From positions 41,939,697 to 42,003,696 of the forward strand of contig NC_091145.1 of the NCBI RefSeq assembly GCF_041381155.1: a stretch of DNA of 64,000 nt. The letters are read 5' to 3'. Positions 1 to 64,000 of the stretch are shown piece after piece. The stretch comes from Argopecten irradians. Lineage: Eukaryota > Mollusca > Bivalvia > Pectinida > Pectinidae. The notes below the pieces were generated by a model that had not been told where the DNA came from, searched no databases, and saw nothing but the letters and a program-made list of their open reading frames with translations. Each line of letters starts with the position of its first letter. Positions within the stretch are counted from its first letter, which is position 1. Position numbers and translations under genes: made by a program.

Positions 1-1038
1 ACTATAGAGTATGATTTTTACCTATTTTTTTTTTATCTAGCCTCTAATACATCTAAAATGGTCTGTGGGCACTCTGGTGTGTCCATGGTTATATAAAGTG
101 TAACTAATTCTCATGTCCCTGTGAATCAGGCGTCAGCTGGCATGCTGCCCCTAATTATATAAATTGCCAGTTCGAAACTTGCTTTTCGATGGCTATGGCA
201 TAATAAGGCACTACTCATATATCGAAGGTACACAGTTTTCCCCGACTGTCACGTCACATTCTAAGACGTTGTTCCATCTATTTAAAACGATGTCTTATAT
301 TCACTTGTATTTCCGTGAAGACAGTCCCTTCATTGGTCAGGAACTAAGATCATTCATTATTTCTGACAATTATCTGCACTGTACTTAACAGTTTACTAAG
401 CCCGTTGTGTCACCGTGGATAATATCTATAGGGGTATTTTAAGCTTGCAGAAACTCTGGGTTGCTAAAAGGACTTAAATGATTTATCCCAATGACCAATG
501 GACATATTCCACATCAAAACTGAAGTTATGATTTTTAATCAAGCGATTCTATGGATATATTTGACGAAATATCGCTTGTCCAATGGCATACACGTACATC
601 CGTCATCCATACCTGTAACAGAAAAAATACAATATTTTGCATAAACTTCAGACAATACACTGTAATACCACATTTTATCATATGTATCCCAAAATCTGGA
701 TTTAATTATAAGCCATTATCTTCTAAATTTATATATAACAATATTGTATAAGAACGTCGTATAAACTCGAAGAAAAACGTGACAATTGTACACCTGGTAT
801 GTTTTTTCACATCATTTTGATTACATTAACACGAAGTAAGAAGTAGAATACAGCTATTCTCCCTAACAAAATAATACAAAGAATTGACCAAAGAGGTTAT
901 ATAAGAGAAAGTAGCATGTCCTTACCTTATATGACCGTGTAATCCTTAATACAAGTCCGTGTTAACCCTTAGAATTGAATTGAACCCTTGTCCAGTGAAG
1001 ATAGTAATCCCAGTGCATAGATCTAGTCTAATTATAGG
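1..1038. other. AT-rich intergenic DNA
   Basis: Only short open frames (74 aa or less) with no recognisable domain and no splice-site context. I see no gene, RNA or repeat here. Confidence 0.5.
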
Positions 1039-1570
1039 CGGATTGGTAAACCGTGCGGACGGATTGTCAAACCGTGTGCACGGATTGGTAAACCGTGCGG
1101 ACGGATTGTCAAACCGTGTGCACGGATTAGTAAACCGTGCGGACGGATTGACAAACCGTGTGGACGGATTGACAAACCGTGTGCACGGATTGACAAACCG
1201 TGTGCACGGATTGGTAAACCGTGTGCACGGATTTATAAACCGTGTGCACGGATTACTAATCCGTGCGAACGGATTGACAAACCGTGCGGACGGATTGGCA
1301 AACCGTGTGCACGGGTTGGTAAACCGTGTGCACGGATTAGTAAACCGTGTGCACGGATTGACAAACCGTGTGCACGGATTAGTAATCCGTGCGCACGGAT
1401 TGACAAACCGTGCGGACGGATTGGCAAACCGTGTGCACGGATTAGTAATCCGTGCGAACGGATTGACAAACCGTGCGGACGGATAGACAAACCGTGTGCA
1501 CGGATTAGTAAACCGTGTGCACGATTAGTAATCCGTGCGAACGGATTGACAAACCGTGTGCACGGATTAA
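1039..1570. repeat. Minisatellite, 21-bp unit, about 25 copies
   Basis: The unit reads roughly CGGATTGRYAAACCGTGYG followed by SA. Its core CCGTGYGSACGG is nearly self-complementary, and the variant CCGTGCGCACGG near 1396 is a perfect palindrome. Because 21 is a multiple of 3, both strands stay open and give 7-residue repeats (NRVHGLV-like on plus, IRAHGLL-like on minus). Neither frame has a supported start, splice context or non-repetitive coding flank, so I treat it as non-coding. Confidence 0.93.
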
Positions 1571-3375
1571 TAAATATATTTCCATGTCCCTTCGCGGGCT
1601 CCGTAAAAAATTCATATTCTAATGATAAATTTCTTTTGTGAATAAATCTCTAGTTTGAGAAAATCACCTAAAAATATCTAGGCCCATCTTGATCGCACAT
1701 GTGCTTGTTTTGTACCGATAAAGTTAAAGTTAGAAATTGTACCGGGCCGCGATTTCCGTCGAAGTCATTATCTAATTTGTAGAGGCGATAAAAAACTTAT
1801 TTCGGCATGTTATGAATTACATATTTGAGTATTTTGACCAATGGATTCTCGGTTTTCTTGGTATGTATAGTAAATAGATATTTTGTTTATTTTGTATTAG
1901 GATTAAGTTTACTGTGTAATACACAATATACTTATTACATGTACTTAATCTACGAGAAAATTATTGTTTAAAGAGTGGATTTCTTTCAATATAAGTGGTC
2001 ACACATAAAATTGACAATATCAACTACAAAAACTGTGAAATACAAGTATTAATTCTTGCTACTTGTTACATATTTCGAGACACAATTTCGAATCTACGCT
2101 CCGGCGGTTACGCCGTCTGACACACGACGTCAACAATTTAAAATGCTCGGAATCAGGTTAGCATGATTTTTCAACTCACTGAAAGAGAACAAAGACGTTG
2201 CCAAATGAATTTTTGCTTGGGATAAAAGTTGTCGGTTATTTTCTGTAGTTTAACAACATGTAAACAGTATCCCGATAGCTCAAGAAATAAGGGAGATATT
2301 GCGATTTTCTCAACACCGACATGAAAATGCGTAGAAATGCGTAGTTGGGAGTTAAGGGGTTAATGAAGAACAACGATAGTTAACAAGCTTTGGTCATGAC
2401 TTGATATATCTCACTTAGTTTCCTTTATATCTTTCTTTATTAATACGATATAGTGTCCTTAAATTGTTCTTATTATATGATGCGAAATACATATTTATCG
2501 TGAATATATATCATTAAAATTAAAACAGTATATCTTTATCTAACGGTTTTAGTTAGAAACTATTGTTAGTAAATGACAACTTTTCTTATCATGAATAATA
2601 TTCCAAATGCAGTATGTAGACACGCAGTCCATTACTGAAGAATGTCCCTTGTGTCGAATGCCAGCAAAACCTAACGTACATGTATGTCAAATTCAGTATA
2701 CTTTGTTGTCTAGTAAAAATACTCAAAAGGAAGCACATTGAAATACATAACAAATATAACACGCTGCATTCTGTGTCAAATGACTTCTGTACATAGCTAC
2801 AGTTTCTTGACCTCTTATAACCTCGACTTTTGGTATGATATATAAATAGACAAACTTCTGTATGGTATAAACATTAAGTTGTTACTGTTTACAAAAAAAA
2901 AAACAAAACAAAAAAACTGTCCTGTCTTTGTCATACTGTGTATGAAACTTTTTGTTACCTTAAGTTAACAAGCCCTTATTTAGTGTATAAAGCCCCGGTC
3001 ACACATTCACGGATCACCTCGCTGGATTAGCTACGGATACAATCCAGCATCATTCGTGGTATTTTGTAACGTTCCACAAATTTCCGTAAAGTAGCCGTTG
3101 TCTTACGTAGTTATCCGTGGAAGTATTTTATATTCGTTGCTTTTGAACATGTTCAAAAATTTGACTACGGTTCAAACAACCATAGTAAGTCCCTACCTAA
3201 ACGTCTTAGAATGTGTTACTCCCTACCGTATTAATCCGAACTTATCAAATATTCAAAGGTTTGTTACGGTTAACTACGTGTTAATGCGGTCCAGCTACGT
3301 CAGAACCAACCAGGATTGTCAAAGATGGTATCGATAAACTACGCAAAATCGCGATGAAATACGGAATATTAAGAT
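1571..3375. other. Intergenic DNA, no gene seen
   Basis: AT-rich, with no convincing exon. From about 2990 a stretch opening with CCCCGGTCACAC and then rich in CTACG/TCCGT words may be the edge of a dispersed repeat, but I cannot classify it. It runs up to the 3' end of the LINE. Confidence 0.45.
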
Positions 3376-3699
3376 CTACCACGGTATGAGTACTGGATAG
3401 GTATGTCTTTCAGCCCTTGCATTTGCTTGGTGGCTCTTCTTTGGACATTTTCCAACTCAATAATATCCTTTTTACAAAGAATTCCAAACTGTCACTTCAT
3501 ATTCCACTTATGAATGGTCTGATAAGCGATTTATAAAGTGTAACGAACTAATCAATGACGGTGAATTTACGTTTCATCAGTTCCAGCAATCTGTTGGCTT
3601 TTTAGTACTGTTAGCTACATGAAGACTGAATATCAGCTCACTGTCGAAGGTGATTCCAAGGTCCTTTTCACTTTGAACATTTTCAAGATCCTTAGGCAT

Positions 3700-4560
3700 A
3701 TTATCATTGTCCATCATACTATCCACATTTTTTTTATTCCTGTGTCCAAAATTGTACTTTCATTTGTCGGTGTTGAATTGTAACTGCTAAATTTCTGATC
3801 AAGCACATAAATTTTCGAAGTTTTGACTGATTTTTTTTCTGTGTCTTCATGTCTAATGCAACAGCCAAATATTTTTGTGTCGTCAGTAAAGAGTTTGGCC
3901 CTAGTATTCAATGTTAATTGATAAATCGTTGATATAAATCAGAGAAGGCACGGGACCCAGCACACTTCCTTGAGGGACACCGACTTGGCTCCATTCTGAA
4001 GATTTTCAGTTAATCACAACTCTTTGTCTTCTGTCAGTGAGAAATGCTTTGGTCCAGTTGCAAATTTGGTTGCCTTCTCCAATAGAAGATAATTTTGTTA
4101 TTAGTCTAATGGGAGGGACGATGTCAAACGCCTTTTTGAAATCCAAATATATCATGTCTATACTATGCCTTTCATCCGGTTTAGTTGTTATTTCATCCAA
4201 TACCTCCAGAAGTTGTAGTGTTGTGGACCTGCTAGGTCTAAAACCAAAATGTTTATCACATAGTAGATTATTTGTAGTAGATGCTTCATAATTTTGTATC
4301 TGAGGATCGATTCGAGACTTTTTACCACTACACTTGTTAAACTGATTGTTCTGTAATTTTCAACCTAATGTTTATTTCCTTTCGGGAATAATGGAGTGAT
4401 AATTGCATCCTTCCAGTAACAGAGTAACTTTTCTTCCTGTAGTGACTTGATTAATGATGGTGGTAAGCTTATGAACTTTGCTGTCTTTTGAGGATTGGAG
4501 GATGCAACTCATCAGGTCCTGGTGATTTAAATGGGTTTAAAATGGATCATTTCTTAAATA
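3700..4560 (-). pseudogene. LINE reverse transcriptase remnant
   Basis: Read on the minus strand, RT motifs appear in order: SPGPDELHPPIL (about 4540-4500), NYRTISLTS (about 4350), FGFRPSRST (about 4240), the motif A aspartate in YLDFKKAFD (about 4145) and motif C as FTDD (about 3885) instead of the usual Y/FADD. Frames change between 4200 and 3911 and upstream of 4291, so no intact polymerase is encoded. It sits within the 3376-7100 element. Confidence 0.88.
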
Positions 4561-5159
4561 CTTCCTCTGGAGTGACTAGAATACTGTCTATTTCTTTGTG
4601 ATGACACTATTTGTTGTTGTTGGGATGTGTTTTGTTTGTTCTTTTGTGAATACACTAGCGAAAAAGTCATTCAGTTCCTTGGTTTTGCCTTCATCAGTTG
4701 ATTCTAATTCCATATTACTGTTCTCTAAACTTGGTATACCGGATTTTGTTTTTGTTTTTGATTTGATGTATTTCCAGAAGCTCCTTGTATTGGTCTTGAA
4801 TTCTTTGATAATTTCATGCTCGTACTCGATTGAAGCATTTCTTAATTTTGTTGTTGCTTTATTTCTTGCTTCCTGTATATTTCGTAGTTGTTAGCCCTGG
4901 GGTGCCTTCTGTAGGTATGTCATGCCTTCCTCTTTTCCTTTACTGCTTCAATAGCAGCTTGGTTCATGTTTGCTTTTCGATACTTAGTTCTGGGTTTACT
5001 TTTAGTCACTGGTACATTTTTCCACAGTACTTCCAGACTTCTAATGTATCCATTCCTTGCATATCCTGTTCCCATGTACTGTTTTCTAAGTCCTTTCTCA
5101 TCTAATCGTAGTTTCCCCTATGATAGGAATATCAGTGTTGTTGTTGTTTAATGCAAGTT

Positions 5160-5881
5160 CTAATTTGAATCTAATACAGCATGGTCACTTACACCTATAG
5201 GTGTTTCCACAAACAAGTCATTAATTATGTCATCCTCTGTAAATACCAACTCCAGGGTTGTTGGGTTGTTTCCTTCTCTGTATCTTGTGTGGGAGTGGAC
5301 ATATTTTGATGTTATGAATTCGGGTGGTTCCGATGTGTATTCCAGGTTCCAGTTAATGTTTTTGAAATTGAAAATTCCCATAATAATATGGCTGTTGTGG
5401 GTTTTTTTGCAGGCATACTTGACGACTGTGTTTAACGTTAATGAATTCTCCTTATTACTTGCAGGCCTTTTGTATAAACATCCAATGATTAATTCGTTTT
5501 TGTGTTTTAGAGGTATTGAACACCAAATCATTTCATCGAAATCCATGTTGTTCAGATCTTCAACACCGACACAATTAAGTTCGGATTTTATGTAGATTAT
5601 CATATCTCTGCCTTTGTCTAAAGATGTATGAAACATTTCGTAGCCTTCTACATTTTTATGTCAAATTCTGTGGGGTCCAAATTGCCTGGATTGTTTTTTG
5701 GTAGTGTTTCAGTGAGAGCTATAATTCCTGGATATTTCTGGTCAATTAATACACGTAATTCCTTTCTTTTGTTAAGGAGAGATTCCACATTACTATATAG
5801 AACATCAATTGAATTGTTCGTGCTGCTGTTTGGGTTCTGTACAATTTGGTTGTTAAAATTAAAACTGTTTTCCTTATACAT
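5160..5881 (-). pseudogene. LINE AP-type endonuclease remnant
   Basis: Two adjacent minus-strand open segments (5881-5648 and 5636-5160) in different frames together resemble an exonuclease-endonuclease-phosphatase domain. They carry an N-terminal N-x-E-S/LLNKR stretch with IIALTET, a central IIGCLYKRP, and a C-terminal SDHAVL matching the catalytic SDH motif. The frame breaks between them near 5640. It lies upstream of the RT remnant, as in APE-type LINEs. Confidence 0.85.
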
Positions 5882-6442
5882 TTGAGATGCCCCGAGTTAT
5901 GATCTAATTCTCTGGAGTATATTATAGTTGTCTCGTCTCCGTCGAAATGTCTAGACGCCCGATCTCCGGACTCACTTCCGACTATGCTTGATAAGTTACC
6001 TTGATCACCTTTTTCGTCTATTATCGTTTCCGAGTCAAATGGATTACTACCTGTACTCGGAAGATCAAGAGAGGCACTTGTGGTAGAGCAGTCTCTACTC
6101 ATCAAATAAATTCCTACTGGGCTACTAGTGGTAAGTAGCATATTGCCATCAATGCCGTGCTGATTTATGCTGCTCAAGATTTGGGGTGACTTGTTTCTCT
6201 GTACTGTAGGAGTTGTCTCCCTTTCGTTCATAAACGGAGTCCTATTTTTTTTAAGCGGGCATATGTTTTTTTTGTAATAAACTTTTTACTTTCCTGGTTT
6301 GGCTGAACGTTTACAATTCTGTCTCCTCTTATTCTCTCATTTTCTCCCTTTTCTTTACTGTGAGCATCTCACTACTGAGTTCTTTATTTATATCCCTTTG
6401 CTTGGGTGTTAATTCTCCAGTGATTTTTAAGCGAAACATGTT

Positions 6443-6958
6443 TCAGCCTTCAAATCCTTCTATTATTTCCCAATAGTTTTTTTTCCTACTTTCTTTGTCT
6501 TTGAAAACTATTTTTACAGGCCTTGGTTTTTCACAGTTCATTTCTCGTATTCTAGAATCTACCACATCTCCAACTTCTTCCTTGATTTCTGAGAGAATGG
6601 TATCTTTCAACTTTACAGTTTTGTCAACACTTTCAGGAACTCTAAACATTTTTCAGTCTGTCTTTAACATCGTTAAGTCTTTTTATGACTTTCCTTGATT
6701 TGTATTATTCCTATGTCCATGCCGGCTATTTTGGGAAAGTTCACTTAACTTCCATGGCATACACATACTAGCCCTATGTCAGTTTCTCCTTCTAGCAGTG
6801 CTTTGGTTGCCTACAGGGGTAACTGTGTGCATTGAATACAGAAACACAAATCGCACACCTCACAGGCGATGGCTGGCTCTTTCTTTAGCACTGTATCGTC
6901 ACATGATGGACAGGCGAACGAGCTATCACTTCCATTCCTTTTGCTTTTAGAAGCCATG
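6443..6958 (-). pseudogene. LINE ORF1 remnant with zinc finger
   Basis: The minus strand from an ATG at 6958 encodes MASKSKRNGSDSSFACPSC followed by more Cys pairs, resembling a PHD/RING-like zinc finger at the N-terminus of CR1-type ORF1. Further on (6649-6443) is a basic segment with a short helical region (VDKTVKLKDTILSEIKEEV). The two parts are out of frame with each other. Confidence 0.7.
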
Positions 6959-7211
6959 TTAATGTTTGAGTTTATATATAGGGTTATGATGATTTTAGAT
7001 TCCTTTACACAATGCTTCATCCAAACCTTGAGAGCTAATTTCTTCACCCAGTATTTACCCAAGGCTTGGTTTGGATGACTCCACTCAGGTAGAAGTTTTA
7101 AACACACCTTCTCTCTTGTATGAAATTATTTGTTACTCTTGAAAGTTTTAGTTTGATCTACGGTGAATTATGGAACTTCTATGTGGTTACGGATTTCTTC
7201 ATTAAGCTCAC

Positions 7212-9107
7212 TCCTAATCCTGTCCAACAGAGAGTTTTTGATTGACTAAGTTTTCCCTCCTAATCCTGTTCAACAGAGAGTTTTGATTGACTAAGTTTTC
7301 CCTCCTAATCCTGTCCAACAGAGAGTTTTGATTGACTAAGTTTTCCCTCCTAATCCTGTCCAACAGAGAGTTTTGATTGACTAAGTTTTCCCTCCTAATC
7401 CTGTCCAACAGAGAGTTTTGATTGACTAAGTTTTCCCTCCTAATCCTGTCCAACAGAGAGTTTTGATTGACTAAGTTTTCCCTCCTAATCCTGTCCAACA
7501 GAGAGTGTTTTTGATTGACTAAGTTTTCCCTCCTAATCCTGTCCAACAGAGAGTTTTGATTGACTAAGTTTTCCCTCCTAATCCTGTCCAACAGAGAGTT
7601 TTGATTGACTAAGTTTTCCCTCCTAATCCTGTCCAACAGAGAGTTTTGATTGACTAAGTTTTCCCTCCTAATCCTGTTCAACAGAGAGTTTTGATTGACT
7701 AAGTTTTCCCTCCTAATCCTGTCCAACAGAGAGTTTTGATTGACTAAGTTTTCCCTCCTAATCCTGTCCAACAGAGAGTTTTGATTGACTAAGTTTTCCC
7801 TCCTAATCCTGTTCCATCAGAGTTTGTTATGATTGACTAAGTTTTCCCTCCTAATCCTGTCCAACAGAGAGTTTTGATTGACTAAGTTTTCCCTCCTAAT
7901 CCTGTCCAACAGAGAGTTTTGATTGACTAAGTTTTCCCTCCTAATCCTGTCCAACAGAGAGTTTTGATTGACTAAGTTTTCCCTCCTAATCCTGTCCAAC
8001 AGAGAGTTTTGATTGACTAAGTTTTCCCTCCTTATCCTGTCCAACAGAGAGTTTTGATTGACTAAGTTTTCCCTCCTAATCCTGTCCAACAGAGAGTTTT
8101 GATTGACTAAGTTTTCCCTCCTAATCCTGTCCAACAGAGAGTTTTGATTGACTAAGTTTTCCCTCCTAATCCTGTCCAACAGAGAGTTTTGATTGACTAA
8201 GTTTTCCCTCCTAATCCTGTCCAACAGAGAGTTTTGATTGACTAAGTTTTCCCTCCTAATCCTGTCCAACAGAGAGTTTTTGATTGACTAAGTTTTCCCT
8301 CCTAATCCTGTCCAACAGAGAGTTTTGATTGACTAAGTTTTCCCTCCTAATCCTGTCCAACAGAGAGTTTTGATTGACTAAGTTTTCCCTCCTTATCCTG
8401 TCCAACAGAGAGTTTTGATTGACTAAGTTTTCCCTCCTAATCCTGTCAACAGAGAGTTTTGATTGACTAAGTTTTCCCTCCTAATCCTGTCCAACAGAGA
8501 GTTTTGATTGACTAAGTTTTCCCTCCTAATTCTGTCCAACAGAGAGTTTTGATTGACTAAGTTTTCCCTCCTAATCCTGTCCAACAGAGAGTTTTTGATT
8601 GACTAAGTTTTCCCTCCTAATCCTGTCCAACAGAGAGTTTTGATTGACTAAGTTTTCCCTCCTAATCCTGTCCAACAGAGAGTTTTGATTGACTAAGTTT
8701 TCCCTCCTAATCCTGTCCAACAGAGAGTTTTGATTGACTAAGTTTTCCCTCCTAATCCTGTCCAACAGAGAGTTTTGATTGACTAAGTTTTCCCTCCTAA
8801 TCCTGTTCCAACAGAGAGTTTTGATTGACTAAGTTTTCCCTCCTAATCCTGTCCAACAGAGAGTTTTGATTGACTAAGTTTTCCCTCCTAATCCTGTCCA
8901 ACAGAGAGTTTTGATTGACTAAGTTTTCCCTCCTAATTCGGTCCAACAGAGAGTTTTGATTGACTAAGTTTTCCCTCCTAATCCTGTCCAACAGAGAGTT
9001 TTGATTGACTAAGTTTTCCCTCCTAATCCTGTCCAACAGAGAGTTTTGATTGACTAAGTTTTCCCTCCTAATCCTGTCCAACAGAGAGTTTTGATTGACT
9101 AAGTTTT
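7212..9107. repeat. Minisatellite, 45-bp unit, about 42 copies
   Basis: Highly homogeneous direct repeat; landmarks in each unit are TTGATTGACTAAGTTTTCCC then TCCTAATCCTGTCCAACAGA. Because 45 is a multiple of 3, the minus strand stays open as a 15-residue repeat (DRIRRENLVNQNSLL). One-base indels near 7506, 7812, 8277, 8447, 8591 and 8807 break that frame repeatedly, so I do not call it coding. It starts about 110 bp beyond the 5' end of the minus-strand LINE, and could be a multiplied LINE 5' UTR or an independent array. Confidence 0.95.
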
Positions 9108-9768
9108 CATTTTCATCATTAAATCCTCTAAGTTTGTTCCGGATAAGCAGTGAGTAGAATGGGCACTCAAGGAATGCACCTTTGACATTGTCACCATATT
9201 ATATATCTCTCATTGTTCAATCTGTTATATTGATGTAGAATGTCTGGTGGTGACTTCTCATTCAGGTCCACGTACCTGCCCTTCTTTGTAAGGTCACAGG
9301 TTCACTTCACACTATATCACATTGCTAATACATTAGGGGTAGATTATGGAGGATGAAATCTTATGTTTTACAATCCAGAAGGGGTTAAATTACTGAGACC
9401 GTGGAGCTCTATTAGATTTAAAGTGTTTTAAAATCACTTTAGAGGTTGATATTAAATAGAAAGCAGTTAATATAAAAAGGGAGTGTCAAACTAGGTGTAC
9501 CTCAAAATAACACACTTTCCTATTAGTAAAGTTTAAACAGGTTGTATTGACATTGATTTCCCGATGTGACATCATGAATAACCTGTCTTATACCTCTCCT
9601 TGTTCACTTATACCTCTCCTTGTTCACAAGTCGGCCCGTGTATTTTAACACTAACTTTTCAAGTTAAATATAAAGGTTCCCAAGGTTTACAAAATAGAAC
9701 AGGTATAGACTGCGCCGTTCGACCTTTATGAGTATGATTACATAGCTGACACGACGTTGTCCTATAAC
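9108..9768. other. Upstream region of the laccase-like gene
   Basis: No coding signal. It contains a small direct duplication, CTTATACCTCTCCTTGTTCA, at about 9589-9626. The plus-strand gene begins downstream, so promoter-proximal elements may lie here, but none is recognisable apart from the TATA-like element that follows. Confidence 0.4.
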
Positions 9769-9775
9769 TATATAT
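9769..9775 (+). promoter_or_regulatory. Candidate TATA box of the laccase-like gene
   Basis: TATATAT lies about 130 bp upstream of the start codon at 9902. A start site about 30 bp downstream would give a 5' UTR of roughly 100 nt. GTGACGTTC (CRE-half-like) lies just after it. This is position-based inference only. Confidence 0.45.
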
Positions 9776-9901
9776 GTACCCCCTTGCCGTACTCAACCGT
9801 GACGTTCAGCTACACCCTGTACCGAGACTGTGGCAGTTTGTCTGGGACGACAACTCGGCATTCAGAAGTAAAAGGGATAGCATCATCAGCTACATAACAT
9901 A

Positions 9902-9904
9902 ATG
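9902..9904 (+). CDS. Laccase-like gene exon 1 (start codon only)
   Basis: ATG is followed at once by GTGAGT, a strong 5' splice site. Joined to the acceptor at 16801 (TTTCGCAATAG) the frame runs ATG-GTT-GGT-TTG-CTG and gives a classic signal peptide. The alternative non-AUG TTG at 16808 would lose only three residues but has no support. Confidence 0.75.
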
Positions 9905-12900
9905 GTGAGTAGTTACATTTTATGTATTTTAATTTTGAAATTCCTTGACCTAGATAAAGATAGTCAATATTATTTAATAATCAATAAAAACATAACAAAG
10001 TTCTATAAATCCCATGTCTCTGAAACCTTCCATGTCTCAAATTCTATCTGATATATGGCAACTAAACAATCAATAGTTCTTATTCTACATATTTAAATTT
10101 ATTCCTAAGTTATACATATCATTCTTTTTGTTAGCATTTATTATTTGCCCGACACAATTTTACAATCAGTCGATCTCACTAAGATATTGTAACTGAATAA
10201 AATGCTAAAGATACAATTTAATTGCTTTCTGTAAGAGTATTGAATACAAAATGCGGTAAAGTATCAAACAAAGTGATAAGTTAACTGAATTAAATACAAA
10301 AATATATTTAAACTCGAATTTTACTTTATGAAATGCAACCAAAATATAAAGGAACGTGATGCAATAAACATAATAAAGTAATATGTTGGTGGTGCTTGTC
10401 AACTACTGATCCTCTTCATTAAGAATAATGCCTTTAATGAAGAAATACGTGTCCCTTGTCGGTCCCAACACGCTAATGGGAAGCTCTGTGCATGATTATA
10501 TTATGTCGACCATTTCTGACGTTCTTCGACAATGACGTTTTCATTTAGCCCTGAATATTTAATTTTTCTGTCATGACGATATGGACAGAATCTAGGATAT
10601 CAAACATACAGAGGTATATTTACCTACTGGGAAAGGATTCAATCAGAATTGTTTAAGGCTATTCTTTCTGCCAGGCCAGTCAAGATTGAGACAATCTTGT
10701 AACACTGAATAAGTTTTGGTGTCATTGTTTTCAAGTCTCATAGAGTATATCGGCCTGATCAAAATCGTCGATAATGCATTATAAAATAAAATAAAAAGAG
10801 AAAGAAATAAGTTGTCACTACAACCTTTGGTAAATTGAAGGACTGTGCTAGGTCGTCGTTACTTGTGATAGACACTCAAGTGGAAACAGTGTAATGATTA
10901 TATATTCATAGTAAAGAAAGAGGCATCGGTGTCTGCTACGAATAGTATGTAGATCATTACCCTTTCATACATGTTTGCTTTCCCTATATACCAACTAAGT
11001 ACGGTTTTTCAATTAGGTCGTGTACGTGTTCGTCCTAAGACGTTTCTCATTAACAAATTTTAGTACATCTTATCACATGTTTGTTTGTGACAAAAGGGCT
11101 TAGTATGAAGGACTTTAATATTGGTCCTTTTCGTCACAAGCCTATTGATATATAAAATGTGAAAAAAAACATAATAAAACGTCAACTTAATATGCCACTG
11201 ATCTATAAAATGATCATATCAATAAGGTTTTAATATATACCTTATGATGTACATCTCTTTCTTTTTTTTCAATAGTTTGATGTAAAAAGAAACAGTGTTT
11301 ATTTATATTAAAAGTTAAAAATAAGATGACAAAAGTGTATAATATCCCATATTAACATATATATTAGCAAAAGGTTAGTTGTAAAAGCTGGAAGTCCTAC
11401 CGTAGTGATAATTTAAGTTAAACTATACGAAGTAAAAATTGGTGAGAAAATAACTGCTCAAAGACGCTTTTTCAAAATGGATACCAAATGGGTCTTAAAT
11501 CTCAATATAAAAATTACAGAAATAATAGAAGTTTATATTTTGACAAAATTAGCATATGGCAACTTGCTACAGATATTGATAATTTTTATTTAGATTCCTT
11601 CCTAACGAATTCTAAAATAAAAGTTAAATTCGATGTTAATTTCCAAAACGTATGTATTTTCATCTTAGACAATAAGAGGGGTTTTCTGATGTTCTAAAGG
11701 TGATGCAGATCACATTCAATATTATCATCTCACTTTGGTATTATTATTATTTCTCCATTGTTGTTTTATCTGTTTGTGTTCTTTTGTCTCTCCTCGTCGT
11801 TGATTGTGGATCGTTAAATTGATCAGACTAGTATGGAAGTATGTTGATCTAATGTTTGGATCAGACGTAGTTATGGAAGTTATGTTAGAAAAGTTGATCT
11901 AAATGTTAAATTGGATCAGACGTAGTTATGGAAGTTATGTTAGAAAAGTTGATCTAAATGTTAAAGTGGATCAGACGTAGTTATGGAAGTTATGTTAGAA
12001 AAGTTGATCTAAATGTTAAAGTGGATCAGACGTAGTTATGGAAGTTATGTTAGAAAAGTTGATCTAAATGTTAAATTGGATCAGACGTAGTTATGGAAGT
12101 TATGTTAGAAAAGTTGATCTAACTGTTAAATTGGATCAGACGTAGTTATGGAAGTTATGTTAGAAAAGTTGATCTAACTGTTAAATTGGATCAGACGTAG
12201 TTATGGAAGTTATGTTAGAAAAGTTGATCTAAATGTTAAATTGGATCAGACGTAGTTATGGAAGTTATGTTAGAAAAGTTGATCTAACTGTTAAATTGGA
12301 TCAGACGTAGTTATGGAAGTTATGTTAGAAAAGTTGATCTAACTGTTAAATTGGATCAGACGTAGTTATGGAAGTTATGTTAGAAAAGTTGATCTAAATG
12401 TTAAACGTTGGATCAGACGTAGTTATGGAAGTTATGTTAGAAAAGTTGATCTAAATGTTAAATTGGATCAGACGTAGTTTGGAAGTTATGTTAGAAAAGT
12501 TGATCTAAATGTTAAATTGGAAGTTATGGAAGTGTTAGAAAAGTTGATCTAAATGTTAAATTGGATCAGACGTAGTTATGGAAGTTATGTTAGAAAAGTT
12601 GATCTAACTGTTAAAGTGGATCAGACGTAGTTATGGAAGTTATGTTAGAAAAGTTGATCTAAATGTTAAATTGGATCAGACGTAGTTATGGAAGTCTTGT
12701 TAGAAAAGTTGATCTAAATGTTAAAGTGGATCAGACGTAGTTATGGAAGTTATGTTAGAAAAGTTGATCTAACTGTTAAATTGGATCAGACGTAGTTATG
12801 GAAGTTATGTTAGAAAAGTTGATCTAACTGTTAAATTGGATCAGACGTAGTTATGGAAGTTATGTTAGAAAAGTTGATCTAAATGTTAAATTGGATCAGA

Positions 12901-15900
12901 CGTAGTTATGGAAGTCATGTTAGAAAAGTTGATCTAAATGTTAAAGTGGATCAGACGTAGTTATGGAAGTTATGTTAGAAAAGTTGACCTAACTGTTGAA
13001 GTGGATCAGACGTAGTTATGAAAGTTATGTTAGAAAAGTTGATCTAACTGTTAAAGTGGATCAGACGTAGTTATGAAAGTCATGTTAGAAAAAAGTTGAC
13101 CTAACTGTTGAAGTGGATCAGACGAGTTTGCTGACGTCATGATAGTCAAATTGACCTAGACTAGGACTGTCGAAGTAAGCATAACAATGTCGGTACATAT
13201 TTAAATCACAAAAGAAACAAGATCTAGTTGGGTTTTCTCAAATGGTGTATAGATTCTTTCTCATAAGGTCAAGAGATAACTGGAGCGGAACATCACAATT
13301 TTTCAAACGTTTTACAAAGAGAAAGCATAACGAAAAACTTATTTGATCACACATGTCGACAAAAAGGTTAAATAAAAAAAATATCTGTCCGCTTTGTACA
13401 CTAAGACCTATCAGATAATTCAATGTTACACCACCGCACGCCAAAAACACGTGGGTAAAGTACAACAGTTGCTTTTCTTGATCACATAAACACGCTGTTT
13501 TTTGTATTAAGTTCGTGACAAAGATTAGCCAGAGTAATTTTCTACTATAAAATAAATAACAAAAAACCGAGTGGCCCAAGAAAAGAAAACGTAATCACGG
13601 ATATCCGTCGGACTTACAAGTGACCCGGCGTAGAAACAAGGCCCTGTCTATGTACGAACATTTCACTGAATTCTTGATAATACTTTGATATTCCACAGTT
13701 GATGGATTATTCATCTATTATCTACTGACTAAATATATTTATATTATTTGTGACATCCAAAGCTCTTGGCATTTTGGCTTTTATGTCATATGGTATAATG
13801 TATATCAACTTTAGTGTATAAACAAATGGCAGAGATAGAGAAGGGGTGTTGAAACCGTTCTAACTGTCTGAGGCATTATATCATATGACTGGTGATTTAC
13901 GGGGATATGCGAGACCGAGTTTCGGGTTACAATAGTTCGGTAGAAAGACTGTTGTTGAACGACTGTTCCATTTGAATTGCATTTGTGAACATGGGGCATA
14001 GATTACAATGGAACCTAGATTAAAATTCCGTAAAATGGCATATATTCAATGTTGAATAATAGGAAATTGCGATTGCGTGACAGAAAAATAAACCTCTGGC
14101 ATATCCCGTGTCTAGCTATTGAGAACAAAATCGTCATGTAAATTAAAATGTATTTTATATACATTGATTTGTACAGAAATAAGATAAGAAAACATACACG
14201 TAAGCCCTGGATTGGATGATCTAGGTGTGACAGTGCCATCCTAGTGAGTGACAGGATACACATAGGTCATTATCATACAATATCAACTTTTCAACTCCCT
14301 GGTACACAGTTGCCAGAGAACACATAGGTCTTAACCATACAATATCAACATCTCAACTCCCTGGTACACTGCTGACAGGGAACACATAGGTCTTTACCAT
14401 ACAATATCAACATCTCAACTCCCTGGTACACTGCTGACAGGGAACACATAGGTCTTTACCATACAATATCAACATCTCAACTCCCTGGTACACTGCTGTT
14501 AGGGAACACATAGGTCTTTACCATACAATATCAACATCTCAACTCCCTGGTACACTGCTGACAGGGAACACATAGGTCTTTACCATACAATATCAACATC
14601 TCAACTCCCTGGTACACTGCTGACAGGGAACACATAGGTCTTTACCATACAATATCAACATCTCAACTCCCTGGTACACTGCTGACAGGGAACACATAGG
14701 TCTTTACCATACAATATCAACATCTCAACTCCCTGGTACACTGCTGACAGGGAACACATAGGTCTTTACCATACAATATCAACATCTCAACTCCCTGGTA
14801 CACACTGCTGACAGGGAACACATAGGTCTTTACCATACAATATCAACATCTCAACTCCCTGGTACACTGCTGACAGGGAACACATAGGTCTTTACCATAC
14901 AATATCAACATCTCAACTCCCTGGTACACTGCTGACAGGGAACACATAGGTCTTTACCATACAATATCAACATCTCAACTCCCTGGTACACTGCTGACAG
15001 GGAACACATAGGTCTTTACCATACAATATCAACATCTCAACTCCCTGGTACACTGCTGACAGGGAACACATAGGTCTTTACCATACAATATCAACATCTC
15101 AACTCCCTGGTACACTGCTGTTAGGGAACACATAGGTCTTTACCATACAATATCAACATCTCAACTCCCTGGTACACTGCTGACAGGGAACACATAGGTC
15201 TTTACCATACAATATCAACATCTCAACTCCCTGGTACACTGCTGACAGGGAACACATAGGTCTTTACCATACAATATCAACATCTCAACTCCCTGGTACA
15301 CTGCTGACAGGGAACACATAGGTCTTTACCATACAATATCAACATCTCAACTCCCTGGTACACTGCTGACAGGGAACACATAGGTCTTTAACCATACAAT
15401 ATCAACATCTCAACTCCCTGGTACACTGCTGACAGGGAACACATAGGTCTTTACCATACAATATCAACATCTCAACTCCCTGGTACACTGCTGACAGGGA
15501 ACACATAGGTCTTTACCATACAATATCAACATCTCAACTCCCTGGTACACTGCTGACAGGGAACACATAGGTCTTTACCATACAATATCAACATCTCAAC
15601 TCCCTGGTACACTGCTGACAGGGAACACATAGGTCTTTACCATACAATATCAACATCTCAACTCCCTGGTACACTGCTGACAGGGAACACATAGGTCTTA
15701 ACCATACAATATCAACATCTCAACTCCCTGGTACACTGCTGTTAGGGAACACATAGGTCTTTACCATACAATATCAACATCTCAACTCCCTGGTACACTG
15801 CTGACAGGGAACACATAGGTCTTTACCATACAATATCAACATCTCAACTCCCTGGTACACTGCTGACAGGGAACACATAGGTCTTTACCATACAATATCA

Positions 15901-18900
15901 ACATCTCAACTCCCTGGTACACTGCTGACAGGGAACACATAGGTCTTTACCATACAATATCAACATCTCAACTCCCTGGTACACTGCTGACAGGGAACAC
16001 ATAGGTCTTAACCATACAATATCAACATCTCAACTCCCTGGTACACTGCTGACAGGGAACACATAGGTCTTAACCATACAATATCAACATCTCAACTCCC
16101 TGGTACACTGCTGACAGGGAACACATAGGTCTTTACCATACAATATCAACATCTCAACTCCCTGGTACACTGCTGTTAGGGAACACATAGGTCTTTACCA
16201 TACAATATCAACATCTCAACTCCCTGGTACACTGCTGACAGGGAACACATAGGTCTTTACCATACAATATCAACATCTCAACTCCCTGGTACACTGCTGT
16301 TAGGGAACACATAGGTCTTTACCATACAATATCAACATCTCAACTCCCTGGTACACTGCTGTTAGGGAACACATAGGTCATTACCATACAATACAATCAA
16401 CATCTCAACTCCCTGGTACACTGCTGTTAGGGAACACATAGGTCTTTACCATACAATATCAACATTTCAACTCCCTAGTACACTGCTGACAGGGAACACA
16501 TGTCTTACCATACATATCAACTCTCAACTCCTGTACATGTGTTAGGGAACACATAGGTCTTTAACAAATATCAACATTCAACTCCCTAGTACCACTGCTG
16601 ACAGGGAACACATAGGTCTTTACCATGCGATATCAACTTTTCAACTCCCTGGTACACAGTTGCCAGAGAACACATAGGTCTTTACCATGCAATATCAACT
16701 TCTCAACTCCCTGATACACTGTTGCCACGGGAACACATAGGTCTTAACCATACTGTGCGACACGACCGACTTAACAGATGTTGCTATTTGTTTCGCAATA
16801 GGTTGGTTTGCTGAAATGGCTACTCCTTGTTGTGGTATTGTCCGTCCAGTCCAGCGCGGCTTACGAGTGTATGGAAAGTTCCAGCGTATGCGAGACGACC
16901 TTAGTGATCGAGCACAAACTGACGATGATGCATAGATCGGAGAAGAAAGTGTATCCATACAAAGGGAGACTATTCAAGTATGACATCACTGATCCTGATA
17001 ATGCGGTTCCTGTGCCCGCCGAGGAGGTCATGACGGCTGATGGCTGGGAAGACGACAGACTGGTCGTGGTCGCCAACGAGAGCCTACCAGGTCGTGGTCG
17101 CCAACGAGAGCCTACCAGGACCCGATATCATCGTTTATACAGGTCAAAGGTTAAAAGTTCATGTCGTTAATAAACTGGGTTCGGATTCTGTGACGATCCA
17201 CTGGCACGGACTACCTCAGCATAGTAGTCAGTGGATGGACGGCGTCCCATTTGTGACACAGTGCCCCATCCTCGCCGGCCAGACCTTCACGTATGACTTC
17301 ATTGCGGAACCTAAAGGGACCTACTGGTACCATGCCCATACTGGTACAATGAGGGTAAAAGGGCTGAATGGGGCACTTATAATCAGGGAGAGACAGTCAA
17401 CGATGCCAGAACACATTATGACAGTCCAGGGCTGGAACCACCACTGGGGAGGCGACATGGATCACCAGAAGATGAATTTCGGCAGCTTTCAGAATCGCGT
17501 GTCACAACCAACTACGGATTCCATTGATGGCGGCCATTTCAGCCGATTTTTCCTGACTTCGGTGCTAATTAATGGTAGAGGGAGATACTACAGTAACATG
17601 ACGACTGGTGAACACAATGGCGCCCCTCTCACAGTTTTCACTGTTAATCCTAGTGTCACGTACAAGTTTAGGGTCATCCACGTCGGAGCATTATATCCTA
17701 TCCGGGTCTCAGTTGACAGTCATGAACTGACCGTCATTGCTTCTGACGGCTTTGACGTACAACCTGTTAACGCAGAATCATTCATCATAAACCCAGGGGA
17801 GAGGTACGATTTCACGATAGTAACCAATCAAAATGCAGATAACTACTGGATTCGGGCTGAAACACTAGAAATAGGACTTACTCATAAAGCTGAAGCAATA
17901 ATGCGCTATAGCAATGGTCCAGTAGTACAGGAACCAGCCACCTCGAGGAAGACTTGTACAGGAAACGATCGATGTCTTGTCATCAACTGTCCGTTCACGA
18001 CATTTCCAGCCGATACATACACCGACTGTCTCAGGTTTGATCATCTTAGATCGTTAGCCAACAACGATCCTGCTCCCGTCCCGACGTCCGCTGATACTTT
18101 CAAAGAATACCATCTAAATTTCGCTTTTCCAGGAACAACGCATTGGCCGTCAACTATAAACGGAAGGAAATTCAAGTTTCCACAAGTGTCGGCGTTGCAG
18201 CAGCCATTCGAGATCGACTCGACATGTGACAAAGTCGACTGTGGTGAAGAAAAACTATGTGAATGTACACACACATTAGATATCAGACACAACGATGTTG
18301 TTCAATTGGTGTTGACCAATATGGGGATTGGCACAGGCTGGTCCCACCCCGTCCACCTTCACGGCTACTCTTTCTACGTATTGAAAATGGGATATGCTAA
18401 CTACAACATGACAACGGCGAAGTTTATATCTCAGAATAGCGATATCGACTGTAGAGGGAATAAACCTATGGCAGAAAGCTTCTGTAACAGCGCCACATGG
18501 AGAAATTCAAGTTGGCTTGGTGACAACGTCCCTGGACTTGAGCTGGCAAACGCTCCTCGGAAGGACACGCTGATCATACCTAGCGGAGGGTACGCTGTGA
18601 TAAGAATCAAGGCCGATAATCCTGGAGTTTGGCTCATGCACTGCCACATTCAGCTTCACTCTGAGGACGGAATGGTCATGCTACTGAACAATTCCTACAG
18701 CAGACACCCGGCCCCGCCTAAAGGATTCCCAATCTGTCACGGGTATCCGTCCCAGTACCGGGAAGAGTACGAGGACCAGCTGAGGATGACACCGGCCCCT
18801 AACGTAGAGACGGTCACAAAGACCGTGAAGGTGCCATCGGAAGGTAAAAAAACTATTCATAGAGTACTTCAAAATTGACATGTACATTGCATTGAGATAT

Positions 18901-19231
18901 TTGAAAATACTTAACGATTCTCATTAAAAATACAATAAAAAACTTTTATAGATTCAATGCTTCATCATGGTATTTATATTAAAATATCTTTATAACTTTC
19001 CATTTTTAAATTGATGGTTTTTTTCCGATTTCAGAGGGGTATGGAATGAAAACATTCTGGGTGATGTTTTCTGTTCTCGGAATTATAATCCTGCTTCTGC
19101 TCGCCTATATCCTTCATCTACGAAAGGAAGTTAAAACGGCCAAAAAAGAACGGAAGTATCTGCCTGACACTATAACACAAAGCAAAGACGGAAAGGATAA
19201 TCCGGCATTTACAACTGCCACGAAATACTAA
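9902..19231 (+). CDS. Laccase-type multicopper oxidase, membrane-anchored (frame broken in exon 2)
   Basis: Three coding exons: 9902-9904, 16802-18843 and 19035-19231. With one copy of a 28-bp duplication discounted, they give 737 residues. The product should oxidise phenolic or related substrates with reduction of O2 to water, outside the cell. Numbered on that 737-residue basis, a signal peptide covers about 1-20 (MVGLLKWLLLVVVLSVQSS). Cupredoxin copper motifs are HWHG (His125/127), HAHTG (169/171), HPVHLHG (507/510/512) and HCHIQLH (605/607/611) with Cys606. The axial position, ten residues after Cys606, is Met616. A TM helix follows at about 679-702 with a 35-residue cytoplasmic tail. Family assignment is firm; the biological role (cuticle, shell or periostracum chemistry, immunity) is not shown. 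As assembled, exon 2 is frameshifted at 17062-17117. Confidence 0.92.
11818..13125. repeat. Minisatellite, 55-bp unit, about 24 copies (laccase intron 1)
   Basis: Direct repeat with landmarks GGATCAGACGTAGTTATGGA and GTTAGAAAAGTTGATCTAAA. The first and last units are degenerate and the middle is homogeneous. It lies wholly inside the 6.9-kb first intron. Confidence 0.94.
13126..14254. other. Intron sequence between two arrays
   Basis: Part of laccase intron 1. A 113-residue open frame on the minus strand (13238-13579) is hydrophobic but matches no family I recognise and has no splice context. Nothing else is seen. Confidence 0.45.
14255..16755. repeat. Minisatellite, 62-bp unit, about 40 copies (laccase intron 1)
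   Basis: Landmarks are ACACATAGGTCTTTACCATA, CAATATCAACATCTCAACTC and CCTGGTACACTGCTGACAGG. The core is almost invariant, with a recurring CTGTTAGGG variant. The outer units at both ends share the variant CACAGTTGCCAGAGAACAC. The array stops about 45 bp before the exon 2 acceptor but, unlike the reelin arrays, does not include the splice site. Confidence 0.95.
16802..18843 (+). CDS. Laccase-like gene exon 2 (catalytic domains)
   Basis: It begins after TTTCGCAATAG and ends at GGAAG|GTAAAA, phase 1. It encodes the mature N-terminus (about 16802-17061) and all three cupredoxin domains (17118-18760). The frame of the first part continues out of register to a stop at 17168-17170, while the rest is in the frame open from 17040 to 18878. 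The switch coincides with the 28-bp duplication at 17062-17117. Removing one copy gives an uninterrupted reading that aligns with laccases (VVVANESLPGPDIIVYTG). Confidence 0.92.
17062..17117 (+). repeat. 28-bp tandem duplication causing a frameshift
   Basis: Two exact copies (17062-17089 and 17090-17117) of a unit starting GGTCGTGGTCGCCAACGAGA sit inside the laccase reading frame. Since 28 is not a multiple of 3, the downstream frame shifts by one. The segment 17091-17118 begins with GT and ends with AG, so gene predictors might call a 28-nt intron, which is below any usual metazoan minimum. Assembly error, allelic variant or a true pseudogenising mutation are all possible. Confidence 0.97.
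19035..19231 (+). CDS. Laccase-like gene exon 3 (TM anchor and tail)
   Basis: The acceptor CCGATTTCAG closes a 191-bp intron and joins in phase 1 to give EEGYGMK, then a hydrophobic run (FWVMFSVLGIIILLLLAYIL) and a basic, polar tail ending in ATKY and TAA at 19229. This predicts a type I membrane protein rather than a freely secreted laccase. If the intron is retained, translation ends at 18878 without the anchor. Confidence 0.88.
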
Positions 19232-19278
19232 TCAACATATTGTTGATTTCAAAATGCGTATACTACATTCAATAGACT

Positions 19279-19284
19279 AATAAA
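19279..19284 (+). promoter_or_regulatory. Candidate poly(A) signal of the laccase-like gene
   Basis: AATAAA lies 48 bp after the stop codon. Another AATAAA is at 20685-20690 and could serve a longer 3' UTR. Confidence 0.5.
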
Positions 19285-22200
19285 CCGATGTGACTAATAA
19301 CATTATACAGTGATACTATAACACTACTATAATTCTACTAAATACGATATGATAGTCAGACTTCTGTTGAATCAATTATGACGAATATTCATTAAAACTT
19401 CGGTAACTGTCACGTAGGATTTAGACATGAATGAATGACCGCGAGGTAACGATCCTACGTGGTGCGAGTGCCCGAAACTTTTATACAGATACCAACGTGT
19501 ATTACTGGTTTTGTATTGAAATGCGTTCAAGCATTTACTGTGGATTTAAGTTGTTCTAAAAAACTCCCGATGCTTGTAACTTTGTAAAACAGTTCAATTT
19601 GTTTCTATAAAGAAGCGACGATTGTTTTAGTCTTTAATATTGTTTTATTTCAACGATTTGTTTCCTAGTATCATCAATAATTAATATGGATTGAGATTGT
19701 TTACCATTATATTGCTAATCGATATATTGTACATTTAAAAAATATAAGTAGTATAGAACCATGTGTTTCAGAAGATTAAGAACGGTGACGTCAGAATCTG
19801 ACAGAAGTATCTAAAATAGAACCACAAGGCGGGTAGAGAACCAAGTTTGAATTCATATCTACCAGGAGAAACATCTCAGAAATCACTGTGAGCCCAGAAA
19901 AAATAATTTTAAAAATGCTCCACCGCCGACTGAGCATAAACGATATTAATCATTGAACGATAATTGGTGTTTACTCATGTAAATGTATGTCTACATAACA
20001 CACACAAATAGTATAAAATGACATGTTTTGATAGATACACAATCAGCACTTAATTCCATAGAGAGCTTAGTGGCATGGGGACTTTTTTTCGGAACGCAAT
20101 TAATTATATTTGATATTTATATCTTGAAGTAAAATAAGAAGCTCAAACTTTCCAATGGTGGTAATTGTGTAAAGTAGGTAACGTTTTTAACTGAAGTAAA
20201 ATACTGATTCGTCTGCTGATGTTTTAGACAATTTACTTTTCGCCAGTGGTGTAGTATCTTAAATAAGCATGCACCGTGTAGTTAAACATGAGATATCATT
20301 CAACATGTTTGATATAGTATGCTTATCACTAAGAGGCAACTCAACAGCACAAATTGGCATCATTCCTTTCACTGATCTGCTGGAAAATGTTGTTATCGAC
20401 TTCAACATGTTTCATATTATATACTATGTTGCTCTCATGATTTCATCTCGGATGTAATTTCTATGAAACTGAAATCTATGAATTATGAAAGTGTTTTCAT
20501 ATTATTCATGTCTATGTGATATCTCAATAGGAGATACAGGTCCCATTACAAGAGAACCTTATGTGAATACAATGATAGTGTAAAGAGCTGAACGTATCTT
20601 CATGGCATGCTTGTTTGATCATACATATTTTCTCTTATGATCCCGCTCGTCTTCATACTCTGGACGTAACAGCATGCTACTTGAAATAAAGTCATTGATT
20701 TATCAGCTTATAATGTGTCTTTATACGATCATGCTATATCAAAAATTGGAATGATTTCTTCACTTTCGCTTTGTGTTTTGTGAAGGTGTCATGTCCTTGT
20801 ATCGTACTGACATACATCCATACAGTCTCTGTTGACCGTAATGACCCTGATGGCTGTCGTTGGGCCGTTGAACTGTAACCAAATATACAAAATGTAAGAC
20901 CAAGTTCCAGACATTGATTTAAATGCACTGTGACAATCGAAGCATAGTAAGACACTGTAGATTACAGATCGTTACAGACATTGGAAAAGAAAGTAGATTT
21001 AAGCAGCAAAACGATCAATAGCGATATTATAAGTCATCTGAATTTTGATTCTTACTTTCTTGGTTGGCGTTAACAGCCATATAACCGCAGACTTCTATAG
21101 CATTCTTGAAATTATAAATAGGCTATATACGGATCATAAACTTTATCTATCGAAGATAGATTACTTGTAAAACCAAATGTTTATCTACCACATGGTCCTC
21201 CTGTTCAAAATTATTTGTTAGTAAAGATAGACAAAAGAGATATAATAAAAAAACCCGTTTATAAACAATCACCAAAAATATATCAGACATTACACTTAAA
21301 AGTATCACAGTGTGCAAAAATACCATACATTGGTATTTCATCAATACTAGATATCACATATTCTGATGTAGCAAATAATGACAACTGACACAGCTACATG
21401 CTAATACAACATATTCTAAAAGAAATTTAAAGAAATGTAAGATATTTTTGATAGGAATCCATCAAAAATAAGTTTTAAAAATATGTTATCACTATAAAAC
21501 ACTATGCTGGAAAAAAGTTTTGGATTATCTACATGACATTCGGTAAAAATCGGTATTCCAAAAATTGATGCTATTAATAAGAAATTGTTCATAATGAAAT
21601 ACAGTTCTGTGTAAATAAACACAAATGAAACTAAATTCTATTTTCAGTAAGTCTAATCAGTTGTCACATAAATTATCAATGTTAGACAATCATCAATGTG
21701 AATACCGAGTGCTTTCTCATTCCTTACTCAAGTGGTTCACTATGACTTACCAGAGTAGAATCATCCACATATAGGTCCATGTATATGGCAGAAAAAACCC
21801 ATGTAAAGGCAAATCTTTAATAAATATTGAAAACATAAGGGGACTTATCATTGACCCTTGAGGTATCCATGTGTCACTTTATATGTATCTGATAAGTAGT
21901 CGACAAGGGAGACAATCTGACTTCCTAATCACTTAGGATTTGAACCATTGAATTGTGTTCCATTTTATAATACTCATTTAATAAAACATAATGATATACG
22001 ATAACGTAGGCTTGTGTAAATCGACAACTTATACTCCTGTACTTACACCATTTATCAATTGTGTAGTCCATGTATCGACATTATTTAACAGCGCAGTATA
22101 ACACACAAGAGTGATTCGGACGGACACCTGATTGTCATGATAAAATGGCTTTTGGAAAAGTATTCATAAAATACGCTGTAAACATAGTTTTTGAAGAATT

Positions 22201-22312
22201 TTCGAAGGCATTGGTTAAACAAATATCAGTCTGAAATTCCGTACATCTGCAGTGCTACCACTGTTTACCACAAGCTTCCAGAGATAAGTGAGAGACAGCT
22301 ACATGTTTTTTT
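19285..22312. other. Intergenic region between convergent genes
   Basis: About 3 kb of AT-rich DNA between the 3' ends of the plus-strand laccase-like gene and the minus-strand LamG gene. Short open frames only (73 aa or less), without domains. I see nothing to annotate. Confidence 0.5.
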
Positions 22313-22318
22313 TTTATT
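22313..22318 (-). promoter_or_regulatory. Candidate poly(A) signal of the LamG/mucin gene
   Basis: AATAAA on the minus strand, about 57 bp after the stop codon at 22375-22377, inside an A-rich tract. Confidence 0.4.
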
Positions 22319-22374
22319 TTAACATGGACAATGGCGATATTACGTACTGGGTTTGCCGCACATATTAGCTTATG

Positions 22375-22559
22375 CTATATAGGGTTGGTGGAATGCGATG
22401 AATCGTTACGGTGCCAACTGATCAGCGCTCGCACTGCGTTAAAAATGTCCGGAATCACTAGTATCCCAGTCAGTATGATAAGGACCGTTAATCCACACTG
22501 ACCAATCACCATAGCACTGACCCTTTGGTCCTCAGCACAGATCTTGGTCCGCTTAGCCA
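22375..22559 (-). CDS. LamG/mucin gene exon 6 (TM and tail)
   Basis: The acceptor TTTTGTTCCAG on the minus strand precedes 22559. The exon encodes AKRTKICAEDQRVSAMVIG, then a hydrophobic stretch (CGLTVLIILTGILVIPD) and the tail ending NDSSHSTNPI before TAG at 22375-22377. It joins in phase 1 to exon 5 only if the donor there is A|GTAGGT rather than the adjacent AG|GTAACA. Confidence 0.85.
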
Positions 22560-25500
22560 CTGGAACAAAATATAAAGGATATACATTTGGTCGTAGTTGC
22601 ACAAACCAGAGAGAATATGATCATACCAGATTTACGATAAAATGTATCATTGTCAGGAATATGTTTTCAACTATTATATAAAGGCCTTGTTGAATGTAGT
22701 TGACATAATACCGTCGTTTCAATGCGGGAGCAGGGGCATACCCATGGCATCTTTTCGTGGATGAATAGAATCTTACCTAGGTACATGTATGTCAGGTGGA
22801 GAGGGACATCTCAACCAGAGTGAAAAAGTTTGGCTCGTCAACCCGAGGCTTAAGATTGGCTGCTAAAGTCTTTCACGAGAATTGAGATATCCCTGTCCAC
22901 TTGACATATCCATTTTTGATTATTTTTCTCCCATACTTTCAAGAAAAACTTAGTTATTTAGAATTACTTTGACACCGTCGACATCACAGATCATAAGAGA
23001 CACCGTAATGGGTAAAATTAATGACGTCTTCGACACTAGTCTCGCATGTATCAATGACGTCATGTCATTGTCAAGCGTGTGTGAGCTATCTATTCCCTAT
23101 CCCAGTTAAAGATGATAAAATCTATCAACCCCTTTGGGGTGTGATAGGAGAATCTCAACCCAAAGGGAGTTCTTAAGTTGGCAAACGCGATGCTTTGCCT
23201 GTAATTCTGCCAAAAATGTTAGAAAGTACAAAAATGCGATTTCAAAAAAGCGAAGATAAATGTTTGTTTACTTACTGCATCGAAGTGGATTTTTTTTAAA
23301 TTTTACTTTGTCAAACAAACTGTTAAACACGTTGAAATATGACAAACACGAATCAAAATAATTTTGAAATATTTTGTTTAAATAACATTTAAATAAATCT
23401 TTTTAACGGATTAACACCAACGAACTAAGTGAAGGCATGTAGACTTCCATATGCGATGAATATAAGTTCTGCACGCGCGTGAATCACGGGCTCGAGGTCA
23501 AGGTGATACGAATTTCCAGTTGGACTGCATATATTAATGTTTATTTGTATAGGCATGACGTTTTACAACTTCCTTTTTAGCACGCGAGTTAGTTATACGC
23601 GTGCAGGCTGGCCTGCACTAGGTAAAACAGAGAAATCTTAGCCTCACAGGAAGAACAGACATCTCTGTCCGATGGGGGAGAAAGAGTTTTCTTTTTCCTA
23701 GAAATTGCGGGATAACTCTGTCAAATATGGGGAAAACATCATTCCCTATTGTACACATGATTAAGACGTACAAATGCCTGTCTACTCTGTGGTACCACAC
23801 CGTTCCATTGACGTGTTACCTACTTGAGGTTGCTTCCTTGTCTACCAGAAGGGCCGCCTTTAGGGATTCAATCCAGTCAGCCAGTTCCTCCTCATTCAAC
23901 ACATCGTTACAGTGACAGGCAGTCTCTGTAGGGCAGGCTACAAGTCGAGAGAAGGTGGTACAATGGATAGTTTAATGAAACATAGGACTAAAATATATCA
24001 AACATACCAATGTCATTCTATCACATCTAATATAGGATTTAGACATTATTATTCACCGTTATTATTCCAAACACGATTGGATTTTTCATTGATAAACAAT
24101 GCCTAAAATGTATTTAAAAAGTCAAAACTACATAAAAATGCATGAGGCTAACCACGTTATTCTAACCACGTAATGTTATCGTAACTGACAAAAAAATATT
24201 GTTCATCGTTATCTTATTACAAACACGGTTACATAGAGAAAATTGAATGAAATGTATTGACATGTTATCAAAACCATAAACAAAAGCATCAATATGTTGC
24301 CATTTAGTGTTACCAATGAACTGTAACAACCAAGACAAATTCTCCGTGTTATTTCAACCAGATCTGCCTCGTATGACCAATCAGCATAGTGCCATTTAGT
24401 TTAACCACACTGTTTTACTTTGAAAACACATATTCTCCGTGTTTGTATGACAGTTAAGCTTCCCATTGGTACTTACCTGTCTGGGGACTGGTTTGTTGGG
24501 TGACTGACGAGGATATTGTTGTTGTTTGTTGTGTTGCTGTTGTTGTTTGTTGTGTTGCTGTTGTTTGTTGTGTTGATGTTGTTGTTGTTGTTTGTTGTGT
24601 TGCTGTTGTTTGTTGTGCTGCTGTTGTTGTTTGTTGTGTTGCTGTTGTTGTTGGTTGTGTTGCGGTTGTTGTTTGCAATGATTGCATTGTTGTCTGCTGT
24701 AACGCCGGTTGTCCAGTGGTTGTTGTTTGTGATTGTAGTGTTGTTGTTTGTGGTTGCACTGTTGTTGTATGTGGTTGTAGTGTTGTTGTTTGTGGTTGCA
24801 CTGTTGTTGTATATGGTTGTAGTGTTGTTGTTTGTGGTTGCACTGTTGTTGTATGTGGTTGTAGTGTTGTTGTTTGTGGTTGCGCTGTTGTTGTTTGTGG
24901 TTGTACTGTTGTTGTATGTGGTTGTAGTGTTGTTGTTTGTGGCTGTTGTATTGTCGCTAAAGGTGTTACTGGTTGGATTCCGATTTGCTTATCTGTTGTT
25001 GAGGCTACCATTGTTGTTGTTGCTGTTGTTGCTACTGTTGTTGCTGCTGTTGGAGCTGTTGTTGTTTGTATAGTTGGTAGAGGTTGCACTGAGGTTGGCG
25101 CCAATGTAAAGTCTATGGTATATTCCCCTTTTCAAAAATGAAAATAAAAATCATAAACCTATTTGGCAATATTTCAATTTCATAAATGACAATTTAATGG
25201 TTCTATTATATTTGTTTTTACATCCAAAATTGTAAATTTGAAAAAATATAAAATCAATTTTATGCTTGCATTTTTCTAAACAAATATGTGTAACGAAAAC
25301 AAGGCCTATACACTTAATTACCAATTTTATTTGTATATCCTGTTGATTATCTACAAGAAAGAAGATATTTGTTTAAAGAAGATGTAATGTCAACGGTTAT
25401 ATTCCAGCTTACGGGATACAGGTAATTCGTATGGGACAAAGGGAGGTAATTCTGGCAGTGTCAGCACAATATCGTAAACATTACCTACCGTAGTCTGGAT

Positions 25501-28500
25501 CTATCCACATGTTAGGGTCACAAAGGTCAACGGCGTCTTTCTGTGTGTTTCCGATAATCGAGGTGTTGTAAAATTGGAAACATGACATCATTCCTCCGAA
25601 TGGTCTTTCGTAATCCCAGTTGGTCCCGAGAAGGATGGAGCCATTAGAAATGATTTTGAGCTTATCTGTACTGGAGAGAGAGTAAGTATCCTTGATCACT
25701 GTATGTGGTTCGACAGTGTGGTCAATCAGGAAAAAGTCAAACTGGTTATCTACCCACAGCATGTTAAAGTTGATACCAACAAACTGCCACTTAGAGTGTT
25801 GTAACACGAATGAGCTGGTGAGAGAGAACATGTTATTCTCTATGTCGTAGAACTGCGTCGTCAGTTTTCCGTTGGTTAGGCCGAGCATAAACCCAGGGTA
25901 GGTATCACTGCCCTCGTAAGCCAGTAACACCGCTGATAGACTGATTACGTCGACCGGAATGTATATGAAAAACATCCAGCACATAGCCTTCTCCCCATCC
26001 ATAATACCATCTTCATTGTGTAAAGAGGAGTAGGATCCGTTCCCGGGGAACAGAAGAGCGTCTAACGTCCCGCCGTACACAGTAGGCCCGGGGGACAGGG
26101 GGACGCCATATAGATACGCCAGTCTGTAAGTAGAAAGGTCATCGTGTTCATTCTTCTGGGCATTTATTCCGACAATAAAATGAAAAATTCATACTCAATT
26201 TGGTCAATAAAAAGGTAGCATGTTGCAAATGGGTTTATAGATCAAAATGGTTATGAAGATCGATCTGGGCAGTAGCTGTAACTTTATAAACCTTGAGAGG
26301 GGTAAGGATGTTGTCTTTATATGTCCTTATTATACAAGTCAGGTGCAATTTACATACGAAATACAGGGTATTATTACTGTACATAATACGCGAAAAAACT
26401 TCAGGCAAAAATACCGTGCTTCATTTTTTTAAATTATAAGTTTCCATTTGTTTCCAATGTTTTCTTCTTGGTTTTTCTTTTTTTTTTCCAGTGTCATAGT
26501 ATAACCAAGCTTTTCTATTTTTAATAGTAAAATTTAAATCGTTTTCCCAAAGCAAACCATGGTATTATCTCCATTTTCCTACAATAGTAAATACAAAAGA
26601 AAATTAATTCAAACTATCATCTGAGAACATCTACCCGAAAAAGAATTGTTTCAGTTAATTTAGCCTCCATCGTTTTGACGTTAGTATAGAGAATATGATG
26701 CCATTTTAGTATGATCACTTAGATATGTGTAGCAACTTTCCGATAATTAATCAACTATATGCGATTGTAAAACCTCATTCTCCTTGACTAGCTGGTTTTG
26801 TTTTATATTTGTCTGATGATAATTTGTTACTTTATCATTATTGTTGATGTATAGTCTATCATTTTAGTTCAAGGTATCTCACATACATTATATATCATTT
26901 TGCTCTCTGAGAATTCGTTTACAGTCCCTTGGTATGGCATTTTAGGCCACAATATTCTAAAAAGTAGTACAACATCATATAACTGAGTTAAACTTTCAAA
27001 AGACGTTTATCTTTGATCTTCTACAATATCATTAACAAACTGAACTTTCATCTACATGTAGTTTAATACTGTCATCATACCAGATCGGTTGAGAAGTAAT
27101 TAGATCAAATGTTCATTGAGAACATTGCCATTTGGTGGTAGTACATTCTTTTAGTGATTTTAAAATAGTTTGTGGTTAAAATATCTCGCTCATGTTACAA
27201 AATACAACAAATGACCTATAGACTAGTAAATCAATTTCGTTTTTAAAGAAAGAGCATGGTACACCGTGCAGTTTGTTTTGAAAGACTTGAGTAAACTATT
27301 TTTGATCTGATATATTCTTTGATTATGAAAGGCATACCGTCTCTAATACATTAGTACTCATTTAATGATATTCTACAAGTACTTGAAGGTAATTTGTTTA
27401 CTATCACCAATAGCAGAAACCACTGACAGTCTAATTAGTACTACAATCGAACTCAGTGAAATATGAATATATCTATCAAGACTGGGGTGGACTTAGATTG
27501 TGTGAAAACCGATATCATGGCTACGCAGAAATATAAAATATGTTTTTAGCGTAGATATAAAAGGAATTGCCACTCTCAGCATTCTGGAATCAGTAACTTA
27601 TGAAAGTGTGACACAACGTTACAAATTACCTTTTCTCTGTTGTTGGCACATTGTGCTTGGACGTCTGTATCGGCCAAAAGACGATTGGGGAGGGGTCCAC
27701 TTTGGACAGGTTCAGTTCATTTTTACGAGACAGATGGACAGGATGTAGCGCTGTAACATGGTGAAGACTTCATGTAAAGTATCTTTACTAGTGACACATC
27801 AAGTTTAAAATATAGTTGGACTATTTTGTAATGTTGATATTTCAGAATCGGTGGACAATATATATGTACTTAAGGGTTAATTTTTTATGTTATGGAGATA
27901 TAACACAAACATCTGAGTGATCTCTAAATAAACCCCGAAGCGGTTTATGTTAAGAGAACACTCAGATTTCCAAAGCATAAAACAATTATATTCAAATTAA
28001 TCCTTATAATTCAATTTACTAAAGATAATCTCTTCCATACTCAAAATTTATTTTGGGACTCTTTTGTGAAATCATTACGCCGTCATCTCAGCCAATCAGA
28101 GGCGACGTTACAAACAGCGACGCCTTTTTTATGAGCTGATAAAGTAAATTTTTAAGCCAATGAAAATGCTGTTTACAAGTAAAAGTGAATTATTTTGATA
28201 CAAAACAACACTCTGTGTAACGATCATCTTAATAATTATTTGTTTGATTAGGCTGTTATCATTAGGTTGATGAAAGCGCTTCATCCTCACATTTAATTAT
28301 ATGCGTAAAATTATTTTTTAACAATATTCCTTTTTTCAGCTCTCAGATATAGCATAGTGATCGCTACCAATTATGGCTTAGATACGACATGAAAGTTGTT
28401 TCTAATAATGTGATTTAAAGAAAGAGTGATTGCAGCCATGATTTACAGAGAGAGTGAGAAAATGAGAATCAAGAAAGATAGAAGGTACGAAGGAAGAGTT

Positions 28501-31500
28501 TGTAAATAGGCAGCGTAAGAATTGAGGTTATTCGTAAGTAAGGAAGCCTAGTGAGACAGACTATAGTGAGAGGAGAGAAACCAATATAGTTAAGCATAGG
28601 CAGCATGGAAGTGAAAAAAAATCAAGAACGAAAACTTACCAAATTTGTCTCGTACGCATTTCATCTCTACATTTTATGTTCCTGCCATTAATCCTAGTGA
28701 ATTATTACACCAATAGTAGAATGCAGGACGGTTACATAAATGACAAACTCTTAAATATTTAAGTTTATGCTATGGATGTTTATTGTATTATGATGTTATG
28801 ATGTGTGCCACTTTGATAAAACAATATTGTATTGTATTATGATGTAATGATGTGTGCCACTTTGATAAAACAATATTGTATTGTATTATGATGTAATGAT
28901 GTGTGCCACTTTGATAAAACAATATTGTATTGTATTATGATGTAATGATGTGTGCCACTTTGATAAAACAATATTGTATTGTATTATGATTTTATGATGT
29001 GTGTCACTGTGATAAAACAATATTGTATTGTATTGTGATGTTATGATGTGTGCCACTTAGATTAAACACTATTGTATTGTATTATGATGTTATGAATTGT
29101 GCCACTTTTATAAAACAATATTGCATTGTATTGTGATGTTATGATGTGTGCCACTTAGATAAAACAATATTGTATTGTATTATGATGTTATGATGTGTGC
29201 CACTTTGATAAAACAATATTGTATTGTATTATGATGTTATGATGTGTGCCACTTTGATAAAACAATATTGTATTGTATTATGATGTTATGATGTGTGCCA
29301 CTTTGATAAAACAATATTGTATTGTATTTGATGATGTATGATGTGTGCCACTTTGATAAAACAATATTGTATTGTATTATGATGTTATGATGTGTGCCAC
29401 TTGATAAAACAATATTGTATTGTATTTGATGTTATGATGTGTGCACTTGATAAAACAATATTGTATTGTATTATGATGTTATATGTGTGCCACTTAGATA
29501 AAACAATATTGTATTGATGTTATGATGTTATGTATGTGTGCCACTTTGATAAAACAATATTGTATTGTATTATGATGTTATGATGTGTGCCACTTAGATA
29601 AAACAATATTGTATTGTATTATGATGTTATGATGTGTGCCACTTGATAAAACATTGATAAAACATTGTGCACTTAGATAAAACAATATTGTATTGTATTA
29701 TGATGTTATATGATGTGTGCCACTTTGATAAAACAATATTGTATTGTATTTGATGTTATGATGTGTGCCACTTTGATAAAACAATATTGTATTGTATTGT
29801 GATGTTATGATGTGTGCCACTTAGATAAAACAATATTGTATTGTATTTGATGTTATGATGTGTGCCACTTTGATAAAACAATATTGTATTGTATTATGAT
29901 GTTATGATGTGTGTCACTTTGATAAAACAATATTGTATTGTATTGTATTATGATGTTATGATGTGTGTGCCACTTAGATAAAACAATATTGTATTGTATT
30001 TGATGTTATGATGTGTGCCACTTGATAAAACATATATTGTTTGATGTATGATGTGTGCCACTTAGATAAAACAATATGTGATTGTATTGATTTATGATGA
30101 TGTGTGCCACTTGATAAAACAATATTGTATTGTATTGATGTTATGATGTGTGCCACTTGATAAACAATATTGTATTGTATTTGATGTTATGATGTGTGCC
30201 ACTTAGATAAAACAATATTGTATTGTATTATGATGTTATGATGTGTGCCACTTAGATAAAACAATATTGTATTGTATTATGATGTTATGATGTGTGCCAC
30301 TTAGATAAAACAATATTGTATTGTATTTGATGTTATGATGTGTGCCACTTGATAAAACAATATTGTATTGTATTATGATGTTATGATGTGTGCCACTTAG
30401 ATAAAACAAATATTGTATTGTATTTATGATGATGTTATGATGTGTGCCACTTTGATAAAACAATATTGTATTGTATTATGATGTTATGATGTGTGCCACT
30501 TTGATAAAACAATATTGTATTGTATTGTGATGTGTTATGATGTGTGCCACTTAGATAAAACAATATTGTATTGTATTATGATGTTATGATGTGTGCCACT
30601 TTGATAAAACAATATTGTATTGTATTATGATGTAATGATGTGTGCCACTTTGATAAAACAATATTGTATTGTATTATGATGTAATGATGTGTGCCACTTT
30701 GATAAAACAATATTGTATTGTATTGTGATGTTATGATGTATTGTATTGTGATGTTATGATGTGTGCCACTTTGATAAAACAATATTGTATTGTATTATGA
30801 TGTTATGATGTGTGCCACTTAGATAAAACAATATTGTATTGTATTATGATGTTATGATGTGTGCCACTTAGATAAAACAATATTGTATTGTATTATGATG
30901 TTATGATGTGTGCCACTTTGATAAAACAATATTGTATTGTATTTATGATGTTATGATGTGTGCCACTTAGATAAAACAATATTGTATTGTATTATGATGT
31001 TATGATGTGTGCCACTTAGATAAAACAATATTGTATTGTATTATGATGTTATGATGTGTGCCACTTAGATAAAACAATATTGTATTGTATTATGATGTTA
31101 TGATGTGTGCCACTTAGATAAAACAATATTGTATTGTATTATGATGTTATGATGTGTGCCACTTTGATAAAACAATATTGTATTGTATTATGATGTTATG
31201 ATGTGTGCCACTTAGATAAAACAATATTGTATTGTATTATGATGTTATGATGTGTGCCACTTAGATAAAACAATATTGTATTGTATTATGATGTTATGAT
31301 GTGTGCCACTTAGATAAAACAATATTGTATTGTATTATGATGTTATGATGTGTGCCACTTAGATAAAACAATATTGTATTGTATTATGATGTTATGATGT
31401 GTGCCACTTTGATAAAACAATATTGTATTGTATTATGATGTTATGATGTGTGCCACTTTGATAAAACAATATTGTATTGTATTATGATGTTATGATGTGT

Positions 31501-34500
31501 GCCACTTAGATAAAACAATATTGTATTGTATTATGATGTTATGATGTGTGTCACTTTGATAAAACAATATTGTATTGTATTGTGATGTTATGATGTGTGC
31601 CACTTTGATAAAACAATATTGTATTGTATTATGATGTTATGATGTGTGCCACTTTTGATAAAACAATATTGTATTGTATTGTGATGTTATGATGTGTGCC
31701 ACTTGATAAAACAATTTGTATTGTATTTGATGTTATGATGTGTGCCACTTTGATAAAACAATATTGTATTGTATTGTGATGTTATGATGTGTGCCACTTA
31801 GATAAAACATATTGTATTGTATTGTATTGTGATGTTATGATGTGTGCCACTTTGATAAAACAATATTGTATATTGATGTTATGATGTGTGCCACTAAGAT
31901 GAAACAATATTGTATTGTATTGTGATGTTATGATGTGTGCCACTTAGATAAAACAATATTGTATTGTATTGTGATGTTATGATGTGTGCCACTTAGATAA
32001 AACAATATTGTATGGTATTAGGATGTTTTAATGTGTGCCACTTTTATAAAACAATATTGTATTGTATTGTGATGTTATGATGTGTGCCACTTTGATAAAA
32101 CAATATTGTATTGTATTATGATGTTATGATGTGTGCCACTTAGATAAAACAATATTGTATTGTATTGTATTATGATTTATGATGTGTGCCACTTAGATAA
32201 AACAATATTGTATTGTATTATGATGTTATGATGTGTGCCACTTTGATAAAACAATATTGTATTGTATTATGATGTTATGATGTGTGCCACTTTGATAAAA
32301 CAATATTGTATTGTATTATGATGTTATGATGTGTAAAACAATATTGTATTGTATTATGATGTTATGATGTGTGCCACTTAGATAAAACAATATTGTATTG
32401 TATTATGATGTTATGATGTGTGCCACTTAGATAAAACAATATTGTATTGTATTATGATGTTATGATGTGTGCCACTTTGATAAAACAATATTGTATTGTA
32501 TTATGATGTTATGATGTGTGCCACTTAGATAAAACAATATTGTATTGTATTGTATTATGATGTTATGATGTGTGCCACTTAGATAAAACAATATTGTATT
32601 GTATTATGATGTTATGATGTGTGCCACTTAGATAAAACAATATTGTATTGTATTATGATGTTATGATGTGTGTGCCACTTAGATAAAACAATATTGTATT
32701 TGTATTATGATGTTATGATGTGTGCCACTTAGATAAAACAATATTGTATTGTATTATGATGTTATGATGTGTGCCACTTAGATAAAACAATATTGTATTG
32801 TATTATGATGTTATGATGTGTGCCACTTAGATAAAACAATATTGTATTGTATTATGATGTTATGATGTGTGCCACTTTGATAAAACAATATTGTATTGTA
32901 TTATGATGTTATGATGTGTGCCACTTAGATAAAACAATATTGTATTGTATTATGATGTTATGATGTGTGCCACTTAGATAAAACAATATTGTATTGTATT
33001 ATGATGTTATGATGTGTGCCACCTTGATAAAAAAATTATTGTATTGTATTGATGATGTTATGATGTGTGCCACTTTGATAAAACAATATGTATTGTATTG
33101 TATATGTATTATGATGTGTGCCACTTTGATAAAACAATATATGTATTGTATTATGATGTTATGATGTGTGCCACTTAGATAAAACAATATTGTATGTATT
33201 GTATTATGATGTTATGATGTGTGCCACTTAGATAAAACAATATTGTATTGTATTGTGATGTTTTAATGTGTGCCACTTTGATAAAACAATATTGTATTGT
33301 ATTGTGATGTTATGATGTGTGCCACTTTGATAAACAATAATTGTATTGTATTATGATGTTATGATGTGTGCCACTTTGATAAAACAATATTGTATTGTAT
33401 TATGATGTTATGATGTGTGCCACTTTGATAAAACAATATTGTATTGTATTATGATGTTATGATGTGTGCCACTTAGATAAAACAATATTGTATTGTATTA
33501 TGATGTTATGATGTGTGCCACTTTGATAAAACAATATTGTATTGTATTATGATGTTATGATGTGTGCCACTTTGATAAAACAATATTGTATTGTATTATG
33601 ATGTTATGATGTGTGCCACTTAGATAAAACAATATTGTATTGTATTATGATGTTATGATGTGTGCCACTTTGATAAAAATATTGTATGTATTATGATGTT
33701 ATGAATTGTTGCTACTTAGATAAAACAATATTGTATTGTATTTGATGTTATGATGTGTGCCACTTAGATAAAACAATATTGTATTGTATTATGATGTTAT
33801 GATGTGTGCCACTTAGATAAAACAATACTGTATTGTATTGTGATGTTATGATGTGTGCCACTTAGATAAAACAATATTGTATTGTATTATGATGTTATGA
33901 TGTGTGCCACTTAGATAAAACAATATTGTATTGTATTATGATGTTATGATGTGTGCCACTTAGATAAAACAATATTGTATTGTATTATGATGTTATGATG
34001 TGTGCCACTTAGATAAAACAATATTGTATTGTATTATGATGTTATGATGTGTGCCACTTAGATAAAACAATATTGTATTGTATTATGATGTTTTGATGTG
34101 TGCCACTTAGATAAAACAATATTGTATTGTATTATGATGTTTTGATGTGTGCCACTTTTATAAAACAATATTGTATTGTATTGTGATGTAATGATGTGTG
34201 CCACTTAGATAAAACAATATTGTATTGTATTATGATGTTATGATGTGTGCCACTTAGATAAAACAATATTGTATTGTATTATGATGTTTTGATGTGTGCC
34301 ACTTTGATAAAACAATATTGTATTGTATTGTGATGTTATGATGTGTGCCACTTTTATAAAACAATATTGTATTGTATTGTGATGTTATGATGTGTGCCAC
34401 TTAGATTAAACAATATTGTATTGTATTGTGATGTTATGATGTGTGCCACTTTGATAAAACAATATTGTATTGTATTATGATGTTTTGATGTGTGCCACTT

Positions 34501-35894
34501 TTATAAACAATATTGTATTGTATTATGATGTTATGATGTGTGCCACTTTGATAAAACAATATTGTATTGTATTATGATGTTTTGATGTGTGCCACTTTTA
34601 TAAAACAATATTGTATTGTATTATGATGTTATGATGTGTGCGACTTAGATAAAAACAATATTGTATTGTATTATGATGTTTTGATGTGTGCGACTTAGAT
34701 AAAACAATATTGTATTGTATTATGATGTTTGTGTGTGCACTTGATAAAACAATATTGTATTATTATGATGTTATGATGTGTGCCACTTTGATAAAACAAT
34801 ATTGTATTGTATTATGATGTTATGATGTGTGCCACTTAGATAAAACAATATTGTATTGTATTATGATGTTATGATGTGTGCCACTTAGATAAAACAATAT
34901 TGTATTGTATTATGATGTTATGATGTGTGCCACTTAGATAAAACAATATTGTATTGTATTATGATGTTATGATGTGTGTCACTTGATAAAACAATATTGT
35001 ATTGTATTGATGTTATGATGTGTGCCACTTAGATAAAACAATATTGTATTGTATTATGATGTTTTGATGTGTGCACTTGATAAAACAATATTGTATTGTA
35101 TTATGATGTTTTGATGTGTGCCACTTAATAACAATATTGTATTGTATTATGATGTTATGATGTGTGTCACTGTGATAAAACAATATTGTATTGTATTGTG
35201 ATGTTATGATGTGTGCCACTTTGATAAAATAAGTAAAACTCCTCTTAATGCCGATAGCGATAAAATCATTTTCAAAATAAACTGGAAATAATGCTAAATT
35301 TATATTGAGAGATGCTGTTTTACTTGGTGAAATAATGCTAAATTTATAATGAGAGATGTTGTTTTACTTGGTGAAATAATGCTAAATTTATAATGAGAGA
35401 TGTTGTTTTACTTGGTGAAATAATGCTAAATTTATAATGAGAGATGCTGTTTTACTTGGTGAAATAATGTTCAATTTATAATGAGAGATGCTGTTTTACT
35501 TGGTAAAATAATGCTAAATTTATAATGAGGGATGCTGTTTTACTTGGTGAAATAATGTTAAATTTATAATGAGAGATGCTGTTTTACTTGGTGAAATAAT
35601 GCTTAATTTATAATGAGAGATGCTATTTTACTTGGCGGTTGATTTCATAAAACTTTATCGTGTTTACCAAAGATAACGTAATAACTAAAATATCAACAAA
35701 AAAACACACACAAAAACTGGTCGACATTTAAAAAGGTTTTGGTTTATGCAAAATTCGCTTCTTTCTTGACAAAAACTTTGTCTTAAACCTGATGTTCTGT
35801 TAAATCGTATCAGAACTTTTCTATGTACACATTTAAATAAAATGTACTTACCGAAAACCAGAATGAAAACCGAATATGTATGAATGGCCGTCAT
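22375..35894 (-). CDS. LamG-like / Thr-rich mucin-like type I membrane protein
   Basis: Six coding exons on the minus strand: 35852-35894, 27630-27750, 25489-26123, 24477-25112, 23824-23937 and 22375-22559. They total 1734 nt, 577 residues plus stop, and every junction keeps phase. Signal peptide about 1-15 (MTAIHTYSVFILVF). A LamG/concanavalin-like jelly roll runs from about 42 to 265, opening with VFWPI and including GVPLSPGPTVYGG and a late FGGMMSCFQFYN strand. A stalk of TTT/QP repeats spans 267-478. Then come a CPTETACHCND Cys-rich helix segment and a juxtamembrane KICAEDQRVSA. A TM helix lies at about 533-555 with a short tail. The last two parts resemble a C-terminal module of many bivalve surface proteins (family memory, not searched). 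Likely a glycosylated surface recognition or adhesion protein; the ligand is unknown. Confidence 0.85.
22788..22909. repeat. Short fold-back (MITE-like) element
   Basis: Imperfect inverted arms about 27 bp long lie at 22788-22814 (TATGTCAGGTGGAGAGGGAC...) and 22882-22909 (its approximate reverse complement). A second inner pair continues inward (GAGTGAAAAAGTTT against AAAGTCTTTCAC). The whole about 122 bp can fold into a hairpin. It lies in intron 5 of the LamG/mucin gene. No coding capacity; possibly a MITE. Confidence 0.7.
23122..23147. repeat. Inverted repeat (hairpin) in intron 5
   Basis: CTATCAACCCC-TTT-GGGGTGTGATAG is a near-perfect 11-12-bp stem with a 3-nt loop. Function unknown; it may be part of a degraded mobile element. 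Confidence 0.6.
23824..23937 (-). CDS. LamG/mucin gene exon 5 (Cys-rich segment)
   Basis: 114 nt, phase 1 at both ends, after acceptor CGACTTGTAG. It encodes CPTETACHCNDVLNEEELAD followed by WIESLKAALLVDKEATS. The three Cys and the amphipathic helix directly before the membrane fit a juxtamembrane module. This exon is too short to stand out as an open frame. Confidence 0.82.
24477..25112 (-). CDS. LamG/mucin gene exon 4 (Thr-rich stalk)
   Basis: 636 nt, phase 1 at both ends: acceptor ATACCATAG at the 25113 side, donor ACAG|GTAAGT at 24477. It encodes a run of T, Q, P, A and V in short repeats such as QPQTTTLQPHTTTVQ and TATQQTTT, a mucin-like O-glycosylation stalk of about 212 residues. The tandem codon repeats make its length likely to vary between alleles. 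The opposite-strand Val/Cys-rich and Leu-rich open frames are shadows. Confidence 0.88.
25489..26123 (-). CDS. LamG/mucin gene exon 3 (LamG-like domain)
   Basis: 635 nt, entering in phase 2 after acceptor CTACTTACAG and leaving in phase 1 at G|GTAGGT. It encodes the bulk of a jelly-roll domain: LAYLYGVPLSPGPTVYGGTL, LLFPGNGSYSSLHNEDG, MCWMFFIYIP, HSKWQFVGINF, GSILLGTNW and FGGMMSCFQFYN. The order resembles LamG-like/concanavalin A-like folds. Few Cys, so no EGF-like part. Confidence 0.86.
26124..27629 (-). other. Intron 2 of the LamG/mucin gene
   Basis: AT-rich intron without recognisable repeats or conserved elements. Confidence 0.55.
27630..27750 (-). CDS. LamG/mucin gene exon 2
   Basis: 121 nt between acceptor CATGTTACAG and donor GAAAAG|GTAATT, entering in phase 1 and leaving in phase 2, exactly as the neighbours require. 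It encodes LHPVHLSRKNELNLSKVDPS and then PIVFWPIQTSKHN. The FWPI motif matches the first strand (Y/F-W-P-L) of LamG-like domains. Confidence 0.82.
27910..28170. repeat. Dispersed repeat copy, unclassified
   Basis: Blocks such as CTCTAAATAAACCCCGAAGC and CCAATCAGAGGCGACGTTAC reappear in inverted orientation and diverged form at 36280-36440 (CGCTTCGTGGTTTATTTAGA, GACGTCGC-like). This suggests two copies of one interspersed element flanking the array-rich intron 1. Confidence 0.5.
28780..35228. repeat. Giant minisatellite, 49-bp unit, about 130 copies (LamG intron 1)
   Basis: Landmarks are TTATGATGTGTGCCACTTAG, ATAAAACAATATTGTATTGT and ATTATGATG. Two main subtypes (CACTTAGATAAAA and CACTTTGATAAAA) are interspersed. 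Many units carry deletions, so phase is irregular, especially at 29320-30200. It fills most of the 8.1-kb first intron. Minus-strand short open frames (YNIVLSSGTHH-like) are by-products. Confidence 0.95.
35285..35640. repeat. Minisatellite, 44-bp unit, about 8 copies
   Basis: Landmarks are GTGAAATAATGCTAAATTTA and TAATGAGAGATGCTGTTTTA. It lies just downstream of the 49-bp array and 210 bp from exon 1 of the LamG/mucin gene. No similarity to the 49-bp unit. Confidence 0.92.
35852..35894 (-). CDS. LamG/mucin gene exon 1 (signal peptide)
   Basis: ATG at 35894 encodes MTAIHTYSVFILVF and ends at a strong donor TTTTCG|GTAAGT, phase 1, matching exon 2. The spliced sequence ...ILVFALHPVHL has a hydrophobic core and a small residue at the likely cleavage site. 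An in-phase rival start (28640-28664) encodes no signal peptide. Confidence 0.72.
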
Positions 35895-36055
35895 TCCGTC
35901 CCATTGACAGCGCGATGATCACAGCAGACTCGGTAGATATCGATAATGAGGCAGCGTTTTGATTGAGAGGACACACTGTCATATCACCCGACACGCTCCA
36001 GGTACTACTGCTGGCTCAGGATTATGTTAATCAGCTGCTGCTTAGTCATAAAATA

Positions 36056-36063
36056 TGACGTCA
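36056..36063. promoter_or_regulatory. Palindromic CRE-like site upstream of the LamG/mucin gene
   Basis: TGACGTCA, a full cAMP-response-element-type palindrome, lies about 165 bp upstream of the ATG. On the minus strand it is followed by TATTTTATGA. Regulatory use is inference. Confidence 0.35.
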
Positions 36064-36279
36064 TAAATTCGTTGATGGTTAGTAACGACGAGACTTTAAA
36101 AAAGACTGCTTCATAATCTTGGGATAGAATGTTAACTTCAGCTCACGTTTATCATATTAGGCTATTTTATATGAACCTATAGTAGCTGCTTCGTAATATT
36201 GATATTGTTAATGGTTTATTTTGGGTGATACGTCTCTTAGTAAACTCAATGATTAAATCTCGTAACTGACATTAAACCT

Positions 36280-36440
36280 AACTATACAATCTGCAAACGG
36301 ACAAACTATACAATCTGCAAACGGACAAATGACGTTGGCATTTGTAATTACGTCGCTTTTGATTGGCAGATACAATGGTGTTATGTTAGTGAGCTTATAA
36401 GAGAAATCTCACTCTCCCACTCCGCTTCGTGGTTTATTTA
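36280..36440. repeat. Dispersed repeat copy with internal 23-bp duplication
   Basis: ACTATACAATCTGCAAACGG followed by ACA occurs twice in tandem (about 36280-36326). Then come GACGTTGGC..., GATTGGCAG and CCGCTTCGTGGTTTATTTAG, which resemble the 27910-28170 element in reverse orientation. Confidence 0.5.
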
Positions 36441-37315
36441 GAGTTAAATCAAAGTAGAAGTCAAAATTTTCTATGACTGATGTTTTTTTCATATATGAAT
36501 TTTGAAAAGAAGGTAACTTTTTGAGTACATCCTAATTTCGAAAATAGAATAAATATTATGATAAATGTGCTTGAATATTACAAATCAAAGATAGCTGTCA
36601 GTCCATATTGTATAGTTCAATAACAGCATGTTACCTCTTCCCCTAGCTTTTGAAGATCAAACTACCCTGTTCCTTTAACAATTTACAGGAAAATAGGTTG
36701 AAACAAGTAAAACTGTTGTCGCACTTGTAATTTATCAAAAATATTTGAAGTAAAAATGGCTAAATATTCTCTTTTTACAAAGCATTTCTCATTTTTTGGA
36801 TAGAAATTCAAGAAGCAATAGAAGTAAATCTTTGACACATTTTCATCATGGCAATTGGCTACAAATAGAAACATAAATCTTTTGTAAATCACATAAAAAT
36901 GTTTGATCTATATTGAAATAAGATTGTGACGAATTAAAGCCTTACTAGACAAAATCCTGAAGGATCTGCTGTGGTGAGGTTTCAGTCTCATTTCAACATT
37001 AATCAAACAGATTTTGTAATTTTCAAAGAACTGATTTTCTCTAATTGTCGCAAGTTGCCATTTGATACAAAAATATGTCCAATAAATATATGTAATTAGA
37101 TGTTTAATGTCTGTAGAATTTGTTTATACACAGACTTTATTCAATGACCTGTGTGATGACATTTTTAGGTCCATCAAGTTCATTTCTGCTGCAAATCTTC
37201 ATTGTGATGATAATTTAAAGCAACAAGCTTACGGTAAGTGTTATAAGCAACACACGTCCCCTGCCGTCAATTACATTTTCTAATCTTTGGCAAGTTATTA
37301 TTGCTTAGTTATGCT
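36441..37315. other. Intergenic DNA, no gene seen
   Basis: AT-rich sequence upstream of the LamG/mucin gene. Short open frames only, none with recognisable features. Confidence 0.45.
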
Positions 37316-37640
37316 ATCATTTATCATTGTATGAAGTTTGAATAAATTCTGTTGATGTGTTCTCAAGTTATCGTCCGGAAACGAAAATTTGTGAAACAAA
37401 CTACTTTTAGTAACAGTGACCTTTGTAATCGACCTTTTGACCCCTAATTCAATTCCAAGCTGTATTTTCTTATATGCTACGATTGTGTGAAAATTGATCA
37501 AAATACGTTGATGTTTTCCCATGTTATCGTCTGGAAACGAAAAAAATTAGACAATCTATTTTTAGCAACAGTGACCTTTGTAGCTGACCCTTTGACCCCA
37601 AATTTAATTTCAAGCTGATCATTGTATTAGAAAGAGCTCA
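37316..37640. repeat. Dispersed repeat, about two 150-bp modules
   Basis: Two diverged tandem modules share GACCTTTGTA...GACC and the block CAAGTTATCGTCCGGAAACG (second copy CATGTTATCGTCTGGAAACG). A third module lies at 38720-38965, beyond a LINE fragment, and ends in GACAGACAGACA. These are typical of bivalve interspersed repeats, from general knowledge. Confidence 0.6.
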
Positions 37641-38361
37641 TCATTTTGTAATTAAATTTATTCAGGGATTTGAAAAAAAGAACTCGCACTGACATGTGCT
37701 ACAGTCTTATTGGATGGTCATCCATGGAAAGTATTACTGATATAAAGAGATTGTTATGTTTTGGAAGGTTGTGTAGAATGGAGCGTAATACATTATTATT
37801 TAAGATATTTTTAAATCGATTGATTGATCTGTGCTATGGACAGATACAAATAAATTAATTCATCAGCAGAGACTAAGAATCATTCATAAGTATAGTCTCA
37901 ATAGTTATGTACATGATTTTATAGATAACTGTATTTTTCCTAATAATAGAAAATGGAAAACTATTGTCAAAATGTCTGTCACCACAAAACACGAAAATCA
38001 TTTCAGAGAACGTATTTTAAATGACCATGATATTTGTAAATTTAGAAATATTCATTAACAGTTTAAACCACACTGTTTATGGATGATATCTAAGAAATAC
38101 CCTGTTCTTAGAGACAAAATATATTTTATCATGAATTTAATTGTAAAAATGGGAACCGAAAATTCAACAAAACTTTGTCATAGATGTGGAATGATTTTTC
38201 AAGATTTAACAAAATATGTTATTTTAAGTTGTGATCTTATCAGCAACTATAGGGATAAATTATGGATGGATATAGGCAATATTCATAATTTAACATTTAT
38301 TCAGTATATACATTTCTTAACTAAAGATGAATTAATATATAAACTCTTTGGAAGCGAATAA
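37641..38361 (+). pseudogene. LINE ORF2 C-terminal fragment
   Basis: The plus strand encodes pieces resembling the region after the RT domain of non-LTR elements. These are SLIGWSSMESITDIKRLLCF...LCRMERNTLLFKIF (37670-37858), then in another frame IHKYSLNSYVHDFI...FPNNRKWK (37831-38058) and, after one in-frame stop, LCHRCGMIFQDLTKYVILSC with RDKLWMDI (38083-38361). The C-x2-CG-x9-Y-x4-C pattern is a decayed zinc knuckle where the His is replaced. One frameshift and one stop make it dead. Confidence 0.72.
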
Positions 38362-38719
38362 GAATTCAGATTACGGCAGTAAGATTTAGAAGATTTTAGA
38401 ATTGTCTGTGTTATAAATATTTACAATATGTTCTCTCTCTACAATAACTAATCTATTAGATTGTGATGGTATATTACTAACAAAGTTATTTATTCATCAA
38501 GTATTTTAATATCATTAAAAAAACCTATATTCTTATTCAATGTCACATAAAAAATATGTAATTGCAACTCTTTGTTCAATAACGATTGCAAATTGTTTTA
38601 CAAAATTTGTTTTTCCTTTAATCATAATTTAATTTTGCATATAATGTCTTTATTTATATAAATATTTTTAGAAAATTATATTGTAATCTTCAGTTTCGAG
38701 GAAATAAATACTATAATTA

Positions 38720-38965
38720 TCAAAATGCGTTGATTTTTTTCTCCAATATTTTGGAAAGTAATATTTTGTGAAGCAGTCTATTTTTAGTTGCATTGACCTT
38801 TGTAGTTGACCTTTTGATCCTAAATTCAATCCCAAGCTGTATTGTCCCAAATACTACCATTGTGTGAAATTTGAGTAAAATCCATTCATTAGTTCTCAAG
38901 TTATCATCTGGAAACCAAATCCAGACAGACAGACATACAAACGGGAACAAACACTAAAGTCCCCT
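38720..38965. repeat. Dispersed repeat module with GACAGACAGACA tail
   Basis: Third copy of the 37316-37640 module family (CATTGACCTTTGTAGTTGAC, CTCAAGTTATCATCTGGAAA), ending in CAGACAGACAGACATAC. The LINE fragment at 37641-38361 appears to interrupt the module series. Confidence 0.6.
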
Positions 38966-40150
38966 CCAGCAGGCTTGAGACGAACAAAGTGTGAAATTAT
39001 AACGTATCAATTTTTTTAAACACATTTTAGTGAAGTTAACAAACTTTGTAACGGGACAAAAAATCAAGCACATTGAGCCCTATTTATGGTGGTTTTAGAA
39101 ACTTTTTTTTCCTTTTGAATGCAAATTTTAGATCTTCGGATTATGTAAATACATGTATTCAGAAAGTTTCATGGAGCTGTGTTGAACGGTTTTGCAGTTA
39201 TAGTCCGGAAAGAAAAGGAAACAATATATCTGGAAAGAAAGAAAGTGAAGGATATAGTCGATATTTCACCCGAACTGATAAGATACGGGTAATGGCATGT
39301 TTACTGTGTGTATTGATTAACTTCTCCTCACACCTGTGTCCGTGTTATTGAGTGGATATGGATGTTGCCCTGTTCTGTGAACTGTCTGTCTATTGTTGAG
39401 TCAATGACACTAGGCCATATTAATATATCTATATAGATTTCGTGTCACATTAACATTCATACGGAATAAACTGCGAAGTGTCAAATAGAAAAATAAAACT
39501 CAAGTCCGATTTCCATTATCCCAGAAATTCAGGTGAAGGTTTTGCACGTAGATAAAAATCTATGAACTTGTAATTGATCCTCGTCTACAAGTAAAATCCA
39601 TTTCCTCTGTACATTATGGAAAGGCGTTTCATAATTCCACCAAAATCCGTAATGTGATATTAAAAAAATCGACAAGGATCGGCCATTTCAGTGTTGAAAC
39701 TTTTAATGTATTCTTTCCAGATCCAACTAAGGTATGATAATTTATTTTGGGGGGTTCCAGTCAGTTGGGTCCAGTGGTCGATTTTCATCACTTTCTTCTT
39801 GTAGCTATTATTTCTCAGAAACCATTAGTGGGATTCCAAATGAACGCCACATCATTACCGAGAGTGTACTAGTGCACATTTTATGTAACTGGTTAGAAAA
39901 TTGGCGCCATTCTGTAACTTCTGCTTGGTCAAATGTATTGTCCGATTTCAGAGTTAATCTGTATAATCTTGTGTTTTCATGGATGATGACTACGTCCGTA
40001 CGTGTCAGTACATTTAAAGTTTGGAAAGGAAACAAAATGCAAATGTGAGGAACGCCTAGATAAGACTAAATCTTTTAACTTTACAACATCGGAGAACAAA
40101 TTGTATCCATTAGTGCTTTTATAACAGTTTGAAAAATATGATTATAGAGT
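38966..40150. other. Intergenic DNA with weak repeat fragments
   Basis: A piece near 39100-39230 (CATGGAGCTGTGTTGAACGG, GCAGTTATAGTCCGGAAAGA) resembles sequence at 54850-54925 (TCATGGAGCCCAGTTTGA, GGAGTTATAGTCTGGAAATG) and is probably another dispersed repeat. No exon is convincing. Confidence 0.4.
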
Positions 40151-40480
40151 AACTGAGATTTTTTTTAGATCTGATTTCTTTAAAGATCCCTTCAGTTCTT
40201 TCTGAAAAGAGCGGTAACAAACTTCAAACATCAAAATCCAAGATGGAGACCGGCGGCCGGTCGGCTATCTTGTTGACCAATCTCTCCGAAAATGCAATAC
40301 GCACAACTTGGGCACTTAGTAACTTAGGGAACATATCTATGAAATTTAAGACAGACTCCTTCCATGCTTTCTGTGAAAAAGTGGTAATAAGAAGAATCGG
40401 TAATGGAAGGACGGACGGACGAACTGACCACGGACGAAAGGCAAGTTGAATAGTCAACCATCTGATGACGGTGGACTAAA
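40151..40480. repeat. Dispersed repeat with GGACGGACGGACGAAC tail
   Basis: It contains CAAGATGGAGACCGGCGGCC, GGGAACATATCTATGAAATT and a terminal run of GGACGGACGGACGAACTGAC, the hallmark arrangement of interspersed repeats common in bivalve genomes. The short open frames on both strands are shadows of it. Confidence 0.65.
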
Positions 40481-40794
40481 AGGTAATGGTTCAGTTAACA
40501 CAAAGTCATGAAACTTGTTAGGTTATTGCTTTAATAGCATAATAAAACAAATACAACAGTATAAAACAAGAAGTGTTTGCGTTGGTAAAAACCACCAGGG
40601 TTGTTAACTATAAGCAGTATCACCACCCATAAGTACTTATATGTATAATTATACACTGAAGTCTTTCTTGCCTCATTAATACAATATCACTTACATTCAA
40701 CAATAAAGAATATTTCCAAGCATATATTGACAGTTGGGATATTCCATGAGAAATAGGATAATTTAATACATGTGACGGGGACAAAGTTAAGTGG

Positions 40795-43650
40795 TAAACT
40801 TCATGACTGGAGCCTTATGATTGGAGGTGGTGGGAAACATTATTGGGGTAGAGTCACAGAGGTGATGTAGACAATATTGTACAAGTGGTGACAGTAACAA
40901 AATAATACATGCTTTTAAAGCTGATAGAAACCACAAGTGGTGGTGGATAATTTTATGGGTGGTGCCACAAGTGGTGAAAAGAGATGTAATGATGGATTCC
41001 ATCAACAGCGATGCGAACTGGCAGTGATAAAGGTGGTGGTAGGGAACAATGAGGACAATGTGGTGAGGGGAAGCATGGTAATGAGGGTAACATTGGAATG
41101 AGTGCCACATGTGGTGGGGGACATTATGATGAGTACCACATGTGGTGATTGGAAACAATGATGGATGCCACAAGTGGTGATTGAAAACAATAATTGGTGC
41201 CATAAGTGGTGATTTGAATATAATGATAGGTGGTGGATAAAATTATTGGTGGAGCCACAAGTGGTGAAAAGAGATGTCATGATTGATTCCATCAACGGTG
41301 ATTAGAACTGGCAACGACAAAGGTGGTAGGGAACACTAAGGGCAATGTGGTGAGGGGAAGTATGGTAATGAGGGTAACATTGGAATGAGTGCCACATGTG
41401 GTGGGGGACATTATGATGAGTACCACATATGGTGATTGGAAACAATGATGGATGCCACAAGTGGTGATTGAAAACAATGATGGGTGCCACAAGTAGTGAT
41501 TGAAAATAATTATTTGATGGATGCCACAAGTGGTGACTGGAAATAATAATGATGGATGCCACAAGTGGAGATCGGAAACAATGATTGGTGCCACAAGTGG
41601 AAATTGGAAATGAAATAATGGGTGCCAAAAGCAGTGGTGGATAATATTATGGGTGGTACCACAAGTGGTGATTGAGAGATGTAATAAGGATTCCATCAAC
41701 GGTGATGAGAATTGGTGACAAAGGTGGTAGGGAACACTGAGGGCAATGTGGTTAGGGGAAGTATGGTAATGAGGGTAACAATACAATGATGGGAGTCACA
41801 AGTGGTGATTCGAAACAATGATAGGTGCCACACGTGGTGATTGGAAATATAATGATGGGTGACCCAAGTGGTGATTGGAAACAATATTGGGTGCTCCAAG
41901 TGGTGATTGGAAACAATGATGGGTGCAACATGTGGTGATTGGAAAAATGATGGGTGCCACATATCGTGATTGGTAATATAATGATGGGTGCCACATGTAG
42001 TGATTGGAAACAATATTGGGTGCCACATATCGTGATTGGTAATAAAATGATTGCTGCCACATGTGGTGATTGGAAACAATGATGGGTGCCACATGTGGTG
42101 ATTAGAAACAACGATGGGTGCCACATATCGTGATTGGTAATATAATGATTGGTGCCACATGTAGTGATTGGAAACAATGATGGGTGCCACATGTGGTGAA
42201 TGATGGGCGCCACATGTGGTGATTGGAAACAATATTGGGTGCCACATATCGTGATTGGTAATATAATGATTGGTGCCACATGTGGTGATTGGAAACAATG
42301 ATGGATGCCACATATCGTTATTGGTAATATAATAATGGGTGCCACAAGTGGTGATTGGAAACAATGATGGGTGCCACATGTGGTGAATGGAAACAATGAT
42401 GGATGCCACAAGTGGTGATTGGAAAGAATGATAGATGCCACATGTTGTGATTTGAAACAGTGATGGATCCCACAAGTGGTGATTGGAAACAATGATGGGT
42501 GCCACAAGTGGTGATTGGAAACAATGATGGGTGCCACAAGTGGTGATTGGAAACAATGATGGGTGCCACAAGTGGTGAGGGGAAGCAATAATGGGTGCCA
42601 CAAGTAGTGATTGGAAATAAAATGATGGGTGCCACAAGTGGTAATTGGAAATATGATAATTGCCACACATGGTGATTAAAAACAATGATGAGTGCCACAA
42701 GTGGTGATTGGAAACAATGATGGGTGCCACAAGTGGTTATTGGAAATATAATGTTTTGTGCAACAAGTGGTGATTTGAAACAATGATTGGTACCACAAGT
42801 GGTGATTGGAAACAATGATGGGTGCCACAACTGTTGATTTGAAACAACGATGGGTGCCACAAATGATGATTGGAAACAATAATGGGTGCCACAAGTGGTG
42901 ATAAGCAACAATGATGGTGCCACAAGTGGTGATTGTAAATATAATGATGGATGTCACAAGTGGTGATTGAATACAATGATGAATGCCACAAGTTGTGACT
43001 GGAAATATAATGATAGATGCCACCAGTGCCACAAGTGGTGATTGGAAACAACGATGGGTGCCACAAGTTGTGATAAAAACAATGATGGGTGCCACAAGTG
43101 GTGATTGAAAACAATGATGGGTGCCACAAGTGGTGATTGGAAAGAATGATAGATGCCACATGTTGTGATTTGAATATAATGATAGGTGGTGGATAATATT
43201 ATTGGTGGAGCCACAAGTGGTGAAAAGAGATGTCATGATGTCCATCAACGGCGATAAGAACTGGCAACGACAAAGGTGGTAGGGAACACTGAGGACAATG
43301 TGGTGAGGGGAAGTATGGTAATGAGGGTAACATTGGAATAAGTGCAACATGTGGTGGGGGACATTATGATGAATACCACATGTGGTGATTGAATATGATG
43401 ATAGGTGTCACAAGAGGTGATTTGAAATATAATGATGGGTGCCACATGTGGTGATTATAAACATTGATGGGTGCCACAAGTGGTGATTGGAAATATAATT
43501 GGTGATAGGAAACAATGATGGGTGCCACAAATGGTGATTGTAAACAATGATGGGTGCCACAAGTGGTGATTGGACACAATGATTGGCACCACAAGTGGTG
43601 ATTGGAAACAATGACTGGTGCCACAAATGGTGATTGGAAACAATTATGAG
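40795..43650. repeat. Minisatellite, 31-32-bp unit with higher-order blocks, about 90 units
   Basis: Landmarks are GTGGTGATTGGAAACAATGA and TGGGTGCCACAAGTGG. Longer blocks with CAAAGGTGGTAGGGAACACT and GGGTAACATTGGAATGAGTG recur near 40990-41140, 41300-41440, 41690-41790 and 43250-43390, giving a higher-order structure. All minus-strand frames stay open for long runs (up to 344 residues of HHLWHPSLFPITTCGTHH-like text), which is low-complexity by-product. It lies downstream of the reelin gene's 3' end. Confidence 0.93.
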
Positions 43651-43702
43651 TTATGAAATATTAGAAAGTAACTACAATTGTGACATGTTGGGAAATGAGA
43701 TC

Positions 43703-43708
43703 TTTATT
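43703..43708 (-). promoter_or_regulatory. Candidate poly(A) signal of the reelin gene
   Basis: AATAAA on the minus strand about 480 bp after the stop codon at 44190-44192. It would end the 3' UTR just before the 31-32-bp array. Confidence 0.5.
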
Positions 43709-44189
43709 GGGGCCATATGTGGTAGAATGACATTATTAATGACAAAGTATATATTTAATGACAAGAAACATTACCAGCAGTAGGTGCTATATGAAGATTA
43801 TATCCTCAGCGAGTCCATATGTTACAAAGTGTTATATTTAGGAAATATTGTAAAACACTTGGGTCACAAGTTATTTGGGATCAGATTTAACATTACCAAA
43901 GTTTGTGTATTGTGTAAGAGAGAGATGAGCGAGATCTGTTTTATGTTACTGATGCTGTATTTATGTATGATCATGCTGTTGTACATGAAGTGACTAGCCA
44001 CAGAATGTCATGAAGGTGTTCAGAAGTTAGTTTTATAAGTTTGAGTCTGTGTTAACTTCATTCCTATATCACACATTCATTTACATCCAGATATTTTGAA
44101 TACAATCAATTAAATAAGATTAAATCCCAGGTAAATTTTATGGATGATCCAAATGTACATTGGTACAAATAAGTACAATAAAATCTCAT

Positions 44190-44241
44190 TTACTCTCCTC
44201 TCCATTTACTTCGTCTGAATCTCGAAAAGGAATTATGATTT
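44190..44241 (-). CDS. RELN: Reelin last exon (basic C-terminal tail)
   Basis: The acceptor TTTCTTTATCTTCCAG on the minus strand precedes 44241. One nucleotide completes the split codon, then NHNSFSRFRRSKWRGE and TAA. The basic, Arg-rich end parallels the short conserved C-terminal region of vertebrate reelin (ends in several Arg), which matters there for secretion and signalling. Only 16 full codons before the stop, so easily missed by gene prediction. Confidence 0.8.
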
Positions 44242-47200
44242 CTGGAAGATAAAGAAAATATTTGGGATTATAAAATATTGAAAATGCTTTGTTATTACAT
44301 TATACATGTACGTGGTTGTATACTTGAGAAAAATATAACTAATATTAAACAAAATTTTGCATAACTCGAACATGAATTAAAATCTTTCACAAATATCTAT
44401 ATATCGCCATCACGACTTACATAATGATTTCTACAAGATCTATGACCCACTGGTTGTGTCCCTCCCTGTCGTGACTTACATTATGAATTCTACATGATCT
44501 ATGACCCACAAGTTGTGTCCCACCCCGTCATGACTTACGTTATGATTTCTACAAGATCTATGACCCACTGGTTGTGTCCCTCCCCGTCGTGACTTACATT
44601 ATGAATTCTACATTATCTATGACCCACAAGTTGTGTCCCACCCCGTCATGACTTACGTTATGATTTCTACAAGATCTATGACCCACTGGTTGTGTCCCTC
44701 CCCGTCATGACTTACGTTATGATTTCTACAAGATCTATGACCCACTGGTTGTGTCCCTCCCCGTCGTGACTTACGTTATGATTTCTACAAGATCTATGAC
44801 CCACTGGTTGTGTCCCTCCCCGTCATGACTTACGTTATGATTTCTACAAGATCTATGACCCACTGGTTGTGTCCCTCCCCGTCATGACTTACGTTATGAT
44901 TTCTACAAGATCTATGACCCACTGGTTGTGTCCCTCCCCGTCATGACTTACGTTATGATTTCTACAAGATCTATGACCCACTGGTTGTGTCCCTCCCCGT
45001 CGTGACTTACATTATGATTTCTACAAGATCTATGACCCACTGGTCGTGTGTCCCTCCCCGTCGTGACTTACGTTATGATTTCTACAAGATCTATGACCCA
45101 CTGGTTGTGTCCCTCCCCGTCATGACTTACGTTATGATTTCTACAAGATCTATGACCCACTGGTTGTGTCCCTCCCCGTCATGACTTACGTTATGATTTC
45201 TACAAGATCTATGACCACTGGTTGTGTCCCTCCCCGTCATGACTTACTTATGATTTCTACAAGATCTATGACCCACTGGTGTGTCCCTGACTTACTTACA
45301 TTATGATTTCTACAAGATCTATGACCCACTGGTTGTGTCCCTCCCCGTCATGACTTACATTATGATTTCTACAAGATCTATGACCCACTGGTTGTGTCCC
45401 TCCCCGTCATGACTTACGTTATGATTTCTACAAGATCTATGACCCACTGGTTGTGTCCCTCCCTGTGGTGACTTACATAATGATTTCTACAAGATCTATG
45501 ACCCACTGGTTGTGTCCCTCCCCGTCGTGACTTACATAATGATTTCTACAAGATCTATGACCCACTGGTTGTGTCCCTCCCCGTGGTGACTTACATTATG
45601 ATTTCTACAAGATCTATGACCCACTGGTTGTGTCCCTCCCCGTGGTGACTTACATAATGATTTCTACAAGATCTATGACCCACTGGTTGTGTCCCTCCCC
45701 GTCATGACTTACGTTATGATTTCTACAAGATCTATGACCCACTGGTTGTGTCCCTCCCCGTCATGACTTACGTTATGATTTCTACAAGATCTATGACCCA
45801 CTGGTTGTGTCCCTCCCCGTCATGACTTACGTTATGATTTCTACAAGATCTATGACCCACTGGTTGTGTCCCTCCCCGTCATGACTTACGTTATGATTTC
45901 TACATGATCTATGACCCACTGGTTGTGTCCCTCCCCGTCATGACTTACGTTATGATTTCTACATGATCTATGACCCACTGGTTGTGTCCCTCCCCGTCAT
46001 GACTTACGTTATGATTTCTACAAGATCTATGACCCACTGGTTGTGTCCCTCCCCGTCATGACTTACGTTATGATTTCTACAAGATCTATGACCCACTGGT
46101 TGTGTCCCTCCCCCCGTCATGACTTACGTTATGATTTCTACAAGATCTATGACCCACTGGTTGTGTCCCTCCCCGTCATGACTTACGTTATGATTTCTAC
46201 AAGATCTATGACCCACTGGTTGTGTCCCTCCCCGTCATGACTTACGTTATGATTTCTACAAGATCTATGACCCACTGGTTGTGTCCCTCCCCGTCATGAC
46301 TTACGTTATGATTTCTACAAGATCTATGACCCACTGGTTGTGTCCCTCCCCGTCATGACTTACGTTATGATTTCTAAATGATCTATGACCCACTGGTCGT
46401 GTCCCTCCCCGTCATGACTTACGTTATGATTTCTACAAGATCTATGACCCACTGGTCGTGTCCCTCCCCGTCATGACTTACGTTATGATTTCTACAAGAT
46501 CTATGACCCACTGGTCGTGTCCCTCCCCGTCATGACTTACGTTATGATTTCTACAAGATCTATGACCCACTGGTCGTGTCCCTCCCCGTCATGACTTACG
46601 TTATGATTTCTACAAGATCTATGACCCACTGGTCGTGTCCCTCCCCGTCATGACTTACGTTATGATTTCTACAAGATCTATGACCCACTGGTTGTGTCCC
46701 TCCCCGTCATGACTTACGTTATGATTTCTACAAGATCTATGACCCACTGGTCGTGTCCCTCCCCGTCATGACTTACGTTATGATTTCTAAAAGATCTATG
46801 ACCCACTGGTTGTGTCCCTCCCCGTCATGACTTACGTTATGATTTCTACAAGATCTATGACCCACTGGTTGTGTCCCTCCCTGTGGTGACTTACATAATG
46901 ATTTCTACAAGATCTATGACCCACTGGTCGTGTCCCTCCCTGTCGTGACTTACGTTATGATTTCTACAAGATCTATGACCCACTGGTTGTGTCCCTCCCC
47001 GTCATGACTTACGTTATGATTTCTACAAGATCTATGACCCACTGGTCGTGTCTCTCCCCGTCATGACTTACGTTATGATTTCTAAAAGATCTATGACCCA
47101 CTGGTTGTGTCCCTCCCCGTCATGACTTACGTTATGATTTCTACAAGATCTATGACCCACTGGTTGTGTCCCTCCCCGTCATGACTTACGTTATGATTTC

Positions 47201-50200
47201 TACAAGATCTATGACCCACTGGTTGTGTCCCTCCCCGTCATGACTTACGTTATGATTTCTACAAGATCTATGACCCACTGGTTGTGTCCCTCCCCGTCAT
47301 GACTTACGTTATGATTTCTACAAGATCTATGACCCACTGGTTGTGTCCCTCCCCGTCATGACTTAGTTATGATTTCTACAAGATCTATGACCCACTGGTT
47401 GTGTCCCTCCCCGTCATGACTTACGTTATGATTTCTACAAGATCTATGACCCACTGGTTGTGTCCCTCCCCGTCATGACTTACGTTATGATTTCTACAAG
47501 ATCTATGACCCACTGGTTGTGTCCCTCCCCGTCATGACTTACGTTATGATTTCTACAAGATCTATGACCCACTGGTTGTGTCCCTCCCCGTCATGACTTA
47601 CGTTATGATTTCTACAAGATCTATGACCCACTGGTTGTGTCCCTCCCCGTCATGACTTACGTTATGATTTCTACAAGATCTATGACCCACTGGTTGTGTG
47701 TCCCTCCCCGTCATGACTTACGTTATGATTTCTACAAGATCTATGACCCACTGGTTGTGTCCCTCCCCGTCATGACTTACGTTATGATTTCTTCATGATC
47801 TATGACCCACTGGGTGTGTCCCTCCCCGTCATGACTTACGTTATGATTTCTACAAGATCTATGACCCACTGGTTGTGTCCCTCCCCGTCATGACTTACGT
47901 TATGATTTCTACAATGATCTATGACCCACTGGTTGTGTCCCTCCCCGTCATGACTTACGTTATGATTTCTACAAGATCTATGACCCACTGGTTGTGTCCC
48001 TCCCCGTCATGACTTACGTTATGATTTCTACAAGATCTATGACCCACTGGTGTGTCCTCCCGTCATGACTTAGTTATGATTTCTACAAGATCTATGACCC
48101 ACTGGTGTGTCCCTCCCCGTCATGACTTACGTTATGATTTCTACAAGATCTATGACCTACTGGTTGTGTCCCTCCCCGTCGTGACTTACGTTATGATTTC
48201 TACAAGATCTATGACCCACTGGTTGTGTCCCTCCCCGTCATGACTTACGTTATGATTTCTACAAGATCTATGACCCACTGGTTGTGTCCCTCCCCGTCAT
48301 GACTTACGTTATGATTTCTACAAGATCTATGACCCACTGGTTGTGTCCCTCCCCGTCATGACTTACGTTATGATTTCTACAAGATCTATGACCCACTGGT
48401 TGTGTCCCTCCCCGTCATGACTTACGTTATGATTTCTACAAGATCTATGACCCACTGGTTGTGTCCCTCCCCGTCATGACTTACGTTATGATTTCTACAA
48501 GATCTATGACCCACTGGTTGTGTCCCTCCCCGTCATGACTTACGTTATGATTTCTACAAGATCTATGACCCACTGGTTGTGTCCCTCCCCGTCATGACTT
48601 ACGTTATGATTTCTACAAGATCTATGACCCACTGGTTGTGTCCCTCCCCGTCATGACTTACGTTATGATTTCTACAAGATCTATGACCCACTGGTTGTGT
48701 CCCTCCCCGTCATGACTTACGTTATGATTTCTACAAGATCTATGACCCACTGGTTGTGTCCCTCCCCGTCATGACTTACGTTATGATTTCTACAAGATCT
48801 ATGACCCACTGGTTGTGTCCCTCCCCGTCATGACTTACGTTATGATTTCTACAAGATCTATGACCCACTGGTTGTGTCCCTCCCCGTCATGACTTACGTT
48901 ATGATTTCTACAAGATCTATGACCCACTGGTTGTGTCCCTCCCCGTCATGACTTACGTTATGATTTCTACATGATCTATGACCCACTGGTTGTGTCCCTC
49001 CCCGTCATGACTTACGTTATGATTTCTACAAGATCTATGACCCACTGGTTGTGTCCCTCCCCGTCATGACTTACGTTATGATTTCTACAAGATCTATGAC
49101 CCACTGGTTGTGTCCCTCCCCGTCATGACTTACGTTATGATTTCTACAAGATCTATGACCCACTGGTCGTGTCCCTCCCCGTCATGACTTACGTTATGAT
49201 TTCTACAAGATCTATGACCCACTGGTTGTGTCCCTCCCCGTCATGACTTACGTTATGATTTCTACAAGATCTATGACCCACTGGTTGTGTCCCTCCCCGT
49301 CATGACTTACGTTATGATTTCTACAAGATCTATGACCCACTGGTCGTGTCCCTCCCCGTCATGACTTACGTTATGATTTCTACAAGATCTATGACCCACT
49401 GGTTGTGTCCCTCCCCGTCATGACTTACGTTATGATTTCTACAAGATCTATGACCCACTGGTGTGTCCCTCCCCGTCATGACTTACGTTATGATTTCTAC
49501 AAGATCTATGACCCACTGGTTGTGTCCCTCCCCGTCATGACTTACGTTATGATTTCTACAAGATCTATGACCCACTGGTTGTGTCCCTCCCCGTCATGAC
49601 TTACGTTATGATTTCTACAAGATCTATGACCCACTGGTTGTGTCCCTCCCGTTGACTTACTATGATTTCTAAAGATCTGACCCACTGGTGTGTCCCTCCC
49701 CGTCATGACTTACATAATGATTTCTACAAGATCTATGACCCACTGGTTGTGTCCCTCCCCGTCATGACTTACGTTATGATTTCTACAAGATCTATGACCC
49801 ACTGTGTCCGTGTGACTTACTATGATTTCTACCCGTCATGACTTACGTGACTTATGATTTCTACAAGATCTATGACCCACTGGTTGTGTCCCTCCCCGTC
49901 ATGACTTACGTTATGATTTCTACAAGATCTATGACCCACTGGTTGTGTCCCTCCCCGTCGTAACTTACGTTATGATTTCTACAAGATCTATGACCCACTG
50001 GTCGTGTCCCTCCCCGTCATGACTTACGTTATGATTTCTACAAGATCTATGACCCACTGGTGTGTCCCTCCCCGTCATGACTTACGTTATGATTTCTACA
50101 AGATCTATGACCCACTGGTTGTGTCCCTCCCCGTCATGACTTACGTTATGATTTCTACAAGATCTATGACCCACTGGTTGTGTCCCTCCCCGTCATGACT

Positions 50201-53200
50201 TACGTTATGATTTCTACAAGATCTATGACCCACTGGTTGTGTCCCTCCCCGTCATGACTTACGTTATGATTTCTACAAGATCTATGACCCACTGGTTGTG
50301 TCCCTCCCCGTCATGACTTACGTTATGATTTCTACAAGATCTATGACCCACTGGTTGTGTCCCTCCCCGTCATGACTTACGTTATGATTTCTACAAGATC
50401 TATGACCCACTGGTTGTGTCCCTCCCCGTCATGACTTACGTTATGATTTCTACAAGATCTATGACCCACTGGTTGTGTCCCTCCCCGTCATGACTTACGT
50501 TATGATTTCTACAAGATCTATGACCCACTGGTTGTGTCCCTCCCCGTCATGACTTACGTTATGATTTCTACAAGATCTATGACCCACTGGTTGTGTCCCT
50601 CCCCGTCATGACTTACGTTATGATTTCTACAAGATCTATGACCCACTGGTTGTGTCCCTCCCCGTCATGACTTACGTTATGATTTCTACAAGATCTATGA
50701 CCACTGTGTGTCCCTCCCTGGTATGATTTCTGTCTATGACCTCCCTCCCCGTCATGACTTACGTTATGATTTCTACAAGATCTATGACCCACTGGTTGTG
50801 TCCCTCCCCGTCATGACTTACGTTATGATGATTTCTACAAGATCTATGACCCACTGGTCGTGTCCCTCCCCGTCATGACTTACGTTATGATTTCTACAAG
50901 ATCTATGACCCACTGGTTGTGTCCCTCCCCGTCATGACTTACGTTATGATTTCTACAAGATCTATGACCCACTGGTTGTGTCCCTCCCCGTCATGACTTA
51001 CGTTATGATTTCTACAAGATCTATGACCCACTGGTTGTGTCCCTCCCCGTCATGACTTACGTTATGATTTCTACAAGATCTATGACCCACTGGTTGTGTC
51101 CCTCCCCGTCATGACTTCGTTATGATTCTTATGATTTCTAATGATCTATGACCCACTGGTTGTGTCCCCCCGTCATGACTTACGTTATGATTTCTACAAG
51201 ATCTATGACCCACTGGTTGTGTCCCTCCCCGTCATGACTTACGTTATGATTTCTACAAGATCTATGACCCACTGGTTGTGTCCCTCCCCGTCATGACTTA
51301 CGTTATGATTTCTACAAGATCTATGACCCACTGGTTGTGTCCCTCCCCGTCATGACTTACGTTATGATTTCTACAAGATCTATGACCCACTGGTCGTGTC
51401 CCTCCCCGTCATGACTTACGTTATGATTTCTACATGATCTATGACCCACTGGTTGTGTCCCTCCCCGTCATGACTTACGTTATGATTTCTACAAGATCTA
51501 TGACCCACTGGTTGTGTCCCTCCCCGTCATGACTTACGTTATGATTTCTACAAGATCTATGACCCACTGGTCGTGTCCCTCCCCGTCATGACTTACGTTA
51601 TGATTTCTACAAGATCTATGACCCACTGGTTGTGTCCCTCCCCGTCATGACTTACGTTATGATTTCTACAAGATCTATGACCCACTGGTTGTGTCCCTCC
51701 CCGTCATGACTTACGTTATGATTTCTACAAGATCTATGACCCACTGGTTGTGTCCCTCCCCGTCATGACTTACGTTATGATTTCTACAAGATCTATGACC
51801 CACTGGTTGTGTCCCTCCCCGTCGTGACTTACGTTATGATTTCTACAAGATCTATGACCCACTGGTTGTGTCCCTCCCCGTCGTGACTTACGTTATGATT
51901 TCTACAAGATCTATGACCCACTGGTTGTGTCCCTCCCCGTCATGACTTACGTTATGATTTCTACAAGATCTATGACCCACTGGTCGTGTCCCCTCCCCGT
52001 CGTGACTTACGTTATGATTTCTACAAGATCTATGACCCACTGGTTGTGTCCCTCCCCGTCATGACTTACGTTATGATTTCTACAAGATCTATGACCCACT
52101 GGTTGTGTCCCTCCCCGTCGTGACTTACGTTATGATTTCTACAAGATCTATGACCCACTGGTTGTGTCCCTCCCCGTCATGACTTACGTTATGATTTCTA
52201 CAAGATCTATGACCCACTGGTTGTGTCCCTCCCCGTCATGACTTACGTTATGATTTCTACAAGATCTATGACCCACTGGTTGTGTCCCTCCCCGTCATGA
52301 CTTACGTTATGATTTCTACAAGATCTATGACCCACTGGTTGTGTCCCTCCCCGTCATGACTTACGTTATGATTTCTACAAGATCTATGACCCACTGGTTG
52401 TGTCCCTCCCCGTCATGACTTACGTTATGATTTCTACAAGATCTATGACCCACTGGTTGTGTCCCTCCCCGTCATGACTTACGTTATGATTTCTACAAGA
52501 TCTATGACCCACTTGTCGTGTCCCTCCCCGTCGTGACTTACATTATGATTTCTACATGATCTATGGCCCACTGGTCGTGTCCCTTCCCGTCATGGACTGG
52601 CTGCCACCATCTGAATTGTACACCATTAGCTCTTGCGTCCCCTGGTAAGTTGTATGCTGCCCTTTTGGGATTAAGGTAATCTTCTGGATCATGCCTAGCT
52701 AGAAGTTTCCAGTGTATTCCCTGAAAAAATGCATGTTCATTTCAAATCATGCTCAATGTGACATCCTGTAAATTAGTTTTGCAATCGACATGACTATTGG
52801 TTATGTTTTTTTATTTTATCATATCAAGAAAGTCAGACATGCATGTAGCAAGTTAGACTTACAGAATAGTTAACTGATATAAAGGAGTGATGACCTACCT
52901 TATCTACAGTGTACTGTAATAACACCCCACGATACTGAACACCTGTACCAGTCCGTACATTACACGTCGACGTTTGTGCCCGACATCCTATCTGTAGCAC
53001 AAACATTATTTTGCTGAAAAAGAAAATTTATTAAAAGTTATTGCAGATTTCATGTAACCCTGCAGAAAAATAGAGGAAAAATTGCTATTTCCAATCAAAT
53101 TATTGAATTAGAAGTTATGTAAAGAGAGGTTACGTGATAATGATGATTTATTTGGTTTTGATTGTAACAGATGCATACTTCAACAAGAGGCCAATGGCCT

Positions 53201-56200
53201 GGTAGCGCGATGGTCCAGTTCATAAATGTCCAATGATAGGTTTTGCCTGATTTTCTTGATTTACACTTATATGCACTGTTTGAACTACATGTATTCATTA
53301 ATTCGGACAATTCAAATGATGACTGGTATTTCTACAATTATGGTATTAAAACAATCATACCAATTCTTTTAAGATAGCTGATGTTACTTATCAAATGTAA
53401 AATAGATTGACAGTTTTATAAAAACAAAAAGTTGACTTGTACAGAATTATTTTTTTCTGAGCAGGATTTTAGTGTGAGCGTATGCAGAAGCAGCATCTTT
53501 ATAGTGTGAATAGTGTTTGGACCAATTTAAATAGAATCATCTTAACTATAAATGAGAACATTTAATAAAAATTCGGACATTTAACAATGCCGTTAATTCA
53601 AACTTATCAGAATATTGCAATATGATAAAAAATAATTGGGTCAATTTTTTCCTGCAGTGATTCCTTGTCGGTATCACACATGTACTACTATATATATTTT
53701 ACAAGGATACCTGCTGGAGGAGGGCATAATTCATTATAAGTGACAGAAAAATTCAAAGATATTTGGCTATCCTGGTTATAAGAGGTAAGCTGAATTAGCT
53801 TTAATATGTTGAAATTACGTAATAACTTATCTTATATCACATTTTCTTCAACAAAATATAAATTTCACAATTAAGGTAGTAATTTAATTTAATGCCCAAG
53901 TTATATTGGCTGAATCTCAGCACAACGGAATGTGTACTACGGGTCAGCAAATTGACAATGGCAGCTACAGGCGAGCCTTTCCCAGGGCCTTGATAACAAA
54001 ATACATTAATTAACTTGCAACCATTGTTTTTCCCTTTAACCATTAATAACTAATATATTTAATTCCCCAAAATAGAGTTTATGTCTGTTTGTCGCCAAAT
54101 TTTATCAGTTCCGTCCTTATCTATAACTACATGTCTCTGCAAAATTTCATTTCTGTTAATGAAATATAACTTGAGATATCCTGTTCATAAGGTGATTTCC
54201 AAAACCAGTGGTCATGCTATAAGCAACTATGGAGCTATATGCTCCATTGTGCTAAAAACTAGCTTTAAAGTAGCAATATAGACCAATGATTTTCCACTTA
54301 TTACAAAATACACAAAATCATTTGATAGATTACAAGTCAAGTTATCTTTAAGATTGTTTTGATTTTACATCATTATGAATACTATCTGGTAAATGTAAGA
54401 TATCATGATGATAGTGTACCTGGCTTTTCTTAGATCCATTTCCACTGTAACCATTTGTCGTAAGCCACAGTCATTGAAGTAGAGTGTTTTACCATGAGCG
54501 TACGGCAGCAGGGCACCACATCCGAACCCTATTCCCCCTCCAGTAATGGTGTCCCAGTAAAACTTAAACACCCCACCTTCAAATGAATCCGACATTTTCC
54601 GTAGTAGGTGTCTCGTTATTTTCTCACATGATAATCCTAAAATAAACATTTAAGATATGAAACAAAATCACTGGTCATTTATGGTTACGGTTCATTTTCC
54701 TTAACAGGCAGATATATTTTGATAAAGTTTCTTGGAGTAATAGCCCAGAATAGAAAGGAAACTGTAAATTGAACATTTTGCCTAAGTTTCCATGGTAACA
54801 CAATAAATATCAAAAATGGAAGTTTATCGAAAGACACAGCTTGGGCACTAGCTTGACACATACAGAAATATCATGGAGCCCAGTTTGATTTTGGAGTTAT
54901 AGTCTGGAAATGATGAACGGATCCTATCTCAATGACCCTGCATGTATTCTCCACAAACGTATATATCATTTACCTGTGTAACCTTGGTGACAGTGACAGC
55001 TACCAGACAGACACGCCCCCCTGCCACTACACATGCCCGGACACTTCTCCCCGACATATACATCATCCAGGGCCCACGAAGAAGCGGATGAATTGGTGGC
55101 TTCCTGTATCCATCGGAATCTGGTCACACTGGAAAGAAGCACAACCTAATCATACTTAGTGTTTCTTGAAATTTCATTGTTTGTTGAAGCTCTAGAAAAA
55201 CAAGAGGCTCCAATAGGAGTTTTTCTATGCCAGTTTCTGTGGCCATGTTGGGTGTCTGTTCCAGTAATATCAAAGTCTCCACCTTGTATTATACCAGTAT
55301 TTAATCAATCCTAAAGATTGAAGCTTAAAAAATAGTATAGGTAAACCATAACTGTCCCACCATTTTACAATATGATAATCATAACGGTTGTGCTAAGATA
55401 TTTTGAAACTGAAAGTGAATACTGTACTTTATTTCGGTGTTTTGTGATCACTTCTGTTCACCAGTTACCTTGAGTAGACAGTGTCAGGGAGGTCGATGGT
55501 GACCCAGGTCCACGAGGGGTTGCCCTCGGGTGAATATTCACTAGCAGAGTGGTAGTGGCTAGGCCGACAGTCAGTCTGCATACCGTTAAGGTCAGGTAAA
55601 CACAAAGGCTGGACATACTCCCAGCGGTCAGTGGCTGGATTCTTGTTATACATCAGTTTGACAGGAGAGTTAGAGGCACAGTGGTCTGGCTGACCATTAC
55701 AACCCACAACTATCTGGAAAGACAACAAACAAACTGAATATCTACTACAAACAACAGATGCTTATTACAAAAACTTGATTTTTTAATCTATCATTTCAAC
55801 TGGGTGATTTGAGAAACAACGTTCCTTATGAAAATTAAACAGATTATAAACAAGCTGTTTCTTTAATATAGGTCAAATCTCAAAATATAGGTCACTATTA
55901 TCTACATTTTTCCCCTTGAACTCGCTAGTCTACCTTTTTACTTTGTGACCCAAATATAAATTTTCAGTATCAAGTAATGTATATGTTAAAATATAGGTCA
56001 CATAATCCTTAGCTTACCCTAAACTGTAACATGTAGTTGTGTTGGACAATTATTTGTTTAGAGGTGAAGCTCCGTGTGCCTTTTCCTTCGTCCCAGGCTA
56101 CAGCATAACCATTAGTGGTACACACATGTTCACGTATTACACCGCGAGGGGTAAACTCCCAGGGTGCATCACTCTGGATATCTTCAGCCTCTGTATCATC

Positions 56201-59200
56201 AAATGACAACTGCATCTCACTAGGGTTGATCTCGGTACCACCTACAAAAACAAGTTTGTGCAGTCAAATCTGTTAGACTCAATGTGACTCAATCCTGACG
56301 TTAATTTAAACCTTGTCCAAATATAAAAATTGTAATCTCCCACTGGGGCCCCACTGTATATAGTACATACAAATATATATATCGTCTACCTCCTTCTGGG
56401 AACCCCAATGTATATACATAACTATATAGACATCGTCTATCTCCCACTGGGGGTTCCATTGTATATACATACCTATAAAGACATCGTCTATCTCCCACTA
56501 GGGCCCCACTGTATATACATACCTATATAGACGTCGTCTATCTCCCTTTAGGGGCCCCACTGTATATACATACCTATATCGACGTCGTCTATCTCCTTCT
56601 GGGAGCCCCACTGTATATACATTCCTATATAGACGTCATCTATCTCCCTCTAGGGGGCCCCAATGTATATACATACCTATATAGATGTCGTCTATCTCCC
56701 ACTAGGGCCCCACTGTATATACATACCTATATAGATATCGTCTATCTCCCACTAGGGCCCCACTGTATATACATAACTATATAGATGTTTTCTATCTCCC
56801 ACTTGGACCCCATTGTATATAGATGTCATCTATCTCCCTCTAGGGGGCCCCACTGTATAAACATACCTATATAGACGTCGTCTATCTCCCTCTAGTGGGC
56901 CCAACTGTATATACATACTTATATAGACGTCGTCTACCTCCCTCTGGGGGCCCAACTGTATATACATACCTATATAGTTGTCGTCTACCTCCCACTAGGG
57001 GCCCCACTGCATATATATACCTATATAGACGTCGTCTACCTCCCTCTGGAGCCCTACTGTATATATATACCTATAAAGACGTTGTCTATCTCCCACTAGG
57101 CCCCACTGTATATACATACCTATATAGATGTCATCTATCTCCCACTGGGGGCCCCACTGTGTGTATCCTTCAGATAATGGCTGCCACCATCGGACTTTGG
57201 TGCTGTCAGTTCTGGCTCCTTGAGGCAGTAGAATGTAGTCCTTCTTTATCTCCTGGTAACTGGCGTAGTCTAGTATGTGGAGGGTTTCCCAGTAAATACC
57301 TACACACATGTCAGAACAATGGGTATTACAACAGAAACTCTAGTATGTGGAGGGTTTCCCAGTAAATACCTACACACATGTCAGAACAATGGGTATTACA
57401 ACAGAAACTCTAGTATGTGGAGGGTTTCCCAGTAAATACCTACACACATGTCAGAACAATGGGTATTACAACAGAAACTCTAGTATGTGGAGGGTTTCCC
57501 AGTACATACCTACACACATGTCAGAACAATGGGTATTACAACAGAAACTCTAGTATGTGGAGGGTTTCCTAGTAAATACCTACACAAATATCAGAACAAT
57601 GGGTATTACAACAGAAACTCTAGTATGTGTAGGGTTTCCCAGTACATACCTACACACATGTCAGAACAATGGGTATTACAACAGAAACTCTAGTATGTGT
57701 AGGGTTTCCCAGTACATACCTACACACATGTCAGAACAATGGGTATTACAACAGAAACTCTAGTATGTGGAGGGTTTCCCAGTAAATACCTACACACATG
57801 TCAGAACAATGGGTATTACAACAGAAACTCTAGTATGTGGAGGGTTTCCCAGTACATACCTACACACATGTCAGAACAATGGGTATTACAACAGAAACTC
57901 TAGTATGTGGAGGGTTTCCCAGTACATACCTACACAAATATCAGAACAATGGGTATTACAACAGAAACTCTAGTATGTGGAGGGTTTCCTTAGTAAATAC
58001 CTACACAAATATCAGAACAATGGGTATTACAACAGAAACTCTAGTATGTGTAGGGTTTCCCAGTACATACCTACACACATGTCAGAACAATGGGTATTAC
58101 AACAGAAACTCTAGTATGTGTAGGGTTTCCCAGTACATACCTACACAAATATCAGAACAATGGGTATTACAACAGAAACTCTAGTATGTGGAGGGTTTCC
58201 TAGTAATACCTACACAAATATCAGAACAATGGGTATTACAACAGAAACTCTAGTATGTGGAGGGTTTCCCAGTAATACCTACACACATGTCAGAACAATG
58301 GGTATTACAACAGAAACTCTAGTATGTGGAGGGTTTCCCAGTAAATACCTACACAAATTCAGAACAATGGGTATTACAACAGAAACTCTAGTATGTGGAG
58401 GGTTTCCCAGTAAATACCTACACACATGTCAGAACAATGTGTATTACAACATAAACTCTAGTATGTTGAGGGTTTCCCAGTAAATACCTACACAAATGCC
58501 AGAACAATGGGTATTACAACAGAAACTCTAGTATGTTGAGGGTTTCCTAGTAAATACCTACACACATGTCAGAACAATGTGTATTACAACAGAAACTCTA
58601 GTATGTGTAGGGTTTCCCAGTACATACCTACACACATGTCAGAACAATGGGTATTACAACAGAAACTCTAGTATGTGTAGGGTTTCCCAGTACATACCTA
58701 CACAAATATCAGAACAATGGGTATTACAACAGAAACTCTAGTATGTGGAGGGTTTCCTAGTAAATACCTACACACATGTCAGAACAATGGGTATTACAAC
58801 AGAAACTCTAGTATGTGGAGGGTTTCCCAGTACATACCTACAAACATGTCAGAACAATGGGTATTACAACAGAAACTCTAGTATGTGGAGGGTTTCCTAG
58901 TAAATACCTACACACAATGTCAGAACAATGGGTATTACAACAGAAACTCTAGTATGTGGAGGGTTTCCCAGTACATACCTACAAACATGTCAGAACAATG
59001 GGTATTACAACAGAAACTCTAGTATGTGGAGGGTTTCCCAGTACATACCTACACAAATATCAGAACAATGGGTATTACAACAGAAACTCTAGTATGTGGA
59101 GGGTTTCCTAGTAAATACCTACACACATGTCAGAACAATGGGTATTACAACAGAAACTCTAGTATGTGGAGGGTTTCCCAGTACATACCTACACACATGT

Positions 59201-62200
59201 CAGAACAATGGGTATTACAACAGAAACTCTAGTATGTGGAGGGTTTCCTAGTAAATACCTACACAAATATCAGAACAATGGGTATTACAACAGAAACTCT
59301 AGTATGTGGAGGGTTTCCAGTAATACCTACACACATGTCAGAACAATGGGTATTACAACAGAAACTCTAGTATGTGGAGGGTTTCCAGTAATACCTACAC
59401 AACATGTCAGAACAATGGGTATTACAACAGAAACTCTAGTATGTGGAGGGTTTCCTAGTAAATACCTACACAAATATCAGAACAATGGGTATTACAACAG
59501 AAACTCTAGTATGTGGAGGGTTTCCCAGTACATACCTACACACATGTCAGAACAATGGGTATTACAACAGAAACTCTAGTATGTGGAGGGTTTCCCAGTA
59601 CATACCTACACACATGTCAGAACAATGGGTATTACAACAGAAACTCTAGTATGTGGAGGGTTTCCCAGTAAATACCTACACAAATGTCAGAACAATGGGT
59701 ATTACAACAGAAACTCTAGTATGTGGAGGGTTTCCTAGTAAATATCTACACACAAATATCAGAACAATGGGTATTACAACAGAAACTCTAGTATGTGGAG
59801 GGTTTCCCAGTACATACCTACACACATGTCAGAACAATGGGTATTACAACAGAAACTCTAGTATGTGGAGGGTTTCCCAGTAAATACCTACACACATGTC
59901 AGAACAATGTGTATTACAACAGAAACTCTAGTATGTGGAGGGTTTCCCAGTACATACCTACACACATGTCAGAACAATGGGTATTACAACAGAAACTCTA
60001 GTATGTGGAGGGTTTCCCAGTAAATACCTACACACAAATATCAGAACAATGGGTATTACAACAGAAACTCTAGTATGTGGAGGGTTTCCCAGTACATACC
60101 TACACACATGTCAGAACAATGGGTATTACAACAGAAACTCTAGTATGTGGAGGGTTTCCCAGTAAATACCTACACACATGTCAGAACAATGTGTATTACA
60201 ACAGAAACTCTAGTATGTGGAGGGTTTCCCAGTACATACCTACACACATGTCAGAACAATGGGTATTACAACAGAAACTCTAGTATGTGGAGGGTTTCCC
60301 AGTAAATACCTACACACAAATATCAGAACAATGGGTATTACAACAGAAACTCTAGTATGTGGAGGGTTTCCCAGTACATACCTACACACATGTCAGAACA
60401 ATGGGTATTACAACAGAAACTCTAGTATGTGGAGGGTTTCCCAGTACATACCTACACACATGTCAGAACAATGTGTATTACAACAGAAACTCTAGTATGT
60501 GGAGGGTTTCCCAGTACATACCTACACAAATATCAGAACAATGTGTATTACAACAGAAACTCTAGTATGTGGAGGGTTTCCCAGTACATACCTACACAAA
60601 TATCAGAACAATGGGTATTACAACAGAAACTCTAGTATGTTGAGGGTTTCCTAGTAAATACCTACACACATGTCAGAACAATGGGTATTACAACAGAAAC
60701 TCTAGTATGTGGAGGGTTTCCCAGTAAATACCTACACAAATATCAGAACAATGGGTATTACAACAGAAACTCTAGTATGTGGAGGGTTTCCCAGTACATA
60801 CTTACACAAATATCTTCTATTAAGTAAATTTTCAAATATTATAAATAATTTAATTGTGAAATTTATTATGTTTATTTATTAGTTGGGCAAACTTAAAAAA
60901 AAAACAGTCTAAAAGTGAGTTTAGGACCTACTTGAAAAAAACATACTCTGGCAAAATTCCAGACGAGTTGATTTTGTTTGACTCACCGTTATCTGTGGAG
61001 TACTGGAGTATAACACTGTGTCGTGAGGAGGACGGAGGGAAACATCCTGGTCCTGGGCCAGCTCCACCAATCACAGCATAGTATTGTATAAACCTAACAA
61101 TATACAAATGTATACGGCACCAGTGCTATTATTTATTATAATAAATAAACAAATTATCTTCTATGGACAGTGGAATCTTGTTATTACTTGAACTCACAAA
61201 TTAGAGTACTCAAACAATCTGTTTTATTGGAAAATTTTTGTTGGTCCCAACAATAATCCTAGTACATTTTGTATGTTAAACACAAAGTTCTTGGTTAACT
61301 TATTTTAAGGTGGTCCTGCAGGCTTTCAGTAAAACATGTTTCCTTCATCTTAGAAACAATTAAAAATCTTTACAAGAAATACAAGAGGCCCAGAGGGCCT
61401 GTATCACTCACCTGATATTTTATTACCAAATAGTGTTCTGAATACAGGTTCATTGTTTCTTTTCTGAAGGAATTTAAATATTTACCTATAATTATCCTAA
61501 TGGATCCCTTCCCCCAAGGATAATCCTGGCCAAATCTGATTTCATTCCATGCAGAACTCTATGACTAGTAGCGATTTCAACCTCTATTTCCGCTATTGGG
61601 CCCCACCCCTCCTGCCCCCAGAGGGCCAGAGCCAATTTTTTTTTTAAAATCTGTTCCCCTTCCCTCAAGGATGTTTCTGGCCAAATGTGGTGACAATTCA
61701 TGTAGAACTTTATGAGTAGTAGCGATTTAAAGGCTTTACCTATATTTCCCCTCTTGGGCTCCTTTCCTCCAGCTCCTGGTGGGTCAGCGCCATTTATACA
61801 AACTCTGTCCCACTTCCCCAAGGATGTTTCTTGCCAAATCTGGTTGCAATCCATGTAAAACTCTATGACTAGTAGCGATTTAAAGGAAATGTTGACGGAC
61901 GGACGATGGACGCCGCACCATGACATAAGATCACCAGCCATTAGGGACAGGTGCGCTTAATATGATCAATATTTACTTGACTTGCCTGGTCTATCTACAA
62001 GACCTATCTTTACTTGACTTACCTGGTCTATCTACCTGACCTATATTTACTTGACTTGCCTGGTCTATCTACCTGACCTATATTTACTTGACTTACCTTG
62101 TCTATCTACCTAACCTATCTTTACTTGACTTACCTTGTCTATCTATCTGACCTATCTTTACTTGACTTGCCTGGTCTATCTACAAGACCTATCTTTACTT

Positions 62201-62827
62201 GACTTGCCTGGTCTATCTACCTGACCTATATTTACTTGACTTGCCTGGTCTATCTACCTGACCTATATTTACTTGACTTACCTTGTCTATCTACCTGACC
62301 AATATTTACTTGACTTACCTGGTCTATCTACCTGACCTATCTTTACTTGACTTACCTGGTCTATCTACCTAACCTATCTTTACTTGACTTACCTTGTCTA
62401 TCTATCTGACCTATCTTTACTTGACTTACCTTGTCTATCTACCTGAACTATATTTACTTGACTTACCTTGTCTATCTACCTGACCTATCTTTACTTGACT
62501 TACCTGGTCTATCTACCTGACCTATCTTTACTTGACTTACCTTGTCTATCTACCTGACCTATCTTTACTTGACTTACCTGTTCTATCTATCTGACCTATC
62601 TTTACTTGACTTACCTGGTCTATCTATCTGACGTATCTTTACTTGACTTACCTGGCATTACGAAGGTCAAGGTTGCCTGTCACAAGTTGTCTGTTACCTG
62701 GTCCTGACATCACCATGGCTGCGTCTTCCACTAAACCATGACATCCAGTACCAACATGGCCACCCTGGACTAGAGACCACTTAGTTTTATCTACACCCAG
62801 TCCTTCAAAATTATCCTTCAAGTATGC
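44190..62827 (-). CDS. RELN: Reelin, 3' part (repeats 7-8 and C-terminal tail), 5' end off window
   Basis: Ten minus-strand exons: 62652-62827, 60987-61093, 57120-57299, 56018-56241, 55469-55713, 54974-55128, 54420-54636, 52899-53013, 52542-52720 and 44190-44241. They total 1650 nt, 549 residues plus stop, with all phases matching. Reelin is a secreted glycoprotein of eight repeats, each two BNR-like subrepeats around an EGF module. In vertebrates it signals through VLDLR/ApoER2. Seen here: LKDNFEG...GGHVGTGCHG, YWETL, VRWWQPL...[110 protein letters not shown], and a basic tail. Order and spacing match repeats 7-8 of vertebrate reelin. Receptor-binding repeats would lie beyond 64000. The organism's use of reelin is not shown. 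Confidence 0.95.
44407..52541 (-). repeat. Donor-derived minisatellite F, 59-bp unit, about 138 copies
   Basis: On the minus strand each unit reads as the last 47 nt of reelin exon 52542-52720 plus the first 12 nt of the intron. Landmarks are GGGACACAACCAGTGGGTCA, TAGATCTTGTAGAAATCATA and AC|GTAAGTCATGAC. The genuine exon end is GGGACACGACCAGTGGGCCA...GTAGAAATCATAAT|GTAAGTCACGAC. Nearly every unit therefore contains an intact GTAAGT 5' splice site. The array fills nearly the whole 8.3-kb last intron. Edge units are diverged and the core is homogeneous. Local damage is seen near 45240-45300, 49650-49690, 49800-49855, 50700-50760 and 51115-51170. Confidence 0.96.
52542..52720 (-). CDS. RELN: Reelin exon (repeat 8, end of second subrepeat)
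   Basis: Acceptor TTTTTTCAG, phase 0 in, phase 2 out at ATAAT|GTAAGT. It encodes GIHWKLLARHDPEDYLNPKR, then AAYNLPGDARANGVQFRWWQ and [19 protein letters not shown], the signature end of reelin repeat 8. Its 3' 47 nt seed array F. Confidence 0.94.
52899..53013 (-). CDS. RELN: Reelin exon (repeat 8)
   Basis: 115 nt after acceptor CTTTTTCAG, donor GATAAG|GTAGGT. It encodes KIMFVLQIGCRAQTSTCNV...GVLLQYTVDK, matching the KIMFVLQIG...VLLQYS block of reelin. It enters in phase 2 and leaves in phase 0. Confidence 0.93.
53014..54419 (-). other. Reelin intron without an array
   Basis: 1.4 kb of AT-rich intron. No tandem repeat, unlike several neighbouring introns, and no other feature is seen. Confidence 0.6.
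54420..54636 (-). CDS. RELN: Reelin exon (repeat 8, first subrepeat end/second start)
   Basis: 217 nt, acceptor TTTATTTTAG, donor GCCAG|GTACAC. It encodes LSCEKITRHLLRKMSDSFEG, then [35 protein letters not shown] and LRQMVTVEMDLRKA. The first codons finish the EGF module begun in the previous exon. Confidence 0.95.
54974..55128 (-). CDS. RELN: Reelin exon (end of BNR subrepeat plus EGF module)
   Basis: 155 nt, acceptor TTCTTTCCAG, donor CACAG|GTAAAT. It encodes [40 protein letters not shown] and [12 protein letters not shown]: the RFRW-x-Q/WALDD end of a subrepeat, then an EGF module with its Cys spacing. Confidence 0.95.
55469..55713 (-). CDS. RELN: Reelin exon (repeat 7, second subrepeat)
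   Basis: 245 nt, phase 0 in, phase 2 out. It encodes IVVGCNGQPDHCASNSPVKL, MYNKNPATDRWEYVQPLCLP and later WVTIDLPDTVYS. The VGC...V-x-L-x-Y...CLP...LPD-x-V-x-S frame follows vertebrate reelin closely. Confidence 0.95.
56018..56241 (-). CDS. RELN: Reelin exon (linker to second subrepeat of repeat 7)
   Basis: 224 nt, acceptor TTTTTGTAG, donor TTTAGG|GTAAGC. It encodes [20 protein letters not shown], then WEFTPRGVIREHVCTTNGYA and SKQIIVQHNYMLQFR. The GG/A-EINPS block at the repeat junction is shared with vertebrate reelin. Confidence 0.94.
56335..57119 (-). repeat. Donor-derived minisatellite E, about 50-bp unit, about 15 copies
   Basis: On the minus strand each unit resembles the last about 40 nt of exon 57120-57299 with its donor: CAGTGGGGCCCC, GGGAGATAGACGACGTCTAT and ATAG|GTATGTATATA. 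The true junction is GACATCTATATAG|GTATGT. Many copies carry CTAG in place of CCCAG, giving in-frame TAG codons. It fills practically the whole intron between exons 57120 and 56241. Unit length varies (48-56 bp). Confidence 0.92.
57120..57299 (-). CDS. RELN: Reelin exon (repeat 7, first subrepeat), flanked by two junction arrays
   Basis: 180 nt, acceptor CATGTGTGTAG, donor ATATAG|GTATGT, phase 1 in and out. It encodes IYWETLHILDYASYQEIKKD, YILLPQGARTDSTKVRWWQP and [20 protein letters not shown]. The first 30 nt with the acceptor are the template of array D, and the last 42 nt with the donor are the template of array E. Confidence 0.95.
57300..60815 (-). repeat. Acceptor-derived minisatellite D, 70-bp unit, about 50 copies
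   Basis: On the minus strand each unit contains TTCTGACATGTGTGTAG|GTATTTACTGGGAAACCCTC then CACATACTAG. That is the 3' splice site and first 30 nt of exon 57120-57299 joined to about 40 nt of intron. Variants replace GTATTTACT by GTATGTACT and CATGTGTGTAG by ATATTTGTGTAG. A decoy acceptor would read IYWETLHIL, EFLL and then a stop (TAA) within the same unit. Plus-strand frames of 68-137 residues in this array are shadows. Confidence 0.96.
60987..61093 (-). CDS. RELN: Reelin exon (repeat 7, first subrepeat)
   Basis: 107 nt, acceptor TATATTGTTAG, donor ATAACG|GTGAGT, phase 2 in, phase 1 out. It encodes FIQYYAVIGGAGPGPGCFPP, then SSSRHSVILQYSTDN. The FIQ-x-Y...ILQYSTDNG block is typical of reelin subrepeats. 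Confidence 0.93.
61380..61960. repeat. Dispersed repeat (CAAGAGGCCCAGAGGGCCT type) in reelin intron
   Basis: It begins ACAAGAGGCCCAGAGGGCCT and ends near GACGGACGGACGATGGACGC. Inside are three similar modules (about 61500, 61660, 61820) with GGCCAAATCTGRTTKCAWTC and CTATGACTAGTAGCGATTT. This start and tail are familiar from bivalve interspersed repeats (general knowledge). The minus-strand 149-residue frame is a shadow. Confidence 0.75.
61975..62651 (-). repeat. Donor-derived minisatellite C, 37-bp unit, about 18 copies
   Basis: On the minus strand the unit reads ACCAG|GTAAGTCAAGTAAA and then GATAGGTCAGGTAGATAG. It repeats the donor of exon 62652-62827 (GCCAG|GTAAGTCAAG) with four exonic bases. 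Almost every copy keeps GTAAGT. It abuts the exon directly. Confidence 0.93.
62652..62827 (-). CDS. RELN: Reelin exon (repeat 7 start), flanked by two junction arrays
   Basis: 176 nt, acceptor AATGTTTTAG, donor AATGCCAG|GTAAGT, phase 0 in, phase 2 out. It encodes AYLKDNFEGLGVDKTKWSLV, then QGGHVGTGCHGLVEDAAMVM and SGPGNRQLVTGNLDLRNA. It opens a BNR-like subrepeat just after an EGF module whose exon lies off the window. Confidence 0.94.
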
Positions 62828-63132
62828 CTAAAACATTTAAATTATCCTTCAAGTAAGCCTAAAACACCTGAAACGTTTAAATTATCCTTCAAGTAAGCCT
62901 GAAACATTAAAATTATCATTCAAGAACGTCTAAAACATTCAAATGCTCCTTCAGGTACGCCTGAAACATTAAAATTATCATTCAAGAACGTCTAAAACAT
63001 TCAAATGCTCCTTCAGGTACGCCTGAAACATTAAAATTATCATTCAAGAACGTCTAAAACATTCAAATGCTCCTTCAGGTACGCCTGAGACATTAAAATC
63101 ATTCTTCAAGTACGCCTGAAACATTTAGATTA
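62828..63132 (-). repeat. Acceptor-derived minisatellite B, 31-bp unit, about 10 copies
   Basis: On the minus strand units read ...AATGTTTYAG|GCRTACYTGAAGGA, repeating the acceptor and the first 14-20 nt (codons for AYLKDN) of exon 62652-62827. Two subtypes alternate: TTTTAG|ACGTTCTTGAATGA and TTTCAG|GCGTACCTGAAGGA. Together they form a 62-bp higher-order unit in the middle of the array. Confidence 0.9.
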
Positions 63133-64000
63133 TCATTACAGGGTTGACAGATGATAGGTAATTACAGTCAGTACTTACAGGGTTGACAGATGATAGGTAA
63201 CTACAGTCAGTACTTACAGGGTTGACAGATGATAGGTGACTACAGTCAGTACTTACAGGGTTGACAGATGATAGGTGACTACAGTCAGTACTTACAGGGT
63301 TGACAGATGATAGGTGACTACAGTCAGTACTTACAGGGTTGACAGATGATAGGTGACTACAGTCAGTACTTACAGGGTTGACAGATGATAGGTGACTACA
63401 GTCAGTACTTACAGGGTTGACAGATGATAGGTGACTACAGTCAGTACTTACATGGTTGACAGATGATAGGTGACTACAGTCAGTACTTACAGGGTTGACA
63501 GATGATAGGTAACTACAGTCAGTACTTACAGGGTTGACAGATGATAGGTGACTACAGTCAGTACTTACAGGGTTGACAGATGATAGGTGACTACAGTCAG
63601 TACTTACAGGGTTGACAGATGATAGGTAACTACAGTCAGTACTTACAGGGTTGACAGATGATAGGTGACTACAGTCAGTACTTACAGGGTTGACAGATGA
63701 TAGGTGACTACAGTCAGTACTTACAGGGTTGACAGATGATAGGTGACTACAGTCAGTACTTACAGGGTTGACAGATGATAGGTGACTACAGTCAGTACTT
63801 ACAGGGTTGACAGATGATAGGTGACTACAGTCAGTACTTACAGGGTTGACAGATGATAGGTGACTACAGTCAGTACTTACAGGGTTGACAGATGATAGGT
63901 GACTACAGTCAGTACTTACAGGGTTGACAGATGATAGGTGACTACAGTCAGTACTTACAGGGTTGACAGATGATAGGTGACTACAGTCAGTACTTACAGG
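63133..64000 (-). repeat. Donor-derived minisatellite A, 39-bp unit, at least 22 copies, runs off window
   Basis: On the minus strand the unit reads TGACTGTAGTCACCTATCAT, CTGTCAACCCT|GTAAGTAC. In phase 0 the exonic half codes DCSHLSSVNP, which continues into AYLKDNFEG of the next exon just as the last EGF Cys and linker do in vertebrate reelin. So the unit is the end of the unseen upstream reelin exon plus its donor. The array abuts array B without unique sequence between. Confidence 0.93.

Follow-up and report, generated by a model that had tools for sequence, protein, structure and literature searches.

Minisatellite arrays built from exon edges in a scallop reelin gene: an unusually extensive case of the 'mirage' kind

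Introduction

In amphioxus, minisatellite-like units lying across an exon-intron boundary, at either edge of an exon and with the splice sites included, are described as "mirages"; according to the available text of the two sources (PMC3087553, PMC3902484), they occur in the genes for Adh, troponin C, globins (BflGb6 and BflGb9) and PGBD5, the second source adding PGBD5 and citing troponin C. The units of the Adh3 mirage are 10–72 bp long, the BflGb6 and PGBD5 mirages comprise 2–7 copies, and the normal mRNA is apparently undisturbed. A related process is Rogers-type intron gain, in which AGGT is duplicated in tandem, and 24-bp exonic repeats in fission yeast belong to it (PMC4974935, available text); there, too, exonic sequence with splice signals is tandemly duplicated and the mRNA remains unchanged. 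Tandem arrays within introns as such are also on record from a mollusc, the abalone (TSSK1-like gene, intron 3, 27-bp unit; PMC6905558), and from earthworms (PMC12783039); in the available text of both reports the arrays have no reported exon edge in the unit. Among the matches listed from the openly licensed literature there was no mirage outside the cephalochordates.

The reelin gene of the scallop Argopecten irradians is a real and unusually extensive case of this known kind. A sequence-only reading of the locus had held that no gene of such an arrangement was described, a view that the amphioxus mirages already contradict (PMC3087553, PMC3902484, as far as their available text goes); what is new here is the phylum, the scale and the involvement of both edges of one exon. 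The host is a bivalve mollusc instead of a cephalochordate, the arrays reach 139 copies and 8 kb, and, unlike in amphioxus, six of them are spread over five of the ten introns (one of these five extending beyond the window), where they affect the two edges of one exon (e3, and e1 if array C is counted) as well as the two ends of one intron. They differ from the AGGT-type gain in that the scallop introns seem to have pre-existed and that each array duplicates one splice site.

The reelin exons and their transcript

The window, that is, the whole stretch of DNA analysed, comprises 64,000 nt. Its minus strand encodes, between 44 and 64 kb, the last ten exons of scallop reelin, which together extend over about 18.6 kb of genome. 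Exon edges were placed by eye and by reelin homology and then confirmed with the transcript-derived protein P0142; the assignments below rest on homology and P0142 identity, except where other evidence is named.

62652–62827, minus strand: reelin exon e1
60987–61093, minus strand: reelin exon e2
57120–57299, minus strand: reelin exon e3, between arrays D and E, both built from its edges
56018–56241, minus strand: reelin exon e4
55469–55713, minus strand: reelin exon e5
54974–55128, minus strand: reelin exon e6, EGF (Pfam, homology and P0142 identity)
54420–54636, minus strand: reelin exon e7
52899–53013, minus strand: reelin exon e8
52542–52720, minus strand: reelin exon e9
44190–44241, minus strand: reelin exon e10, with the basic C-terminal tail and the stop codon (P0142 identity; the tail matches the Mizuhopecten reelin P0143)

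Conceptual splicing of the ten exons yields a sequence of 549 residues with matches to PDB reelin entries (best E 1.7e-106) and to the Pfam reelin sub-repeat B. The last 549 residues of P0142, one cluster representative, are identical to this splice at 549 of 549 positions. P0142 is a protein of 3468 residues from an 11,096-nt contig, apparently of the same species; its source label "lgn" presumably stands for the Logan assemblies of public reads. The reelins of Mizuhopecten yessoensis and Ylistrum balloti match at 87% and 84%, respectively. Because the last ten exons alone cover about 18.6 kb, the 11,096-nt contig must be derived from spliced RNA. The assembled transcript, as represented by this one cluster representative, thus shows the outermost splice junctions in use; minor isoforms may exist beside it.

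The arrays and their units

All six arrays proposed from the sequence alone were recovered by TRF, with units of 39, 31, 37, 70, 51 and 59 bp for A to F, and with units this different the arrays indeed look independent of each other. Array F is reported by TRF as two rows (44410–50718 and 50742–52594).

63136–64000, minus strand: array A, 39-bp unit, donor-type, 22 copies in the window, its exon lying outside (TRF, unit copies, P0142)
62807–63134, minus strand: array B, 31-bp unit, acceptor-type, 21-nt overlap with e1 at 62807–62827 (TRF, exon-edge match)
61972–62655, minus strand: array C, 37-bp unit, donor-type, overlap with e1 of only 4 nt at 62652–62655 (TRF, junction-spanning score)
57269–60808, minus strand: array D, 70-bp unit, acceptor-type, 31-nt overlap with e3 at 57269–57299 (TRF, exon-only match)
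56335–57160, minus strand: array E, 51-bp unit, donor-type, 41-nt overlap with e3 at 57120–57160 (TRF, exon-only match)
44410–52594, minus strand: array F, 59-bp unit, donor-type, 53-nt overlap with e9 at 52542–52594 (TRF, exon-only match)

Both kinds of exon edge are therefore duplicated, donors in A, C, E and F and acceptors in B and D. The arrays account for 14,278 of the 18,161 intronic bases (the first intron lying partly in the window). Copies were counted by wrap-around alignment, leaving out those with at least 40% of the unit missing, and full copies including the exon's own number 51 in D, 16 in E and 139 in F. Array-free sequence amounts to 881, 171, 93 and 165 nt in introns C, D, E and F; within the window, the intron between the exon of array A and e1 consists of A, a short remnant (estimated at 17 nt; 1 nt by TRF) and B. 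The intronic bases kept in the donor-type units number 6 in A, 33 in C, 10 in E and 7 in F.

Junction-spanning queries from 19 exon edges were compared with each exon's own intron and with 20 mononucleotide shuffles per edge. At five of the 19 edges the score lies far above the shuffle maximum, namely at the e1 acceptor (array B, 31.5 vs. 11.5), the e1 donor (C, 22 vs. 10.5), the e3 acceptor (D, 51 vs. 13), the e3 donor (E, 48.5 vs. 12) and the e9 donor (F, 54 vs. 13). The e10 acceptor is marginal (14 vs. 12.5), and at the remaining 13 edges no junction-spanning score in the exon's own intron exceeded the shuffle maximum. When the exon bases alone were compared with their own intron (15 shuffles), matches of 31 nt at the start of e3 (D, score 31 vs. 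11.5), 40 nt at its end (E, 34.5 vs. 9.5) and 52 nt at the end of e9 (F, 44.5 vs. 11.5) were obtained; the start of e1 (B), an edge without shuffle control, matches 20 nt in the upstream intron with a score of 17.5. Array C failed in this comparison (10.0 vs. 10.5), CCAG plus the donor being all that it shares with its exon.

The exon of array A lies beyond the window, and its unit was assigned through the transcript. In phase with e1, the unit has 33 nt read as exonic (TDCSHLSSVNP) followed by GTAAGT. P0142 reads ADCSHLVSVNP directly before the AYLKDNFEG of e1 (9 of 11 residues shared with the unit), and array A is therefore donor-type; M. yessoensis has TDCSHLYSVNP followed by TYLKDNFEG at this place. 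The proposal that the repeated units contain an exon edge with its splice site hence stands by direct homology for B, D, E and F and through P0142 for A; for C, with its four exonic nucleotides, it is weak. By-eye comparison with other scallops (P0143, P0144) indicates that the exonic bases of the units code for a stretch of reelin that is conserved there, which argues that the exons gave rise to the arrays and not the reverse.

Other features of the window

Minisatellites elsewhere in the window had been said to bear no relation to splice junctions. This holds for the one array checked, a 62-bp array at 14249–16753 which ends 48 nt short of the acceptor (around 16802) of a laccase (multicopper oxidase) gene and does not straddle it. 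The laccase is 86% identical to that of Mizuhopecten yessoensis and 82% to that of Ylistrum balloti (best named matches); together with the reelin matches to these two species, this places the window in a scallop. One of its exons contains an exact 28-bp tandem duplication (17062–17119), with which the reading frame is maintained only by skipping a 28-nt GT-AG stretch, and which is absent from the transcript-derived protein P0022 (99% identical); a nascent intron, an allele and an assembly error are the candidate interpretations. A 45-bp array at 7211–9108 (97% matches) has long open frames on the minus strand with a 15-residue repeat (NSLLDRIRRENLVNQ) and may or may not be coding. Also on the minus strand are LINE-like remains (4009–5660), with matches to an endonuclease and, just under the Pfam cut-off, to a reverse transcriptase, and a Laminin G-like open frame (25484–26188), likewise under the Pfam cut-off. 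The region 40939–43648 consists of 32-bp arrays and includes a 287-bp block in tandem double (40939–41510).

Decoy splice sites

As had been noticed from the sequence, the arrays are full of decoy splice sites; the dinucleotides are intact in 237 of 250 decoys, 180 of 192 donors and 57 of 58 acceptors. GT is kept in 22 of 22 decoys in A (in the window, the exon's own copy being outside), in 13 of 17 in C (the other four having GC), in 11 of 15 in E and in 134 of 138 in F; AG is kept in 49 of 50 in D and in all eight in B. Intron F contains 136 GTAAGT, the exon's own included. In three arrays the splice dinucleotides deviate less often from the consensus than the other columns do, with mismatch rates of 0.000 in A (vs. 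0.009 in exonic and 0.024 in intronic columns), 0.000 in B (0.139 and 0.102) and 0.010 in D (0.034 and 0.037). In C, E and F, by contrast, they exceed the other intronic columns (0.118 vs. 0.032, 0.167 vs. 0.033 and 0.018 vs. 0.009); because these arrays keep the dinucleotides less well than their surroundings, there is no consistent constraint on them.

The use of decoys would be costly. For 214 intact decoys placed at their real positions (13 in C, 11 in E, 133 in F, 49 in D, 8 in B), splicing at 213 would miss the normal C-terminus through a stop or a frameshift. The exception is a decoy of array E (+99 nt) which would lead to an in-frame insert of 33 residues, the first stop of this array lying at 122 nt, past the first two decoys; P0142 does not have the insert. 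No decoy use was seen in the assembled transcript (P0142, one cluster representative).

Origin of the arrays

The arrays are probably best understood as mirages, that is, as junction duplications which could persist since their outermost site kept its function, and which then expanded. A short tandem duplication would by chance have taken in an exon edge with its splice site; it would have been tolerated as the outermost copy of that site still defined the same exon, and later slippage or unequal exchange may have expanded and homogenised the repeats into the intron, leaving arrays that would be nearly neutral for splicing. Donor-type units never keep fewer than six intronic bases, the number that leaves the first donor intact; a tolerance filter predicts just this, and it was counted in favour of the tolerance reading. 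Other observations sit less well with it. Decoys with the same core should compete with the true site, and tolerance leaves the success of the outermost one without explanation. A mirage would have homogenised interior copies, with the boundary copies excluded; here the exon-side copy deviates from the consensus more than the median decoy in F (5 differences vs. 0) and not in D (0 vs. 2), with E (3 vs. 5), C (2 vs. 2) and B (2 vs. 4) alongside, which was counted against this explanation. Array C, with four exonic bases, is its weak point. Further, the share of junction-straddling arrays is high even on a short-intron null (see below), so that passive tolerance may explain only part of the pattern.

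Of the alternatives, mis-assembly can practically be dismissed: tandem arrays are often mis-assembled and the copy numbers may be wrong, but point changes and indels distinguish the copies along the arrays, and the units of B, D, E and F continue real exon sequence. An origin of the introns from the arrays, by Rogers-type duplication of AGGT in tandem, is extremely improbable and was rejected on the intron positions. It would account for AG followed by GT at the e3 junctions and for the e10 acceptor region (44232–44250), which shares 17 of 19 bases with an array F unit; the corresponding score of 14 against the full array was reached by none of 300 query shuffles and by one of 500 random window pieces. 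However, e10 starts with NHN in two other scallops as well, so that this likeness may be due to chance. The intron of array C shares residue and phase with the array-free e7/e8 intron of a paralogous repeat, and that of D shares the residue of the e8/e9 intron with a 1-nt offset (the E intron falls at the unaligned end of the comparison). Since its position is common to the paralogous repeat, the conclusion that array C, at least, arose within an intron already present is well supported. At the site of intron F, reelin isoforms of the lizard Podarcis show a difference of about two residues, as they would at an exon boundary, which suggests that such a boundary exists there in vertebrates too; also, the arrays end before the other splice site, by the array-free lengths given above. 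Probably, then, the arrays are later than the other introns too and did not make them. A function of the arrays in splicing or RNA processing, as decoy sites, through U1 titration or by protection from premature polyadenylation, is very unlikely. The well-kept dinucleotides, their low mismatch rates in A, B and D and the abundance of GTAAGT in intron F would fit it; yet homogenisation alone can keep decoy dinucleotides, those of C, E and F are kept worse than other intronic columns, and the assembled transcript is normal. The polyadenylation idea found no backing, as AATAAA/ATTAAA counts do not follow the arrays (0, 3, 3, 0 and 0 in the array introns, i.e., the part of i0 and introns C, D, E and F; 2, 2, 0, 6 and 1 in the array-free i4–i8).

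The alternative of most weight, although doubtful, is a junction-directed mutational process, for instance one tied to transcription or splicing intermediates, by which this lineage would duplicate splice junctions in preference to other sites. The six arrays differ in their units and each of them sits at a junction, and the duplicated segment ends directly after GTAAGT(C) in A and F. If arrays of the observed sizes are placed at random, ignoring exon homology, C, D, E and F would all abut an exon with a probability of about 7e-9. A short-intron null strips the arrays, keeps the intronic part of one unit, and places random unit-length duplications. The stripped introns measure 34 (A/B), 914 (C), 210 (D), 103 (E) and 172 nt (F), and because four of these five introns are short, random duplications would often straddle a junction. 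The straddling chances for A to F are 1.00, 0.91, 0.06, 0.46, 0.60 and 0.46, and their per-intron product, 0.0064, owes its low value mostly to C, the least convincing array. Pooled over all ten introns, the figure is 1.7e-5 for the six arrays, a value which ignores a possible confinement of duplications to some introns, and 1.4e-4 for the product over the five arrays without C; the choice of the gene after the fact, for its pattern, affects both nulls. The recurrent junction-duplication mechanism proposed from the sequence is possible but not established by these figures, and the junction bias is suggestive rather than settled. It also speaks against a directed process that survival of the first donor needs six intronic bases anyway, and that the 62-bp array, at least, lies close to an acceptor elsewhere in the window without straddling it. 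Microhomology at the founding breakpoints, judged by eye, amounts to about 4 bp at most (F, B), which is neither distinctive nor decisive.

Implications

With intron F, where 134 of the 138 decoy copies have GT, nature provides a test of how splice sites are chosen. By a simple rule that reportedly goes back to Reed and Maniatis in 1986, the splice site nearest across the intron wins; such a rule would predict the use of decoys, and the assembled transcript instead uses the outermost site. With the scallop gene, mirages are carried from cephalochordates to a mollusc, at a much larger scale, and introns in general may grow in this way. It is conceivable, if unlikely, that in scallops some process coupled to transcription or splicing makes splice junctions especially prone to tandem duplication, with whole introns rebuilt from copies of their own ends; were this so, the convergent appearance of mirages in amphioxus would indicate that introns can generally grow by this route, and the gene would offer a natural assay of how the spliceosome chooses one among more than 100 near-identical donors.
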